The notes: generated by a model from the letters alone, not told the origin. A stretch of 64,000 bases of DNA from Desulfoglaeba alkanexedens ALDC (GCF_005377625.1 NZ_CP040098.1:806001-870000); one strand, 5' to 3'; positions 1 through 64,000 are shown, numbered from the stretch's first letter. Made by a program: numbers and translations.

Positions 1-161
1 GTTCTTGCCCCGCTTCCGTCCCCGCGCTAGGTTTGCATCATAACCCGCCGGCGCTCCACCGTGGATACATTCACCAAGGGGCGCCGGGTGCGCGGCGCGT
101 TTCCCTGTGGCGCCTGCAGGTGACGGCTCAATCGATGGGCGCGCCAACCCAAATGGGCATC

Positions 162-190
162 CACAGATTACACAGATTGACACAGATTAA
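162..190. repeat. CACAGATT short tandem repeat
   Basis: Three successive copies of CACAGATT(A/G)A with a 9-10 base period, upstream of the first gene. Runs of this kind recur between genes in many unrelated bacterial genomes. Its role is unknown. The rest of positions 1-337 shows no convincing gene: two short overlapping reading frames there have no ribosome-binding site and no recognisable motif. Confidence 0.6.
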
Positions 191-337
191 AGAATCAAGG
201 AGCTCGATGGAAAATACAGTCATCTTTGGCCATCGCTGAAATCTGTGGAATAGTACATTCCGGTCGTGACCGTGAGATACGCTATCTTTTCAACAAATTC
301 CACGTAAAACCCACAAATGACGTTGTGCGGTTGAACT

Positions 338-748
338 ATGGCAAGACTCAACTTTATCGTGATCATGATATTACTTCTGCTGGGGCAATGTGTATGGGCC
401 GAGGAGGTTCCATATACTCTTGAGGATAGAGATAGACTCATTAGAGTTGAGGCTAAAATAGAGGACATAGACAAAAGATTTGAACAGATAGACAAACGAT
501 TTGAGCAGGTCGAGAGGCGCATAGAGAGGCTGGAAAACGTAATGATCTGGGGATTCGGGTTATTATTTACCACGATGATAGGATTGCTTGGTTTTGTATT
601 GTGGGACAGAAGAACAGCGCTGTCGCCTGCAATAAGGAAGAATAAGGAATTAGAAGAAAGAAACGATAAGATTGTGAAGGCATTGAAGGAATATGCCTAT
701 AAAGAACCAAAACTGGCAGAGATACTTCGTAATGTGGGTCTAATGTAA
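338..748 (+). CDS. small membrane-anchored coiled-coil protein, unknown function
   Basis: A 136-residue protein that I cannot name. It begins with a hydrophobic signal-like segment (about residues 5-20, ending CVWAEE). A charged coiled coil follows (about 30-68) with the heptad unit IDKRFEQ repeated almost exactly at protein and DNA level. A transmembrane helix spans about 70-90 (GFGLLFTTMIGLLGFVLW), and the tail is basic and helical. The predicted layout is a periplasmic coiled coil held in the inner membrane. Base composition is clearly more AT-rich than the neighbours, which suggests a different origin. No strong ribosome-binding site precedes the ATG, so the start is uncertain. It stands alone, followed at once by dispersed repeats. 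Similar signal/coiled-coil/TM hypotheticals occur in other anaerobes, from memory. The coding call is fairly firm and the function is unknown. Confidence 0.7.
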   Translation: MARLNFIVIMILLLLGQCVWAEEVPYTLEDRDRLIRVEAKIEDIDKRFEQIDKRFEQVERRIERLENVMIWGFGLLFTTMIGLLGFVLWDRRTALSPAIRKNKELEERNDKIVKALKEYAYKEPKLAEILRNVGLM

Positions 749-756
749 ACTTTCCA

Positions 757-813
757 CCTTGTTCCCAAGCCGGACCATCCACCTTGTTCCCAACCTCCAG
801 CTTGGGAACGAGG
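757..813. repeat. family A palindromic repeats
   Basis: One degraded and one good copy of the dispersed palindrome (TTCCCAA...CAGCTTGGGAA) that recurs throughout this window. It could fold as a hairpin at the 3' end of transcripts from the upstream gene. Confidence 0.75.
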
Positions 814-815
814 GG

Positions 816-1041
816 AAATAATAGACCTAATATTTGATGCCAAGTTCTATTTCCCCTCCCCTTGTGGGAGGGGATTAAGGGGAGGGGAATGTAACTGATT
901 GACATACGTTAATTTTCTCACCCTCACCCCAACCCTCTCCTTCCCCTCCCCTTGTGGGAGGGGATTAAGGGGAGGGGGAGAGAGGGATTTTTTGACCTTC
1001 GTTAACCTTTTTGCTTAAGGTCTCCACTTTAGAACGCTGCC
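816..1041 (-). repeat. full-length family B modular repeat element
   Basis: In reverse orientation this matches 42236-42433 along its whole length. Both share the outer arms (AGCGTTC...AAGTGGAGACCTTAA at one end, GGCATCAAATATTAGGTC at the other) and the inner two-hairpin core. Here the first hairpin module is replaced by, or carries, a second copy of the CCCCTCCCCTT...AAGGGGAGGGG hairpin, so the elements are modular. No reading frame fits inside. It resembles a non-autonomous mobile repeat (MITE-like), but no transposase source is visible here. Confidence 0.7.
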
Positions 1042-1092
1042 AAAAGTTTGCGGAGCTCCGACGGGCCCGGACGAGCCTCCATCGGGAGGACC

Positions 1093-3003
1093 TTATCGGC
1101 GCCCCTGAGCGTAGCCGATAGTCACCAGGGCGGCCTTTATCTCGTCGAGAATGGCTGGGTCGTCGATGGTGGCCGGGATCTTGTAGTCCTTGTTGTCGGC
1201 GATTTTCTGGATCGTGCCGCGCAGGATCTTGCCCGAGCGGGTCTTTGGCAGCCGCTTGACCACCGTGGCCTTCTTGAAGCTGGCCACCGGGCCGATGCGG
1301 TCACGCACCATCTGGATCAGTTCATTGACGATTTCTTCGTGGGGACGGGTGACACCGGCCTTGAGCACCACGAATCCCACCGGCACCTGCCCCTTGAGAT
1401 CGTCTTCAACCCCCAGCACGGCGCACTCGGCCACATCCGGATGGTCGCTCAGGACCTCCTCCATGGCGCCGGTGCTCAGGCGGTGACCGGCCACGTTGAT
1501 GATGTCGTCGGTGCGGCCCATGACGAACACGTACCCGTCCTCGTCGATGAAGCCGGCGTCGGCCGTCTTGTAGTAGCCGGGAAATTCTTCCAGATAACTT
1601 TTGATGAGGCCCTGGTCGTTGTTGTACAGGGTAACCAGGGCCCCCGGCGGCAGGGGGAGCTTGACCACCAGGGCGCCGATCTGGCCGGCCGGCAGGGGCT
1701 GGTTGTTGGGGTCCACCACCTGGAGGTTCCATCCCGGCGCCGGCTTGGTGGCGGACCCCTCCTTCACCGGGTACGCGTGCAGGCCCAGGCAGTTGGCGCA
1801 GATGGCCCAGCCGGTCTCGGTCTGCCACCAGTGATCGATCACCGGCACCTTCAGTGCTTTTTGAGCCCATTTGAGGGTGTCTGGATCGAGCCGCTCGCCG
1901 GCCAAAAAGAGGGCGTAAAAGTTCGAAAGATCGTATTTTTGCATCAGCTCGGCCCGCGGGTCCTCACGTTTTATGGCCCGGAGGGCGGTAGGCGCGGTGA
2001 ACATGGTGCGCACCTTGTGTTGCCCGATCACCCGCCAGAACACCCCGGCATCCGGCGTGCCCACCGGCTTGCCTTCGAAAAGGATGGTGGTACAGCCGCG
2101 CAGCAGGGGGGCATACACGATGTACGAATGGCCCACCACCCAGCCGACATCCGAGGCGGCCCAGTAGACATCGCCGGCATCCACGTTGTATATAGCCTTC
2201 ATGCTCCAGTTGAGGGCCACGGCATGCCCGCCGTTGTCCCGCACCACTCCCTTGGGTAGGCCGGTGGTGCCCGAGGTGTAGAGGATGTAAAGGGGATCGG
2301 TGGCCGCCACCGGCACGCAGTCGGCCGGTTTGGCCGCTGCCACGACCTCCTTCCAGTCCACGTCACGCCCGGGCGTGAGGGGTGCGGTTTCCATGGGACG
2401 CTGGTAGATGATGCAGCTTTGGGGTTGGGCGTCGGTGTTGGACATGCGGATCGCTCCATCCAGCAGCGGCTTGTAGGGGATGACCCGCTTGACCTCGATG
2501 CCGCAGGAGGCTGAAACGATCACCTTGGGCTTCGCATCGTTGATCCGGGTGGCCAGTTCGTTGGAGGCGAATCCACCGAAGACCACCGAGTGGATGGCGC
2601 CGATGCGGGCGCAGGCCAGCATGGCGATGACGGCCTCCGGGATCATGGGCATGTAGATCAGCACCCGATCCCCCTTGACCACGCCGCGATCGGCCAACGC
2701 GCCGGCGAACAGCGCCACTTCGTCCCGCAACTGACGGTAGGTGTACGTTTTGATTGTGTCGGTCACCGGACTGTCATAGATCATGGCCGCCTGATCGGCC
2801 CGTCCGCCTTCCACGTGGCGGTCCAACGCATTGTAGCAGGTGTTGAGCTCTCCGCCGACAAACCAGCGATAAAACGGCGGATTACTGTCGTCCAGGACCT
2901 TGTCCCACCGCTTGTACCAGTGGATCGCTTCCGCCGCATCGCCCCAGAACCCATTGGGATCCTTGATCGATCTTTCCCATGCTTCGACATACGGGTCGCT
3001 CAT
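1093..3003 (-). CDS. prpE: propionyl-CoA synthetase (acetyl-CoA synthetase family)
   Basis: A 636-residue AMP-forming acyl-CoA synthetase that activates a short-chain acid, most likely propionate, with ATP and CoA in the cytoplasm. Visible signatures are the N-terminal ACS domain, the adenylate-binding loop YTSGTTGLPKG at 242-252, the PrpE-like stretch YWAASDVGWVVGHSYIVY, WWQTETG, GRTDDIINVAGHRLS, and the C-terminal PKTRSGKILRGT with the catalytic/acetylatable lysine near residue 592. The start at MSDPYVEAW is chosen because AGGAG sits just upstream. The longer frame runs into repeats and has no such site. It is a monocistronic leftward gene with repeats on both sides. Acetate activation by a close paralogue is the main alternative. 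Family assignment is firm; substrate is inferred from overall similarity to PrpE. Confidence 0.9.
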   Translation of the reverse strand: MSDPYVEAWERSIKDPNGFWGDAAEAIHWYKRWDKVLDDSNPPFYRWFVGGELNTCYNALDRHVEGGRADQAAMIYDSPVTDTIKTYTYRQLRDEVALFAGALADRGVVKGDRVLIYMPMIPEAVIAMLACARIGAIHSVVFGGFASNELATRINDAKPKVIVSASCGIEVKRVIPYKPLLDGAIRMSNTDAQPQSCIIYQRPMETAPLTPGRDVDWKEVVAAAKPADCVPVAATDPLYILYTSGTTGLPKGVVRDNGGHAVALNWSMKAIYNVDAGDVYWAASDVGWVVGHSYIVYAPLLRGCTTILFEGKPVGTPDAGVFWRVIGQHKVRTMFTAPTALRAIKREDPRAELMQKYDLSNFYALFLAGERLDPDTLKWAQKALKVPVIDHWWQTETGWAICANCLGLHAYPVKEGSATKPAPGWNLQVVDPNNQPLPAGQIGALVVKLPLPPGALVTLYNNDQGLIKSYLEEFPGYYKTADAGFIDEDGYVFVMGRTDDIINVAGHRLSTGAMEEVLSDHPDVAECAVLGVEDDLKGQVPVGFVVLKAGVTRPHEEIVNELIQMVRDRIGPVASFKKATVVKRLPKTRSGKILRGTIQKIADNKDYKIPATIDDPAILDEIKAALVTIGYAQGRR

Positions 3004-3071
3004 CGTAACTCTCCTTTTTGCTTGGGTTGGCCGTGAAAAGCATTGTAAGCGCATCAGCTTCGTTTCCCCTC

Positions 3072-3410
3072 GTTCCCAAGCTGGAGCTTGGGAACAAGAG
3101 TGGATGGTGGAGCTTGGGAACAAGGTCAAAAAATCCCCCTCTCCCTTGATGGGAGAGGGTTGGGGTGAGGGTGAGAACATTAACGTATGTCAATCAGTTA
3201 CATTCCCCTCCCCTTAATCCCCTCCCACAAGGGGAGGGGAAATAGAATTCCCCTCGTTCCCAAGCCATGGCTTGGGAACGGACTCATGGGAATCGAAGCT
3301 GGAGCTTCTGCAACAGGTGTGTTCCCAAGCTGGAGCTTGGGAACAAGGTGGAAACCGACAATGTTCCGTTGACCCTCATCGCCGGCAAGCCGGCTCCTAC
3401 AGGGCATGAG
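3072..3410. repeat. repeat mosaic A-B-A plus family C (left copy)
   Basis: A tightly packed block filling the gap between prpE and the radical SAM gene. It holds family A palindromes near 3072-3120 and 3255-3345, the family B two-hairpin core at about 3123-3245, and a family C unit (CGCCGGCAAGCCGGCTCCTAC) near 3379-3400. The same mosaic, with one extra A unit, stands at 9838-10242. Confidence 0.75.
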
Positions 3411-3473
3411 TCGCTACTCAAGTGCCGTTCGCAAACCGCCCGTGCATCCGGTAGAAGAGCAGCCGTTGGTGGA

Positions 3474-4604
3474 TCAGAGGTGGAACTCCTCGTCTCCCAC
3501 GCAGAGCCGACCGTTGCGCCCTTCAACGGCCGCGGAGGCTTCCGGGCGCACGTCCAACCCGTCCCATCCCCACTTTCGCGTCCAGTATGTCACATTTTCA
3601 CGCCGAGGGCCAAGGGCTTCACTCAAAAGATGCGATGGAACGTAGAGCACGGCGGATCGCTGATTTCGTGACCGGATCGGCGCGGATCCGTCCGGCAGGG
3701 CAACGGCATCTCCCCCTTCAGGGGAAGCGGGAGTCTTCGCACGCCCCTCCATGACCGCGTCCACCCGGTTACGCCACCACCGGACTCGAACCAGGTAGCC
3801 GAAGGCCGGGTGGCAGGGGCCGGCAAGGATCGTCCCCGGTCGATCCAGTTCGGGGTCCGCGTGCAAACCCATGCGGGCGACCCTGATGCCGTTTTTCAGG
3901 AAGCGATCGAAAGCGAAGGCGCAGCGTTCGACGGCCTGATCCAGCGAAAGCGGCCGGTACCGGCCGCTTTCGAACCAGCGGGCGAGCCCGGTGTCCCTCA
4001 AGACCAGTGCGGGGTAGAGGCGAACGAAATCCGGCCGAAGCGCGACGGCCTTCGAAATCGTTCCTTGGAAGCGGCTCGGGGTTTCGCCCGGAAGGCCCAC
4101 CATGAGCTGAATGCCGAGCGCCCAGCCGGCCGCACGGACGCGCCGCGCCGCCGCTTCCACCGCCGCCGCCCGGTAGCCTCTTCGCGATGCGAAGAGCACG
4201 GCGTCGGAAAGGCTCTGGGCGCCCAGCTCCACCGTTCGAATCGGGAAGGCCTGCAGCCGCCGGACCGTCTCCTCAGAAACGGCATCCGGGCGCGTGGAAA
4301 AACGAATGCCCGTGAATACCCCGTCGCGTACACCGGCCGCGGCGGCCTCCAGCAGACCGTCCAGGAGAGCTTCCGGTAGCGCCGTAAACGTTCCGCCGTA
4401 GAAGGCTATTTCTCCGGGAATCCCGGATCGCCGGGACCGTTCGGCCCGGTCTTCGATAGCGGCGCGCCCCCGCAAGAGGTCCGACCCCTCCCGCCCTCCC
4501 GAACCGGTCACCGCGTACTGGTTGCAGTAGACACAGCGGTACGGGCAGCCGGCATGCGGCAGAAAGACGGGATAGATTCGAGGGCGATTCTGTCGGTCCC
4601 ACAT
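3474..4604 (-). CDS. Elp3-like radical SAM protein (left copy)
   Basis: A 376-residue radical SAM enzyme. The iron-sulfur/SAM motif C20-x3-C24-x2-C27 (CPYRCVYC) is intact, followed by a glycine-rich SAM motif (FYGGTFTAL). The sequence GIQLMVGLPGET is typical of the Elp3/HemN-like branch. No acetyltransferase domain follows, unlike true Elp3. Related genes sit next to rnc in Desulfobacterota, but their substrate is not known to me. It lies downstream of rnc on the same strand, 86 bases away, and is probably co-transcribed with it. The right copy (10313-11446) differs at several residues and is one residue longer. Both reading frames are intact. Family is firm; reaction unknown. Confidence 0.85.
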   Translation of the reverse strand: MWDRQNRPRIYPVFLPHAGCPYRCVYCNQYAVTGSGGREGSDLLRGRAAIEDRAERSRRSGIPGEIAFYGGTFTALPEALLDGLLEAAAAGVRDGVFTGIRFSTRPDAVSEETVRRLQAFPIRTVELGAQSLSDAVLFASRRGYRAAAVEAAARRVRAAGWALGIQLMVGLPGETPSRFQGTISKAVALRPDFVRLYPALVLRDTGLARWFESGRYRPLSLDQAVERCAFAFDRFLKNGIRVARMGLHADPELDRPGTILAGPCHPAFGYLVRVRWWRNRVDAVMEGRAKTPASPEGGDAVALPDGSAPIRSRNQRSAVLYVPSHLLSEALGPRRENVTYWTRKWGWDGLDVRPEASAAVEGRNGRLCVGDEEFHL

Positions 4605-4690
4605 GGTTTCCGCCGTTTACGGCTCGCGGCCGCTCCTCCAGGATGTGTCCGGGAATCGAGAGACTCCGGCGCCCGAAGGCGCCCCGCAGC

Positions 4691-5422
4691 CTACGACATC
4701 GCTTCCCCGACCCTTTCCTTCAACACTTCCAGGGCCTTTCGAGCCGCTTCCTGCTGGGCGTCCTTTTTGCTCTTTCCCACGCCGCGGCCCAGGAGCACCT
4801 CACCGAGCGACACCCGCATGGTGAAGGTCTTTTCGTGGTCGGGCCCTTCTTCGGACTCCATTTCATAGGTGGGCACCGTCTTGAAACGGGCCTGAGTCCA
4901 TTCCTGGAGCTGGGTCTTATAATCCTTGTCCAGCCGGCTCAGAGGGTCATCCAGGTGCTCCGCATCGAGGTACCGTGAAAAAAGGCGCGAAACCAGTTGA
5001 AATACCGCGTCGAAGCCGCCGTCCAGGTAGACGGCGCCAAGAAGCGCTTCCAGGCTGTCGGCGAGCAGCGACGCCTTCTCCCTGCCGCCGGTAAGTTCTT
5101 CCCCTTTTCCCAGGAGCAAGCGCCTGCCCAGGCCCAGTTCCGAAGCGGTTTGCGCCAGCTGCCGTTCGTTCACGATGGCCGAACGCATGCGCGAAAGGTC
5201 CCCTTCCAGTCTTTCAGGAAACCGCTCGATCAACAAGTGGCTCACGGCCAGCCCCAGCACCGCGTCGCCGAGGAATTCCAGCGTCTCGTTGTCGGAAGGC
5301 CGGCTGTCCTGATGTTCGTGGACGAAGCTCCGGTGAGTGAGCGCCTGCCGCAGCAGCGCCGGATCGCGAAACCTGTAGCCCACGGCATTTTGAACCGCCT
5401 GAAGATCTCTTGCGTGATCCAT
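4691..5422 (-). CDS. rnc: ribonuclease III (left copy)
   Basis: A 243-residue RNase III that cleaves double-stranded RNA in rRNA and mRNA maturation. The signature NETLEFLGDAVLGL is at 45-58, with metal-binding E49 and D53. The second acidic cluster SLEALLGAVYLDGG lies near residue 125, and a C-terminal double-stranded-RNA-binding domain starts near 165 (DYKTQLQEWTQ...GVGKSKKDAQQEAARKAL). Length matches the family. It is divergent from the gmhB-like gene, with the shared promoter region in between. A second intact copy at 11533-12264 differs by at least one substitution (S to W in the stretch FQLVxRLFSRY). Two near-identical rnc genes in one chromosome are unusual and come from the duplication. 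Confidence 0.92.
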   Translation of the reverse strand: MDHARDLQAVQNAVGYRFRDPALLRQALTHRSFVHEHQDSRPSDNETLEFLGDAVLGLAVSHLLIERFPERLEGDLSRMRSAIVNERQLAQTASELGLGRRLLLGKGEELTGGREKASLLADSLEALLGAVYLDGGFDAVFQLVSRLFSRYLDAEHLDDPLSRLDKDYKTQLQEWTQARFKTVPTYEMESEEGPDHEKTFTMRVSLGEVLLGRGVGKSKKDAQQEAARKALEVLKERVGEAMS

Positions 5423-5541
5423 GGGTTTCTGCTACCTGTATCATCGGTTGAGCCTTCAATAAGCCGCGCGAAGAAACAATGCATTGTTTCTTCCACAGTG
5501 AGGATTGTCAAGCCGCGGGATCGGGAGAGGACAACTCTTCG

Positions 5542-5976
5542 ATGATCATCTGCTCCGGCCGCCCTGCCGCCGCTTTCACCTCGTTTGTTTTCCTAGACAG
5601 AGACGGGATCCTGAACGTCGACCGCTCCGATCATGTGAAGCACTGGAGCGAATTCCAATTCTATCCCGATGCGCTGGAAGCTCTCAGGAGGCTTCGCCGG
5701 CGAAAGATCGAAGTGATCCTGGTGAGCAACCAGTCGGCGCTGAACCGCGGCCTGACTCAGTGGAACGATTTCCTGGACATCCACCGCAACATGCTCCAAC
5801 GCATCCGCGCCGAAGGCGGCGACCTTCTCGCCGCCTTCTACTGCCCGCACCGCCCGGACGAAGCCTGCGACTGCCGAAAGCCTCGGCCCGGAATGCTTCG
5901 GGCGGCGGCGGACCTTTACGGAGTGCCGCTCCATGCCACCACCATGATGGGTGACAAGGTGACCGTAGGCCACTAA
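5542..5976 (+). pseudogene. gmhB: truncated gmhB-like HAD phosphatase (left copy)
   Basis: The first 139 codons match the intact gene at 12384-12965. They include the HAD motif DRDG, the SNQ motif and the CPH...CDC zinc loop. The frame then leaves homology at the island border and stops after five foreign codons (VTVGH). It lacks the last catalytic acidic motif (D142 of GDKFTD) and the C-terminal quarter, so it should be inactive. The start used (MIICSG) lies about ten bases after GGGAGAGG; a longer start 63 bases upstream is less likely. This broken gene marks the left edge of the accessory island. Confidence 0.85.
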
Positions 5977-5987
5977 CAATAAGGCAA

Positions 5988-6392
5988 GTGGGCACAAAGA
6001 CAGTGAATCGCGACGATTTCCGCGCGGCGGCGCGCCGCTGGTATCGAGATGGCTGCCATTTGTTGCAGGATGACCGGTACCCGGGGGCATCCCATGCATT
6101 CGGTCTGGCGGCGGAGTGCGCGTTGAAGCACAGCATGGAACGCCTTCCGGGGGCCCAGCGGGAACTGCCGCGGCGTCACCTCCCCGAGCTGCTGAATGAC
6201 GCCAGACTCTGGTTGTCGGGCCGGCGGCATCGAGGCCTGACCCAACTACTCGGCTGGAGGGATTACATGCACGGATGGCAGATGGACAACCGCTACTGGG
6301 CGGACGATTGCTTCGATGCGCAGGGCTGTCGTCTCTTTCGTGATCACGCCCGCCGAACCCTGCAGGCCGCCGGCGTGGAGGTTGCCACGTAA
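5988..6392 (+). CDS. small HEPN-like protein, first gene of island trio
   Basis: A 134-residue, helix-rich basic protein. The segment YPGASHAFGLAAECALKH (31-48) resembles the second helix of HEPN-type proteins. R115-LFRD-H120 fits the R-x4-6-H pattern of HEPN ribonucleases, inside the helix CRLFRDHARRTL. HEPN proteins often act as RNA-cutting toxins or as nucleotide-handling partners in defence and toxin-antitoxin systems. This assignment rests on pattern only. The start is uncertain: GTG at 5988 or GTG at 6003, neither with a good ribosome-binding site, and the frame is closed upstream by a stop at 5952-5954. The stop overlaps the next start by one base (TAATG), so the two genes are translationally coupled. 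Confidence 0.6.
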   Translation: MGTKTVNRDDFRAAARRWYRDGCHLLQDDRYPGASHAFGLAAECALKHSMERLPGAQRELPRRHLPELLNDARLWLSGRRHRGLTQLLGWRDYMHGWQMDNRYWADDCFDAQGCRLFRDHARRTLQAAGVEVAT

Positions 6393-7705
6393 TGCATGCT
6401 GACGTGCGCTTCGATACGGCGCTCCCGCGCCTTGTGCAGGCAGTGCGGGAAGCGGTTCCGGACGTCGATTTCCGCGACATCAGGGTCGTCCGGGACATGC
6501 AGGGAAGGCTGTTCCTCGTTGTGCCGAACGACTGGGATACCGGGACGATCTCCGACCTTCGCCAGCGCCTGTCGGCCGCGCTCGGTCCGTACAGCCCCGG
6601 CGAGGAGGCGGGGGCGGCCCGCTTCAATGATGTGCTGGCCGGCAAGGAGCTCCTCGCCGAGCGTGCGCTGCTGGTCTGGGTGGACGACGCCCCCGTCCAT
6701 CTGATCGAGCGCCGGGCCGTCGGGCAGGACTGGGCGTTGCCGCCGGAGCCCGCGTCCGCCCACCCGCCGCGCTTCGTCTTCTACAGCCTGAAAGGCGGCG
6801 TCGGCCGTAGCACCGCCCTCATGCTCTGGGGTCGGCATCTGGCCGAACGAGGGCAAAGCGTGCTCCTCGTGGACCTCGACCTCGAAGCCCCTGGGCTCGG
6901 GGCGCATCTCCTGCCTTCGGACGGGCGCCCGCTGTTCGGGACCTTGGACTGGCTGGTGGAGGATCTGGTCGGGAACGCCGACCGCACACCGGCCGCGGAC
7001 CTGATCGCCGACAGCCCCCTCTCCCACGCGCCCGGCCTGTGGGTCGCACCGGCGCTCGGCGCCGAGGCCGCCCGGCATCCCGGCAACGTCCTTGCGAAGC
7101 TCGCCCGCGCCTATCTCGAAAGCGACGAAGGCGCTGGATTCGCGAGCCGTCTGAGCCGCCTAATCTGTGCCCTGGAACGGCACCTTAGTCCCGACGTAGT
7201 GCTGATCGACAGCCGCGCCGGGCTTCACGAGAGCGTCGCCGCCAATCTGCTGCACCTGGATGCCGAGGTGCTGCTCTTTGCGGTGGATCTGCCCCCCACC
7301 TGGGAAGGCTACCGTTATCTGTTCGGCCACCTGCGGCAATTGGCTCCGGATATGGTGGGCGGCGGAGGCTTCGACGCCTGGCGTGCGCGCCTGCGGATGA
7401 TCCAGGCGCGCGCGGCCGGGACCGAGGCCGAGAAGCGCCGCTTCTCTTCCAGCGCCTTCGGCGTGTGGGTGGATACGCTCTACGACGAAGCGCCCCCGGA
7501 TCAGGGGGATGCCTTCTCGTTCGACGAGCACGACGAAGCGGCGCCGCACTGGCCGCTGACCATCCTTCGCAGTGAGCGCTTCGAAGCATTTCATCCCCTG
7601 GAGCAGCTGGCGGACGTCGGCGAGCGCGCCATCGGCGAGGTGTTCGGCGAGCTGTTCGCCGGCCTCGACGAGCGCCTCCTGGCGCTGAAGGAAGACAGCG
7701 AATGA
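6392..7705 (+). CDS. KGGVGR-variant ParA/MinD-like ATPase
   Basis: A 437-residue SIMIBI-class ATPase. The N-terminal 125 residues form a separate region with no motif I can name. The deviant Walker A loop KGGVGRST is at 134-141: the signature lysine K134 is kept, but the usual second lysine is arginine (R139). Then come LLVDLDLEAPGLG (about 158-170) and Walker B VVLIDSRAG (about 269-277). The C-terminal half is helical and unassigned. From memory, NCBI families carry the name KGGVGR-motif variant AAA ATPase for such proteins, and relatives often occur in mobile or conflict-type loci. The gene overlaps both neighbours by one to four bases, so it belongs to the same operon. ATP binding is well supported; its target and role are unknown. 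Confidence 0.8.
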   Translation: MHADVRFDTALPRLVQAVREAVPDVDFRDIRVVRDMQGRLFLVVPNDWDTGTISDLRQRLSAALGPYSPGEEAGAARFNDVLAGKELLAERALLVWVDDAPVHLIERRAVGQDWALPPEPASAHPPRFVFYSLKGGVGRSTALMLWGRHLAERGQSVLLVDLDLEAPGLGAHLLPSDGRPLFGTLDWLVEDLVGNADRTPAADLIADSPLSHAPGLWVAPALGAEAARHPGNVLAKLARAYLESDEGAGFASRLSRLICALERHLSPDVVLIDSRAGLHESVAANLLHLDAEVLLFAVDLPPTWEGYRYLFGHLRQLAPDMVGGGGFDAWRARLRMIQARAAGTEAEKRRFSSSAFGVWVDTLYDEAPPDQGDAFSFDEHDEAAPHWPLTILRSERFEAFHPLEQLADVGERAIGEVFGELFAGLDERLLALKEDSE

Positions 7706-9222
7706 GTCAACGCGAATTCCCGCTCGCCGAGCTGCACTGCGCGTTCGAGGACATCCCGGACGAGGTGGCCCATCATCAGACTGAGCCGCCGCCGTTGCGT
7801 GAGGTGTATGTCGTCCCGGGCCATGAGAAGGCGCTGAACCCGGAGACACCGGTAGTGGTCGGCGACCGCGGCACGGGCAAGAGCTTCTGGAGCGCGGCGC
7901 TCAACGGCGAGGAGACCCGCCTGCTGATCGGCCGGGAGCTGCGCAAGTTGCGCATGGACACCGTCCGCGTGAGCTGGGGCTTCTCGGCCGCCACGGACAA
8001 CCGCTGGCATCCCTCCCGGCGCGTGCTGCGCAGCTTGCGCGGCCAAGGTTTCGAGGCCGAGGACATCTGGCGGGCGGTGCTGCTCCACCATCTGGCCGGC
8101 GCCTGCGGCCTGGGGGGCTGGCCCGCAGGCGCGGACTGGGCCGAGCGCGTGCGGCGCGTGGCGGAAGCACCGGAACTCGAGGAGCGCCTCCTGGCCGAAG
8201 CGCACGACCGGCTGCAGCGGCTGGGTAAGCGCCATCTCTTCGTCTTCGATGCCCTGGACCGCCTCGGTGACGACTGGAGGGCGATCCGCGACCTGCTGCA
8301 GGGCCTGCTGCGCGTCTGCCTGGACCTGCGCGCCTATCGCGCGATCCGAACCAAGCTCTTCCTGCGGCCGGATATGTGGGAGGATCAGGCCGTATCGCAG
8401 TTCCCGGACGCCTCCAAGCTCCATCACGGCCGAGTGCTCCTGGAGTGGCGACGGGTCGATCTCTACGGCCTGCTCTGGCACTGGCTGGGCAACCACCCCG
8501 GGGCCGGCGCGGCGTTTCGCGACTGGTGCAAGGACGCGCACGGTCATGAATTCGAACCGATTCGGATCGGCAGCGAAACGGTGTACGCGGTGCCCGCCGC
8601 CCTGCGCACGGACCAAGACGAGCAGGCAAAGCTGCTCGAGGACATCGCCAGCCGCTACATGGGCCGCGACCGCCGCCGAGGCAGGACGTACACGTGGCTG
8701 CCCACCCACCTGGCGGACGCAAAAGGCCAGGTCAGCCCCCGGAGCTTCCTTCTCGCCCTGAAGCACGCGCATACCGCAACGCAGGATCGCCTGGCCGGCG
8801 GCACCCCGCTGCTGCATTACGAGGGCATCAAGCAGGGCGTCCAGGAGGCCTCCCGGATACGCCTTAAAGAGCTGCAGGAGGATTACCCCTGGATCCAGCA
8901 GGTGCTGGCACCGCTCCAGGGCATGACCGTCCCCTGTACCGCTAAGGAACTCCGGCAGCGCTGGCATGCCGAGGGCGTGGTCCAGGCCATCAGCAGCCCG
9001 CCGCTCGACAATGCGGAGCTCAAGGCCGACGACAGGGCCTACCTGCCGCCGCACGCCCTCGAGTACGCGCCGCCAGGCCGGTCACCGGAGGACGCCCTGA
9101 TACAGGCCGTGATTGAAATCGGCGTCCTGAGCCGCATGGCAGACGGGCGCCTGAACATGCCGGACCTCTTCCGCGTCGCCGCCGGCATCGGACGCCGCGG
9201 CGGCGTGAGGGCGATACGGTAG
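7702..9222 (+). CDS. P-loop ATPase, third gene of island trio
   Basis: A 506-residue protein with a classical Walker A (GDRGTGKS, 54-61) and a Walker B-like strand HLFVFDALDRLGDDW (about 178-192). The layout is an N-terminal NTPase core followed by a long helical C-terminal region (about 240-506) that may bind a partner or nucleic acid. It recalls the P-loop ATPases annotated as Sll1717-like and STAND-type proteins of bacterial conflict systems, but I cannot assign a named family with confidence. Its ATG overlaps the stop of the upstream ATPase (ATGA), which indicates coupled expression. There are no membrane segments. Composition is high-GC like the host. Confidence 0.7.
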   Translation: MSQREFPLAELHCAFEDIPDEVAHHQTEPPPLREVYVVPGHEKALNPETPVVVGDRGTGKSFWSAALNGEETRLLIGRELRKLRMDTVRVSWGFSAATDNRWHPSRRVLRSLRGQGFEAEDIWRAVLLHHLAGACGLGGWPAGADWAERVRRVAEAPELEERLLAEAHDRLQRLGKRHLFVFDALDRLGDDWRAIRDLLQGLLRVCLDLRAYRAIRTKLFLRPDMWEDQAVSQFPDASKLHHGRVLLEWRRVDLYGLLWHWLGNHPGAGAAFRDWCKDAHGHEFEPIRIGSETVYAVPAALRTDQDEQAKLLEDIASRYMGRDRRRGRTYTWLPTHLADAKGQVSPRSFLLALKHAHTATQDRLAGGTPLLHYEGIKQGVQEASRIRLKELQEDYPWIQQVLAPLQGMTVPCTAKELRQRWHAEGVVQAISSPPLDNAELKADDRAYLPPHALEYAPPGRSPEDALIQAVIEIGVLSRMADGRLNMPDLFRVAAGIGRRGGVRAIR

Positions 9223-9347
9223 CCCGTCCACTTGGTTGATGGCGGCACCCTCGCCGCTTACGACAGCGCTCAAAAAATCCGGCAGATGGCGGACATTCTG
9301 ATCCCGCTGCATGATCTGAGCGTCGGGAGGCGGAAGAGGATTCCCGC

Positions 9348-9980
9348 ATGAGCACGGACGGTGGGATGGAATCGCCCACGCCTGAAACCTCGAGCCAAAG
9401 GCAGCGAAGAAAGCACGGATACGTCTGCACCATATGCGGCCGGCGCTGGCGACGCTCCTGGCTCCTCCAATGGCAGCGCGGCTTCCGCGGCTCGGAATAC
9501 GGAACCCTTGCCGTGTCCCTTCGGTTTCTCTGCCGCGAACTCAGCAGCGCGGACCTTTCGGACAAGACCGTCGACGCCTGGCGAAAACCGGCGGCGCAGA
9601 TCCAGCGAGACGTGGCCGATTTCTGTCGGGAAGCGAAACGACTCCTCTTGGAAGAAAAGGTGGCGGGGCAAAACGCGAACCTTTCCAAACTTCAGAGTAT
9701 CAACCCCACCGTGGACGCCCTCCGAGCGCGGCTTTTCGGCTCAGGGATAAGCCACGGAGGATTCAGCCGCCGGATTTTCGACACCCTCGACACTAATTTA
9801 TCACAAGGGAGGTGTCTCACCTACATTGGCACAGAGGGGAACGGACTCATGGGAATCGAAGCTGGAGCTTCTGCAACAGGTGTGTTCCCAAGCTGGAGCT
9901 TGGGAACAAGAGTGGATGGTGGAGCTTGGGAACAAGGTCAAAAAATCCCCCTCTCCCTTGATGGGAGAGGGTTGGGGTGA
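9348..9980 (+). CDS. hypothetical protein, 3' end replaced by repeats
   Basis: A 210-codon frame with a good ribosome-binding site (AGAGG, 8 bases from ATG). Residues 1-160 look like a real helical protein: basic start, CTICGRRW at about 26-33 (a half zinc-finger-like CxxC), then DLSDKTVDAWRKPAAQIQRD and a charged helix. From about position 9833 the frame reads through family A and B repeats, giving a nonsense tail (GIEAGASATGVFP...), and it stops inside a family B hairpin. The natural C-terminus was therefore probably lost when the right border formed. It follows the island trio by 125 bases on the same strand and may be a fourth member. I do not recognise its family. Opposite-strand frames here are also open because of high GC. 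Confidence 0.45.
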   Translation: MSTDGGMESPTPETSSQRQRRKHGYVCTICGRRWRRSWLLQWQRGFRGSEYGTLAVSLRFLCRELSSADLSDKTVDAWRKPAAQIQRDVADFCREAKRLLLEEKVAGQNANLSKLQSINPTVDALRARLFGSGISHGGFSRRIFDTLDTNLSQGRCLTYIGTEGNGLMGIEAGASATGVFPSWSLGTRVDGGAWEQGQKIPLSLDGRGLG

Positions 9981-10242
9981 GGGTGAGAAAATTAACGTGT
10001 GTCAATCAGTTACATTCCCCTCCCCTTAATCCCCTCCCACAAGGGGAGGGGAAATAAAATTCCCCTCGTTCCCAAGCCATGGCTTGGGGAACGGACTCAT
10101 GGGAATCGAAGCTGGAGCTTCTGCAACAGGTGTGTTCCCAAGCTGGAGCTTGGGAACAAGAGTGGATGGTGGAGCTTGGGAACAAGGTGGAAACCGACAA
10201 TGTTCCGTTGACCCTCATCGCCGGCAAGCCGGCTCCTACAGG
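9838..10242. repeat. repeat mosaic A-B-A plus family C (right copy)
   Basis: Family A unit (9840-9937), family B core (about 9940-10060), a second near-identical A unit (10066-10190), then a family C unit near 10218-10240. The two A units share the same order of subparts (TCATGGGAATCGAAGCTGG, then the long palindrome), so the B core sits between direct repeats. Positions 10243-10312 hold only the 3' flank of the radical SAM gene. Confidence 0.75.
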
Positions 10243-10312
10243 GCATGAGTCGCTACTCACGTGCCGTTCGCAAACCGCCCGTGCATCCGGTAGAAGAGCA
10301 GTCGTTGGTGGA

Positions 10313-11446
10313 TCAGAGGTGGAACTCCTCGTCTCCCACGCAGAGCCGACCGTTCCGCCCTTCAACGGCCGCGGAGGCTTCCGGGCGCACGTCCAACCCG
10401 TCCCATCCCCACTTTCGCGTCCAGTATGTCACATTTTCACGCCGAGGGCCAAGGGCTTCACTCAAGAGATTCGATGGAACGTGGAGCACGGCGGATCGCT
10501 GATTTCGTGACCGGATCGGCGCGGATCCGTCCGGCAGGGCAACGGCATCTCCCCCTTCAGGGGGAGCGGGAGTCTTCGCACGCCCCTCCATGACCGCGTC
10601 CACCCGGTTACGCCACCACCGGACTCGAACCAGGTAGCCGAAGGCCGGGTGGCAGGGGCCGGCAAGGATCGTCCCCGGTCGATCCAGTTCGGGGTCCGCG
10701 TGCAAACCCATGCGGGCGACCCTGATGCCGTTTTTCAGGAAGCGATCGAAAGCGAAGGCGCAGCGTTCGACGGCCTGATCCAGCGAAAGCGGCCGGTACC
10801 GGCCGCTTTCGAACCAGCGGGCGAGCCCGGTGTCCCTCAAGACCAGTGCGGGGTAGAGGCGAACGAAATCCGGCCGAAGCGCGACGGCCTTCGAAATCGT
10901 TCCTTGGAAGCGGCTCGGGGTTTCGCCCGGAAGGCCCACCATGAGCTGAATGCCGAGCGCCCAGCCGGCCGCACGGACGCGCCGCGCCGCCGCTTCCACC
11001 GCCGCCGCCCGGTAGCCTCTTCGCGATGCTAAGAGCACGGCGTCGGAAAGGCTCTGGGCGCCCAGTTCCACCGTTCGAATCGGGAAGGCCTGGAGCCGCC
11101 GGACCGTATCCTCTGAGACGGCGTCCGGGCGCGTGGAAAAACGAATGCCCGTGAATACCCCGTCGCGTACACCGGCCGCGGCGGCCTCCAGCAGACCGTC
11201 CAGGAGAGCTTCCGGTAGCGCCGTAAACGTTCCGCCGTAGAAGGCTATTTCTCCGGGAATCCCGGATCGCCGGGACCGTTCGGCCCGGTCTTCGATAGCG
11301 GCGCGCCCCCGCAAGAGGTCCGACCCCTCCCGCCCGCCTGACCCTCCGGTCACCGCGTACTGGTTGCAGTAGACACAGCGGTACGGGCAGCCGGCATGCG
11401 GCAGAAAGGCGGGATAGATTCGAGGGCGATTCTGTCGGTCCCACAT
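10313..11446 (-). CDS. Elp3-like radical SAM protein (right copy)
   Basis: A 377-residue radical SAM enzyme, near-identical paralogue of 3474-4604. It has the same C20-x3-C24-x2-C27 cluster-binding motif and the same GLPGET region. Visible differences include A for V at residue 13, one inserted residue (GGSGGREG instead of GSGGREG), D for E in the stretch VSExTVRR, and H/N for Y/H in LxVPSxLLSEALG. The changes are scattered and conservative and the frame stays open, so both copies may still be functional. Gene order with rnc is the same as in the left copy. The substrate is unknown. Confidence 0.85.
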   Translation of the reverse strand: MWDRQNRPRIYPAFLPHAGCPYRCVYCNQYAVTGGSGGREGSDLLRGRAAIEDRAERSRRSGIPGEIAFYGGTFTALPEALLDGLLEAAAAGVRDGVFTGIRFSTRPDAVSEDTVRRLQAFPIRTVELGAQSLSDAVLLASRRGYRAAAVEAAARRVRAAGWALGIQLMVGLPGETPSRFQGTISKAVALRPDFVRLYPALVLRDTGLARWFESGRYRPLSLDQAVERCAFAFDRFLKNGIRVARMGLHADPELDRPGTILAGPCHPAFGYLVRVRWWRNRVDAVMEGRAKTPAPPEGGDAVALPDGSAPIRSRNQRSAVLHVPSNLLSEALGPRRENVTYWTRKWGWDGLDVRPEASAAVEGRNGRLCVGDEEFHL

Positions 11447-11532
11447 GGTTTCCGCCGTTTACGGCTCGCGACCGCTCCTCCAGGATGTGTCCGGGAATCG
11501 AGAGACTCCGGCGCCCGAAGGCACCCCGCAGC

Positions 11533-12264
11533 CTACGACATCGCTTCCCCGACCCTTTCCTTCAAGACTTCCAGGGCCTTTCGAGCCGCTTCCTGCTGGG
11601 CGTCCTTTTTGCTCTTTCCCACGCCGCGGCCCAGGAGCACCTCACCAAGCGACACCCGCATGGTGAAGGTCTTTTCGTGGTCGGGCCCTTCTTCGGACTC
11701 CATTTCATAGGTGGGCACCGTCTTGAAACGGGCCTGAGTCCATTCCTGGAGCTGAGTCTTGTAATCCTTGTCCAGCCGGCTCAGAGGGTCATCCAGGTGC
11801 TCCGCATCGAGGTACCGTGAAAAAAGGCGCCAAACCAGTTGAAATACCGCGTCGAAGCCGCCGTCCAGGTAGACGGCGCCAAGAAGCGCTTCCAGGCTGT
11901 CGGCGAGCAGCGACGCCTTCTCCCTGCCGCCGGTAAGTTCTTCCCCTTTTCCCAGGAGCAAGCGCCTGCCCAGGCCCAGTTCCGAAGCGGTTTGCGCCAG
12001 CTGCCGTTCGTTCACGATGGCCGAACGCATGCGCGAAAGGTCCCCTTCCAGTCTTTCAGGAAACCGCTCGATCAACAAGTGGCTCACGGCCAGCCCCAGC
12101 ACCGCGTCGCCGAGGAATTCCAGCGTCTCGTTGTCGGAAGGCCGGCTGTCCTGATGTTCGTGGACGAAGCTCCGGTGAGTGAGCGCCTGCCGCAGCAGCG
12201 CCGGATCGCGAAACCTGTAGCCCACGGCATTTTGAACCGCCTGAAGATCTCTTGCGTGATCCAT
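11533..12264 (-). CDS. rnc: ribonuclease III (right copy)
   Basis: A 243-residue RNase III with the same catalytic motif (NETLEFLGDAVLGL, E49/D53) and C-terminal dsRNA-binding domain as the left copy. Tryptophan replaces serine in FQLVWRLFSRY, near the hinge between catalytic and binding domains. This copy is linked to the intact gmhB-like gene and pckA, so its right flank is the unbroken chromosomal arrangement. It diverges from gmhB across a spacer of about 120 bases. Confidence 0.92.
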   Translation of the reverse strand: MDHARDLQAVQNAVGYRFRDPALLRQALTHRSFVHEHQDSRPSDNETLEFLGDAVLGLAVSHLLIERFPERLEGDLSRMRSAIVNERQLAQTASELGLGRRLLLGKGEELTGGREKASLLADSLEALLGAVYLDGGFDAVFQLVWRLFSRYLDAEHLDDPLSRLDKDYKTQLQEWTQARFKTVPTYEMESEEGPDHEKTFTMRVSLGEVLLGRGVGKSKKDAQQEAARKALEVLKERVGEAMS

Positions 12265-12383
12265 GGGTTTCTGCTACCTGTATCATCGGTTGAGCCTTCA
12301 ATAAGCCGCGCGAAGAAACAATGCATTGTTTCTTCCACAGTGAGGATTGTCAAGCCGCGGGATCGGGAGAGGACAACTCTTCG

Positions 12384-12965
12384 ATGATCATCTGCTCCGG
12401 CCGCCCTGCCGCCGCTTTCACCTCGTTTGTTTTCCTAGACAGAGACGGGATCCTGAACGTCGACCGCTCCGATCATGTGAAGCACTGGAGCGAATTCCAG
12501 TTCTATCCCGATGCGCTGGAAGCTCTGAGGATGCTTCGCCGCCGAAAGATCGAAGTGATCCTTGTGAGCAACCAGTCGGCGCTGAACCGCGGCCTGACTC
12601 AGTGGAACGATTTCCTGGACATCCACCGCAACATGCTCCAACGCATCCGCGCCGAAGGCGGCGACGTTCTCGCCGCCTTCTACTGCCCGCACCGCCCGGA
12701 CGAAGCCTGCGACTGCCGGAAGCCTCGGCCCGGAATGCTTCGGGCGGCGGCGGACCTTTACGGAGTGCCGCTCCATGCCGTCGCCATGATGGGTGACAAG
12801 TTCACCGATCTGGAAGCCGCCCGGGCCGCCGGATGCCTCCCGGTCTGGATCCGGCGGCCCGGAACGGAAGCCGCCGCCGAACCGCCTCTTGAAAGCGCGC
12901 CGAACATCGCCGTGTACGGTTCGCTTGCCGAAGCCGTGGAGGCGCTTTTCACCCTTACCCTGTAA
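12384..12965 (+). CDS. gmhB: HAD phosphatase, heptose-bisphosphate phosphatase type
   Basis: A 193-residue HAD-superfamily phosphatase of the GmhB/histidinol-phosphatase type. It most likely removes the 7-phosphate from D-glycero-manno-heptose 1,7-bisphosphate for LPS core synthesis in the cytoplasm. Motifs are nucleophile D19 and acid D21 (LDRDG), SNQ at 62-64, the zinc loop C101-P-H103...C109-D-C111, K113, and G137-D138...D142. The start MIICSG follows GGGAGAGG by about ten bases; an upstream ATG adds 21 non-conserved residues. It is divergent from rnc, and pckA follows 21 bases after its stop. A truncated copy sits at 5542-5976. Confidence 0.85.
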   Translation: MIICSGRPAAAFTSFVFLDRDGILNVDRSDHVKHWSEFQFYPDALEALRMLRRRKIEVILVSNQSALNRGLTQWNDFLDIHRNMLQRIRAEGGDVLAAFYCPHRPDEACDCRKPRPGMLRAAADLYGVPLHAVAMMGDKFTDLEAARAAGCLPVWIRRPGTEAAAEPPLESAPNIAVYGSLAEAVEALFTLTL

Positions 12966-12986
12966 ACGGATCTGGGGAGGCAACCC

Positions 12987-14588
12987 GTGACACGGAACAC
13001 CCCGGCCGCATGCCAACCGACGGAGCCCCTCGAAGCCCAGGGAATCGTCAATTACACTCGAGTGTTCTACAACCTGTCGGAACCCCGGCTCTACGAGCAG
13101 GCCATCCGGCGCCGGGAGGGACTGCTCGCTCAATCCGGCCCTCTGGTCGTCCGTACCGGCGCCTACACGGGGCGTGCCCCCAACGACAAGTTCCTGGTTC
13201 GGGAACCGGGAAGCGAAGACAAGATCTGGTGGGGCGAAGTGAACCGCCCTTTCACCGCACGAGACTTCGATCGGGTCCACCACCGGCTGCTGGCCTACCT
13301 CCAGGGACGAGAAATCTACGTTCAGGACTGTTACGCCGGAGCCGACCCCGACTACCGGGTGCCCATCCGAGTGATCACGGAAACGGCATGGCAGAGCCTC
13401 TTCGCCCGAAACATGTTCCTGCGGATCGAAGACTCGGATGAACTGAACTCCTTCCGCCCCGAATTCATCCTGATCGCAGCTCCCAACTTCCACGCCAACC
13501 CCGAGGTGGACCACACTCGGTCCGAAGCGTTCATCCTGGTCCACTTCGGGAAGAAGCTCATCATCATCGGCGGCACCGGCTACGGCGGCGAGATCAAGAA
13601 ATCCATCTTCACCGTGATGAACTTCGCCCTGCCCCAGAAAGGGGTTTTTCCCATGCACTGTTCGGCCAACGCGGGAAAGAACGGCGATACGGCCATCTTC
13701 TTCGGGCTTTCCGGAACGGGCAAGACCAGCCTTTCCGCCGACCCGGAACGCATCCTGGTGGGCGACGATGAACACGGCTGGAGCGACAACGGCATCTTCA
13801 ACTTCGAAGGCGGCTGCTACGCCAAGGTGATCCGGCTGTCACCCGAAGCCGAACCCCAGATCTACCAATGTACACGGCGGTTTGGAACCCTCCTGGAAAA
13901 CGTGGCCATCGACGTCGAGACGCGCCGGATCGACCTGGACGACGACAGCCTCACGGAAAACACCCGGGCCGCCTACCCCATTCACTTTATCGACAATGCA
14001 TCGCCCACTGGGATCGCCGGTCACCCCCGAAACATCATCATGCTGACCTGCGACGCCTTCGGCGTGCTGCCGCCCATCGCTCGGCTGACCCCCGAACAGG
14101 CCATGTACCATTTTCTTTCGGGCTACACCGCCAAAGTAGCCGGGACCGAAGCCGGGATCGTGGAACCGCAGGCGACCTTCAGCACCTGTTTCGGGGCCCC
14201 ATTCATGGCCCTGCCGCCCACGGTCTATGCCGGACTCCTGGGTGAACGGATGAAGAAACACCGGTCCGTGTGCTGGCTCATCAACACGGGCTGGTCCGGC
14301 GGCGGCTACGGTGTGGGGGAACGCATCCGGATCGAGTACACGAGGAGGATGGTGAGCGCCGCCCTGGGGGGCGAACTGGAATCGGTCCCCTTCGAAGAAG
14401 AACCCTTCTTCGGCCTGTCGGTACCGACCCGCTGCCCCGGAGTGCCGGACCAGGTGCTCCGGCCCGCCGACACCTGGCCGGACCGAGACGCGTACCGGCG
14501 GCAAGCGGAAGACCTGAAGAACCGTTTCCGGAATAACTTCAAGGCCTTCGAAAGCCAGGTGGAAGACGCCTTAAGGCGCGTGATGTAG
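12987..14588 (+). CDS. pckA: phosphoenolpyruvate carboxykinase (ATP)
   Basis: A 533-residue ATP-dependent PEP carboxykinase that interconverts oxaloacetate and PEP for gluconeogenesis. Family landmarks are the oxaloacetate-site region (TGAYTGRAPNDKF), the PEPCK P-loop GLSGTGKTSLSADP, the metal-binding region DDEHGWSDNGIFNFEGGCYAK, ENTRAAYP and the C-terminal NTGWSGGGYGVG. Length is typical. The GTG start is supported by GGGGAGG six bases upstream. It lies 21 bases after gmhB, so read-through is possible. Growth on C3/C4 acids, as implied by prpE, would need this enzyme. Confidence 0.95.
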   Translation: MTRNTPAACQPTEPLEAQGIVNYTRVFYNLSEPRLYEQAIRRREGLLAQSGPLVVRTGAYTGRAPNDKFLVREPGSEDKIWWGEVNRPFTARDFDRVHHRLLAYLQGREIYVQDCYAGADPDYRVPIRVITETAWQSLFARNMFLRIEDSDELNSFRPEFILIAAPNFHANPEVDHTRSEAFILVHFGKKLIIIGGTGYGGEIKKSIFTVMNFALPQKGVFPMHCSANAGKNGDTAIFFGLSGTGKTSLSADPERILVGDDEHGWSDNGIFNFEGGCYAKVIRLSPEAEPQIYQCTRRFGTLLENVAIDVETRRIDLDDDSLTENTRAAYPIHFIDNASPTGIAGHPRNIIMLTCDAFGVLPPIARLTPEQAMYHFLSGYTAKVAGTEAGIVEPQATFSTCFGAPFMALPPTVYAGLLGERMKKHRSVCWLINTGWSGGGYGVGERIRIEYTRRMVSAALGGELESVPFEEEPFFGLSVPTRCPGVPDQVLRPADTWPDRDAYRRQAEDLKNRFRNNFKAFESQVEDALRRVM

Positions 14589-14671
14589 GCGGGCGGCGCG
14601 TGAGTCGTCCGTCGTGAGTCGTGCAAAGCCCCCTTTGTCATTGAAGGTGGCTTGGACAAAAGGAAAATACC

Positions 14672-15343
14672 ATGTTTTTTCCGCCGTTTCTCATTCTGTT
14701 CGCCTTCCTGTTTCTCTTTCTGCTCTTTTTCGTTTTCGCGCTGGTCAAATTCGGCCTCTTCACACTCGCTTTCGCCCGACTCGGCATCCCCCCGGAACAA
14801 ATGTTCTCGCTCCTTTTCCTCTGCATCGTGGGGAGCATGATCAATATCCCCGTAAAACGCATTCCCTTGGAAGAGGAACCCGAAGAATTGGAGACGGTGG
14901 CCTTTTTCGGGATCCGCTACCGGCCGCCCCGGTGGCGGAAGCCCCGGGAAACGGTCATCGCCGTAAACGTCGGAGGCGCCATCATCCCCGCCTGCATTTC
15001 GCTCTACCTTCTTGCCAACGCTCAACACCCCATCCGCATGCTGATCGCCACCGCCCTCGTGACGTGGGTCGTGCACCGCATGGCACGTCCCGTGCCCGGG
15101 ATGGGGATCGCCACGCCCATGTTCATCCCACCGCTTGTGGCGGCGCTCGCCGCCCTCGTCATCAACCCCGCCTGGGCTCCCCCCACCGCCTACGTCGCCG
15201 GAACTCTGGGGACCCTCATCGGAGCGGACATCCTCAATCTCGATCGCATCAAAACCCTGCGCGCCCCGGTCGCCTCCATCGGAGGGGCCGGCACCTTCGA
15301 CGGCATATTCCTCACCGGCATCCTCGCCGTGCTTCTCGCGTAG
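14672..15343 (+). CDS. DUF1614 family membrane protein
   Basis: A 223-residue multi-pass membrane protein. A strongly hydrophobic, phenylalanine-rich start (MFFPPFLILFAFLFLFLLFF) is followed by helices near 40-55, 95-115 and 120-175 and a C-terminal helix. The conserved-looking stretches GIATPMFIPPLVAALAALVI and YVAGTLGTLIGADILNL match my memory of DUF1614, a family of unknown function in deltaproteobacteria, firmicutes and archaea. It is preceded by pckA with an 83-base gap and followed by family C repeats. Confidence 0.75.
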   Translation: MFFPPFLILFAFLFLFLLFFVFALVKFGLFTLAFARLGIPPEQMFSLLFLCIVGSMINIPVKRIPLEEEPEELETVAFFGIRYRPPRWRKPRETVIAVNVGGAIIPACISLYLLANAQHPIRMLIATALVTWVVHRMARPVPGMGIATPMFIPPLVAALAALVINPAWAPPTAYVAGTLGTLIGADILNLDRIKTLRAPVASIGGAGTFDGIFLTGILAVLLA

Positions 15344-15354
15344 CCCGAACCTCG

Positions 15355-15575
15355 CCGGCACATCGCCGGCAAGCCGGCTCCTACAGGGGATCGCCCCGGT
15401 TTTCCGTTATCGGTAGGAGCGGGCTTGCCTGCGACCCGTAAAACCGACAACACCCCGTTGACCCTGGTCGCCGGCAAGCCGGCTCCTACGGGAGATGAGA
15501 TGCAGCTTTCTGTGGGAGCGGCGCTATTGTGGGAGCGGCGCCCTCGCCGCGATAAACCAACCTCAGTGCCCCACC
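15355..15575. repeat. family C repeats (GTAGGAGC type)
   Basis: Alternating short inverted units: CGCCGGCAAGCCGGCTCCTAC at about 15365 and 15468, GTAGGAGCGGGCTTGCCTGC near 15414, and two GTGGGAGCGGCG units near 15510-15555 ending in GCCGCGAT. They resemble the intergenic REP elements known from Pseudomonas. They fill the gap between the DUF1614 gene and tRNA-Glu. Confidence 0.75.
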
Positions 15576-15625
15576 AAACCCATCGGCCCGAGGCGGGCCT
15601 CCCACAACCATCACTCCGATAACAC

Positions 15626-15659
15626 AAAAGGCCCACGGCGGTCCGCCGTGGGCCTTTTT
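15626..15659 (-). terminator. rho-independent terminator (bidirectional)
   Basis: A GC-rich perfect stem (GGCCCACGGCGG/CCGCCGTGGGCC) is flanked by A-runs on the left and T-runs on the right. On the minus strand it ends tRNA-Glu transcription; on the plus strand it would stop read-through from DUF1614. Confidence 0.85.
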
Positions 15660-15666
15660 CATGGCC

Positions 15667-15744
15667 TGGCGTCCCCAACCGGATTTGAACCGGTGTTGCC
15701 GGCGTGAAAGGCCGGTGTCCTGGACCGGGCTAGACGATGGGGAC
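15667..15744 (-). tRNA. tRNA-Glu (TTC)
   Basis: A 78-base cloverleaf on the minus strand including an encoded CCA. The acceptor stem is GTCCCCA/TGGGGAC, the anticodon loop is CTTTCAC between CCGGC and GCCGG, and the T arm is GGTTCAAATCC. The anticodon TTC reads Glu codons. Confidence 0.95.
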
Positions 15745-15931
15745 GCGAAATCAGCGGCGTTCATACCAAGGAACCGGCGCTCTGTCAAACGGTTTTTGAG
15801 GACTGTCGTTTCGATCTTCATGAAACGATGATCGCTCAAGACAGGAAAGCCTAACCACCCGTCATTTTCGATTTGCCAAAGACCGTTCAGCCCCTTTAAG
15901 CGACATGTCCCTCAAGCCGCCCCGCCATCTC

Positions 15932-16270
15932 TCACAGCGCAACTTCTCCCTTTTCACCGGTGCGGATTCTCAAAGCATTTTCTATCGCAGACACAAAAAT
16001 TTTTCCATCGCCGATTTCACCCGTTTGGGCACCCTTGGCAATAGCTGCTATAATTTTTTCAACATTCTCATCTTTGGCTACAATTTCAATTTTTATCTTA
16101 GGAAGAAGCTCTAGTTTAAATTCTCTTCCCCGGAACTGCTCGGTTAAACCTTTCTGTCTGCCGTGTCCTTCAATACGGGTAATCATCATTCCCGGATAGC
16201 CTAATTTTTCCAACGCCTCTCGTACATCATCTAATTTCTCCACTCGGATTACCGCTTCAATTTTCTTCAT
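15932..16270 (-). CDS. glnB: PII nitrogen regulatory protein, Tyr51 replaced by Phe
   Basis: A 112-residue PII signalling protein that senses ATP/ADP and 2-oxoglutarate and, beside an amt gene, probably gates ammonium uptake (GlnK role). Conserved parts are MKKIEAVIRVEKLDDVREAL, GHGRQKG (35-41), the T-loop, and the C-terminal signature RTGEKG. At the uridylylation site the T-loop reads TEQFRGREF, so residue 51 is Phe rather than Tyr and classical uridylylation is not possible. The start is set by GGAGG nine bases upstream of MKKIEA. It lies 17 bases after amt on the same strand. Base composition is markedly AT-richer than the chromosome around it, which suggests acquisition from elsewhere. 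It could equally be named glnK. Confidence 0.93.
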   Translation of the reverse strand: MKKIEAVIRVEKLDDVREALEKLGYPGMMITRIEGHGRQKGLTEQFRGREFKLELLPKIKIEIVAKDENVEKIIAAIAKGAQTGEIGDGKIFVSAIENALRIRTGEKGEVAL

Positions 16271-16287
16271 ATTAAAATACCTCCGTG

Positions 16288-17661
16288 TCAACTATTTATC
16301 GTATAAAAATTAGGATAAGCAGGCGTGCCGTGCTCAAGTATATCCAGGCCCTTTAACTCCTCTTCCGGAGAAACACGGATCCCAAATATACTATCCATTA
16401 TCTTAAACATAATATACCCCATAACAAATGCCCATATTGCAGCAGTTGCCGCGCCGATAAGCTGGGCGATCAGCTGTCCGGCTCCGCCGCCATAGAACAA
16501 CCCTCTGGCAAATGGCTCAGTTATTGCGTAATTTCCATAAGTTCCGTCGGCAAACAACCCTACGCTGATTAACCCCCAGATACCATTAAATCCATGCACC
16601 GATACCGCGCCTACGGGGTCATCTATACCTAATCTCTCCAATCCATAAACTCCTAAAACAACAACAAGGCCGGCAACCAAACCAATTACCACTGCCGCCC
16701 AAGCCTCAACCCAGGCGCACGGTGCAGTAATGGCAACCAGGCCTGCAAGGACTCCATTCAAAGCCATACCCACATCCCACTTTTTAGTCTTAAGAAACAC
16801 AGTAATCAAAGCCATAAGTGCACCCGCGGCAGCAGCCAAATTTGTATTTACGGCAATAACCGAAATCCGCAGATGATGGGCATTAAAGGTAGAACCTGGG
16901 TTAAACCCAAACCAGCCGAACCAAAGAATAAATGCCCCTAAGGCTGCCAAAGTCATGCTGTGGCCGGGGATTGCCTTTGGCTTTCCATCTTTGGCAAATT
17001 TACCAAATCTCGGGCCCAAAACAATTGCTCCCGCCAATCCCACCATTCCACCAATGGTATGCACTACTCCTGAACCCGCAAAATCCAAATGCCCCATACC
17101 AAAAGGAAGTTGAGACAGCCATCCTCCGCCCCATACCCAATGGCCATAGATAGGATAGATAAATAGACTCAGACAGGTACTATATATTAAGTAAGCAGAA
17201 AATTTCAATCTCTCTGCCACCGCCCCTGAGACAATGGTCGCGGCGGTGGCACAGAAAACTAGCTGCCAGAAAAAATCTAAATATTTTCCCACATCATACT
17301 GGCCGCCGAGTAAGAAAAGAGGGCCTGTGCCGAATAAACCGAACTTATCCGCCCCTTTCATTATGGAATAGCCAATGATAAAGAAACCCAGCGAGCCGAT
17401 AACAAAATCCAGTAAATTCTTTGCCATCAAGTTAGTGGCATTTTTTGCCCGGCAAAAGCCGGTTTCAACCATCGCAAATCCCGGCTGCATAAACATAACC
17501 AAAAAACCACAAATCATAACCCATACATAGTCAACCGGCGCCTGCGGATTTGCCTCCAAGGTTTCTGCTCCGGTAGGGTCCTGGGCAAAAGCTAAGGCGC
17601 TCAAACCCAAGCCCAGTATCACCAAAGCCATAAGGAATAAGTATCTCGCTCTTACTTTCAT
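16288..17661 (-). CDS. amt: ammonium transporter
   Basis: A 457-residue Amt/MEP/Rh transporter in the inner membrane with a cleavable N-terminal signal peptide (about residues 1-26, ending AFAQ). About eleven membrane helices are visible. The paired pore histidines are in AGSGVVHTIGG and SVHGFNGIWG. Family stretches MQPGFAMVETGFCRAKN and GPRFGKF are present. A strong GGAGGG ribosome-binding site precedes the ATG. It forms a transcription unit with the PII gene. The pair is AT-rich with different codon choice from the neighbours (many ATA and TTA codons), consistent with horizontal transfer. I saw no sigma-54 promoter with correct GG/GC spacing upstream. Confidence 0.95.
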   Translation of the reverse strand: MKVRARYLFLMALVILGLGLSALAFAQDPTGAETLEANPQAPVDYVWVMICGFLVMFMQPGFAMVETGFCRAKNATNLMAKNLLDFVIGSLGFFIIGYSIMKGADKFGLFGTGPLFLLGGQYDVGKYLDFFWQLVFCATAATIVSGAVAERLKFSAYLIYSTCLSLFIYPIYGHWVWGGGWLSQLPFGMGHLDFAGSGVVHTIGGMVGLAGAIVLGPRFGKFAKDGKPKAIPGHSMTLAALGAFILWFGWFGFNPGSTFNAHHLRISVIAVNTNLAAAAGALMALITVFLKTKKWDVGMALNGVLAGLVAITAPCAWVEAWAAVVIGLVAGLVVVLGVYGLERLGIDDPVGAVSVHGFNGIWGLISVGLFADGTYGNYAITEPFARGLFYGGGAGQLIAQLIGAATAAIWAFVMGYIMFKIMDSIFGIRVSPEEELKGLDILEHGTPAYPNFYTINS

Positions 17662-18313
17662 CAGTCACTCCCTCCTTTTCCTAATTAAACGCGTAACTAC
17701 AATAGTCCCCACCATTAAACCTATTTTTCTGACTGCCGTTGTTCTTATCGCCTATCACATTATTGATCATGCTGAGCGTATCCAGACAGGAACGCAAAAG
17801 TCATATGCACATGTCATCACAGCGCCTCTCCTGGGCGGTGATCCCACCGCCCTTGTCGAGGAGATTCGTCACCGAGCCGGAGAAGGAACGTGCCAGACCC
17901 GAAGGCCAAAACGCATGGAGAACGACAGCCCCCTGTAAGAACGCAAGAAGTCGACGTTTTCTTATCAAAGAAAAAATCTGATCCATTCATTGGAACCTCC
18001 CTTTCGAGCACAGAAAACGGAGGATGACGGAGCATCCCGTGTTGTGGTGGAGACTCGCACGGCTTCGGAACCCATTTCTCTCAAGAGGCATGCCAGGGGC
18101 GGGGGCAACCGGAGTCTCATCATGTAACAAGGCGAATTCACAAAGAGAATTAAGCAGTAGAGAAGAGGGGAAGCGCGATGAGAACCCATGAGACTCAAGA
18201 ATTGTGAAACGATTTTGTACCTAACCGGGGCTCGGGCGTCCTGTCGTTACAATTTGGTGCTGAAACGGTTGGTCTTGACAACCTAAGTACAGTTCCAGAG
18301 AAGGATTCCACCT

Positions 18314-18522
18314 CGTTCCCAAGCTCCAGCTTGGGAACGAGGGCAAAGACCACTTCGAGATCCTGGCGAGCTCCCTAGAAAGAGAGCGCGTTTCAGCTGT
18401 AGCAGGAGGGAAGCTGGAGCTTCCAGGGCAGGGCGTTCCCAAGCTGGAGCTTGGGAACGAGGGAAAAGGGCTTATGAATTTTCCCCTCCCCCTTGATGGG
18501 GGAGGGCTGGGGTGGGGGTGTT
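18314..18522. repeat. family A palindromes and a family B hairpin
   Basis: Palindromes TTCCCAAGCT...AGCTTGGGAA at about 18314-18338 and 18435-18460, the latter preceded by an A-type subunit (GGAAGCTGGAGCTTCCAGGG). An isolated family B first hairpin (CCCCTCCCCCTTGATGGGGGAGGG) is at about 18483-18506. Confidence 0.7.
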
Positions 18523-18665
18523 TCAGGGTTGAGCAAAAACTTAACTCCGAAAAGCGGTTCTTTCTCAAATACAAAAAAGGCGTTGGGGGCAGATCTTTTG
18601 AAACGAAAGTGTGAAGGAGTCAGCAGGAAACGGAGCTGCTGACGCGCTTCCTGCCTCAAGGCCGT

Positions 18666-18750
18666 GTGGATGTACCTTGGAGGGTCACCCTGGATGTCCT
18701 TCTAGAAGATCTACACCCCCCCTGGATGTCGTTCTAAAAGATCTTCACCC
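18666..18750 (+). repeat. 50-bp repeat, one full and one partial copy
   Basis: The unit runs GGATGTACCTTGGAGGGTCA, then CCCTGGATGTC(G/C)TTCTA, then AAGATCT(A/T)CACCC. A full copy at about 18667-18718 is followed directly by a partial copy at about 18720-18749. A third copy lies inverted at about 19466-19520 inside the damaged toxin-antitoxin locus. Confidence 0.7.
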
Positions 18751-18803
18751 ATCGTTGTTCGCTTCGCTCTCACAATCTATCCTTATCCGTTATGTGCTTC
18801 AGG

Positions 18804-19010
18804 TCATAACTCGCTTTCGTCTATACCGGCAACCTTCATCAGGTGTCTCAGTAAGCCGATCTTTAGTGGGCTATTTCCATGTACGGGCACCGAAATCCGC
18901 GCCGGGCTCGCCGCCTTGACGTAAATGTGATGGCTTCCCTTTGTTCTTCGCAATTCCCAGCCTTTCTTTTCGAGCAACTTTGCGAAGTCCTGCCCTGAAA
19001 CAGTCTTCAC
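18804..19010 (-). CDS. hicA: HicA-type toxin (mRNA interferase)
   Basis: A 68-residue HicA-family toxin with a double-stranded-RNA-binding-like fold that cuts mRNA when free. The sequence [22 protein letters not shown] carries the conserved GSHH with the catalytic histidine, followed by [25 protein letters not shown], a standard HicA C-terminus. It begins inside the last four bases of the upstream hicB, giving coupled translation with antitoxin first. Length is normal for the family. Confidence 0.92.
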
Positions 19011-19210
19011 ACCGTTATCTCCAGCACTTTGTCCTTTTCGCTTATCTCGACATCCTTAATGTCCACGGACAAGCACCCTTCGACGGCTTCATAGATGTTT
19101 CCGAGGAGTTCATCGAATGTCTCGCCCTGAGTAGCGCAGCCAGGAATGGAAGGCACTTCGGCCCAGTAGCCTCCTTCTTCCGCTGCATGAACGATTACTT
19201 TAAGCTTCAT
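19007..19210 (-). CDS. hicB: HicB-type antitoxin
   Basis: A 67-residue HicB antitoxin of the short form. The partial RNase-H-like fold is clear in [37 protein letters not shown], which contains the family hallmark GCATQGET. There is no separate C-terminal DNA-binding domain, as in many short HicB proteins. It precedes and overlaps hicA. The pair neutralises HicA by direct binding and often represses its own promoter. The locus sits in a repeat-rich, gene-poor stretch next to remains of another toxin-antitoxin pair. Confidence 0.92.
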
Positions 19211-19290
19211 AAATCACCTCATTTGCACAGAACGCCGCCCATCAGCCGCGCCGTTTTTTTTGGCGTCGGCTCGATGGGCTTCTTATGCCA

Positions 19291-19590
19291 TTATCGCTGT
19301 GCCCCTGCACGTAGTTCGTAGATTCGCCCATATTTCGCCGCCGAGTCCAGGTCTCCACGACGAAGGGCATCCCTCACATCATCCAATTTATAACTATCTT
19401 CGACGCTGAGATAAGGGAACCAACCGGTCTCGTCTTCGAGTAGTTCAACATCAACTTCGGCGACGGGTGCAGATCTTTTAGAACGACATCCAGGGTGGCC
19501 CTCCGAGGTATATCCAGGTACTTCGTGCCCATCATTGCGCAGCCTCCGTACCACCGGGAAGTCAACGCCCTCATCTGCGAGAAAATCCAT
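19291..19590 (-). pseudogene. composite ORF: DUF5615 toxin start fused through a repeat
   Basis: The first 25-30 codons (MDFLADEGVDFPVVRRLRND) are the start of a DUF5615 PIN-like toxin, the usual partner of DUF433 antitoxins. At about codon 28 the frame enters an inverted copy of the 50-bp repeat (encoding EGHPGCRSKRSAP). It then continues with an unrelated stretch (DVELLEDETGWFPYLSVEDS and KLDDVRDALRRGDLDSAAKYG) that looks like the C-terminal part of a different small protein I cannot name. The catalytic remainder of DUF5615 is missing, so toxin activity should be lost. The repeat sits exactly at the seam, so it probably mediated the deletion or fusion. Confidence 0.6.
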
Positions 19591-19823
19591 GAGCTTGTCC
19601 CGCTTATAGGGTAGACAACGTCGGCCCGCAATGCTTTGGCGGCGAATGTCAGCGCTGCTTTGATCGCCTCTCTCGTCAATCTGGGATGGGCTTCAAGGAT
19701 CTGTTCGACGGTCTCTCCCGCTCCCAGTTTCTCCAGAATCAATTCGACCGTGATGCGGGTTCCTGCGATAACCGGCTTGCCCATCATCACACGTGGACCG
19801 GAATCAATCAGCTCGGCTCTCAT
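19374..19823 (-). CDS. DUF433 antitoxin-like protein, C-terminus extended out of frame
   Basis: Residues 1-75 are a DUF433 (VapB-like) antitoxin: VMMGKPVIAGTRITVELILE, then GETVEQILEAHPRLTREAIKAALTFAAKAL. After about residue 75 the frame runs on, out of register, through the start of the DUF5615 gene and the 50-bp repeat, giving a meaningless tail to 149 residues. The usual DUF433 gene stops at or near the start of its toxin, so a frameshift or loss of stop near 19595-19610 is likely. Only the N-terminal half deserves functional weight. It is the antitoxin remnant of a disabled pair. Confidence 0.6.
   Translation of the reverse strand: MRAELIDSGPRVMMGKPVIAGTRITVELILEKLGAGETVEQILEAHPRLTREAIKAALTFAAKALRADVVYPISGTSSWIFSQMRALTSRWYGGCAMMGTKYLDIPRRATLDVVLKDLHPSPKLMLNYSKTRPVGSLISASKIVINWMM
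19466..19520 (-). repeat. 50-bp repeat, inverted copy within toxin remnant
   Basis: Reverse complement of the unit at 18667-18718, with a few mismatches. It lies at the seam between the DUF5615 start and a foreign C-terminal segment. Confidence 0.7.
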
Positions 19824-19998
19824 TTCGAACCGCTTTCCTCAAGATCATTGGCCAAATAATCTTATTATTTACAGCTGCCGATGTCTCAAGCTTATGACAT
19901 GTACTCCCACACTCTGACTATGCGAATAATCAGGCTCGCAATCGACCGGTCGCAGCGCTCAGCATAACTTGGCATAGGTTCTGGAGCACAGATTTTGT

Positions 19999-20160
19999 CC
20001 TCTCGTTCCCAAGCTCTGGCTTGGGAACGAGGCGAACGGCTTCATGGGAATCGAAGCTGGAGCTTCTGCACAGTTGTGTTCCCAAGCTGGAGCTTGGGAA
20101 CAAGGGGATGGTTGCTGAAGCTTGGGAACGAGGGGGTTGGTGGAACTTGGGAACCAGGGG
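19999..20160. repeat. family A palindromes
   Basis: Successive A units: a palindrome near 20005-20030, the subunit GGGAATCGAAGCTGGAGCTT near 20046, a palindrome near 20078-20102, and degraded copies to 20155. Positions 19824-19998 and 20161-20297 show no gene or recognisable signal. Confidence 0.7.
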
Positions 20161-20297
20161 GTCAGGGATTTTCCGCATGCCCGCCTCGGGCCCTCTGGGA
20201 TGACCGAAACTCTGAAATCGAGCGTGGATTCTTGGACACGTTCCGGAAGCCCTGCCCTGGATCGGGAGGTTTCCAGATGCACCAAAATGGATTGGGT

Positions 20298-20373
20298 TGG
20301 TGGGCCGTGCTGGACTCGAACCAGCGACTCTCTGCTTAAAAGGCAGATACTCTACCCACTGAGTTAACGGCCC
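20298..20373 (-). tRNA. tRNA-Lys (TTT)
   Basis: A 76-base cloverleaf with encoded CCA: acceptor GGGCCGT/ACGGCCC, D arm, anticodon loop CTTTTAA between TCTGC and GCAGA, and T arm GGTTCGAGTCC. Anticodon TTT reads Lys. It lies 55 bases beyond the 3' end of the housekeeping operon on the same strand. Confidence 0.96.
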
Positions 20374-20428
20374 CTCTGTCCAGGTGTGCGAAAGACCGGG
20401 GTTTCGTACCACAGTCCTTACCGGGGTG

Positions 20429-21664
20429 TCAAGGACGCACCTTTTCGGCATCGTCTGCGGCAACCCAGTGACCGCCTCGAAAGACGGTCACCCGGAATTC
20501 CCGGTCCACTTCTCCGTTCGGCCTGAAGCAGAAGGACCCGCAAAGCCCGCGATAACCCTTTTCCGGTCCCGCCCAGCTCATCAGGCGATCCCGCAGGTCC
20601 CGGCGGCTCACGGGGGTCTCCGCGAGGTTCATGCCGATCCAGTGGATCGCGTCGTAGCCGAGCATGGCCAACCCGTCCGGTTCTTTCCAGAAGCGGCCGC
20701 GAAAGGCTTCCTTGAAACCCTTCAAGGTCCCGCCTTCAGCATCTTCCGCCCAGAAGGGTCTCAAAACATTGAGCTGTCGTCGGTTTGCGCCGAAAAGGTC
20801 TTCCTGGAATTCCATAGCGTAGCTGTGAGGCGCCAGCAGCCGGCCGGAGAAAGACGCAGCCGCCAGGGCGTTCAGAACCGCGGCACCCCAGACCGGTTCC
20901 CCCGCCAGCCAGACCACCGAAGCGTCGCTTTCCACAACGGTCTCAACGGCTGATTTCATCGCCGGATCGTCCGGTGGACATTCCAGGATCTCGTGCGCAA
21001 GCCCCAGGACCCCGGCTTCCTCCTGGAATCCTTCCAGGAGAATCCTTCCGTACGCCCCGGAATCCCACAGCACCGTCACCGGCCCGTTCCGGCGCCATTT
21101 TGCGGCATAACGGGCCGCCGCCGCCCCTTCGCGCCGGTCCGACGGAATCAGCGGAAAAAGCCATGGATGATGGGCCAGGTTCTCGTGGGAATTGGCGGGG
21201 ATCACGGTGGGAACACCGTGGGTTTCGATAAGCGGGAGCACTTCCGAGAGCTCCTTGGAGGACACATGCAGAGCCAGGAGGACCACTTCGGGGTCTTCCA
21301 GCAGCGTCTCCACGGCGTCTTCAAGCCGGGCCCCCTCCACGTAGCTGTCGAAGACGGCCATTTCGGCTCCCAACGCCTGCATCCCCAATTCTTCCCAGGC
21401 CAGTTCCATGCCCATCCGAAGCGCGTTGCCCTCGTCCCGGAACGTGCCGGAAAGAGGAAGGAACACCGCCACTTTCGGGTGAGACACCGCCAGGGGACCG
21501 CTTGCTATCGGCGCAGGTTCCGGGGCGGGCGGCGGAGACGTCCTTTTCGAAATCGTCCGTCCCACCGCCCACCAGGCGACGCCGGCCAGCGCCGCGATCA
21601 ACACCACGGCCCACATCCTCTTCGCCCGCGTCTTCGGAGGGCGGGTGCGATTCCATCCCTTCAT
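20429..21664 (-). CDS. periplasmic-binding-type protein, membrane anchored (LivK/LppC-like)
   Basis: A 411-residue protein. A basic N-terminus and one membrane helix (about 16-34, MWAVVLIAALAGVAWWAV) lead to a proline-rich linker and a type I periplasmic-binding fold (PKVAVFLPLSGTFRDEGNAL to the end). The fold matches leucine/branched-chain amino acid receptors and the LppC/YraM group. The helix lacks an obvious lipobox and signal cleavage site, so it is probably an anchor. No permease or ATPase genes are adjacent. Its ATG overlaps the der stop (ATGA), so it is the last gene of the long operon. Ligand and partner are unknown; an envelope sensor role is as likely as transport. Confidence 0.75.
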   Translation of the reverse strand: MKGWNRTRPPKTRAKRMWAVVLIAALAGVAWWAVGRTISKRTSPPPAPEPAPIASGPLAVSHPKVAVFLPLSGTFRDEGNALRMGMELAWEELGMQALGAEMAVFDSYVEGARLEDAVETLLEDPEVVLLALHVSSKELSEVLPLIETHGVPTVIPANSHENLAHHPWLFPLIPSDRREGAAAARYAAKWRRNGPVTVLWDSGAYGRILLEGFQEEAGVLGLAHEILECPPDDPAMKSAVETVVESDASVVWLAGEPVWGAAVLNALAAASFSGRLLAPHSYAMEFQEDLFGANRRQLNVLRPFWAEDAEGGTLKGFKEAFRGRFWKEPDGLAMLGYDAIHWIGMNLAETPVSRRDLRDRLMSWAGPEKGYRGLCGSFCFRPNGEVDREFRVTVFRGGHWVAADDAEKVRP

Positions 21665-22995
21665 CGGTTCGCCTCCCGGCCGGTTCGTGGTCGAAAGAGC
21701 AGTCTCACCGGAGTCTTGTCCATCCCGAACGACTCCCGGAAATGGTTGGTGAGAAACCGCGCGTAAGAGAAATGGACGCGCTCGGGATCGTTGCAGAACA
21801 GCACGAAGGTGGGAGGACGAGTCGAAGCCTGGGTGGCGTAATAGAACTTCAGGCGCCTGCCGCTCACCAGCGGCGGTTCGTGCCGTTCCAAGGCTTCGGC
21901 GAGAACCCGGTTCACGACCCCCGTGCCGACGCGAAGGGCATACTGTTCATAGACTTCCCTCACCGCCGGGAGAAGCTTCGCGACTCGCTTTCCGCTGAGG
22001 GCGCTGAAGGTGAGGATCGGCGCGTGGGGCAGGAACCGAAACCGGCCCTTCACTTCGTCAAGCAGCCGCCGCACCGCCTTGGGATCCTTTTCCAGGGTGT
22101 CCCACTTGTTCAACCCGATCACGCAGCCGCGGTTCCGTTCCTGCACGTAGCCGCCGATATGGAGGTCCTGGTCCGTGACCCCTTCCAAGGCATCGAGAAG
22201 CACCACCGCCACGTGGCAACGGTCGATACTCCCCAGGGCCTTGATGATGCTTAGTTTTTCCAGCTTCTGGTAGGTTCGCCCCTTCCGCCGGATACCGGCC
22301 GTATCGATCAAAAGGTAGCGCCGCCCGTCCTTTTCGAAAAGCGTGTCCACGGCATCGCGGGTGGTTCCGGGGGTCGGGCTCACGATCACCCGCCGTTCGC
22401 CCAGGATCTGATTCACCAGGGTGGATTTCCCCACGTTGGGCCGACCGACCACCGCCACGCGGATGACCGCGTCTGCTTCCGTTTCCTCTTCCGGCGGTTC
22501 GTCCTCCGGCATGGCCGCCGTGAGATCTTCGAGCAGATCGTGGATCCCGCGCCCGTGTGCGGCGCTCACCGCGTAGACCCGGTCCACCCCCAGAGCGTAG
22601 AACTCCGCCGCGAGTGCTTCCTGTTCCGGTCCATCCACCTTGTTGACCACGTAGAAGACCGGCTTTTCCGTACGGCGGAGCAGATCCGCCATGGTCACGT
22701 CTTCCGGATGAACACCGGTCTTTGCGTCCGAAACGAAAAGGATCGCATCGGCTTCTTCCAGGGCGAGCAGCACCTGTTCGCGGGTTTCCCCCGCGATCCG
22801 TTCAGGGTCGCCGCTTACGAACCCGCCCGTATCCACCAGGGTGAAGGTTTTCCCCTCGTAGGAAACCTGAGCGGTGATGCGATCCCGCGTCACCCCGGGG
22901 AGATCGTCCACCAAGGCGTGCCGCCTGCGGCAGATTCGATTGAAAAGCGTCGATTTCCCCACGTTGGGGCGTCCAACGACAGCCACCATGGTCAT
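21661..22995 (-). CDS. der: ribosome-assembly GTPase Der (EngA)
   Basis: A 444-residue essential GTPase for 50S ribosome maturation with two G domains in tandem and a C-terminal KH-like domain. G1 motif GRPNVGKSTLFN is near residue 8 and the second GRPNVGKSTLVN near 183. DTGG and DTAG (G3), NKVD and NKWD (G4) are all present. Start MTMVAVVGRP is preferred because AGAGG lies nine bases upstream; one ATG further up and a longer frame are less well supported. It starts two bases after the stop of the cysteine-cluster gene and overlaps the next gene, so it is translated within the operon. Confidence 0.96.
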   Translation of the reverse strand: MTMVAVVGRPNVGKSTLFNRICRRRHALVDDLPGVTRDRITAQVSYEGKTFTLVDTGGFVSGDPERIAGETREQVLLALEEADAILFVSDAKTGVHPEDVTMADLLRRTEKPVFYVVNKVDGPEQEALAAEFYALGVDRVYAVSAAHGRGIHDLLEDLTAAMPEDEPPEEETEADAVIRVAVVGRPNVGKSTLVNQILGERRVIVSPTPGTTRDAVDTLFEKDGRRYLLIDTAGIRRKGRTYQKLEKLSIIKALGSIDRCHVAVVLLDALEGVTDQDLHIGGYVQERNRGCVIGLNKWDTLEKDPKAVRRLLDEVKGRFRFLPHAPILTFSALSGKRVAKLLPAVREVYEQYALRVGTGVVNRVLAEALERHEPPLVSGRRLKFYYATQASTRPPTFVLFCNDPERVHFSYARFLTNHFRESFGMDKTPVRLLFRPRTGREANR

Positions 22996-22997
22996 GG

Positions 22998-23621
22998 TCA
23001 GCATCCTCTGAAAAGCCGCGCGATCCGAACCCGCGAGCCCCACCGGTCACGGCGGGCTTCCATTTCTTGATAAGACGGATCGTTTCGTAGAAAGTCGCAT
23101 TCTTCCCGGCCGAAAACCCGGCAGACTTCGGGCCGCCACGGATGGATGGCGCAAAGACTCCCGCCCGACCGCCGTCGTTCCAGGAGAAACGGGCAGAAAC
23201 GGTGCCCCGGACCCAGTCCGGAAGCAAAAACCGATCGCCACTCGTCGGGGCAGGAACCGTCTTCCGGAAACACCTCGAGGCCGCTCGCGATTTCGCAACA
23301 TCCGCCGCAATGGGTGCAGTAGTCGGAAACTTCGGGCGACGCCTCGAACCGCGCCCGCCGGTCGGGCCGGCCCGCTCCCCGCGTCCATGGGCCCCGTGGT
23401 TTCTCCGCCACCAGACGTGCGAAAAACACGGCCCGTTCCACCGCCACCCGCCGCAACAGGGCCTTTCGAGAACGGAGCGAAAGAGACCGCCACAACGGTT
23501 CCCCTCGAACCGCCTCGAAGTTCCTGAGAACATACGTCACCGGGAAGAAGCGGTCCCGGAAAATCCGGAACAACCGACCACGGGACGTCACAGCCGGCCG
23601 ATGCTTCACACCGCTACGCAC
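22998..23621 (-). CDS. YkgJ-family cysteine-cluster protein
   Basis: A 207-residue protein with the zinc/iron-chelating cysteine cluster of the YkgJ/UPF0153 type: CTHCGGCC at about residues 100-107, then CP near 141, CAIHPWRPEVCRVF and a late Cys. The family binds metal, but no enzymatic role is established. The first 95 residues are arginine-rich. GTG start at MRSGVKH with GGAGG ten bases upstream. It is inserted between tsaB and der in the housekeeping operon. Confidence 0.8.
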   Translation of the reverse strand: MRSGVKHRPAVTSRGRLFRIFRDRFFPVTYVLRNFEAVRGEPLWRSLSLRSRKALLRRVAVERAVFFARLVAEKPRGPWTRGAGRPDRRARFEASPEVSDYCTHCGGCCEIASGLEVFPEDGSCPDEWRSVFASGLGPGHRFCPFLLERRRSGGSLCAIHPWRPEVCRVFGREECDFLRNDPSYQEMEARRDRWGSRVRIARLFRGC

Positions 23622-23651
23622 CGGTACACCGCCTCCGCCACGGTTCGAACG

Positions 23652-24362
23652 TCAATCCTGTTCAAACGGCCGGCCCGCCCTTCCCAAATGGATTTCCGCT
23701 TCCGAGGGGCGCACGTAGAGCGGCACCGCAGCCGCCGGATCATCGGCTTCGCCACGTTGCAGCCTCCTCAGGGCGCAAGCCCCCACGAAGGCCGGCCGAA
23801 TCACGTGGTAGGGCGCCGGAGCTTCCACCACCTGCTCTTTCAGCCGCTCCATCAGGAATTCCCGGTACACCGTCCAGCCGTCCCCGCAGCAAAGGGTCGG
23901 TCCCTCGAACTTTTCCACCAGCACCCGGGGCGGGAGCACTTCCCAATCGCTCGTCCGCACCACCGCCCCCTTACCGTCGCCTACGTAGCGGGCCGCATAG
24001 ACTTCGCCCTTTCGCGCGTCGATGAGCGGGCACACGGACCAGCGGGTAAAACCGAAAGGTTCCGCCAGGGCATCAAGCGTCACCACGCCGACGAAGGGCT
24101 TTCCCAGAGCCCACGCCAACGTCTTGGCGGTGGTGAGCCCGATCCGGACCCCCGTGAAGCTCCCGGGCCCCACGGTGGACGAAACGGCGTCCAAGTCCCG
24201 GACCGTAAGCCCCAGTTCCCCCAGAACAAGGTCCACGGCTTTGAGAAGGCGCCGGTTGTGGGTCAGCGCAGACTGGAGGATCCATTCGGCGAGCACGGCG
24301 TCGCCGTCGAGGACCGCCACGCCGCCGCCGGCCGTCGAGGTGTCCAGGGCCAGCAGCTTCAT
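23652..24362 (-). CDS. tsaB: tRNA t6A-modification protein TsaB
   Basis: A 236-residue ASKHA-fold partner of TsaD/TsaE in threonylcarbamoyl-adenosine (t6A37) synthesis. The N-terminal LALDTSTAGGGVAVLDGD and VGPGSFTGVRIGLTTAKTLAWAL are the family hallmarks. It lacks the metal-binding histidines of TsaD, as expected for TsaB. Overlaps the rseP stop by four bases (ATGA) in the operon. Confidence 0.93.
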   Translation of the reverse strand: MKLLALDTSTAGGGVAVLDGDAVLAEWILQSALTHNRRLLKAVDLVLGELGLTVRDLDAVSSTVGPGSFTGVRIGLTTAKTLAWALGKPFVGVVTLDALAEPFGFTRWSVCPLIDARKGEVYAARYVGDGKGAVVRTSDWEVLPPRVLVEKFEGPTLCCGDGWTVYREFLMERLKEQVVEAPAPYHVIRPAFVGACALRRLQRGEADDPAAAVPLYVRPSEAEIHLGRAGRPFEQD

Positions 24363-25447
24363 GGGACCGGCGCCTCCCCGGACTCTGGAAGAAGGCGCAT
24401 GATGTCGTTGTAAAACACGAAGACCATGAGCAGTATGAGCACAAACATGCCCACCTTCTGCGCCATTTCCATCTTTCGCACGCTGATGGGACGCCGGAGC
24501 ACCGCTTCCAGCAGGAAAAAGAAGATATGACCGCCGTCCAGGACGGGGATGGGCAGCAGGTTGAGAATCGCCAGGTTGACGCTGATGAGCGCCGTGAAAT
24601 GGATCAGGTGAAGCAGCCCTTCCTGGGCCTGCTGCCCCGCCAGCTGGGCGATCATGATGGGCCCGCCCAAGGTTTCCATGGGGAGCACCCTCTGAATCAG
24701 CTTCACCACGGTGAGGAGGAAGAGCTTGCTCAGGTTCCAGGTTTGCACCAGGCTGTAGTATCCGGCAAGCAGCGGATTGACCCGGCGCACCTCGAAGTTC
24801 CCGGAAGCCGTGATCCCGATGATGGGCCGCTGAACGGACTCGCCGAAAATGTTTTTCACTTCCCGGACTTCGGGCTCCACCTGGAGCGAAAGGACGTCAT
24901 CCTCCCGGCGGACTTCGAGTGTCAGCACTTCGTTTCCCAGTTCCTCGATGGTCCGCGAAAGCGTATCCCAGTCCTCCACGGGCCTCCCGTTGATGCTCAG
25001 GATCCGGTCGCCTGCCTGCAGGCCCGCCTGTTCGGCCGGAGACCCCGGAGCCACGCCTCCCACTTCGGGGATCAGGGTGGGGATACCGGAAACGGCGAAG
25101 ACCCCCGTGAAAAGCGCCACCGCCAGCACCAGGTTGGCAAGGGGCCCGGCCAGCACTATGGCGAGCCTCCGCCCCACGGGCTGATGGGAGAAACTCCCCG
25201 CCTTGTCCTCCTCGGAAATTTCGTCCTCGGCGTCTTCTCCCAGCATCTTCACGTAGCCGCCCAGAGGTATGAGCGACAGGCAGTAATCGGTGGGCCCGCA
25301 CTGGATCCCGAACACCCGGGGTCCGAAGCCCAACGAAAACCGAAGCACCGTGACCCCCATCCGGCGGGCCACCAGAAAATGCCCCAGTTCGTGGACGAAG
25401 ATCAAAACGCCCAGAACCACGGCGGTCGATACAATCGTAGTCAACAA
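24359..25447 (-). CDS. rseP: site-2 intramembrane protease RseP
   Basis: A 362-residue inner-membrane zinc metalloprotease that cleaves anti-sigma factors and signal-peptide remnants in the envelope-stress response. HELGH is in the first helix (about 20-24). One PDZ domain occupies about 120-200 (VGGVAPGSPAEQAGLQAGDRILSI), and the third-metal-ligand region NLLPIPVLDGGHIFF is near 300. It has one PDZ domain, where E. coli RseP has two. The TTG start has AAGGAGG nine bases upstream. It follows dxr by 30 bases, a common gene order in proteobacteria. Confidence 0.94.
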   Translation of the reverse strand: MLTTIVSTAVVLGVLIFVHELGHFLVARRMGVTVLRFSLGFGPRVFGIQCGPTDYCLSLIPLGGYVKMLGEDAEDEISEEDKAGSFSHQPVGRRLAIVLAGPLANLVLAVALFTGVFAVSGIPTLIPEVGGVAPGSPAEQAGLQAGDRILSINGRPVEDWDTLSRTIEELGNEVLTLEVRREDDVLSLQVEPEVREVKNIFGESVQRPIIGITASGNFEVRRVNPLLAGYYSLVQTWNLSKLFLLTVVKLIQRVLPMETLGGPIMIAQLAGQQAQEGLLHLIHFTALISVNLAILNLLPIPVLDGGHIFFFLLEAVLRRPISVRKMEMAQKVGMFVLILLMVFVFYNDIMRLLPESGEAPVP

Positions 25448-25477
25448 GGGCTCAAGCCTCCTTTTCAGCCTTGAAAC

Positions 25478-26656
25478 TTATCTACACCAGGCGGCCGCAA
25501 GCTTCAACGCCTCCTCCCGCGCCCATCGGTCCGCATCCAGCACCGCCTCCAGTGTGGTCGCCGCTCCCCCCTGGTGGCGATCCAGCAGAGACTCGATCAG
25601 CCGCGGAATGTCCATGAAGGCCAACCGGTGCTCCAGGAAGGCGTGGACCGCCACTTCGTCGGCCGCGTTGAGGACCGCGGGAGCCGTTCCGCCTTCGCGG
25701 CAGGCTTCGTAGGCCAGGCGAAGACACGGAAACCTTTCCATGTCCGGCGGGAAAAAGGTCAACCGGCGCAGTTCGAAGAGATCGAGCACCGGCGCTTCCA
25801 CGGGCAGCCGGTCCGGCCACGTCAGCGCATAGGCGATGGGGATCTTCATATCGGGGACGCCCAGCTGCGCAATCACGCTCCCGTCCACATATTCCACCAT
25901 GGAATGCACGATGCTCTCGGGGTGGACGTGAACCGCGATCCGGTCCGGAGACACGTCGAACAGCCAGCAGGCTTCGATGACTTCCAGGCCCTTGTTCATG
26001 AGGGAAGCCGAATCGACGGTGATTTTCCGGCCCATGGACCAGTTGGGGTGCTTCAAGGCGGCTTCGGGAGTCACCCGGGCCAGCTCTTCGGGTGTCGCCC
26101 GAAGAAACGGCCCGCCGGACGCCGTGAGGAGAATCCGCTTGAGCGCGTTTCTCGGATTTCCCTGGAGCGACTGGAAGATGGCGCTGTGCTCACTGTCCAC
26201 GGGGATAATGTCAACTCCCCGCGCCTTCGCCCGCTCAGTGACCAGCCTCCCGGCCGCGACCAGCGCTTCCTTGTTGGCCAATGCCAGCCGTTTTCCCGCT
26301 TCCACGGCGGCCAGAGTCGGTTCGAGACCGGCCGCTCCGACGATGGCCGATACGACGGTGTCCGCCGCATCCAGAGCCGCCACCTGCCGGTACCCCTCGG
26401 AACCCCAGACGATCTCCGGCCGGTAGTTGCTCCCGCCGAAGAACCTCGCCAGCATGTCGGCCGCCGCCTCGTCCCGGACCGCAGCCACAGCGGGGCGGAA
26501 CCGGTCGATCTGCTCCTTCAGAAGATCCACATTGCATCCCGCAGCAAGCCCCACCACCTGGAAGCGTTCCGGAAACTGGCGCACCACTTCCAGCGTATTT
26601 CGGCCGATACTTCCGGTGCTTCCGAGTACGGAAAGTTTCGTCACCGTCCGGTTCAT
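25478..26656 (-). CDS. dxr: 1-deoxy-D-xylulose-5-phosphate reductoisomerase
   Basis: A 392-residue NADPH-dependent enzyme of the MEP pathway that makes 2-C-methylerythritol 4-phosphate for isoprenoids (quinones, undecaprenyl carrier). The Rossmann start [17 protein letters not shown] and the active-site stretches [16 protein letters not shown] and [17 protein letters not shown] are intact. MNRTVTKL is the start because it overlaps the cdsA stop (ATGA); the longer open frame is the shadow of cdsA. It supplies isoprenoid precursors for the UppS product encoded two genes upstream. Confidence 0.96.
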
Positions 26657-27471
26657 AACGCTTCCAGGAACACCCAGGCCAGGGGAAAGGCGAAAAGCAG
26701 GCTGTCGAGCCGGTCCAGGATTCCGCCGTGGCCTGGAAGCAACGTCCCGGAATCCTTTACACCGGCCATTCGCTTGATCATCGATTCCACCAGGTCCCCC
26801 AACTGACCCACCGCCTCCAAGGCGAACGAAAGAACGACCAGCGGAAGAACCGCGGTGTCGGTAAAGATCAGCCCGAACAGGGTTCCCGCGGCGACGCTCG
26901 CCGCCAGCCCTCCCGCCGAGCCTTCCACCGTCTTTTTGGGACTCACGGCCGCGTAGAGAGGCCGTTTCCCGAAACGCCGGCCGCAATAGTAGGCTCCCAC
27001 GTCCCCCGCCACCACGACCGCCAGCACAAACAACACCCATGCCCTCGGGTTATCGACCCGGCTCAGAAGAATAACAAAAGAGAGGCCATAGGGCACGTAA
27101 AGCCAGCCGAAGACGCACAGAGCCGCCTTCACCAGATCGGCGGCGGTCAGCGGCGGCCGAAAGAGCAGCCAAAGAAAGGTCGAAAAGACGGCGAGCGCCA
27201 GGGCGCCGTGAAGGCCCGCCGCCCCCATGAAAAAGGCTCCGGCGGGCAGAAGCGGAGCCCCCAGAAAGAAAAAAGCCTGCCAATCCCGCGGCAGGCCTTC
27301 CGGCATCACCAGGGCCCGGTATTCCCAAAGGCCCCAAGCGGCGATCACCGGCACCAGGACCGACCAAGTCCACAGAGGCCCGAAAACCAGCACCGCGAGA
27401 AGCGGCACGGCGAGGGCGAGCCCGGTCACCCAGCGCAGCGCGTGCGAACTAAACCTTCCTGAATCCATCAT
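26653..27471 (-). CDS. cdsA: phosphatidate cytidylyltransferase
   Basis: A 272-residue integral membrane enzyme that forms CDP-diacylglycerol for phospholipid synthesis. Seven or eight helices are visible. The family signature appears near the C-terminus as [12 protein letters not shown], then [35 protein letters not shown]. Start MMDSGRF lies nine bases after the uppS stop. Overlaps dxr. Confidence 0.95.
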
Positions 27472-27480
27472 GCCGTCCTT

Positions 27481-28221
27481 TCATGGTTCACAGCGGATCT
27501 GCTCCCCGGTTTTCCCGAATCGCCGTTCCCGTCTCTGGTATTCGCGGACGGCCTCGATGAACTGCTCCTCCCGGAAATCGGGCCAGAGTGTCTCGGTGAT
27601 GTACAGTTCCGTGTAAGCCAACTGCCAGAGCAGGAAATTGCTGATGCGGCATTCGCCGCTGGTTCGGATGAGGAGGTCCGGGTCCGGGATGTCGGCCGTG
27701 AAGAGATAGGTCGCGAAAAGTTCCGGCGTCAGGTCTTCAGGGCGCCGGGTTCCATGGTGAACGGCTTCCATCAGCAGCCGGGCGGCCCTGACGATTTCGT
27801 GGCGGCCGCCGTAGTTGAGGGCCAGGTTCACCGTGAGCGCTCGAAACGATGCGGTTTGCGCCACCGCGTTCTGAACTTCCCTCAGCACATCTTCCGGGAT
27901 GCCTTCGGCATCGCCCAGATGGCACACCCGGATTTCCCTTTCCATCAGTTCGGGAAGTTCCGAACGGATGAAGCGCTTGAGCAGCCGCCAGAGCGCCTCC
28001 ACTTCCGTCCGGGGGCGCTGCCAGTTTTCCTTGGAAAAGGCGTAGAGGGTGAGGTAGGGGATGCCGATTTCGCGGCACGAGCGCACCACCGCCCGCACCG
28101 ACTCCGCTCCCGCCTCGTGGCCGGCGACTCGGTTCAGGAGTCGTTTCTGAGCCCATCGGCCGTTTCCATCCATGATGACGGCCACATGGCGGGGGAGCTT
28201 CTGCGGGTCGAGGCGGTGCAT
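27481..28221 (-). CDS. uppS: undecaprenyl diphosphate synthase
   Basis: A 246-residue cis-prenyltransferase that builds the C55 lipid carrier for peptidoglycan and O-antigen. The signature HVAVIMDGNGRWAQKR is near residues 12-27, TLYAFSKENWQRP near 60, NLALNYGGRHEIV in the middle, and the C-terminal motif DPDLLIRTSGECRISNFLLWQLAYTELY is present. Sits 11 bases after frr in the operon. Confidence 0.96.
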   Translation of the reverse strand: MHRLDPQKLPRHVAVIMDGNGRWAQKRLLNRVAGHEAGAESVRAVVRSCREIGIPYLTLYAFSKENWQRPRTEVEALWRLLKRFIRSELPELMEREIRVCHLGDAEGIPEDVLREVQNAVAQTASFRALTVNLALNYGGRHEIVRAARLLMEAVHHGTRRPEDLTPELFATYLFTADIPDPDLLIRTSGECRISNFLLWQLAYTELYITETLWPDFREEQFIEAVREYQRRERRFGKTGEQIRCEP

Positions 28222-28232
28222 TCAGGGGGCCC

Positions 28233-28790
28233 TCAGACTTCCAGGATTTCCTTCTCCTTGGCGGCGCTCAATTCGTCCACCTTCTTGATGAAGTCGTCGG
28301 TGATCTTCTGGACTTCTTCCTGGGCCTTGAAGGCGTCGTCTTCGGAAATCTCTTTTTCCTTTTTGAGGTCCTTGATCATTTCGTTGGCGTCGCGGCGTAC
28401 GTTTCGAACCGCCACCTTGGCTTCCTCGGCCATCTTCTTGACCAGCTTCACCAGGTCGCGCCGCCTTTCCTCGGTGAGCGGCGGGATGTTGATCCGGATT
28501 ATCTTGCCGTCGTTCATGGGCGTGAGCCCCAGTTCCGACTTGAGGATCGCCTTTTCCACTTCACCGATGGCCGACTGGTCCCAAGGCTGGATCAGGATCA
28601 GGCGCGGTTCCGGAACCGACAGCGTAGCCAGCTGATTCAGCGGGGTGGACGCCCCGTAATAGTCCACCCGAATGCCCTCCAACAGGGAAACCGAAGCCCG
28701 GCCCGTCCGCAGCCGCTTGAAGTCTTTCTCAAGGTTGGCGATCACCTTGTTCATCCGGTCCTTGCAATCCTCGTACACGTCATTCAGCAT
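28233..28790 (-). CDS. frr: ribosome recycling factor
   Basis: A 185-residue two-domain protein that splits post-termination ribosomes with EF-G. The family pattern is clear: [31 protein letters not shown]-like central region, [19 protein letters not shown] and [13 protein letters not shown]. Length is exactly typical. Its start lies inside the end of pyrH (11-base overlap), so it is translationally coupled. Confidence 0.97.
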
Positions 28791-29520
28791 GGCCGCTCCC
28801 TTCCACCACCGTGCCCACGGTCTCGCCGAAAATCGCCTTTAGGATGTTTCCCCGTTCCTGCAGGCTGAAAACCACGATGGACATATTGTGTTCCCGAGCC
28901 ATCGAAATCGCCGTGGCGTCCATGACCTTGAGGTGTTTCGCAAGAACTTCATCGTAACCCACGCGGTCGTATCTCACCGCGTTGGGGTCCGTTCGAGGGT
29001 CCGAATCATAAACACCGTCCACCTTGGTGGCCTTCATGATGACTTCCGCCCCGATTTCCGCGGCTCGAAGCGCCGCCGCCGTGTCCGTCGTGAAAAAGGG
29101 AAGGCCTGTCCCGGCAGCGAAAATGACGATCCGCCCCTTTTCCAGGTGCCGGATGGCGCGCCGCCGGATGTAGGGTTCGGCCACTTCCTTCATGTCGATG
29201 GCCGACTGCACACGGGTGACCGCGCCGTGCTTTTCGAGGGCTTGCTGCAGCGCCAAGGCGTTCATGACCGTGGCCAGCATCCCCATGGTGTCGGCCGTGG
29301 CCCGGTCCATGCCCCGCGATGCGGCGGAAACCCCGCGGAAGATGTTTCCACCCCCGATGACCACCGCCGTTTCCACCCCCATCCGGTGCACTTCCGCGAT
29401 CTCTTCCGCAATCCGGTCGATGACCCGCGGTTCGATGCCGTAGGCGCTGTCGCCCATGAGCGCTTCCCCGCTCAGTTTCAGCAGGATCCGCCGGTATCGG
29501 GGCGTGCGTCCGCCGGTCAT
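28780..29520 (-). CDS. pyrH: UMP kinase
   Basis: A 246-residue hexameric UMP kinase of the amino-acid-kinase fold that phosphorylates UMP to UDP; regulated by GTP and UTP in relatives. Motifs are [40 protein letters not shown], and [22 protein letters not shown] at 29520 overlaps the tsf stop (TGATG); an alternative GTG is one codon upstream. Gene order tsf-pyrH-frr is the widespread bacterial one. Confidence 0.97.
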
Positions 29521-30116
29521 CACTCGGCGCCCAGCGCGTAGCGGGTGAATCGGCGAATGACCACACGTTCGCCGGTCTTGGCGACGAGTTCGTTCAGGTA
29601 ATCCTGGATGGTCTTGTCCGGATCCTTGACGAAGGATTGCTCCAGCAACACGTTTTCTTCATAGAACTTCCGCAGCCGGCCTTCCACCATCTTCTCGATA
29701 ATGTTTTCCGGCTTTCCGGACTCCCTCGCCTGCTCCACGTAAATCGCCCGTTCCCTCTCGACGATCTCCTGCGGGACGTCTTCCCGTTCAATCCCCAGAG
29801 GGCTGGTGGCCGCAATCTGCATGGCCACGTCTTTTACGAACTCCTGAAAGGCCTCGCTTCGAGCCGCAAAGTCGGTTTCGCAGTTCACTTCAACGAGCAC
29901 GCCGATCCGGCCGCCCGCGTGGATGTAAGCGTGGATCAGGCCTTCGCCGGCGGCTTTCCCGGCCCGCTTCATAGCCGTGGCCAGCCCTTTCTTGCGCAAA
30001 AGATCCACCGCTTTTTCCATGTCGCCGTTCGTTTCCTGCAACGCTTTCTTGCAGTCCATCATGCCGGCGTTCGTCTTCTCCCTCAAATCGCGTACCATGG
30101 CTGCCGTGATTTCCAA
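29520..30116 (-). CDS. tsf: elongation factor Ts
   Basis: A 198-residue short form of EF-Ts, the nucleotide exchange factor for EF-Tu. The N-terminal UBA-like domain [26 protein letters not shown] is diagnostic, followed by the core domain with [11 protein letters not shown]. It lacks the long second subdomain of E. coli EF-Ts, as do many thermophile and delta homologues. Initiation is at TTG, with AAGGAGGA placed correctly upstream; no better ATG exists. Confidence 0.96.
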
Positions 30117-30183
30117 AGAACTCCTCCTTCCAACAGTTGATTCATCGCGGCGAGGGCCCTGAAACCTATTCCCGGACAGGCTC

Positions 30184-31011
30184 CTAGGCTTCAGCCTCTC
30201 TGTCCCCGCTCACCGGATTGACGATTTCCACCTCCGGGCCGCCCTCTTCTTCTCGCAGGAGCTGCCCCGCCGGCACCTCCTCCATCGCCTCCGCTTCCTT
30301 GTCGTGAACCGCCTGCCGCTCTTCTTCGTACCGCTGGCGGCCCTCGATGCAGGCGTCCGCGATCTTCGAAGTCACCAGCTTGATGGAACGAATGGCGTCG
30401 TCGTTTCCGGGGATGGGATAGTCGATGAGATCCGGGTCGCAGTTGGTATCCACCACGGCGACCACCGGGATGCCGAGCCGATTAGCCTCCGCGACGGCGA
30501 TCTTTTCCCTCTGCGTGTCCACCACGTACACCACCCCGGGAGGCCGCGTCATGTGCTTGATGCCGCCCAGGTTCCGTTCCAGCTTCTCCCGCTCGCGCTG
30601 CAGTCCCAGGGCTTCCTTCTTGGTGAACCGGTTGACGCTGCCGTCTTCAAACATGGCGTCCAGTTCCTTCAGGCGGTCGATGCGCAGCTTGATGGTCTTG
30701 AAGTTGGTGAGCATACCGCCCAGCCAGCGATGGTTCACGTAGTACATGCCGCAGCGCTCGGCTTCCTGGGCGATGGTGTCCTGAGCCTGCCGCTTGGTGC
30801 CCACAAACAGCACGGACTCTCCAGCGGCCGTCGCGTCCACCACGAACTGATAGGCGGTGCGGAAAAGTTTGACGGTCCGCTGAAGATCGATGATATAGAT
30901 CCCGTTGCGGGCTCCGAAAATGTACGGTTTCATTTTGGGGTTCCACCGGCGGGTCTGGTGGCCGAAATGAACCCCGGCTTCCAACAGCTGCTTCATGGTG
31001 ATGACTGCCAT
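30184..31011 (-). CDS. rpsB: 30S ribosomal protein S2
   Basis: A 275-residue S2 protein with the family blocks [50 protein letters not shown] and [17 protein letters not shown]. The C-terminal extension after about 235 is acidic ([20 protein letters not shown]) and variable in the family. First gene of the 10.6-kb operon; tsf follows after a 67-base spacer. Confidence 0.97.
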
Positions 31012-31116
31012 ACCGTCCTCCTTCTGGTTGAATCCTCCACCCCGAAGACCCGGGATCGCCGTTCACCGGGCACCAAAGGATCACGCGGGGTGTGCGATCT
31101 GGTTGTTAACCGAGTT

Positions 31117-31145
31117 TCTCTATCACACGGCCCTAGGCCATGCAA
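31117..31145 (-). promoter_or_regulatory. likely sigma-70 promoter of the rpsB operon
   Basis: On the minus strand TTGCAT, a 17-base spacer and TAGAGA lie about 105 bases before the rpsB start. Spacing is ideal and the hexamers are fair. The long untranslated leader would fit S2 autoregulation, but no S2-binding structure was confirmed. Confidence 0.4.
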
Positions 31146-31171
31146 CCTGAAAAGAAAAGAGGCGCCTTCAA

Positions 31172-32014
31172 ATGAGCGGGCTTGTGGATCTGGAAGCGCT
31201 GGAAGCGCTGGTGCGAAGAGCGGCTGATGCCATTTTGGAAGTCTACCGCGGGACCTTCGACGTGGAACACAAGGAAGACCGATCGCCGCTCACGGTCGCC
31301 GACACCCGGTCCCACCGGATCCTGGCCGACGGACTCAAAGCGCTGACTCCCGGCATCCCCGTCCTGTCCGAAGAAGGAAAACACGTAGCCTATGCGCACC
31401 GAAGGCACTGGGAACGCTTCTGGCTCGTGGACCCGCTGGACGGCACCAAGGAATTCATCAAACGAAACGGCGAATTCACGATCAACGTGGCTCTTGTCGA
31501 AGGCCGCCTGCCGATTCTGGGAATCATCCACGTGCCCGTCGCGGATCTCTTCGCCGTAGGGGACGTGCGCCGAGGCGGTGAGATCAGAGGCCCCGATGGC
31601 TTCCGCCCCCTGGCGATCGCCAAGGATCCGCCCGCGGAAGGAGTGCGCGTGGTCCGGAGTCGTTCCCACGCATCGCCCGATCTCGAGCGATTGCTGGAAA
31701 CGCTTCCCGGCCACCGGGTGGTGAGCAAGGGAAGCGCCCTCAAGTTCATCGCTCTGGCCGCGGGAGAAGCCGATTTCTATCCGCGCACGGGCCCGACCTG
31801 CGAATGGGACACGGCGGCCGGTCAAGCCCTGGTTACGGCGGCGGGCGGCGTGGTGGTCGATTTCCACGGAAACCCGCTCACATACAACAAACCGGACCTG
31901 CTGAACGGCCCGTTCCTCGCGGCCCCAAGCCTGAAGTGGCTCGAAGCGACCGGCATCCTCGCCCGGGCGGCTCGCCTTCCACTTCATTCCGCACACACCG
32001 ACCCTTCCGGATAG
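31172..32014 (+). CDS. cysQ: 3'(2'),5'-bisphosphate nucleotidase
   Basis: A 280-residue inositol-phosphatase-fold enzyme that hydrolyses PAP to AMP after sulfate assimilation or carrier-protein modification. Metal site motifs are EDRSPLTVADTRSH, LSEEGK, LVDPLDGTKEFIKRNGEFTIN, and the late WDTAAGQALVTAAGG. An AGAGGCG site precedes the ATG. It is divergent from rpsB and convergent with comF, whose 3' end overlaps its own by 31 bases. Confidence 0.92.
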   Translation: MSGLVDLEALEALVRRAADAILEVYRGTFDVEHKEDRSPLTVADTRSHRILADGLKALTPGIPVLSEEGKHVAYAHRRHWERFWLVDPLDGTKEFIKRNGEFTINVALVEGRLPILGIIHVPVADLFAVGDVRRGGEIRGPDGFRPLAIAKDPPAEGVRVVRSRSHASPDLERLLETLPGHRVVSKGSALKFIALAAGEADFYPRTGPTCEWDTAAGQALVTAAGGVVVDFHGNPLTYNKPDLLNGPFLAAPSLKWLEATGILARAARLPLHSAHTDPSG

Positions 32015-32841
32015 ACGGAGGAAGCCGATTTCTTGTGAAATCTATGTTTCGGGATGGATCGGGCCACCGTGAGGGCGATCACCGCCGAGGCCCCGGCCTT
32101 TTTCAAGGTGCGGGCACATTCGTTCAGGGTCGTTCCCGTGGTGAAGACATCGTCCACCAAAAGGACCGTTCGCCCTTCGACCTCTCCGGGATGCTTCACG
32201 GTGAAGGCACCCTTCACGTTTTCCAGTCGATCGGCCCGTTGGAGTCGGGTTTGGGGTTCGGTCCAGCGGTTTCTTTCGAGGGCGTCGAGGCGGCAGGGTT
32301 TGGGTAAGCGCCTGGCGAGAGCCCGAGCGAGGAGGCTCGACTGGTTGAACCCGCGGTGACGCAGGCGCCGCCGGTGAAGCGGCACCGCGATGACGAGGTC
32401 CACCCGGTCGTTCCACGGATCCCGCGCGATGGCCTCGAACAGGAGTTCCGAAAGGGCGGGAACCCAGGACAGCTTCCCGCCGAATTTGAGCTGCAGGATG
32501 CCTTGCCGGACTTTACCTTCGTAGAAGACCGCCGACCGGGCGGCGTCGAAAACATGATTTCCTCCGATGCAGTCCCCGCACCAGGCGTCTTCCCGATCTT
32601 TCGGCGCCGAAAGGTAAGGGACCCCGCAGATGGGGCACCACGGAGGTTGGATCCAGGGGAGTTCGTCCCAGCACGGGCCGCACCAGAAGGCGCCCGGGCG
32701 GATCCGCCCCATGTCTCCGCAGCCGACGCATTGGCTGGGAAACAAAAGGTCGCCGATTCCGGCGGCGACTTCCTTCAGCATCCGCCGCCGGCTCGAGCGT
32801 CCCGCCGCACCTCTTTCAGTCCATCCGCTCCACCACGGCAT
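31984..32841 (-). CDS. comF: ComF-family phosphoribosyltransferase-like protein
   Basis: A 285-residue ComF/GntX family protein. It has an N-terminal double zinc finger (CVGCGDMG...CGPCW and CPICG...CGDCIG) followed by a PRTase fold with the PRPP-binding motif [17 protein letters not shown]. ComF proteins help DNA uptake in competent bacteria; a dprA gene is also in this window. The start is uncertain: 32841 overlaps the icd end by 26 bases, and an internal ATG at 32781 (MLKEVAAG) matches the usual family start better but has a weak ribosome-binding site. Confidence 0.88.
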
Positions 32842-34051
32842 GGGCGAATTCCGAACACTTCACCTCGCGCGCCCCTTCCATCTGGCGCGCCAGGTCGTAG
32901 GTCACCACCTTGTCGCTAACGGTGCGTTGCAGGGCTCGCTCCACACAGTCGGCCGCCTCGTTCCACCCGATATGTTGGAGCAGCATCACGCCGGAAAGGA
33001 TGAGCGAACCCGGGTTGACCTTGTCCAGGCCGGCGTACTTGGGGGCGGTTCCGTGGGTGGCTTCGAAAAGGGCGCACCGGTCACCGATGTTGGCGCCGGG
33101 GGCCATTCCCAGCCCACCCACCTGGGCGGCTAGGGCGTCCGAAAGGTAGTCGCCGTTGAGGTTCGGTGTCGCGAGCACGTGATACTCTTCGGGACGAAGG
33201 AGCGCCTGCTGGAACATGGCGTCCGCGATCCGATCCTTGACGACGATACGCCCGGCGGGCGGTTTTCCGCCGTGCGTTTCGTAGACCTCCGATTCGGAAA
33301 CCGTGCGGTCCGCAAATTCCCGGGAAGCCAGCGCGTAGCCCCATTCGCGGAAGGCGCCTTCGGTGAACTTCATGATGTTTCCCTTGTGAACCAGAGTGAC
33401 CGAAGGAAGACCCCGGTCCAGGGCGTACCGGACGGCCCGGCGGACCAGCCGTTCCGTGCGCAGGCGGCTCATGGGCTTGATCCCCACCGCGCTTTCTTCC
33501 GGAAGATCCACTCCGAAGCTTTCCTTGAGAAATCGGGCGATCCGGATCGCCTCGTCTGAACCGGCCGGCCATTCGATCCCCGCGTAGACGTCTTCGGTGT
33601 TTTCCCGAAAGACCACCATGTTCACCCGCTCGGGATGCTTCATGGGAGAAGGCATCCCCGCGTAGTAGCGGACCGGCCGCACACAGGCGTAGAGATCGAG
33701 CACCTGGCGGAGCGTCACGTTGAGGCTCCGGATGCCTCCACCGACGGGCGTGGTGAGCGGCCCTTTGATGGCCACCACGCACCGCTCGATCCCGCGCAGG
33801 GTCTCCTCGGGAAGCCATTCGCCCGTTTCCTTGAGGGCCTTTTCCCCCGCAAGCAGTTCTTGCCAGTGGATCTTTCGGTCCGTTCCATAGGCTTTCTCAA
33901 CGGCTCCTTCCAGAACGATCCGCGTGGCCCGCCAGATGTCGGGCCCGGTTCCGTCGCCTTCGATGAAGCCGATCCTGGGTTCGGGCGGGACCGACAGTCG
34001 CCCGGATGTGTTCACGGTGATCCATGCCGCGCCATTGCCGTGACTGCTCAT
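32816..34051 (-). CDS. icd: isocitrate dehydrogenase (NADP type)
   Basis: A 411-residue decarboxylating dehydrogenase of the TCA cycle, oxidising isocitrate to 2-oxoglutarate. Clear are [14 protein letters not shown], the substrate site [64 protein letters not shown] and [15 protein letters not shown] preference is inferred from overall similarity to the E. coli type. The start MSSHGNGA is supported by GAGGGG nine bases upstream; the longer frame enters prmA. Lies between prmA and comF on the same strand. Confidence 0.94.
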
Positions 34052-34064
34052 GCGATGCTTCCCC

Positions 34065-34952
34065 TCATTCCCGTTTGAAAGCCAACAGGCACCATTCCCC
34101 GTCCCTCTCATCTTCGAGGAAATCCAAACCCTGCCGTTGGTAGGCCGACCGGACCGCGTCCGCCTGTTCCAGGAGGATCCCGCTCAACGCCAGCCGCCCC
34201 GGGGACGCGACCCGCTCCGCCAGATCTTCGGCCATGGCCGCAAGCAGGTTCGCCTGGATGTTGGCCACCACCACGTCGAATCGTTCCTTCACGTCGGCCA
34301 CCGTCCCACAGCGCAGTTCTACACCGGCGCAAGCCGGATTTTCACGCCGGTTTGCGAGCGCCGATTCCACGGCTTGCGGGTCGGGGTCGATGCCGAGCAC
34401 GCGCCCAAATCCAAGAAGGGCTCCAGCGAAAGCGAGGATGCCCGTGCCGGTTCCCACGTCGAAAAGTGACCCGCCGTGGAGCCCTTCCTTGGAAACGGCC
34501 TGTTCTTCCAGCCACCGGAGGCAGAGCCGCGTGGTTTCGTGGTGGCCCGTTCCGAAGGCTTGGCCCGGGTCGATCCGAATCACCAGATCCTGGGGCTGCG
34601 CCGCCACCTGTTCCCAGGTGGGGGCGATCACGAGTCGGCGGCCGACCCTCAAGGGCTTGAAATGTCGCTTCCATTCCCCCGCCCAATCGGAACCGGAAAA
34701 GGCCGAAACGTGATAGCCCTTCGGGGTCCGGGATCCCAGGAAGAGACGCACTTCTTCCAGGATGCTCCCCAGCCGGCCTTCGATCTCGGGATCCAGCGGT
34801 TCGGCGTCTTTGCGACGCACGTAGAACCGGACTTCGGTATCCTCCGTCTCCACGCCGATACCCAGGCTTTCAGCGATTTCGTAAGCCAGAAATTCGACCA
34901 CTTCCGGTTCGCACGGAATCCGGACCAGCAACCAGTCAGATCCCTTCGTCAC
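34065..34952 (-). CDS. prmA: ribosomal protein L11 methyltransferase
   Basis: A 295-residue SAM-dependent methyltransferase that trimethylates ribosomal protein L11. It has an N-terminal substrate-recognition domain ([20 protein letters not shown]...). The catalytic domain carries [19 protein letters not shown], the SAM motif [17 protein letters not shown], and [12 protein letters not shown]. The GTG start is fixed by GGAG eight bases upstream. A longer frame would translate family A repeat DNA and is an artefact. icd follows 13 bases after the stop. Confidence 0.93.
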
Positions 34953-34984
34953 ATTCCGTCTCCAGTGAAAGCTTGCTTCTTTCC

Positions 34985-35220
34985 ACCATGTTCCCAAGCT
35001 CCAGCATCCACCTTGTTCCCAAGCTCCAGCTTGGGAACACAACTGTGCAGAAGCTCCAGCTTCGATTCCCATGATGCCGTTTCCAAGCCGGAGCTTGGGA
35101 ACGAGTGGAAAATTCTATTTCCCCTCCCCTTGTGGGAGGGGATTAAGGGGAGGGGGAGAGGGGAGTTTTTTGACCTTCGTTAACCTTTTTGCTTAAGCTC
35201 TCCCCCTTTAGAACGCTACC
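34985..35220. repeat. family A units and a shortened family B element
   Basis: Inverted family A units at about 34990-35105, then a B element at about 35108-35215. It keeps one hairpin (CCCCTCCCCTT...AAGGGGAGGGG) and the outer arm (GACCTTCGTTAACC, then CTTTAGAACGCTACC) but lacks the middle. Positions 35221-35440 hold no gene or signal that I can identify. Confidence 0.7.
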
Positions 35221-35440
35221 AATCCATTACCTTGCTGCAAAAAAACCAGTCACCCCCATTATTGAGAAGATACCTTGCTTCTTTTCAAAGCGCCTCTTAT
35301 GGTGTGCCGGCACGGCGCACGCGGAACCGGAAGCGTCGGAACCATACGATGCGATGGCCGCCCGCGCAGCGGTGCCGCTGAACATAACAGAGTTTTTCCG
35401 AGACTCAATGCAAATGTTGCATGCCACGGAGCGGCCCTCC

Positions 35441-36181
35441 ATGAAGATCTACGCCGTCATCCCCGCCCGCTACGATTCCACGCGGTTTCCCGGCAAACCA
35501 CTCGCATCCCTTGCGGGAAAACCGATGATCCAGTGGGTGGTGGAAAGAACCCGCGAAACCCCGGAACTGGACGATGTCCTGGTCGCGACGGACGACGAGC
35601 GGATCGCCGGGTGCGTTCGGTCCTTCGGTGGCCGGGCGATACTCACCCGCAGCGACCACGCGAGCGGAACCGATCGGCTGGCGGAAGCCGCTCAGAGGGC
35701 CGGCTTCCAAGACGACGACCTGGTGGTGAACATTCAGGGCGACGAACCGCTGGTCGAACCGAGCATGATCCGGGCCCTCGTCACGGCGCTCACCGAAACG
35801 GAGGCCTTTCCCATGGCTACGCTCGCCGTGGAATCGGAAGCACACCAGGACTTTTTCAACCCCAACGCGGTGAAGGTCGTCATGGACCGCTCGGGCCGGG
35901 CGCTCTATTTTTCGCGATCGCCCATTCCGCATCGCCGGGACGGGGACCCCCGACCCGCGCGATTCTTCAAGCACCTGGGGTTCTACGCCTACCGCAAACG
36001 ATTCCTTCTTCAATTCACTCAGCTCCCTCCCGGGATCCTGGAGCGGACGGAAAAGCTCGAGCAACTCCGTGCCCTGGAATACGGCTACCCGATCCGAGTG
36101 GCCATTTCCCCGGTGGAAACGCACGGCGTCGACACCCCCGAAGACCTGGAGCGGCTGGAACGGTTCCTGAACCGCCGATGA
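35441..36181 (+). CDS. kdsB: 3-deoxy-manno-octulosonate cytidylyltransferase
   Basis: A 246-residue CMP-KDO synthetase that activates KDO for lipid A core assembly. Signatures are MKIYAVIPARYDSTRFPGKPLA, TDDERI, LTRSDHASGTDRLAEAA, VVNIQGDEPL and KHLGFYAYRKRFL. MKIYAV is the family start, with GGAG nine bases before it; the longer frame into repeat-proximal DNA has no homology. Starts a rightward cluster with carAB and purF. Confidence 0.95.
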   Translation: MKIYAVIPARYDSTRFPGKPLASLAGKPMIQWVVERTRETPELDDVLVATDDERIAGCVRSFGGRAILTRSDHASGTDRLAEAAQRAGFQDDDLVVNIQGDEPLVEPSMIRALVTALTETEAFPMATLAVESEAHQDFFNPNAVKVVMDRSGRALYFSRSPIPHRRDGDPRPARFFKHLGFYAYRKRFLLQFTQLPPGILERTEKLEQLRALEYGYPIRVAISPVETHGVDTPEDLERLERFLNRR

Positions 36182-36289
36182 GGCCTTAAGGCGGTTTCGC
36201 CGAAGGGGTTGCACTCCAGCCGATTATCGTTACAATTGACCGGTTTTTCGGCGGCTCGCGCCTTCAGACCATCGATGGAAGGAATCCTC

Positions 36290-37423
36290 ATGACCGAACC
36301 ATGGAAACGCCCTCGGGCGCTGCTCGTTCTGGAAGACGGTACGGTATTTAAAGGACACGCCTTCGCAGGGCATGGAGAAGCTCTGGGGGAAGTGGTCTTC
36401 AACACGGCCATGACCGGCTACCAGGAAGTGCTCACCGATCCGTCCTACAAGGGCCAGATCGTGGCCATGACCTACCCGCTTGCGGGAACCTACGGCGTGA
36501 ACGACGAGGACATGGAATCCGAAAGGATTCAGGTCGAAGCCTTCGTAATCAAGGAATACCAGGATTTCGCCAGCAACTGGAGGAGCCGCAAGACCCTCGC
36601 CCGGTTCCTGGAAGAAAGCGGGAAGATCGGGATCGAAGGGATCGACACCCGGCGCCTCACCCGCCGCCTTCGACTGGCGGGCGCCATGCGCGGGATCATT
36701 TCCACCGAAACGGCAAACGTCGAGGAGCTTTTGGACCGGGTGCAGGCGTTTCCGGGACTTTCCGGCGTGGACATGGTACGCCGCGTGACCTGTCCGGCTC
36801 CGTACCGGTGGGAAAACGGACCGCAGCCGGACGCCGACTGGAATCCCCGCCATCCCGGGCTTCGCGTGGCGGCCCTCGATTGCGGCATCAAGTACAACAT
36901 CCTGAGGAACCTGGAACGGTCCGGCTGCCAGGTGAAGGTCTACCCCGCCTGGACCCCGGCCGATCAGATCCTGGCCTCCGACCCCGACGGCGTCTTCCTT
37001 TCCAACGGGCCGGGGGATCCGGCGGCGGTTCACTACGCCGTCGACACGGTGCGTAACCTTCTCGGAACGAAACCGGTTTTCGGGATCTGCCTGGGCCACC
37101 AACTTATGGGCCTGGCCCTGGGAGGACGGACCTTCAAGCTGAAATTCGGCCACCGGGGCGCCAACCAGCCGGTCAAGGACCTCACCACCGGCCGCGTCGA
37201 AGTGACGTCCCAGAACCACGGGTTCTGCGTCGACCTGGAATCCATGAAAGGCATGCCCGTACGCCTCACCCACATCAATCTGAACGACAACACGCTGGAA
37301 GGTATGGAACATCTGGAAATCCCCGCTTTCAGCGTCCAGTACCATCCGGAGGCGTCTCCGGGCCCCCATGACGCCGTCTACCTCTTCGAACGGTTCGTCC
37401 AATTGATGGAAAAACATCGCTGA
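36290..37423 (+). CDS. carA: carbamoyl-phosphate synthase, small subunit
   Basis: A 377-residue glutamine amidotransferase subunit that feeds ammonia to CarB for arginine and pyrimidine synthesis. The N-terminal CPSase domain has LVLEDGTVFKGHAFAG and GEVVFNTAMTGYQEVLTDPSY. The class I GATase domain has GLGHQ-type nucleophile GICLGHQLMGLALGG, and the catalytic His/Glu in QYHPEASPGP. Start at MTEPWKR with GGAAGGA upstream. carB begins ten bases after the stop. No pyrimidine attenuator was recognised upstream. Confidence 0.96.
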   Translation: MTEPWKRPRALLVLEDGTVFKGHAFAGHGEALGEVVFNTAMTGYQEVLTDPSYKGQIVAMTYPLAGTYGVNDEDMESERIQVEAFVIKEYQDFASNWRSRKTLARFLEESGKIGIEGIDTRRLTRRLRLAGAMRGIISTETANVEELLDRVQAFPGLSGVDMVRRVTCPAPYRWENGPQPDADWNPRHPGLRVAALDCGIKYNILRNLERSGCQVKVYPAWTPADQILASDPDGVFLSNGPGDPAAVHYAVDTVRNLLGTKPVFGICLGHQLMGLALGGRTFKLKFGHRGANQPVKDLTTGRVEVTSQNHGFCVDLESMKGMPVRLTHINLNDNTLEGMEHLEIPAFSVQYHPEASPGPHDAVYLFERFVQLMEKHR

Positions 37424-37433
37424 GGCCTCCTGA

Positions 37434-40400
37434 ATGCCCAAACGACAAGACATCCGAAAGATCCTCATCATCGGCTCAGGCCCCATCATCATCAGCCAGG
37501 CGTGCGAATTCGACTATTCGGGCACCCAGGCGTGCAAGGCGCTGCGTGAGGAAGGCTACGACATCGTCCTCGTCAACAGCAATCCCGCCACCATCATGAC
37601 CGATCCGGAAATCGCCGACCGGACCTACGTGGAACCCATCACGCCGGAAGCGGTGGAAAAGGTCATTCGGCGGGAACGCCCGGATGCGCTCCTGCCCACC
37701 CTCGGCGGCCAGACGGCCCTCAACACGGCGGTCCGGCTGGCCGAAACGGGCGTCCTGGACCGCTACGGCGTCCAGATGATCGGCGCCCAGGTGGACGTGA
37801 TCAAAAAGGCGGAAGACCGGGAGCTGTTCCGTGAAGCTATGAAGCGGATCGGACTCAGGGTGCCGGAAAGCGGCATCGCCCAGAGCCTTGCGGACGCGGA
37901 AGCCATCGCCGAAGCCATCGGATTTCCCATCATCGTTCGACCGTCGTTTACGCTGGGCGGAACAGGAGGCGGCGTGGCCTACAACCGCGAGGAACTCCTG
38001 GAGCTCGCCCGTTCGGGGCTGGACGCGAGCTTTATCCACACCATCATGTTGGAGCAGTCGGTGCTCGGCTGGAAGGAATTCGAACTGGAGGTCATGCGCG
38101 ACTGCATGGACAACGTGGTGATCATCTGTTCCATCGAGAACATGGATCCCATGGGGGTACACACGGGGGATTCCATCACGGTGGCCCCGGCGCAGACCCT
38201 GACCGACCGCGAATACCAGGCGATGCGGGATGCGGCCATCGCCATTCTGAGGGAAATCGGGGTGGAAACGGGCGGCTCCAACGTGCAGTTCGCCGTCAAC
38301 CCGGCAAACGGCGAAATGGTGGTGATCGAAATGAACCCGCGGGTTTCGCGGTCTTCGGCGCTGGCTTCCAAGGCCACCGGCTTTCCCATCGCCAAGATCG
38401 CCGCCAAGCTGGCCGTAGGGTTTTCACTTGATGAAATCGCCAACGATATCACGCGGGAAACGCGGGCGTCGTTCGAACCCACCATCGATTACGTGGTGGT
38501 GAAGATCCCGCGGTTCACCTTCGAAAAGTTTCCCAACACGGAGGACCTGCTGACCACGTCCATGAAGTCGGTGGGTGAAACCATGGCCATCGGGCGGACC
38601 TTCAAGGAATCACTCCTTAAGGCCGTCCGATCGCTTGAGATCGGCCGGTACGGCTTTACGGACCCGGATCCGGTGGTTCCGCCCGAACGGCTGGAAGAAT
38701 TGAAGCAACGCCTTCGAAAGCCCAATTCCAGGCGCCTTTTCCAAATCGCCGAAGCCATGAAGCTCGGTGTTTCCGTCGAAGAGATTCACAGGCTCACCTG
38801 GATTGACCCGTGGTTTCTGCACCATATGGAAGAAATCGTGCGGCTGGAAGAAGCCGTCCGCAGAGACCCTGAGTTCCTGGACGACCCGGACCGGTTGCGG
38901 TTGGCCAAGAGTTGGGGGTTTTCCGACATCCGGCTGGGGGAACTCACGGGATGCGACGAAGAGGCTGTGCGGCGCAAGCGGCTGGCTTCGGGAATTCGGC
39001 CTGTCTACAAGCTGGTGGACACATGCGCGGCCGAGTTCGAAGCGTACACCCCGTATTTTTATTCCACTTACGAAGAAGAAGACGAAGCCCGGCCCACGGA
39101 CCGTGCCAAGGTGGTCATTTTGGGGGGCGGCCCCAACCGCATCGGCCAGGGGATCGAATTCGACTACTGTTGCGTCCATGCCTCATTCGCGCTGCGGGAA
39201 CTGGGCATGGAATCCGTCATGGTCAATTCCAACCCGGAAACCGTATCCACCGACTACGACACGTCGGACAAGCTCTACTTCGAACCCCTCACCCGTGAAG
39301 ACGTTTTGCACATCCTGAACTCGGAACAGCCGAAGGGGCTCATCGTCCAGTTCGGGGGCCAGACCCCGCTCAACCTGGCCGTTCCGCTGGAAAAGGTCGG
39401 AGCCCGCATTCTTGGAACCTCGCCGGACGCCATCGATCTCGCGGAAGACCGCAAGCGCTTTCAGCAGCTGGTCCAGCGGCTGGGATTGAGGCAGCCGCAA
39501 AACGCCATCGCCTTCACCGTGGACGAAGCCCTGGAAGCGGCCCGCATCATCGGGTACCCGGTAGTGGTTCGGCCTTCCTACGTGCTGGGCGGCAGGGCCA
39601 TGGAAATCGTCTACGACGAGACGAGCCTGCGGGAATTCATGAAGACCGCCGTGGACGTTTCGCCGGGCCACCCCATCCTCATCGACGATTTTCTGGAAGA
39701 CGCCGTCGAACTGGACGTGGACGCCGTGAGCGACGGGAACCTCACGGTCATCGGCGGGATCATGGAGCACATCGAGGCGGCCGGCATTCATTCGGGAGAC
39801 AGCGCGTGCGTGCTGCCGCCCTACAGTGTGAAGAAGGAACTACAGGAAGAGATCAAGCGCCAGACCCGGCTCCTGGCTCGGGAACTGAACGTGATCGGGC
39901 TCATGAACGTGCAGTTCGCCATTCAAAATGGCGATGTCTACATCCTGGAGGTAAATCCCCGCGCGTCCCGGACGGTGCCCTTTGTGAGCAAGGCCATCGG
40001 CGTCCCCTTGGCGAAACTGGCCACCAAGGTTATGTTGGGGCACACGCTGCAGGACCTCGGGTTCGCGAGCGAAGTGGAACCGCGGCACGTCTCGGTGAAG
40101 GAAGCTGTTTTCCCTTTTTCGCGCTTTCCCAACGTGGATATCCTTCTGGGGCCGGAAATGAAATCCACGGGCGAAGTCATGGGGATCGGAGAAGACTTCG
40201 GGATCGCCTATGCCAAGGCTCAATCGGCGGCCGGTTTCGACCTTCCCCTCGGCGGCGCGGTTTTCATCAGCGTGCATGACCGGGACAAGCCGGCCGTGGT
40301 TCCGGTGGCCCGACAATTCCGGGACTTGGGATTTCGGCTCATGGCGACCGCCGGAACCCGAAGGTTCCTCCACGATCAGGGGATCGAAACGGAACAGGTG

Positions 40401-40676
40401 TTCAAACTCAGTGAAGGCCGCCCTCACGTGGTGGACCGCATCAAGAACAACGACATTCAACTGGTGATCAATACGAGCCTCGGAAGACGGACCTATTCGG
40501 ACGCTTATCAGATCCGGCGGACCACGCTCATTTACAACATCCCGTACGCCACCACCATCGCCGGCGCCAAGGCCATGGCCCAGGCGGTGGCGACGCTCCA
40601 GCAGGGCGATTGGGACGTGAAGACATTGCAGGAATATCACGCGGCCTTCGGCCGAAACACGACGGCCCGGCGGTAA
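37434..40676 (+). CDS. carB: carbamoyl-phosphate synthase, large subunit
   Basis: A 1080-residue subunit with two homologous ATP-grasp halves: bicarbonate/carbamate phosphorylation in each, an oligomerisation region between (about 400-550), and a C-terminal allosteric MGS-like domain. The ATP-grasp loops [13 protein letters not shown] and [12 protein letters not shown] and the paired [21 protein letters not shown] / [21 protein letters not shown]-type blocks are intact. Length is standard. Immediately behind carA, one transcription unit. Confidence 0.97.
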
Positions 40677-40736
40677 CGGGCGCTTCCGAATGCAGGGCCT
40701 TCGGGCTCCACCAACTGCAACGCGTCGGAACCCTCC

Positions 40737-42161
40737 ATGACATATCCAGACATCGGTCATTTCGTTCCGCGCCGGCGTGAAGAATGCGGCATCTTCGGCA
40801 TCCACGGACATCCTGAGGCGGCCAAACTCACGTATTTCGGCTTGTACGCCTTGCAGCACCGGGGCCAGGAAAGCGCCGGAATCAGTGTGTCCGACGGCTG
40901 CCAAGTCCGCGATTACAAGCACATGGGGCTGGTTTCGGAAGTCTTCAAGGAAGAAATCCTGAAGCAGCTCAAGGGCCACCTGGCCATCGGGCACGTGCGC
41001 TATTCCACCACGGGCTCCTCACTCATCGCCAACGCTCAGCCCTTCGTGGTCATGCACGGCGGCGAATACTACGCCATCGCGCACAACGGGAACCTGGTGA
41101 ACGCCTGGAACCTGCGAAACGAACTGGAAAGGCGCGGCAGCATCTTTCAGTCCACCATGGACACCGAGGTGATCGTGCACCTCATGGCCATGAACCTGGG
41201 CTATGGCTTTGAAGAGGCCCTGGTAAAGGCCTTGGGGCGGGTGCGCGGCGCCTACTCCATCGTCATGTGTTCCAGGAACAAGCTGATCGGGGCCCGGGAC
41301 CCCAAGGGCTTCCGGCCGCTGTGCATCGGGCGCCTCAACGATTCCTATGTATTGGCGTCGGAAACCTGCGCCTTGGACTTGATCGAAGCCGCCTACGTGC
41401 GCGACGTGGAACCCGGAGAAATCGTCGTCATCGACGAACACGGTCTTCGCTCCATGAAGCCCTTTCCCGTCTCGCGGCCGGCCTACTGCATTTTCGAGTT
41501 CATTTACTTTGCGCGCCCGGACAGCAGCATCTTCGGCCAGAACGTGTACCTCTTCCGCAAACGGCTCGGGCGGCTCATGGCCGGCGAAAACGCACTCACC
41601 GCCGACATCACCATGCCGTTTCCCGATTCGGGAAACTACGCGGCACTCGGGTTTGCGGAAGCTTCCAACATCCCTCTGGAAATGGGCATTATCCGGAATC
41701 ATTACGTGGGGCGCACCTTCATCCAGCCCACTCAGGCCATGCGGGACTTCGGGGTGCGGATCAAGCTGAACCCCGTAAGAGAACTGCTCAACGGAAAACG
41801 GGTCATCATCGTAGAAGATTCCATCATACGGGGAACCACCACCCGGACCCGCATCAATACGATCCGGGACGCCGGCGCAAAAGAAGTTCACATGGTGGTG
41901 AGCTGCCCGCCGCACCGGCATCCGTGCCCGTACGGCATCGATTTTTCCACCAAGGGCGAATTGATCGCCGCGAATCACTCGGTGGAACAGATCCGGGACT
42001 TCATCGGACTGGATTCACTCCATTACCTGAGCCTCGAAGGACTCCTGAAGGCGGCCGGGACAACCACCCGCAACCACAATTTTTGTTTGGCCTGCCTTAC
42101 GGGAGACTATCCGGTACCTCTGGAAGAAGTGGTGCGCAAAGACTGTTTCGAAACGTTTTGA
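40737..42161 (+). CDS. purF: amidophosphoribosyltransferase
   Basis: A 474-residue enzyme for the first step of purine synthesis: PRPP plus glutamine to phosphoribosylamine. The class II glutaminase nucleophile Cys is at residue 17 (EECGIFGI), so a 16-residue propeptide should be removed. HRGQESAGI and GHVRYSTTG follow. The PRTase motif VIIVEDSIIRGTTTR is near 360, and the C-terminal Cys-rich region fits an FeS form (CPPHRHPCPYG, NFCLACLTGDY). It follows carB by 60 bases. Its last 32 bases are repeated downstream (see 42129-42236). Confidence 0.95.
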   Translation: MTYPDIGHFVPRRREECGIFGIHGHPEAAKLTYFGLYALQHRGQESAGISVSDGCQVRDYKHMGLVSEVFKEEILKQLKGHLAIGHVRYSTTGSSLIANAQPFVVMHGGEYYAIAHNGNLVNAWNLRNELERRGSIFQSTMDTEVIVHLMAMNLGYGFEEALVKALGRVRGAYSIVMCSRNKLIGARDPKGFRPLCIGRLNDSYVLASETCALDLIEAAYVRDVEPGEIVVIDEHGLRSMKPFPVSRPAYCIFEFIYFARPDSSIFGQNVYLFRKRLGRLMAGENALTADITMPFPDSGNYAALGFAEASNIPLEMGIIRNHYVGRTFIQPTQAMRDFGVRIKLNPVRELLNGKRVIIVEDSIIRGTTTRTRINTIRDAGAKEVHMVVSCPPHRHPCPYGIDFSTKGELIAANHSVEQIRDFIGLDSLHYLSLEGLLKAAGTTTRNHNFCLACLTGDYPVPLEEVVRKDCFETF

Positions 42162-42236
42162 GAGCTTCCAAGAACCTGGGAGCGCGGGCGTCCCGCCCGC
42201 AGTGGTGGTGCGCAAAGACTGTTTCGAAACATTTTG
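42129..42236 (+). repeat. 32-bp direct repeat flanking a small GC-rich insert
   Basis: The 3' end of purF (42129-42160) reappears at 42205-42236 with one mismatch. Between them lie 44 bases containing GGGAGCGCGGGCGTCCCGCC, an inverted-repeat-like unit. The arrangement resembles an inserted element with duplicated flanks. Confidence 0.75.
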
Positions 42237-42433
42237 GTAGCGTTCAAAAGTGGAGACCTTAATCAAAAAGGTTAACTAAGGTCAAAAAATCCCCCTCTCC
42301 CTTGATGGGAGAGGGTTGGGGTGAGGGTGAGAAAATTTACGCATGTCAATCAGTTACATTCCCCTCCCCTTAATCCCCTCCCACAAGGGGAGGGGAAATA
42401 GAATTTGGCATCAAATATTAGGTCTATTATTTT
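42236..42433 (+). repeat. full-length family B modular repeat element
   Basis: The cleanest full copy, about 198 bp. It has a left arm GGTAGCGTTC...GTGGAGACCTTAA, hairpin 1 (CCCTCTCCCTTGATGGGAGAGGG), a linker with CATGTCAATCAGTTACATT, hairpin 2 (CCCCTCCCCTTAA...CAAGGGGAGGGG), and a right arm GGCATCAAATATTAGGTC. Matches 816-1041 in the opposite orientation. A GTGGGAGCGGTGCC family C unit follows at 42484-42509 and touches the first possible ATG of kdsD. Confidence 0.75.
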
Positions 42434-42540
42434 CTACGCTACTAACATTTTAAGAGCTTCTCTAGAGATGACATGCGGATTCCTGTGGGAGCGGTGCCCT
42501 CGCCGCGATGAACAAACCCCCTCGGGTGGCAACGGAAACC

Positions 42541-43575
42541 ATGAAGATGGACAGCGCGCCGATGTTTTCACCGGAGCAAAGGAAGGAAGACCCCTCGCAC
42601 CAGGAAGCCCTGCGCATCGCCCGAAACGTCCTCCAGATCGAGGCGGAAGGACTCCTCTACCTGGCGGAGCACCTGGATGAGCGCTTCGCCGAAGCCGTCG
42701 ACTGGATTTACGGCACTCCGGGAAGGGTCATCGTCTCCGGCGTGGGAAAATCAGGTATCGTGGGCCGAAAGATCGTGGCCACATTGAGCAGCACCGGCAC
42801 GCCGTCGCTCTTTTTGCATCCTGTGGAGGCCATGCACGGAGACCTTGGGATGGTCCGACGGGAAGACATCGTGCTGGCCCTGTCGAACAGCGGGGAAACC
42901 GATGAAGTGAACTTCATCCTTCCGAGCATCAGGGGGATAGGAGCGAGAATCATCGCTTTCACGGGAAACCTCGATTCCACCCTGGCTCGAACGAGCGACA
43001 TCGCCATCTACACGGGTGTGCCCCGTGAGGCCTGCCCGCTGGGGCTGGCTCCAACGGCCAGTTCCACGGCCATGCTGGCCATGGGCGACGCCCTGGCCGT
43101 AGCTCTCATCAAGAAGCGCGACTTTCAGCCGAAGGATTTTCGCCGTTTTCATCCGGGGGGTCAGCTGGGGAAGCGCCTTCAGGTCAATGTCCGGGAAGTG
43201 ATGCGCACAGGACCCGAGGTCCCCGCGGTGCACCGCAATACACCCCTTCAGGAGGCCGTGGAAGAAATCCACCGCAAACGGATGGGGGCCACCCTTGTCC
43301 TGGGCGGGGACGGAACCCTGGACGGTATCTTCACGGACGGAGACCTGCGCCGGGCCTTTCAGAACCTTCCCGACCTGCGCGGCCGAACGGTTGAGGAGGT
43401 CATGTCGCGGGACCCGCGATCCATGGGGCCGGACGGATCCGTAGCTGAAGCCCTGGAAGTGATGGAACGACACCTCATCACCGTGCTTCCCGTGGTGGAC
43501 GGCAGGGGGCGCGTCCTGGGAATCCTTCACCTCCACGACCTTCTCGGAAAGGGACAGATCCGTTTCACTGCATAG
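42541..43575 (+). CDS. kdsD: D-arabinose-5-phosphate isomerase
   Basis: A 344-residue KdsD/KpsF enzyme that converts ribulose 5-phosphate to arabinose 5-phosphate, the first step toward KDO. It has an N-terminal SIS domain (VSGVGKSGIVGRKIVATLSS, LALSNSGETDEV, PTASSTAMLAMGDALAVAL), HPGGQLGKRL, then two CBS domains. The start is uncertain. An ATG at 42508 overlaps a family C repeat and is unlikely; 42541 or 42547 give normal lengths, both with weak ribosome-binding sites. It complements kdsB upstream. The next gene begins eight bases after its stop. Confidence 0.92.
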   Translation: MKMDSAPMFSPEQRKEDPSHQEALRIARNVLQIEAEGLLYLAEHLDERFAEAVDWIYGTPGRVIVSGVGKSGIVGRKIVATLSSTGTPSLFLHPVEAMHGDLGMVRREDIVLALSNSGETDEVNFILPSIRGIGARIIAFTGNLDSTLARTSDIAIYTGVPREACPLGLAPTASSTAMLAMGDALAVALIKKRDFQPKDFRRFHPGGQLGKRLQVNVREVMRTGPEVPAVHRNTPLQEAVEEIHRKRMGATLVLGGDGTLDGIFTDGDLRRAFQNLPDLRGRTVEEVMSRDPRSMGPDGSVAEALEVMERHLITVLPVVDGRGRVLGILHLHDLLGKGQIRFTA

Positions 43576-43583
43576 GGGGCGCC

Positions 43584-44495
43584 GTGAACCAGAAGCGCGT
43601 GATGGGGCTCATCTGCCGCCTGTTCATACCCGACCCGCCGGAGCGGATGGACTGGAACGGTTTCCTTTCATGGATCTCCCCCCACGTGGATGGATTCCTC
43701 CTGGATCCCCCCTTCTGGAGCGACCGGCCCGGCCGCTGCGGCATGGAACCTTCCGATCTGGCCGCCGTCGCCGCTCTTGTCGATCGGCTGCCCCCCGAAA
43801 AGATCGTGCTTTGCCGGGTCACCGGGCGCGACCGACCCTCGACACGGTCCCTTCTCGAGGCCCTGGAAAAACTCACCCGTGACCGGCCGGTTCGAACCGG
43901 TCTTTTCTGGCTCGACCTTCCCCTCTACTACCACAGCAATCGCGGCCTGCCCGATCTTTACCGCGACTACGGGCGACTTTCCCCGGTTCCCTTCATGCTC
44001 GAAAACGACCCGGAACGCGTCCGAGCGGTCAAGTCCGTGGGACGGCACGTGAACCTTCGAACGTCGGTGCTCAAAACCCTGTCCCTGTTGCCCGGCATCG
44101 CGGGACTTATCCACCACGGAAACATCGACAGGGCCCTGAATTACGCCCGGGCCGTGGTCCGGAGGCGCGACTTCAGCCTGATGGACGGCGATGAGCGGCA
44201 GTTTCTCGAGTACCCCAGCACTTCCGGACTCGTTTCCATAGCCGCGAACGTTTTCCCCAGGCAATGGTCGGTTCTGGTGAAAAACCGCCTTTCGGGATCC
44301 ACTCCCCTCAACCAGGCGGACATCCTGGAAATAGTCTATCAGATGAAACACGCCCTCGAAGTCGTCCTCGAAAACCCGGCGGCGAACCTTTCCCATCTGC
44401 TGCAACGAAGGGGCTTCCTCGAAGGGCCCGAACCAGCCCACGGCGACCGGGCGGAGCGACTCGACGCTCTCCTGGCCGCGCACCTCAAAGATTGA
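43584..44495 (+). CDS. DapA-fold aldolase-like protein lacking the Schiff-base lysine
   Basis: A 303-residue protein that aligns by eye with the dihydrodipicolinate synthase/N-acetylneuraminate lyase barrel. LPLYYHSNRGLPDLYRDYG (113-130) matches the TPYYN...GLY block, PVPFMLENDP (135-143) matches PVILYNVP, and GIAGLIHHGNID (171-182) matches NIVGIKEASGD. MDGDE (200-204) matches SGDD, and GLVSIAANVFP (215-225) matches GVISVTANV-P. In this alignment the Tyr of YNxP is Glu and the catalytic Lys of GIKE is Ile/His, so classical Schiff-base chemistry seems impossible. It lies between kdsD and a membrane protease and overlaps the latter by one base. It may be a binding, regulatory or repurposed enzyme. 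Confidence 0.65.
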   Translation: MNQKRVMGLICRLFIPDPPERMDWNGFLSWISPHVDGFLLDPPFWSDRPGRCGMEPSDLAAVAALVDRLPPEKIVLCRVTGRDRPSTRSLLEALEKLTRDRPVRTGLFWLDLPLYYHSNRGLPDLYRDYGRLSPVPFMLENDPERVRAVKSVGRHVNLRTSVLKTLSLLPGIAGLIHHGNIDRALNYARAVVRRRDFSLMDGDERQFLEYPSTSGLVSIAANVFPRQWSVLVKNRLSGSTPLNQADILEIVYQMKHALEVVLENPAANLSHLLQRRGFLEGPEPAHGDRAERLDALLAAHLKD

Positions 44496-46336
44496 TGTAC
44501 GGGCAACTGCTCACCTTCATCGTGGCGCTGCTCCTGTTCACCATTCAGGAGCCTGGAACGGAGGCCATACGCCCTCCGATCCAGACGCTCTCGTTCGTTC
44601 TGGCCGTGTTCGCGCTCTTCGTCCTGGTCTGCCACCTGGCCTTCAAACCTCTCAACCGGGCGCTGGAACGGGGCGTCTCCCTTGCCTGGGCGTCCGTGCT
44701 TTACCATCGCGTGCAGATGAGGCTATCGGTCACCGCGCTGGGAGCCCTGGCCCTGGATGTCTACGTCTTCAACATCAAGGCGTATTTCCAATCCATTCCA
44801 GGCTTCGGCAGGTCTTTCACGCTGACCGGCCTGATCGGCCTGGGACTGTATCTGCTGCACCTCGCCGTGGTCTGGTTCTGGGCCCACCCCGCCCATGAAA
44901 AGATCCACGGCGCCACAACGCGGCGGGGCGCCTTCATCAAAGACCATCTGTCTTTTCACAGCGCGCTCCTCATCCCCTGGCTGCTCATCGCCCTTCTTTC
45001 CGACGCGCTTCAGTTCGTCCGCCTGCCCGACCTCCTGCTTTCGGAAATCGGCCAGATCCTCTTTTTCGGACTGGCCTTCAGCCTGTTCCTTTGCTTCGCG
45101 CCCTGGCTGGTAGTCCGGTTATGGGGCTGCGAACCGCTCCCCCCGTCCCCGGTGCTCGACGAACTGAAGCGGTTCTGTGCATGCCACCGGTTCAACATCG
45201 GGGACTTCCTCCTGTGGCCCCTGTACGGAGGCGACCACCTGACGGCCGCGGTCATGGGGGTGCTCCCCCGCCTGCGCTACATCCTTGTGACCCGGGGGCT
45301 CCTCCGGCTCCTTTCCGTTGACGAACTGAAGGCGGTGGCGGCTCACGAAATGGGCCACGTCCGGCACTACCACGCCTTCTTCTACTTGGTCCTCTTCCTT
45401 TGCTACGCGTACCTTTCCTCTTCGTACCACGACATCATCCTGCTGCTGCTCCTGAAACAGGAACCCGTTCTCCAATGGGTCCTTTCGTCGGAATCTTCCG
45501 GCCAGAGCCTTTTCTCCCTCGTCTACAGCGTTCCCGTCATAGCCATGATGGTGGTTTATTTTCGGTATTGCTTCGGTTTTTTCCTCCGAAACAGCGAACG
45601 CCAGGCGGACCTCCACGCCATGAGGCTCATCGGCCACCCCTTCACCCTCATCACGTCCCTTCAAAAAATCGCGATCGAAAGCGGCCACATCGAAGACCTG
45701 CCCAGCTGGCATCATTTCAGTATCCGCGAACGGATCGAATTTCTGTCCGCAGCCTACGAAAACCCGGAACTCGTTCGACGCCACAATCGGAAGCTCTTCG
45801 GCACGGCGGCGGTTTTCATCACCGCAGTGACCCTCATCGCCTCACTGGGAAACGGTATTCGGGAGTCCGAAACGGTTCAGAGCTGGCGTCACGAAGTGCA
45901 GCTTCGAGTCCTCGAACACCAATTGAACCTGCAGCCCGGCAGTCCGGAACTGTACATGGCCTACAGCGGGATGCTCATCGAAGAGAAGCGGTTCGACCAG
46001 GCCCGCATCATTCTCGAACGGGCCATGGAAAAGGAACCCGAGCATCCCGGAGTCTTGAACAACCTCGCGTGGCTTTACGCAACCGCTCCACCACCCCTAT
46101 TCGACCCCCAAAGAGCCCTTCAGCTGGCCCTCAAGGCGGCCACGCTGAAGCCCGAACCCTACATCCTCGACACCCTGGCCGAATGCTATTACGTGAACGG
46201 CCTCTACCGGGAGGCCCTTGTGGCCATTCGCCACGCCATCAGCCAGAAACCCGAAAAGATGGACTATTACCTGAAACAGGAAAAGAAATTCAGGAAAGCC
46301 TTGGAAGATTCCAGGCGGGAAAGAAGCCGGGGCTGA
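44495..46336 (+). CDS. membrane M48-type metalloprotease with C-terminal TPR repeats
   Basis: A 613-residue integral membrane protein. About eight hydrophobic segments fill the N-terminal half. The zinc protease motif AAHEMGH is near residue 283, and a third ligand region NSERQADLHAM follows at about 365. Another membrane helix spans about 430-450. The C-terminal third (about 470-600) carries TPR-like helices (NLQPGSPELYMAYSGMLIEEKRFDQARIILERAM...). This is the M48 (Ste24/HtpX) family with a fused TPR domain, probably in envelope protein quality control. The ATG shares its first base with the preceding stop (TGATG), so it is coupled to the DapA-like gene. A much longer frame upstream is a shadow. 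Confidence 0.85.
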   Translation: MYGQLLTFIVALLLFTIQEPGTEAIRPPIQTLSFVLAVFALFVLVCHLAFKPLNRALERGVSLAWASVLYHRVQMRLSVTALGALALDVYVFNIKAYFQSIPGFGRSFTLTGLIGLGLYLLHLAVVWFWAHPAHEKIHGATTRRGAFIKDHLSFHSALLIPWLLIALLSDALQFVRLPDLLLSEIGQILFFGLAFSLFLCFAPWLVVRLWGCEPLPPSPVLDELKRFCACHRFNIGDFLLWPLYGGDHLTAAVMGVLPRLRYILVTRGLLRLLSVDELKAVAAHEMGHVRHYHAFFYLVLFLCYAYLSSSYHDIILLLLLKQEPVLQWVLSSESSGQSLFSLVYSVPVIAMMVVYFRYCFGFFLRNSERQADLHAMRLIGHPFTLITSLQKIAIESGHIEDLPSWHHFSIRERIEFLSAAYENPELVRRHNRKLFGTAAVFITAVTLIASLGNGIRESETVQSWRHEVQLRVLEHQLNLQPGSPELYMAYSGMLIEEKRFDQARIILERAMEKEPEHPGVLNNLAWLYATAPPPLFDPQRALQLALKAATLKPEPYILDTLAECYYVNGLYREALVAIRHAISQKPEKMDYYLKQEKKFRKALEDSRRERSRG

Positions 46337-46397
46337 GCCCACACCGCTTCGGCACGCCCCGTTTCCCGGAGACCGGCCGCAGCGGCGGCGGGTACCA

Positions 46398-46712
46398 CCT
46401 TGTTCCCAAGCTCCAGATTGGGAACGAGGGGAAAATTCTATTTCCCCTCCCCTTGTGGGAGGGGATTAAGGGGAGGGGGGGAGAGGGGGATTTTGCACCT
46501 TGTTCCCAAGTTCCAGCCTGCGAACACAACTGTGCAGAAGCTCCAGCTTCGATTCCCATGAGGAGAGGAAGCCGGAGCCTCCCGGGCAGGCCGTTCCCAA
46601 GCCGGAGCTTGGGAACGAGAGGGAAGCCGGAGCCTCCCGGGCAGGCCGTTCCCAAGCCGGAGCTTGGGAACGAGAGGGATTGAGGCCGTTCCCAAGATCC
46701 AGCTTGGGAACG
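46398..46712. repeat. family A array and a partial family B element
   Basis: A palindrome near 46403-46428, a one-hairpin B element near 46437-46492, inverted A units near 46500-46560, then three successive A units (about 46565-46705). Two of these are near-exact tandem copies with the subunit GGAAGCCGGAGCCTCCCGGG. This fills the convergent gap between the protease and DUF2333 genes, where hairpins may act as terminators. Confidence 0.75.
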
Positions 46713-46753
46713 AAGGAACAAGGGCGGATCAGCGGCGGGTGCCGAAGGATCGA

Positions 46754-47953
46754 TCAGAAGCGGCTCAAGATGCCGAAAAGGTGCGCCACTTCCGAAAGCG
46801 GAGCGTTAAGGTTGGCCCGATGATTGGCCAGAAATCCATCCAGATCGCCGTCCAAGATGATCCACGGATCCATTTCTTCGGCACGATGGAGCTCGTGGAG
46901 GATTTCATCCATGATGTCGACGGCGTCCAGAGTAATCAGCTGATCCTTGTAACCGACGCGGACGACCTTCATGATTTCGTAAAGCACGTGGGCCACGCCC
47001 TTGGCGTAATAGAAGTAGTCGTCCACCTCGAAAAAGCTCACCTTGGAGCCGTCCGCGTGGGTGCCGATGATGAGCGTCTTGTTCACATTGCCCAGCAGAT
47101 CGTTGTAGGTTCGGATGAGCGAAAGCAGGTTGTCCACACGGTAGTAGAAAAACCGCTGGCCGTTCTGCAGCTTGGCCTGAAAATTTTCCAGGTGCTTCAC
47201 CGCTTCGCTGTAGGAACTCTCCGCGGACGGGAACCAAAAGAGCGTCGCCTTGTTCATGAAAAGATTCAGCGCGCTCTCGAGATCCTTGTCGTAGCTGTCC
47301 GCTTCGCCCATGCGCGTCAGGCTGTCCTTGAGGCGCAGCGTGGTGAAACGCATGGCTTCCAGCACTCCCAATTGGTAGTTGTTGACGTTGTCCGTGAAGC
47401 GGCCCAGGATCAAATCGTTGGGGCGCCAGCCGAGAAAGCGCTCGTCCAGCTCATAGCGCATGAGCTGGATCATGGTCTCCACGAAGGTCACGCCCGGAAT
47501 GTCGGAAATCTGCGGCAGCACCACCCCGTGCGCCTCGTGCTCGCCCACATGAATCCCCGGAGCTTCCAGGGGCAAAGCTTCTCCCGGAGGCGCCGTGGGG
47601 ATAGACTCGGTTTCGCCGGGCATTCCGTGAGTGGGCGGTGCCGTCGCGCTCGGCTCGCGGCCCCCCTCGATGGGAACCCCGCCGCGCGGAACCGCCGACT
47701 GGGGCCTTACCCCATCATGTACCGGCGCGGCCGCACCGTGGTCGCTAGGAACGGAAGGACCCTGCCCGGAGGAGGAACCCTGGGCCGTCTGTCCGGGTTG
47801 GAGGCTATGGCGCTGCAGCGCCCAGCAGGATCCGGCCGCGGTTCCCAGCATGACGGCGAGCACGCACGCCAGGAAAAATCCTCCACGGATCGATTTCGAT
47901 GCGCGGAGCAATTCCGCAACGAGAGTGCCGGCCGGTGCCCTTCGAACGCCCAT
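46754..47953 (-). CDS. DUF2333 family membrane-anchored protein
   Basis: A 399-residue protein with one N-terminal helix (about 24-45, GGFFLACVLAVMLGTAAGSC), a low-complexity Pro/Gly/Ser linker (about 48-125), and a conserved C-terminal domain. The domain includes WRPNDLILGRFTDNVNNYQL, FMNKATLFWFPSAESSYSEAV and DGDLDGFLANHRANLNAPLS. This matches DUF2333, a proteobacterial family of unknown function, probably periplasmic. GGAAGGAG is seven bases before the chosen ATG (MGVRRAPAG); the longer frame is unsupported. queD lies 22 bases upstream on the same strand. Confidence 0.85.
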   Translation of the reverse strand: MGVRRAPAGTLVAELLRASKSIRGGFFLACVLAVMLGTAAGSCWALQRHSLQPGQTAQGSSSGQGPSVPSDHGAAAPVHDGVRPQSAVPRGGVPIEGGREPSATAPPTHGMPGETESIPTAPPGEALPLEAPGIHVGEHEAHGVVLPQISDIPGVTFVETMIQLMRYELDERFLGWRPNDLILGRFTDNVNNYQLGVLEAMRFTTLRLKDSLTRMGEADSYDKDLESALNLFMNKATLFWFPSAESSYSEAVKHLENFQAKLQNGQRFFYYRVDNLLSLIRTYNDLLGNVNKTLIIGTHADGSKVSFFEVDDYFYYAKGVAHVLYEIMKVVRVGYKDQLITLDAVDIMDEILHELHRAEEMDPWIILDGDLDGFLANHRANLNAPLSEVAHLFGILSRF

Positions 47954-47975
47954 ACCCCACTCCTTCCGTTCCCGC

Positions 47976-48353
47976 CTATCGGCGATCATTCCAGTAGGTG
48001 GCACACGCATCTTTGGATTCCCATGCCGAAACACAGTACACCCACCGATGGTCATTGTTGATCCTTTCGGAGAGTCCCTCGAAGAGATGTTCGGCGATGT
48101 TTTCCGAAGATGGATTTCTTTCCTTGAACGCCGGCAGATCGTTCAGGTACCGGTGATCCAGGCCGCCGAGGATCTCGCGGGTGATTTGCTTGACCACGCC
48201 GAAGTCAATGAGCATCCCGCTCTCATCCAGGCAACTCCCCCTGACCACCACTTCGACTTTCCAGTTGTGACCGTGAAGGTTCTCGCATTTTCCGCGGAAA
48301 TGCCTCAAATGGTGCGCCGCTGAGAACTCGCTGATGATTTTCACCTCATACAT
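47976..48353 (-). CDS. queD: 6-carboxy-tetrahydropterin synthase (PTPS family)
   Basis: A 125-residue QueD/PTPS enzyme, the second step to queuosine. Zinc histidines are in FSAAHHLRHFRGKCENLHGHNW, with the catalytic Cys of GKCENLHGH, then DFGVVKQ, LDHRYLND, NPSSENIAEHLF and a C-terminal ESKDACATY. The start MYEVKII is chosen by family alignment. AGGAG lies somewhat far (15 bases) upstream, and a TTG five codons earlier is too close to it. Confidence 0.93.
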   Translation of the reverse strand: MYEVKIISEFSAAHHLRHFRGKCENLHGHNWKVEVVVRGSCLDESGMLIDFGVVKQITREILGGLDHRYLNDLPAFKERNPSSENIAEHLFEGLSERINNDHRWVYCVSAWESKDACATYWNDRR

Positions 48354-48576
48354 GGGGGCAACCGGCAACTCCTGTCAGCTGTTTCGAAGAATCCCGCCCG
48401 GCGATTGCTGTTCCGGGGGCGGGAGGCGGGAATCGTTTGGAGAAGAGCCCTTTGCATCCGTGGATTAAAGCCATTTAACTGAAAGCGCGGTCCCTTGTCA
48501 ATCGCCTTGCCGGCAGCGCCCCAGGGATTTTTCGATTGACACCCACCACCGAATCCTTTAGGTTTTCGCATTCACC

Positions 48577-48653
48577 GGCGGTGTAGCTCAGTTGGTCAGA
48601 GCATGCGGCTCATATCCGCAGAGTCCGGGGTTCGAAGCCCTGCACCGCCACCA
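48577..48653 (+). tRNA. tRNA-Met (CAT), elongator type
   Basis: A 77-base cloverleaf with encoded CCA: acceptor GGCGGTG/CACCGCC, D arm GCTCAGTTGGTCAGAGC, anticodon loop CTCATAT between TGCGG and CCGCA, and T arm GGTTCGAAGCC. The first pair is G-C and the anticodon stem lacks the three G-C pairs of initiator tRNA. A CAT anticodon could also belong to tRNA-Ile2 after lysidine modification. Confidence 0.93.
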
Positions 48654-48667
48654 AATCCGAAACCGAA

Positions 48668-48703
48668 ATGGGATTTCCGCGCCCGGGGAAATCCCATTTT
48701 TTT
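48668..48703 (+). terminator. rho-independent terminator after tRNA-Met
   Basis: Stem ATGGGATTTCC/GGAAATCCCAT with a GC-rich loop followed by seven T residues. Confidence 0.88.
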
Positions 48704-48878
48704 GTTGAAAAACAGAGCATTATCGATTATCTGTGCCGGTGGCGGGGATGAGAGCGGCTGTGGCGGCGAAGCCGACCAAGGCCTTCGATCGCCGCCGGAT
48801 CCAGAAAAGGGCCGTCCATGCTTCAGGCTCTTCCCGGAAAGCTTCGAGGTCAACCAAGGAAAAGGAAAGGACGCGGTC

Positions 48879-49166
48879 ATGACCCTGACCAAGGCTCACA
48901 TCGTGGAAAAGCTCTTTGCGGAAAACCTGTTCACCAAGGCCGAGTCAGCGCAGATCGTGGAAACCCTCTTTGAAATAGTCAAGCAGACCCTGGAAAACGG
49001 GGAAGATGTTCTGATCAGTGGTTTCGGCAAGTTCAGCGTGAAGGAAAAAAACCAGCGGAGGGGCAGGAACCCGCAGACGGGAGAGCCCATCCTGTTGGCG
49101 CCCCGCCGGGTGGTGACGTTCAAGTGTTCCGGCGTCTTGCGGGACAAGATCAACGCCGGCGACTGA
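48879..49166 (+). CDS. ihfA: integration host factor alpha-type DNA-bending protein
   Basis: A 95-residue HU/IHF family protein with MTLTKAHIVEKLFAENLFTK, then ISGFGKFSVKEKNQRRGRNPQTGEPI and APRRVVTFKCSGVLRDKIN. The RRGRNPQTGE beta-arm with the conserved intercalating Pro fits this family. The N-terminal T-K-A/E and ARRV features favour IHF-alpha over HU. It bends DNA in nucleoid structure, recombination and sigma-54 promoters. AGGAAAGG is eight bases before the ATG; the longer frame begins inside the tRNA and is not real. Confidence 0.9.
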   Translation: MTLTKAHIVEKLFAENLFTKAESAQIVETLFEIVKQTLENGEDVLISGFGKFSVKEKNQRRGRNPQTGEPILLAPRRVVTFKCSGVLRDKINAGD

Positions 49167-49220
49167 ACCCGGGGCATCCGCGGCGGGCGCGCCGGCCGGC
49201 TCCAAGTGCCCCTTTCGCTT

Positions 49221-50579
49221 CTATGGGAACAGGCAGCCCGTCTCCAGTCTTCTACTGATGTAGTCCACCTGCCGCTTCAGGGAAGCGTTCTTTCCGTCCA
49301 GTTCCTGCTGCATCCGCCTGACCGCATACAGCACCGTGCTGTGGCTTCGGCCGAAAGCCCGGGCAATACTCGCCAACGATTCCGACGTGTACTGCCGGCA
49401 AAGGTACATGGCCACGTGCCGGGCTTGGGACAGTTGCTTGCCGCGCGCCCGTGAACGCAGATCGTTCGGCGTGACGCCGAAGGTGGAACACACCGTTTGC
49501 ACAATATTTTCCATGCCGAGATTGGGGAGGCTGTCCAAGAGCGCCTGGCTCACTTCCTGAGCCAGCGCCAGAGATATGGGGACGCCCAGGATATTGCTCT
49601 TTGCCATCACGCCGATGAGGCAACTCTCCAGCTGCCTCACGTCGGAGGTCACCTGGTCGGCGAGGAACTCCGCCACTTCAGCCGGCAGTTTCACATTTTC
49701 GTACGCCGCCTTCTTTCTGACGATCGCCACCCGCGTGTGAAAGTCCGGCGGCTCGATGGGAGCCACCAGAACGCCGCTCAAACGGGATCTCAATTCCGAA
49801 TTGAGCTTGGGGATGTCCTTCGGGGATGCGTTTCCGGTGCAGACGATCTTCTTTCCGCGGTCCAGGAGTTCATCCAGGGTGTATACCAGTTCGTCCTGGA
49901 TCTTGCGCTTCCCGCTGAAAAACTCGATTTTTTCGAGAAGGAGAACGTCGCAGTTTTCCCGGTACTTGCGCTTGAAACCTTCGATTCGATCCTGCTTGAG
50001 CGCCCCGATCATTTCGTTGGCGAACTGCTCGGAGGTCACATAATGGACCCGGGTGCCGGACCGTTCCGAAAAGAACAGGTTTCCCACCGCATGGGCCAGA
50101 TGACTCTTTCCCAGCCCCGGATTCGCCACCAGGTAGATGGACTGGTTGAAAAAGGGCTGATCGCCGGCGATGGCACGGCACGTGGCATAGGCGAACTGGT
50201 TGCTCTGGCCCACCACGAACTGGTCGAAGGTAAAGCGCGGGTTGAAGAGCGGCCTGTGCTCCGGCGCCACGTCCGCGAAAGAAATCTGCCGGGGCCCCAA
50301 ATCCGTCTCCGGCTCCGCCTCTTCCACCTGCAAGGGGTCCGAAGCGATGATCTTGTAGCGGATTCCGCGAACTTCGGGAAACCGAGCGGCGGCGGCCTGG
50401 AGCAGCCGGTCGTGAATTTTCCCACGAACCCATTCCACGTGCAGCCAGTTCTTGCAGCCCAAAACGAGCTGGTCGTCGTCGCAGCCCAAACAGTCGAGCG
50501 TCGAAACCCAAAGATCGTACTGGCCTCTGGAAAGCCCCGATTTCAGTTCCTCTTTGATCTGCTGCCATTCCTGGACCAT
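49221..50579 (-). CDS. dnaA: divergent DnaA-type initiator ATPase
   Basis: A 452-residue protein with the full DnaA plan: domain I (1-85), linker, AAA+ domain III (about 110-320) and DNA-binding domain IV (about 350-452). Walker A is NPGLGKSH (153-160). Walker B reads DVLLLEKIEFF (211-221), with Glu-Lys where classical DnaA has Asp-Asp. The arginine-finger box SELRSRLSG and the DnaA-box helix GRSHSTVLYAVRRM are kept. No dnaN or recF is adjacent and no cluster of TTATCCACA boxes was seen nearby, so this may be a second, specialised DnaA. It could still be the only one; the rest of the genome is not visible. Confidence 0.85.
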   Translation of the reverse strand: MVQEWQQIKEELKSGLSRGQYDLWVSTLDCLGCDDDQLVLGCKNWLHVEWVRGKIHDRLLQAAAARFPEVRGIRYKIIASDPLQVEEAEPETDLGPRQISFADVAPEHRPLFNPRFTFDQFVVGQSNQFAYATCRAIAGDQPFFNQSIYLVANPGLGKSHLAHAVGNLFFSERSGTRVHYVTSEQFANEMIGALKQDRIEGFKRKYRENCDVLLLEKIEFFSGKRKIQDELVYTLDELLDRGKKIVCTGNASPKDIPKLNSELRSRLSGVLVAPIEPPDFHTRVAIVRKKAAYENVKLPAEVAEFLADQVTSDVRQLESCLIGVMAKSNILGVPISLALAQEVSQALLDSLPNLGMENIVQTVCSTFGVTPNDLRSRARGKQLSQARHVAMYLCRQYTSESLASIARAFGRSHSTVLYAVRRMQQELDGKNASLKRQVDYISRRLETGCLFP

Positions 50580-51273
50580 ACTGAAGCCTCACCTCTCGGA
50601 ACAACAACGTGGTTTGGCCCCCTATCGAACCCGCAGAGCGCAACGGATCCTCGGGTGCTCAGGGGAAGGGAAATCCGGATGGTTTGCGAGCGCGCTCCGG
50701 GTCGCCGTCGCAACGTCACTCATGCTTCCAAAGGTCGATGTAAGGATCAGAACGAGGCTGTGGTTCGGCTTGTGCCACTTTCCAGAATGAAGCCCCCAGT
50801 CGCACAATATCCTTGAAGTTGACCCCTGAATACCGTCGGGCCGCTCCGCCGTCAAAGGCGATTTCGGCAGTTTCTCTACGGTGCCGAAACGAAAGGGAAG
50901 CTTCGATTTTGCGTGCAATGCACGGATGTTATGGACGCTCTTCACCTAACTACTTGACCCTGACTGATTTTTGGATGGCGGCCTTTTCGCGCAAAGTTCA
51001 ACCTCTTAGAGGAGGTTGCGGGAACGCGCCGCCGATTCGTGCCGGCGGGAACTCCTCCTTTCTCTTCTTTTCGCAGGAATTCGTCGGACAGACCCACGGG
51101 CGCCCCTAACGCTCCGGGGCAAGACACTTTCCGGATGACTTTCACAATGTTAGCTGTTGAGCGCTCGCGGACCTCGACGCCCGGACTTCGGACGCCCTCT
51201 TGAACTCAGCGCCTGTTTCTGCGACTATGAGCCGAATTGGGCAAATGACGCCCGGACTCGCGGGGAAAAAATC
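50580..51273. other. intergenic stretch, no gene
   Basis: Nearly 700 bases between the DnaA-type gene and the HD gene, which are divergently transcribed. No DnaA boxes, AT-rich unwinding region or repeat family was found. A small hairpin AACCTCTTAGAGGAGGTT is at about 51000-51017, with a complementary AACTCCTCC about 40 bases downstream. This could be an RNA leader or a small RNA, but it matches no class I know. Confidence 0.45.
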
Positions 51274-51885
51274 ATGCGTATTCCGTCTCGAAGCGAATGC
51301 CTGGAACTGATGGAGGCAGTCGAACTCCCGCAGAACATTCGAAGGCACAGCATCCTGGTGGCCGACGCCGCCTGCCGGTTGGCCCGGCTCGCGTCCCGGA
51401 GCCACCCGCGGCTGAACCTGCCGCTGATCGAAGCCGGGGGGCTCCTCCACGATATCGCCAAGGGGATCTGCCTCGCCCAAAAGTGCAACCACGCCAGCGT
51501 CGGCGCTGCATTGGTGAGGCAATGGGGGTTTCACGCCGTCGCCCCCATAGTGGAACAACACATTTCGCTGACGGAAGAAGATATCCGCGGCCCCGTCACG
51601 GAATCGCTCATCGTGAACTATGCGGACAAGCGGGTGAGACACGACCAGTACGTGACGCTCGAGGAACGCTTCGAAGACTTGATCGATCGCTACGGGCGGA
51701 CCAGCGCGCAAAAGGACCTGCTGCGGCAACGGCTTTGCCTTTACCGCGAGTTGGAGCGCACCCTCTTTCGCGGCCTCCCCGTGGAACCCGACTTCCTCTT
51801 CACAACGCTCCCGGAAGCCTTCGAGGCGGCCTGCGGCCCGCCGTCCTCCGACCTTGGAAAGGGGAGTCCAAAAACAAACTCGTGA
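51274..51885 (+). CDS. HD-domain phosphohydrolase
   Basis: A 203-residue HD-fold metal phosphohydrolase. The metal ligands are H24 (RRHSILVADAA), H-D in GGLLHDIAKG (about 54-63), a further His in NHASVGAALVRQWG and VEQHISL, and Asp in NYADKRVRHD. The pattern matches HDIG-type phosphohydrolases; the nucleotide substrate is unknown. A GGGGA site precedes the ATG; a longer frame upstream is not supported. It stands alone between repeats and a long intergenic stretch. Confidence 0.82.
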   Translation: MRIPSRSECLELMEAVELPQNIRRHSILVADAACRLARLASRSHPRLNLPLIEAGGLLHDIAKGICLAQKCNHASVGAALVRQWGFHAVAPIVEQHISLTEEDIRGPVTESLIVNYADKRVRHDQYVTLEERFEDLIDRYGRTSAQKDLLRQRLCLYRELERTLFRGLPVEPDFLFTTLPEAFEAACGPPSSDLGKGSPKTNS

Positions 51886-51909
51886 AGGTCGGGCCCCGAT
51901 GAGGTTCCT

Positions 51910-52440
51910 TGTTCCTGTAGGAGCGGGCTTGGCCGCGACCGAAATCCCTGTAGGAGCGGCCTTCGCCGCGATTCGCAAAAGAGGCGGTGCCCCGTTGACC
52001 CTGATCGCCGGCAAGCCGGCTCCTACGGGGGGCCGCCCGGTCTTCCGTTTCGCCTCGTTGCCAAGCTCTGGCTTGGAAACGGCATCATGGGAATCGAAGC
52101 TGGAGCTTCTGCACACTTGTGTTCCCAAGCTGGAGCTTGGGAACAAGGTGGAAGGTACAGCTTGGGAACAAGGTCAAAAAATCCCCCTCTCCCTTGATGG
52201 GAGAGGGTTGGGGTGAGGGTGAGAAAATTAACGTATGTCAATCGATTACATTCCCCCTCCCCTTAATCCCTTCCCACAAGGGGAGGGGAAATAGAATTTT
52301 CGCCTCGTTGCCAAGCTCTGGCTTGGAAACGGCATCATGGGAATCGAAGCTGGAGCTTCTGCACACTTGTGTTCCCAAGCTGGAGCTTGGGAACAAGGTG
52401 GAAGGTACAGCTTGGGAACAAGGTCGAAGGGGTGGGCCTG
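51910..52440. repeat. family C units and an A-B-A repeat with 128-bp direct repeats
   Basis: Family C units occur at about 51915-51975 and 52003-52030. Then a 128-bp family A block at 52048-52175 is repeated, identical by eye, at 52298-52425, with a family B core of about 122 bp exactly between. The period is 250 bp. No gene fits before ddl starts at 52479. Confidence 0.8.
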
Positions 52441-52478
52441 ACCGGAAAAGGGATTCCCGCAACAAGGAACGGAGCAAC

Positions 52479-53438
52479 ATGGAAAAGAAGAGAAAGCTGT
52501 GCGTGGCGCTCCTGGCGGGCGGCAAGTCGGCGGAACGGGACGTATCGCTCAGCAGCGGCGACCAGGTGTTTTCGGCGCTGGACAAGGCCCGTTACGATAT
52601 CCGCCGGTACGATCCCCGCGACGACCTGGTACGACTGGCCCGGGAGGCTTCGGACATCGATGTGGCCCTTGTCCTCCTCCACGGCCGGCTGGGGGAAGAC
52701 GGCACCATTCAGGGCTTTCTGGAATCCCTGGGCATTCCCTACCAGGGAAGCGGCGTGCTGGGCAGCGCCCTGGCCATGAACAAGATCATGAGCAAAGCGC
52801 TGTACCAGCAAGCGGGGCTTCCCGTTGCCGATTACGTGATCGCCGACGAGGCATCGGGCCCGGACGCCGCCTACACGTTTGCCCGAAAGTCGGGATATCC
52901 GGTGGTGGTCAAACCGGAGCACGAAGGATCCAGCATCGGCCTCAGCATAGCCCGTTCGGAAGACGCCCTGGAAGGCGCCCTGACCACGGCCTGGCGTTAC
53001 GATCGCCGCTGCCTGGTCGAGCGATACATCAAGGGAACGGAAATCACCGGCGGCGTGTTGGGCAACGACCGACTGGAGGCCCTCCCCCTGGTCGAAATCA
53101 TCCCGGGGGAAGCCTTCGAGTTCTTCGACCACGAGGCGAAGTACACGCCGGGGGCGACTCGGGAGATCTGCCCGGCACGGCTGTCCGCCGAAATCACGCA
53201 AATCGCCCAGGACTACGCGCGGCGCGCGCATCAGGCCCTCTGCTGCCGGGGCTACAGCCGGACCGACATGATCGCGACCGAAAGCGGCGCCGTTTACGTC
53301 CTTGAGACCAACACCATCCCCGGCATGACCCGCACGAGCCTCTTTCCGCAGGCCGCCGCCGCCGCCGGGCTGACCTTCTCGGCCCTTTTGGACCGCCTCA
53401 TCGAGCTGGCCCTGGAGCACTGGGGCCGAAGACCCTAG
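52479..53438 (+). CDS. ddl: D-alanine-D-alanine ligase
   Basis: A 319-residue ATP-grasp ligase that makes D-Ala-D-Ala for peptidoglycan. It contains LLAGGKSAERDVSLSSG, the LLHGRLGEDGTIQGFLE signature (HGxxGEDGxxQ), VVKPEHEGSSIGLS, and the C-terminal VLETNTIPGMTRTSLFPQAA. Start MEKKRKLC follows GGAACGGAGC closely; the longer frame would translate repeats. It is placed alone, outside a mur cluster. Confidence 0.95.
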   Translation: MEKKRKLCVALLAGGKSAERDVSLSSGDQVFSALDKARYDIRRYDPRDDLVRLAREASDIDVALVLLHGRLGEDGTIQGFLESLGIPYQGSGVLGSALAMNKIMSKALYQQAGLPVADYVIADEASGPDAAYTFARKSGYPVVVKPEHEGSSIGLSIARSEDALEGALTTAWRYDRRCLVERYIKGTEITGGVLGNDRLEALPLVEIIPGEAFEFFDHEAKYTPGATREICPARLSAEITQIAQDYARRAHQALCCRGYSRTDMIATESGAVYVLETNTIPGMTRTSLFPQAAAAAGLTFSALLDRLIELALEHWGRRP

Positions 53439-53462
53439 TCGGGTCGATTCATTCCCTTGGCA

Positions 53463-54089
53463 TCATTGGGGCTCGGCCCTGGTGAACCGGCCGCGGGGAG
53501 CTCCCACGTTGTCGAAGGCCGAATTGAAGTTCCGGTACAGGCTGTGGTAATCGGGTATGCGGTGCCACTTCTTGATGTAGCCTTCGGGCAGTTCGTCCAC
53601 GATTGCGATATCGTCCCACTGGCGCGGGTTCGGGAAGGCATAGTAAGGCAGGTCTTCGGGGACGCCCTTCACGAAAATCACTTGGGGGGTCACCCATTCG
53701 AGATAAGCCAGGTAAAGGCGGTGCATGCCGTCGTTGATGAGGTTCACGGTTCGCCCGTTGGCCTCGCGGGATTCCTCCACGACCGGCGGCAGGACATCCA
53801 TGGGCCCGTCCGCTCCCCGCAGCCACACCTTCACATACCCGTTCAAGCGGAAGAGGTCGTGGCCGAAGTGCGTCAATGCCCACTTCAACCACCGCACCTT
53901 CTGGAGCTCCTGGACGAGCACGTAGCGTTGGGCCGGATGGAGATCGCTCGTGGGTATTTCCTTCAGCGAGACATCCGCCTGGCGGTAGACCAGGATTTCG
54001 GGGCGCTTGAGCAATGTGACGTGCCGCATCCGCGCACACAATTCCTCCGGCGGGAAATGCTCGACCTTTTGGATGCGCGGTTCCATCAT
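53463..54089 (-). CDS. ParB/sulfiredoxin-fold-like protein, unknown function
   Basis: A 208-residue protein. The central segment PPVVEESREANGRTVNLIND followed by GMHRLYLA resembles the ParB/Srx core (GxxR-type substrate box, here DGMHRLYLAYLEW). Nothing else, such as a helix-turn-helix for centromere binding, is visible, so it is unlikely to be a plasmid ParB. Start MMEPRIQK has GGAG about eleven bases upstream; the longer frame would enter the tRNA-Phe region. Convergent with ddl, 24 bases apart. Confidence 0.6.
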   Translation of the reverse strand: MMEPRIQKVEHFPPEELCARMRHVTLLKRPEILVYRQADVSLKEIPTSDLHPAQRYVLVQELQKVRWLKWALTHFGHDLFRLNGYVKVWLRGADGPMDVLPPVVEESREANGRTVNLINDGMHRLYLAYLEWVTPQVIFVKGVPEDLPYYAFPNPRQWDDIAIVDELPEGYIKKWHRIPDYHSLYRNFNSAFDNVGAPRGRFTRAEPQ

Positions 54090-54105
54090 GCGGGCTGCAC
54101 TCCAT

Positions 54106-54135
54106 AAAAGCAAAGCCCGCGGGTAGCGGGCTTCG
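54106..54135 (-). terminator. rho-independent terminator after tRNA-Phe
   Basis: On the minus strand stem AAGCCCGC/GCGGGCTT with a short loop, followed by TGCTTTT. It lies between tRNA-Phe and the ParB-like gene. Confidence 0.75.
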
Positions 54136-54185
54136 CTCGGAGTTCGGGGCTTTTGGCCCCGAAGACGCATTGAAGGATAACATGG

Positions 54186-54261
54186 TGGTGGCGAGGCCCA
54201 GAATCGAACTGGGGACACGAGGATTTTCAGTCCACTGCTCTACCGACTGAGCTACCTCGCC
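54186..54261 (-). tRNA. tRNA-Phe (GAA)
   Basis: A 76-base cloverleaf with encoded CCA: acceptor GGCGAGG/CCTCGCC, D arm GCTC/GAGC, anticodon loop CTGAAAA and T arm CCCAG TTCGATT CTGGG. The anticodon stem GTGGA/TCCTC contains one T-T mismatch at 28-42; otherwise it is regular. Confidence 0.94.
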
Positions 54262-54404
54262 GAAAAACGAAGCGAACGTTATCCAATCGCCCGGTTGTTG
54301 TCAAGGGTTTTCTCCCCGGCCCTTCGGCGCCGAAGCGGGCGTATCTTCAAGCCCGCCCGTCCGGGGCTCCCTCGAAAGGCGGGTGTGGCGCACCGTCATT
54401 CTTT

Positions 54405-54490
54405 CCTCTCGTTCCCAAGCTCCAGCTTGGGAACGAGAGGAAAAAATCAGTCACCGCGATCTCATCGCGGCGAGGGCGCCGCTCCCACAA
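54405..54490. repeat. family A palindrome and inverted family C unit
   Basis: A clean palindrome (CGTTCCCAAGCT...AGCTTGGGAACG) at about 54412-54437, then an inverted GCCGCTCCCACA-type unit at about 54460-54490. The remaining bases to 54512 show no signal. Confidence 0.75.
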
Positions 54491-54512
54491 TGGCGCACCA
54501 CCTCCTGACCGG

Positions 54513-55349
54513 TCATTCTTTGGGGTCGCGTTCCGCTTCCTCCAGATCGTCGCCCAGTTCCAGAACCAGGCCCTCCAGGTCCTCTTCACTCAGTTCCAGC
54601 TCGATGGCCTCCGCCGCATCGGCCGAAGCCTCTTCCGCCTCCTCTTCCGGAATCACCTCCAGAACTTCATTGACATCCAGCCATTCCAGTTCGTCGTCTT
54701 CGGTAAGCACCAGGGAATCCTCGTCCAGGTCGAGCTCGACGGCCTCCCCGGCCTCTTCCGCGGACCCCGCCTGCGTGTCCGTTTCACCGCTCGGTTCATC
54801 AATCTGGACGATCAGCTCGTCCACGGCTTCCAGTTCCTCACGCAGTGAATCCAGTGCCGTTTCGTCCAGTTCCAAGGCAAGTGGTTCCGCCTCGTCCGCC
54901 TTTTCTCCCATCGCCGGTCCGGCCGACTCGGCCGAAGGCGGCGTCTCTTCCCTGGCGGGTCTCAAACTCTCCTTTTTCGCCGGCTTGACTCCTTGCCGAG
55001 AAAGGGCGACGTCCCCCGGTACGGTTCCGTCCCTGGAAACACCCTTACCAGAAGGCCCCTCGTCTTCCTCGTCGATCAACTCCAGGGTCAGCTCTTCCGT
55101 CTCCGGGGAATCCAGGCTGAGCATATCGATGCTTTCGATCACGTCGGCCTGTGCTTCGACGGCAGCCGGTTCATGTTCTCCAGACCCGGTGGACTCGCGC
55201 CCATCCAACAGGGCACCGAGCAGAAACGGGACCGACGGTTCCATGGCCGGCAGGTTGAGGCTCTCACGGGCGTCAGAAAGATTGGTCCCGCACTTCTTGC
55301 ACTCGGAAAGATGATCGAAACTCGTGTAACCGCACTTGATGCACTTCAT
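54513..55349 (-). CDS. acidic zinc-ribbon protein, unknown function
   Basis: A 278-residue, very acidic protein. A short zinc ribbon opens it (MKCIKCGYTSFDHLSECKKCG, CxxC-x12-CxxC). The rest is a low-complexity region rich in Glu, Asp, Ala and Ser with repeated EL(E/D)-type motifs (ELTLELIDEED, LALELDETALD, AVELDLDEDSLVL, AIELELSEEDLEGLVLELGDD). No membrane segment. Repeated acidic helices suggest a protein-binding scaffold. I do not recognise a characterised family, though zinc-ribbon plus acidic tail hypotheticals are common in deltaproteobacteria. Lies 69 bases downstream of rsmE on the same strand. Confidence 0.75.
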   Translation of the reverse strand: MKCIKCGYTSFDHLSECKKCGTNLSDARESLNLPAMEPSVPFLLGALLDGRESTGSGEHEPAAVEAQADVIESIDMLSLDSPETEELTLELIDEEDEGPSGKGVSRDGTVPGDVALSRQGVKPAKKESLRPAREETPPSAESAGPAMGEKADEAEPLALELDETALDSLREELEAVDELIVQIDEPSGETDTQAGSAEEAGEAVELDLDEDSLVLTEDDELEWLDVNEVLEVIPEEEAEEASADAAEAIELELSEEDLEGLVLELGDDLEEAERDPKE

Positions 55350-55418
55350 GATGGCATACCCCTCAAGGCGACATCTTCGCAGTCCTTGCCGACCCGGTGA
55401 TACTCCTCCTCGATACGC

Positions 55419-56216
55419 CTACGACCGCCTGAACCGTTCCACGTCCCGTCGGCTGCGATCGACCAGGTCCCCCCAAAGCATCTGCGCTGCGGCCAAAAAG
55501 ACGGTCGCCGCCGTTTCCACTCTGAGGATCCGTGGTCCCAGTCCGACCTCGTGGAACCCGGCCGCTCGAAACAATCCGGCTTCTTCATCGCTCCAGCCGC
55601 CTTCCGGCCCTACCGCCAGAACCAGCGCCGAAATCGACCGAAACCGGTTCCAGGTTTCCAGAAGATCCCGGGCGGCGCGCTTTTCCAGGGCCACGAGCTT
55701 GAGCGATTCGGTGGCGTTTCCCAGGGTTTCCAACCAGGTCTCCAAGCGGTCGTGAAGCTGCAGTTCGGGCAGCCAGTTCCAGCCGCACTGGCATAGAGCT
55801 TCTTCCGCGATCCGTTTCCACCGATCCAACCGCCTGCGGCCTCTCGAGGCATCCAGCGCGTACTGGCTGCGGGCCGCTCGAAAGAAGTCCACGCGGGCTG
55901 CGCCCAGTTCCACAGCCTGCCGCACAGCGAGATCGAGCCGGTCGGACTTGGCATACGCCAGTGCCAGGGTGATGGGAACAAAGCCTTCCCGCCTTTCGAA
56001 GACGGCCCGGCCCAGGGTCAAACCGACTTCGGAAGCTCCCACCCACGCGAGGATCGCCTCGCGGGCGCCGCCGCGGCCGTCCTGCAGGATCACCGAGTCC
56101 CCGGCCCGCAACCGCATCACCCGTGCCATATGATGGGCCGCCGGACCTCGAACAACGGTTTCGGAACCCGGTTCCCCGGACGGCAACGGCTCAACGAAAA
56201 ACCTTTTCCCGGTCAT
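55419..56216 (-). CDS. rsmE: 16S rRNA (uracil-1498-N3) methyltransferase
   Basis: A 265-residue SPOUT methyltransferase with a PUA-like N-terminus (KRFFVEPLPSGEPG...HHMARVMRLRAGD) and knot motifs LAVGPEGGWSDEEAGLF and GLGPRILRVETA. GGAGG is four to five bases upstream of MTGKRFF; the longer frame reads into the prepilin peptidase gene. Follows it by 49 bases. Confidence 0.93.
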   Translation of the reverse strand: MTGKRFFVEPLPSGEPGSETVVRGPAAHHMARVMRLRAGDSVILQDGRGGAREAILAWVGASEVGLTLGRAVFERREGFVPITLALAYAKSDRLDLAVRQAVELGAARVDFFRAARSQYALDASRGRRRLDRWKRIAEEALCQCGWNWLPELQLHDRLETWLETLGNATESLKLVALEKRAARDLLETWNRFRSISALVLAVGPEGGWSDEEAGLFRAAGFHEVGLGPRILRVETAATVFLAAAQMLWGDLVDRSRRDVERFRRS

Positions 56217-56265
56217 GAGGCCTCCGCTGAACCGCGGCTTCACCGAGGGCTCGGGAGCGACCCGC

Positions 56266-57042
56266 TCAAAAACGCCCCCAGTACCAGCCCACCAAGGCTT
56301 CCCCGCCGAGCACGTAGCCGAGGGCACCCAGGGCCAGGAACGGACCGAACGGAACCCTGGCCTCCATGCCCTGGCGGGTCTTGAGCATCACCGCCACACC
56401 CGCCAGCGCCCCCGCGACGGACGCCGCAAAAAGGGTGAAAACCACTCCCGTCCAGCCGATGAAGGCCCCGATCATGGCGAGAAGCTTGATATCCCCGCCT
56501 CCCATACCGTCCTGGTGACGGATCACCCGGTAGGCCCAGGCCACCAGGTAGAGGATTCCCCCGCCGAAGAGGATGCCGATCAGGGAATCCGACCAGCTCA
56601 GATGAGGGCTGACCAGAGAACCCAGGAACCCCACGGCGATCCCGGTGAGCGACAGCACGTCCGGAATCAGGTAGGTGTCCAGGTCGATGAACGCAATCAC
56701 GATCAGGGCATACACGAACACCAAAAGAACCACGAACGGGACACCCCATCCCTGCGACAGGAAGAGTGCCAGCGTAACCAGGCCGGTCAGCCCTTCGACC
56801 ACCGGATATCGCACGGAGATGGGTGACTTGCAACGGCGGCAGCGTCCCCGCAGCCAAAGCCAGCTGAGAATCGGAACATTGTCGTAAAAGGCGACGGCAT
56901 GGCCGCAGGAAGGACACCGCGACCCCGGCTTCACCAGGGACTCCTCACGCGGCAGGCGATGGATCGCCACATTGAAAAAGCTCCCCATGCAGCACCCGAA
57001 GAGGAAAACCGCCACATTCGTGAAAACCCCGGGATCGTTCAT
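56266..57042 (-). CDS. pilD: prepilin peptidase / N-methyltransferase
   Basis: A 258-residue inner-membrane aspartyl protease that cleaves and N-methylates type IV prepilins or type II pseudopilins. The N-terminal cytoplasmic loop has the paired CxxC zinc motif (CPSCGH...CRRCKS, residues 43-72). Catalytic aspartates are in AFIDLDTYLIPD and GMGGGDIKLLAMIG. Eight hydrophobic segments. GSFFNVAIHRLPR at the start is typical. No pilin genes are nearby. Confidence 0.94.
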   Translation of the reverse strand: MNDPGVFTNVAVFLFGCCMGSFFNVAIHRLPREESLVKPGSRCPSCGHAVAFYDNVPILSWLWLRGRCRRCKSPISVRYPVVEGLTGLVTLALFLSQGWGVPFVVLLVFVYALIVIAFIDLDTYLIPDVLSLTGIAVGFLGSLVSPHLSWSDSLIGILFGGGILYLVAWAYRVIRHQDGMGGGDIKLLAMIGAFIGWTGVVFTLFAASVAGALAGVAVMLKTRQGMEARVPFGPFLALGALGYVLGGEALVGWYWGRF

Positions 57043-57112
57043 CGATCTCTTCTTTCCATCCCCTTCATTCTTTCGCCCGGTGTTCCGTCATGGCGCCGGC
57101 GCGATTTCCCGT

Positions 57113-57445
57113 TATCGGTAGGAGCGGGCTTGCCCGCGACCCGTAAAACCGGCAACGCCCCGTTGACCCGGATCGCCGGCAAGCCGGCTCCTACACGGGA
57201 TCCGCCTGGTGTTCCGTCATGGCGCCGGCGCGATTCCCCTCGTTCCCAAGCTCCAGCTTGGGAACGCCCTGCCCGGGAAGCTCCAGCTTCCCTCCTGCTA
57301 GAGCTGAAACGCGCTGTCTTCCTATGGATCTCGCCAGGATCTCGAAGTGGTCTTCCCCCTCGTTCCCAAGCTCCAGCTTGGGAACGGGCTCACCGAAGCT
57401 GCAGCTTCTGCACAGTTGTGTTCCCAAGCTGGAGCTTGGGAACAA
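57113..57445. repeat. family C and family A repeats
   Basis: Family C units at about 57118-57140 and 57172-57196, then family A palindromes near 57240-57266, 57360-57386 and 57420-57443. Between them are subunits of the GGAAGCTCCAGCTTCC and AAGCTGCAGCTTCTGCAC types. This covers the gap between pilD and topA; 57043-57112 has no signal. Confidence 0.75.
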
Positions 57446-57465
57446 GAAGCAAAAGATCTGCACCT

Positions 57466-59739
57466 TCATTCTTTCGCCTGGTAGCCGCAGCCGGGACGCG
57501 GGCAGATCCACTTTTTGCCTTCTTTCTTGGTGTTCTTTTCGATCATGACGGGCGACCCGCATTGAGGACAGGTCCTCCGGACCGGAAGATCCCAGAACAC
57601 CATCTTGCACTCCGGGTACTTGTTGCATCCGAAAAACTTCCGCCCCTTCTTGCTCATCCGTTCGACGAGCTCGCCTTCGCAGCCTTCCCGCGGACATGGT
57701 ATCCCCGTACTCACCGGCCGCGTGTTCTTGCACTCGGGATAGCCGCTGCAGGCCAGGAATTCACCGTAGCGGCCGCGCCGCACGACCATGGGCCGACCGC
57801 ACTTGTCGCACACCTCCCCGGATACCGTGTCTTCCAGGAGTCTCACCCCGCCCTTTTCGTCCCGCTCGTAGTTGGAACTGAACGTGCACTCGGGGTATCC
57901 GCTGCAGGTGACGAACGGCCCGTTGCGACTGAATTTGATGAGCAGCGGGCGCCCGCATCGCGGGCAATCCAAGCCGGTGACCAACCCCTCGGTCCTCAGG
58001 TTCTGCATCTTGGAGGCCGCAGCCGCCAGCGTCTTGCTGAACCTGTCGTAGAACTCCACGAGCAGCTGCTGAGACGGGTGCCGTCCCTGTTCCACCTCGT
58101 CCAGGTTCTTTTCCATCCTGGCCGTAAAATCCACATCGACCACTTCGGAAAAATGCTTCACCAAAAGATCATTGATGATGAGTCCCAGTTCTGTGGGATG
58201 AAGCCTCTGCCGCGCCAGCGAAACGTACTGCCGGTCGATGATGGTGGAAAGGATGGCCGCATAGGTGCTCGGCCGCCCCACCCCGCGCTCCTCCAGCTCC
58301 TTGATCAGAGTCGCTTCCGTAAAGCGGGGCGGCGGCTGGGTGAAGTGCTGCTTCGGCAGCAACTCCAGCAGGTCCACGGCCTGGCCCACCTGGAGTTCAG
58401 GAAGGATCGCCTCCCCTTCCTTTTCTTCTCCATCGTCGTCCCGGCCTTCCACGTAAAGCACCATGAAACCCGGAAACTCGATGATGGACCCGGTCACCCG
58501 GAAGATAAAGTCGCCTCCCGAGATGTCGATGGTGGTCTGGGCCAGCTGCGCGGAAGCCATTTGGCAGGCCACGAAGCGGCTCCAGATCAGCGAATAGAGC
58601 GCCAACTGCTCCTTGGGGAGGAACGGAGCCACAGCTTCCGGAGTGCGCCGCACGTCCGTGGGCCGAATGGCCTCGTGAGCGTCCTGGGCGCTGCCCTTGG
58701 CCTTGTAGATCACGGGATTCCCGGGCAGGTAGCGGCTCCCCCAGCGTTCGCCGATGTATTCACGGGCCGCGTTCACCGCTTCCTCCGAAAGCCGCGTGGA
58801 ATCGGTCCTCATGTAGGTGATGAGTCCCACCGCGCCCTCGTCGCCCAGTTCCACGCCTTCATACAGCCGCTGCGCGATACTCATGGTGCGTTTCGCGGTG
58901 AAACGGAGCTTCCGGGCCGCCTCCTGCTGCAGGGTGCTCGTGATGAAAGGAGGCGCCGGCTTTCGAAGGCGCTTCTTCCGTTCGACCGACGCAACCTGGT
59001 ACGAGAGCCCCTTGAGGATCTCGACAAGAGCGCGTGTCTCCTCTTCGTTTCCCAGTTCGCACTTCTTTCTGCGGCACCTCCACAGGCGCGCTTCGAAGGG
59101 TTTCGGCTCCCCCTTCTCCCCCTCGACCGTTTCCTTTTCCTGCGCCGCCATGCGCGCCGTAACGGTCCAGTATTCTTCGGGGACGAAGCGCTGGATTTCT
59201 CTTTCGCGTTCACAGACCAGTCGCAGGGCCACCGATTGCACCCGCCCTGCGCTCAGCCCCCGCTTCACTTTTTCCCACAGGAGCGGGGAAATCAGATATC
59301 CCACCAGGCGGTCGAGGATGCGCCTGGCCTGCTGCGCGTCGTACAAGGATCGGTTGAGAGGCTCCGGCTTCTTCAGCGCCTCCTGGATCGCCTTGTGGGT
59401 CAGTTCGTAGAAGAGCACCCGGTGGACCGGCTTGTGGCCTGTGTCCAATTCTTCGGCGATGTGCCAGGCGATGGCTTCCCCTTCGCGGTCCGGGTCCGGG
59501 CCCAGGTAGATGGCATCGGCTTTCTCAGCGGCGTCTTTCAGTTCCTTGAGCACCTTCTTCTTACCGCGGATGACCTGGTATTCCGGCCGAAACTGGTTTT
59601 CGATATCGATGCCCAGCTTGGTTTCCGGCAAATCCTTCACATGACCCACGGAGGCCTTGACCACGAAGTTCTTGCCCAGATACCGGTTGAGTGTCCGGGC
59701 TTTCGTAGGACTTTCAACGATCAGCAGCGACTTGCTCAT
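57466..59739 (-). CDS. topA: DNA topoisomerase I
   Basis: A 757-residue type IA topoisomerase that relaxes negative supercoils. The TOPRIM domain has LLIVESPTKARTL (E9) and GPDPDREGEAIAWH; the active-site tyrosine is in GLITYMRTDSTRLS near residue 310. Four C-terminal zinc-ribbon domains of the CPRCGRPL / CDKCGRPM / CPREGCEGEL / CPQCGSPV type follow (about 565-757), more than some relatives. GAGGG precedes MSKSLL; the longer frame is unsupported. It follows dprA on the same strand by 88 bases, a common pairing. Confidence 0.96.
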   Translation of the reverse strand: MSKSLLIVESPTKARTLNRYLGKNFVVKASVGHVKDLPETKLGIDIENQFRPEYQVIRGKKKVLKELKDAAEKADAIYLGPDPDREGEAIAWHIAEELDTGHKPVHRVLFYELTHKAIQEALKKPEPLNRSLYDAQQARRILDRLVGYLISPLLWEKVKRGLSAGRVQSVALRLVCEREREIQRFVPEEYWTVTARMAAQEKETVEGEKGEPKPFEARLWRCRRKKCELGNEEETRALVEILKGLSYQVASVERKKRLRKPAPPFITSTLQQEAARKLRFTAKRTMSIAQRLYEGVELGDEGAVGLITYMRTDSTRLSEEAVNAAREYIGERWGSRYLPGNPVIYKAKGSAQDAHEAIRPTDVRRTPEAVAPFLPKEQLALYSLIWSRFVACQMASAQLAQTTIDISGGDFIFRVTGSIIEFPGFMVLYVEGRDDDGEEKEGEAILPELQVGQAVDLLELLPKQHFTQPPPRFTEATLIKELEERGVGRPSTYAAILSTIIDRQYVSLARQRLHPTELGLIINDLLVKHFSEVVDVDFTARMEKNLDEVEQGRHPSQQLLVEFYDRFSKTLAAAASKMQNLRTEGLVTGLDCPRCGRPLLIKFSRNGPFVTCSGYPECTFSSNYERDEKGGVRLLEDTVSGEVCDKCGRPMVVRRGRYGEFLACSGYPECKNTRPVSTGIPCPREGCEGELVERMSKKGRKFFGCNKYPECKMVFWDLPVRRTCPQCGSPVMIEKNTKKEGKKWICPRPGCGYQAKE

Positions 59740-59827
59740 CCAACCCTCGCAAAACGTTTTTCTCCATATAATCAGTCGGCACCCACCCCGGAACACTTAA
59801 AACCGGTTCCCCAGGATCCACAGGCAT

Positions 59828-60967
59828 TCAGGGGCGGACAAAGTACTTGCCGGGAAGCTGCCGCACAAGCCCCTTCAGTTCGAGCGACAGCAAAAGAGCG
59901 GTCACTCTGGCCGCCGGCCACTGCAGCCTGCGACAGATCTGGTCGATCTGAAGCGGCTGCTCGTCCAGACAGCCAAGCACTGTCGTCTCCTCGGATGTCA
60001 CATCACACGGCCCGCCGGACGGAGTATCGGCCGGCGTCGGCGCCGACGCCGGGAGGTCCGGACCGCCCCGCCGAACCAGATGCGGGCGGAGCTCTTCGAG
60101 GATGTCTTCCGCGCATTCCACCAATTTCGCACCTTCCCGGAGCAACCGGTGAGGTCCGGCGCTTCGCCGGTTTCTCGCCGTCCCGGGAACGGCGAAGACC
60201 TCCCGCCCCTGCTCCAGGGCCGCTCGTGCCGTGATGAGCGATCCGCTTCGTTGGGCGGCTTCCACCACGACCACCCCCAGGGCCAGGCCGCTGATGATCC
60301 GGTTCCGTTGCGGGAAATGGCCGGCCAGGGGAGGCGTTCCCAGGGGGAACTCGGTCATGACGGCACCAGACGCCACGATGTTTTCCTTCAGCGTACGGTT
60401 GGCCTGCGGGTAACCCACGTCCAGCCCGCATCCCAGAACCCCCAGCGTCCTTCCCCTCGCGTTGAGGGCCCCGCGGTGAGCAGCGGCGTCGATGCCCACC
60501 GCCAGGCCGCTCACCACCGTCACCCCATACCCGGCCAGTTCCCGGCAAAGCCGCTCAGTGAACGCCATCCCAACCGCCGACGCGGCCCGGGAACCCACCA
60601 CCGCCACCGCCACCAGGTCTCGCGGTTCCAACTTGCCTCTGACGAAGAGCACCGCCGGCGGATCAGCTATCTCCTTGAGATTGGCCGGATAACTTTCATC
60701 GCCGAGGCAGATCAGCTCGGCCCCCATGGCCTGCAGATCCTCCCATTCTCTCTCGGGAGGTCGGCTGACCTCACCCCGAGCCAGAGCCTGCTTGGCTCGC
60801 TCTTGAATGCCGCTGATCCCGTCCAGCTGCACCCGGGAAGCCTTCACGGCGGCCACCGGCGAACCGAACCGCCGGATCAGTCGGAGGATGGACCGGTTGC
60901 CCAATCCCGGGGTGAGCTTCAACCGGAGCCAGGCCAGACGATCCTCGTGACTGGTGTTCCCCAACAC
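59828..60967 (-). CDS. dprA: DNA-processing protein DprA
   Basis: A DprA/Smf protein, 379 residues from the preferred start, that binds incoming single-stranded DNA and loads RecA in transformation. It has a helix-hairpin-helix/SAM-like N-terminus (LRLKLTPGLGNRSILRLIRRFGS), the extended Rossmann fold (VAVVGSRAAS, SGLAVGIDAAAHRGAL, GTPPLAGHFPQRNRIISGL, GSLITARAALEQGREVFAVPG), and a C-terminal winged helix. The start is doubtful: GTG at 60967 has GGGAGA just upstream; the longest frame begins at GTG 61063 without a site. Together with comF it suggests natural competence potential. Confidence 0.92.
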   Translation of the reverse strand: MLGNTSHEDRLAWLRLKLTPGLGNRSILRLIRRFGSPVAAVKASRVQLDGISGIQERAKQALARGEVSRPPEREWEDLQAMGAELICLGDESYPANLKEIADPPAVLFVRGKLEPRDLVAVAVVGSRAASAVGMAFTERLCRELAGYGVTVVSGLAVGIDAAAHRGALNARGRTLGVLGCGLDVGYPQANRTLKENIVASGAVMTEFPLGTPPLAGHFPQRNRIISGLALGVVVVEAAQRSGSLITARAALEQGREVFAVPGTARNRRSAGPHRLLREGAKLVECAEDILEELRPHLVRRGGPDLPASAPTPADTPSGGPCDVTSEETTVLGCLDEQPLQIDQICRRLQWPAARVTALLLSLELKGLVRQLPGKYFVRP

Positions 60968-61107
60968 TATTCTCCCGAAGGCGTCAAGCCGAATTGCATC
61001 GAGACGGCGGAAGGCCGGACCCACCGCCGGGCTTTTCCACCCGGCGGCTCCCCTGGATTTCACGGCTGGGATGATAACTACAAGCGGCTCGATCTTTTGT
61101 CAAAAAC

Positions 61108-61138
61108 GAAAAAAGGGACCCCCTTTCCGGAGGTCCCC
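61108..61138 (-). terminator. rho-independent terminator after nuoG
   Basis: On the minus strand GGGACCTCC...GGGGGTCCC followed by TTTTTT, 40 bases beyond the nuoG stop and before dprA. Confidence 0.85.
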
Positions 61139-61178
61139 GGCCCGACGTCTCGGCAGGCGCCTTGCGGGCGCCGGCCGC

Positions 61179-63497
61179 CTAACAGCGTGCGGCGAAGAAC
61201 TTGAAAACCGGTTTCTCTCCATTGGGAACCGCCAGGCGTACGAGCCCTTCCCCTTCGCTCGAAACGGGCCATTGCACGCCTTCCACAGGAATCGCTTCCC
61301 ACGACAGGGCGCCGAAATCCCTGTGCAACTGAACACCTTCTCCAAAGGCCGCCGCCGGCCCGGCCACCGCCAGCGACGCGTCGAATGCCCCCAAAAGGGC
61401 GTTGAGCAGTTCGAAATCCGTTCGTGCATCACCCGGAGGATCTATGACCTTCGAAAGTCTCTGCACCCGCCGCTCGCAGTTGACCGCCGTACCGTCCTTT
61501 TCCACGAAGGCGGCGCCCGGGAGGACCACGTGGGCGTAATTCAGCGCCTTCGTCGCGACACAGTCCTGGACGACCAGGCACTGGAGCTTGGAGAGGGCGC
61601 TTTCAACGCTTCGCGCCGGAAGCCCCAGGTCAAAGGGATCCACTCCCACCAGCAACAGGGCCTTGAGGCTGCCCTTTTCGGCGGCCTCGAACATCTCGGG
61701 CCAACTCAAACCGGCGTCCCCGGGAACCTCCACGCCCCAAAGATTGGAAGCCACCTTCCTGGCCGCCGCCTGGGTCACCGGCCGATAGCCCGGCAGGTAC
61801 TTGGGCCATGCGCCGAAGTCCGCCGCTCCCTGAGCGTTTCCCGTAACGCCCATGGCCGCAAGCCCCGCACCCGGCGTACCAACCGCGCCCAGGAGGAGCT
61901 GCAGGCCTGCGCACATCCGGAAAAACGTCTCGTCGGCCGGTTCCCGGGACATGTCCCCGCCGTAGATAAGACAGGCGGGTTTTTTCGAAGCGTAGAGGCG
62001 GGCCGCGTCTTGGATGGCTTCCGTGGAAAGTCCCGTCTTCCCCGCCACATCTTCCAGTTCCACCTTTTCCACGCTTCGCACGAGCTTCTCGAAATCCTGG
62101 GTTCTTTCGGCAACGAAGGCTTCGTCGTAGAGTTTTTCGTCCAGGACCACCTTGATGAAGCCGCAAACGAGCGCCGCTTCGGACCCTTCGGAAACGGCCA
62201 GATGGAGGTCGGCGGTCTTGACGAGCCCTACGGGCTGAGGATGAGCGACGATCAGGCTCGCTCCTTCCCGCGCCGCCTTGCGCGCTCGGATCGCCGCGAT
62301 CGCATGCCTTTCCAGCGTGTCGGACCCCAGAACCAGAATGGATTTCGCCTGCGCGATATCGTCCAAGGGATGGGTCATGGCTCCGAGACCCAGGCTCGAC
62401 GAAAGGCCTTCATAGAGCGGAAGCTGCCAGGGGCCGCCCACGTTGTCCACACTGTTCGTTCCCAGCGCCGCCCGGGCGAGTTTCTGCGCGAGGTAGTATT
62501 CTTCGTTGGTGAGCATCCCGCCGGTGAGTACGGCGACCGCGGATCCGCCGCTTTCCTTGCAGACGGCCTTGAGTCTTCGCGCGGCGTCCTGCAACGCCTC
62601 GTCCACCGAAACGGGCTTGAGCTTTCCGTCGTCGCCGAGGATCTGTGCCGCCGTCAACCGGTCAGCCGAACTGATGAAATCGATATTGAACCGCCCCCGC
62701 TTGCACAGAGCGCCGCCACTGGCGGGTGATCGAAAATCGCCGCGAACCCGGACGATCTTTCCTTCATGGGTGTCGTAGCGCGCCAGGCAACCCATAGGGC
62801 ACTGGAGACAGACCGTGCTGCCGCTTGCCAGCTGCCAGGCACGCACCTGGTAGCGGCCGGCCCGCCAACCGATGGCGTCCACGGGGCAGAAATCCGCACA
62901 CATCCCGCACAACTCGCACCCGGCTTCCTCCAGCGGCAGATCGAAAGCCGTGGAAATCCTCTGGTTGAATCCGCGGCCCACCTTGGTCCAGACATCGGCG
63001 CCCTGGATCTCGTGGCACGCCCGGATACACCGCCTGCAAAGCACACACTTGTTCATGTCGATGTGCAGGTAAGGATTGGGGTCGGAATCCTCGGGGTACT
63101 TGTGCCGTTCGCCTTCAAACACCTCCGGCTTGACCCGGTACCGGTAGGCCAGATCCTGCAGCTCACATTCCCCCGCAGCCTGGCAGGTCATACATGCGTT
63201 GGGATGGTCGGACAGCAGAAGCTCCAGGATCGTCTTTCGCGCTTCCCGGACCTTTTCCGAGTCGGTCTCGATCACCATACCCTGGCGGACAGGGAAGACA
63301 CAGGCCGCCACCAGCGTGGACCACCCTCGGCGCACCTCTTCCACCACGCAGACGCGGCACGCCTCCTCCAGCGGCAGGCAAGGATGGTAGCAGAGCGTGG
63401 GAATATAAACGCCCGCCAGCCGGGCCGCCTCCAGGATGGTGGATCCTTCTTCTACCTGCACTTCCTGGCCATTGATCTTCAACGTGATCTTCGCCAT
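61179..63497 (-). CDS. nuoG: NADH dehydrogenase-type subunit G (FeS/molybdopterin fold)
   Basis: A 772-residue subunit that carries electrons between the NADH-oxidising NuoF subunit and the rest of a Complex I-type or soluble hydrogenase/dehydrogenase complex. Clusters in order: [2Fe-2S] ligands C36, C47, C50, C66; His/Cys [4Fe-4S] H98, C102, C105, C111; two ferredoxin-type clusters (C151-C154-C157-C161 and C194-C197-C200-C204); then C230, C233, C237 plus a later Cys opening the molybdopterin domain. Where formate dehydrogenases have the catalytic Cys/Sec (LUHAPT), this protein reads GPWQLPL, so it should not reduce or oxidise formate itself. GAGGGG precedes MAKITLK. Lies downstream of nuoF. 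Confidence 0.88.
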   Translation of the reverse strand: MAKITLKINGQEVQVEEGSTILEAARLAGVYIPTLCYHPCLPLEEACRVCVVEEVRRGWSTLVAACVFPVRQGMVIETDSEKVREARKTILELLLSDHPNACMTCQAAGECELQDLAYRYRVKPEVFEGERHKYPEDSDPNPYLHIDMNKCVLCRRCIRACHEIQGADVWTKVGRGFNQRISTAFDLPLEEAGCELCGMCADFCPVDAIGWRAGRYQVRAWQLASGSTVCLQCPMGCLARYDTHEGKIVRVRGDFRSPASGGALCKRGRFNIDFISSADRLTAAQILGDDGKLKPVSVDEALQDAARRLKAVCKESGGSAVAVLTGGMLTNEEYYLAQKLARAALGTNSVDNVGGPWQLPLYEGLSSSLGLGAMTHPLDDIAQAKSILVLGSDTLERHAIAAIRARKAAREGASLIVAHPQPVGLVKTADLHLAVSEGSEAALVCGFIKVVLDEKLYDEAFVAERTQDFEKLVRSVEKVELEDVAGKTGLSTEAIQDAARLYASKKPACLIYGGDMSREPADETFFRMCAGLQLLLGAVGTPGAGLAAMGVTGNAQGAADFGAWPKYLPGYRPVTQAAARKVASNLWGVEVPGDAGLSWPEMFEAAEKGSLKALLLVGVDPFDLGLPARSVESALSKLQCLVVQDCVATKALNYAHVVLPGAAFVEKDGTAVNCERRVQRLSKVIDPPGDARTDFELLNALLGAFDASLAVAGPAAAFGEGVQLHRDFGALSWEAIPVEGVQWPVSSEGEGLVRLAVPNGEKPVFKFFAARC

Positions 63498-63614
63498 GAC
63501 CCCTCTTCCCTCTCGAAAAACATTCACATGGGTTCGTGGTGCCGCTCGAACAAATGGCCGGCGCATGACCCGACGCACGCTTCAGCCCGGACCCCGCACC
63601 GCCTGGAACCTTCG

Positions 63615-64000
63615 TCACTTTCTTTTCTTCTTCGCCTTGGGCGCCATCCGCTCCCTGAAAGCCTTTTTTCTCTGGATGGCCACCAGTTCCTCGCACACAC
63701 CCGCGGGGCAACGCTGATCTTCAATGTGCGCCAGGAACTCATCCTCGAAATACGTGACGGCACTCATGACCGGCCGCGTGCTCGCCATGGCGAATTCACA
63801 GTACGCCGCCTGGATCATGGCCTCACCCAGAACCCGGATCTGATTGAGGTCCTCGAGGGTGCCGTTTCCCACGACTATCCGATGTACGCTTTCCCACATG
63901 CGCTTCATCCCCAGCCGGCAGGGAACGCACTTGCCGCAGGACAATCCTTCCTCGAAATCCAGAAAATACCTGGCCACATCCACCATGCACACGTGGTCGT
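63615..64000 (-). CDS. nuoF: NADH dehydrogenase-type subunit F, C-terminal part
   Basis: The last 128 codons of a NuoF-like protein whose start lies beyond the window. The N3 cluster motif SCGKCVPCRLG is present, with a later Cys in AAYCEFA and the C-terminal CPAGVC seen in HydB/HndC-type relatives. The tail is short and basic (RERMAPKAKKKRK) and lacks the extra ferredoxin domain many of those relatives have. NuoF binds FMN and NADH and passes electrons to NuoG, encoded 117 bases downstream. Confidence 0.88.
   Translation of the reverse strand, partial: DHVCMVDVARYFLDFEEGLSCGKCVPCRLGMKRMWESVHRIVVGNGTLEDLNQIRVLGEAMIQAAYCEFAMASTRPVMSAVTYFEDEFLAHIEDQRCPAGVCEELVAIQRKKAFRERMAPKAKKKRK

Follow-up and report, generated by a model that had tools for sequence, protein, structure and literature searches.

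The PDC class of candidate defence systems was found by 'guilt-by-embedding' and is mostly unvalidated (PMC12988326). The literature that we searched, preprints lying outside it, contained no experimental paper on one of these candidates, the three-gene PDC-M28, or on KGGVGR ATPases in such a role, and no activity demonstrated for any PDC-M28 member. Passages of the BREX survey and of the DefensePredictor paper do not describe the trio, though both papers mention HEPN effectors. HEPN proteins have a canonical Rx4-6H motif at the end of helix 3 and, when a conserved acidic residue is present, carry it in helix 2 (PMC3710099). In those of the AbiV and AF0298 type the usual histidine is missing; the basic residue is retained, and a different histidine is conserved in an insert between helices 2 and 3 (PMC3710099). 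HEPN genes of the MAE_18760 family are found beside ParA/Soj ATPases in dyads (Anantharaman 2013), and BrxC and the Avs-type proteins are known STAND or ORC/Cdc6-like ATPases. In P4-like satellites, the position between int and psu is an antiviral hotspot (PMC9122126).

Here we analyze a trio of genes in a 64,000-nucleotide stretch of the Desulfoglaeba alkanexedens ALDC genome (NZ_CP040098.1:806001-870000; hereafter the window). We consider it probable that this trio, a PDC-M28 locus, belongs to a mobile candidate anti-phage system in which an infection-triggered switch formed by two ATPases would release a HEPN effector.

Identity and insertion site of the trio

The window contains three real ORFs on the plus strand, gene A (5988-6392, with a GTG start), gene B (6392-7705), and gene C (7702-9222). 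A and B overlap by 1 base (TAATG, 6390-6394) and B and C by 4 bases (7702-7705), as the sequence-only reading of this DNA had described. The genes encode, respectively, a predicted HEPN-fold protein of 134 aa, a KGGVGR-variant SIMIBI (ParA/MinD/ArsA-like) ATPase of 437 aa, and a Sll1717-family P-loop ATPase of 506 aa with a predicted STAND/ORC-Cdc6-like fold. In this order, the proteins match the PADLOC-DB 2.0.0 models PDC-M28A (PDLC04558; E-value 4.6e-22), PDC-M28B (6.2e-117), and PDC-M28C (4e-158). Because all three match, the trio is not nameless, although the earlier reading could not assign it to a named system; judged by these profile matches, it is a member of the catalogued candidate system PDC-M28. 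The three components and the tight gene order are common to both, with no visible difference, and the window trio is an ordinary member from a little-sampled lineage.

Two copies of a chromosomal block flank the trio, an arrangement that had also been read from the sequence. The left copy (3072-5965) carries a radical SAM gene, rnc, and a truncated HAD gene; in the right copy (9884-12807) the HAD gene is intact (12321-12965) and is followed by pckA. These 2.9-kb copies are 98.5% identical over their main 2.6 kb, and the left HAD copy diverges from the right one at ~5965, ~22 bases upstream of A. All four relatives examined in detail have a single block copy, in which HAD adjoins pckA with no trio between them, and we therefore take the arrangement to be an insertion in the window lineage. 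The G+C content of the trio genes is 0.68-0.70, versus 0.58-0.68 in the flanks. The second copy could stem from a tandem duplication or from homologous integration of a relative's DNA.

Just outside the module, on the plus strand, are two joined gene fragments (9251-9790) that are 93-94% identical to ~2.318-2.321 Mb of the same chromosome. They are joined exactly at 9444/9445, their source stretches lie ~2.9 kb apart at 2.32 Mb (L091, 3808-7218), and the pair looks like a copy of the 2.32-Mb region that lost an internal part. We rejected an ORF at 9348-9980 as a fourth module gene, as it is a fragment of a ~450 aa protein that is present in nearly all relatives and has a second copy at 2.32 Mb. 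The edges of the duplicated blocks and the neighborhood of acs hold clusters of short, dispersed repeats, both direct and inverted (845-977, 3024-3380, and 9836-10193), with related copies near 2.3176 Mb of the same genome. No other defence gene was seen adjoining the trio in the window, and inspection (rather than a profile scan) of the window ORFs in positions 1-16000 revealed no recognizable PglZ or BrxC/PglY core gene.

Predicted folds and candidate active sites

The AlphaFold model of A is helical (pLDDT 88), and its closest PDB matches are HEPN proteins, namely 1ufb (Z 13.1), 2hsb (AF0298; 12.9), and the sacsin HEPN domain (12.6), with Csm6 (Z about 9) and AbiV (8.6) further down. A Z near 13 is weak on its own for helical bundles, but the top of the match list is consistently HEPN. 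A sequence search of the PDB with the A and C profiles yielded nothing useful; the sole match of the A profile, a designed repeat protein, was discarded as spurious. Pfam PF05168 matches some A homologs, down to 4.9e-05. Against Pfam HEPN_AbiV, A scores 14.4 bits, below the family cut-off of 27.1 (E 0.042), so we did not file it as AbiV. Thus the modeled fold of A is HEPN, in agreement with the helical, HEPN-like protein proposed from sequence.

The active site proposed along with that fold fared less well. An R-x4-H motif had been read in A, and the letters are there (R115 and H120), but both residues lie in the last helix of the model (111-127) and neither is conserved across homologs, and we reject this pair as the active site. 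Nor did we find a conserved canonical Rx4-6H motif among the A homologs. Across 19 homologs, R17, L25, A34, E43, C44, K47, R102, and Y103 are invariant, and D21, G39, H64, and W97 are near-invariant, with H64 at least 90% conserved. E43 (codon 6114-6116, plus strand, as are the others), a conserved acidic residue accompanied by C44 and K47, falls in the second helix (31-51) of the model; H64 (6177-6179), a candidate alternative catalytic histidine, is in the loop that follows; and R102, an invariant basic residue next to Y103 (6291-6296), comes just ahead of the last helix. A thus has the pattern of AbiV and AF0298-type proteins, which resemble it in having a HEPN fold, no canonical Rx4-6H, a histidine after helix 2 (here H64), and a later conserved basic residue (here R102); it differs from them in its sub-cut-off match to HEPN_AbiV and in its partners, two NTPases. 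From these alignments, E43, H64, and R102 agree with the active site, built on an alternative histidine, that has been proposed for AbiV and AF0298, and we infer that they may serve as one. Catalysis by A is not certain, because the canonical motif is missing.

B matches the family of KGGVGR-motif variant ATPases (NF047398; 182.4 bits against a cut-off of 90, E 1.1e-53), and its SIMIBI core aligns with ArsA, MinD, and ParA. It was matched essentially only through this core; the N-terminal domain of ~120 aa, in which R34, D35, and G38 are invariant, had no match. The deviant Walker A sequence KGGVGRST (6791-6814, plus strand) is near-invariant in its KGGVGR portion among B homologs, with K134 invariant and R139 always in place of the usual P-loop lysine; the homologs also keep DLDLE-PG and D-x-R-x-G elements. 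Against the ParA partition family NF041546, whose P-loop is KGGxGK[ST], B scores 20.8 bits versus 180, and R139 occupies the position of the lysine. As this lysine is replaced, ATP hydrolysis by B is uncertain. Separately, we noticed that KGGVGR ATPase domains open other multidomain proteins on three phage-type contigs (L069, L073, and L074), in one case with a second P-loop region; the ATPase is therefore reused outside the M28 trio.

C matches the Sll1717-family P-loop ATPases (NF047389; 83.3 bits against a cut-off of 75). Its model (pLDDT 89) matches archaeal STAND-type ATPases (2qen, Z 13.8), CED-4 (13.0), plant NLRs, ORC/Cdc6 (Cdc6, 12.2), TnsC, Avs3 (10.8), and BrxC (10.3), all with moderate Z values of 10-14. 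On the basis of this model, C is a predicted AAA+ ATPase of the STAND/ORC-Cdc6 type with intact Walker motifs: a Walker A GDRGTGKS (7861-7884, plus strand) with K60 invariant, and a Walker B region FDALD (8245-8259, plus strand; residues 182-186) with D183 invariant. Its homologs also conserve K218-x-F-x-R222-x-D224, and the predicted elements of its C-terminal region make a winged helix probable. C is like BrxC and the Avs-type STAND or ORC/Cdc6 ATPases in fold, but it has a far shorter chain and B as its partner, and no BREX core proteins were seen in the window locus. Hence both nucleotide-binding loops picked out beforehand, KGGVGRST in B and GDRGTGKS in C, belong to recognized NTPase families, and structure prediction and profile comparison together give a HEPN fold for A, a SIMIBI core for B, and a STAND/ORC-Cdc6 fold for C. 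The label 'sensor or switch' is a fair inference for C, given that fold, and plausible for B.

The same features allow a different division of labor, which is the main rival to our reading and which we regard as unlikely. The trio would still be a defence module, with A as a non-catalytic HEPN adaptor that binds RNA, nucleotides, or protein, and the B-C pair as the effector, acting for example on phage DNA. The missing Rx4-6H motif fits such an adaptor, and an ORC/Cdc6/TnsC/BrxC-like fold with a probable winged helix is typical of DNA-handling ATPases. However, H64 and R102 are 90-100% conserved just where an AbiV/AF0298 alternative site is expected, and AbiV, itself a HEPN protein without the canonical motif (PMC3710099), is titled in the PDB as an RNase of an antiphage system.

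Distribution, defence embedding, and fused relatives

Scanning viral contigs with an alignment of C homologs returned 13 loci (a single-protein C scan returned none), and A, B, and C occur in this order in all 13. Several of these phage-type contigs were confirmed by their flanks, which encode an O-like replication protein, NinB, RusA, an endolysin, a repressor, or a terminase. The trio is also present in 11 of the 14 plasmid loci examined; on three Streptomyces plasmids (L037, L039, and L040), an M28C-like protein without an M28B neighbor represents a solo C lineage. Mirror-tree distance correlations of A, B, and C over 30 loci gave r values of 0.84, 0.80, and 0.87, compared to a maximum of 0.25 in 2000 permutations; these values retain shared host ancestry, although the hosts come from several phyla and the elements are mobile. 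We conclude that A, B, and C are inherited as one unit. Spread is patchy: the trio turned up in 4 of the 60 relatives, in 13 of the 395 genomes from the phylum, where several of the matches are weak, and in none of the 14 control genomes. Cultured phage genomes had no match to B or C of the window, and E. coli had none to the window trio or to two relatives.

Two loci had peculiarities of their own. On a lambdoid prophage-type contig (L046), a gene for a NucC/PD-(D/E)XK-like nuclease (9521-10402) lies directly downstream of the trio. In another locus (L031, 2452-3876; G002), the M28C ORF opens with a stretch matching the central part of M28B (LLFAIDGDQTWSGYR), followed without a break by the Walker A of C; this join may be either a deletion remnant or an assembly join.

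Embedding in defence operons was seen in relatives' loci rather than at the window locus. In Thiodictyon, the trio lies inside a BREX-2 operon, between pglX and the phage-resistance/pglZ genes, and in Sphaerotilus it occupies the same interval; in the BREX-2 operon of Streptomyces it falls between pglW and pglX. A fourth locus (L027) has it between the DUF1156 methylase and the PLD helicase of a DUF499/DUF3780 system, and a fifth (L029) between BrxA and PglZ/BrxL remnants of a BREX-1 relic. These five loci need four label changes on the C tree (a quick tree with two long branches), so the association with defence probably arose more than once. On Enterobacter plasmids, the trio sits beside a tyrosine recombinase and, in one case, also a TIR gene.

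This distribution bears on the remaining alternatives, each of which is made less likely by the observations that run counter to it. The trio could be a toxin-antitoxin or addiction module, with a HEPN toxin and a ParA-like ATPase antitoxin, kept mainly to stabilize mobile elements. Many M28 loci are indeed plasmid-borne, and the dyad of HEPN and ParA/Soj ATPase, which like the trio places HEPN beside a SIMIBI ATPase, was proposed as a toxin-antitoxin pair in 2013 (PMC3710099). We nonetheless find this reading improbable: five loci are inside BREX-type operons, the HEPN of the dyad is of a different family (MAE_18760), and the dyad is described without a STAND-like third gene, whereas such a component was present wherever we found the HEPN-ATPase pair. 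It is less probable still that the trio is not a system in its own right but an accessory of BREX-type systems, serving to regulate them or as a fallback against BREX inhibitors. It does occur at differing positions in BREX-2, the BREX-1 relic, and the DUF499 system, and HEPN genes figure as auxiliary BREX effectors in a 2026 survey (PMC12839542), but most trio loci examined, including the window, have no BREX genes nearby, and the phage and satellite copies stand alone. Finally, we dismiss as barely credible that a ParA-like B and an ORC/Cdc6-like C serve to replicate or partition a plasmid or an integrated element. These fold families and the plasmid occurrence speak for it, but rep genes of their own are present on several plasmids that bear the trio or the fused version (one of which has its own ParB pair as well), the module has no ParB, the P-loop lysine of B is always replaced, and the genes are embedded in defence operons.

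The fused forms bear on how B and C might work together in the switch that we favor. At four loci (L067, L070, L071, and L072), a single protein of 895-945 aa joins a B-like first half to a C-like second half, and the gene for it is preceded by a HEPN-like gene that largely retains the E-C-x2-K, H, and W..RY features. A Pantoea plasmid has the same layout, and a relative of the L072 form is found in 11 of 5426 E. coli genomes, one strain of which has the fused gene split. In E. coli LD67-1, the relative of the L072 form is carried by a P4-like element, with the integrase on one side and psu on the other, so that a two-gene distant homolog of the window trio occupies the site of the antiviral cassettes of P4 satellites. 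Compared with the first of the set, the fused proteins show 19-42% identity, and they are only distantly related to the window proteins, so that joint action of B and C in the window is a reasonable but indirect conclusion.

A proposed switch and its standing

Under the mechanism that we favor, B and C would form one complex that holds A inactive. C, alone or with B, would sense an infection cue, which might be phage DNA, a phage protein, or inhibition of a neighboring restriction system, and a nucleotide-driven rearrangement of C would then pass through B to A. Once released, A would cleave RNA, with H64 and R102 replacing the usual Rx4-6H pair, and this cleavage would halt the infected cell. 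Counting against this mechanism are the Streptomyces C proteins that lack a B neighbor and the window locus, where no further defence gene was seen beside the trio. Much of what the sequence-only reading had proposed, an uncharacterized defence module with one effector and two ATP-driven sensors or switches, is retained here: one HEPN protein and two NTPases are co-conserved in phage-type loci and in diverse plasmids and chromosomes, they recur inside defence operons, and they are not a known partition or housekeeping set. What had to be given up is its nameless status and the R115/H120 pair.

More tentatively, PDC-M28 could be a type of immune switch that experiments have yet to describe, in which a STAND/ORC sensor and a SIMIBI ATPase without the P-loop lysine act together as a relay with two stages, joined in one chain in some lineages, and set free an alternative-histidine HEPN RNase in settings ranging from BREX operons to prophages and P4 satellites. 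We doubt this broader idea somewhat more than we trust it.

The family was already known as a candidate, and the window adds one member to it. Our analysis contributes the revised active-site hypothesis, predicted folds for A and C, a view of how widely the trio is embedded and carried by phages, and the fused relatives, including the one at the E. coli P4 site. Together these turn a bare candidate name into testable chemistry, as they indicate which residues of A should matter and that B and C are likely to be one unit, and the two-gene version in a known E. coli antiviral hotspot offers an easy, direct test in the laboratory. Should the HEPN protein be active, the alternative-histidine active site would extend to a widespread defence family.
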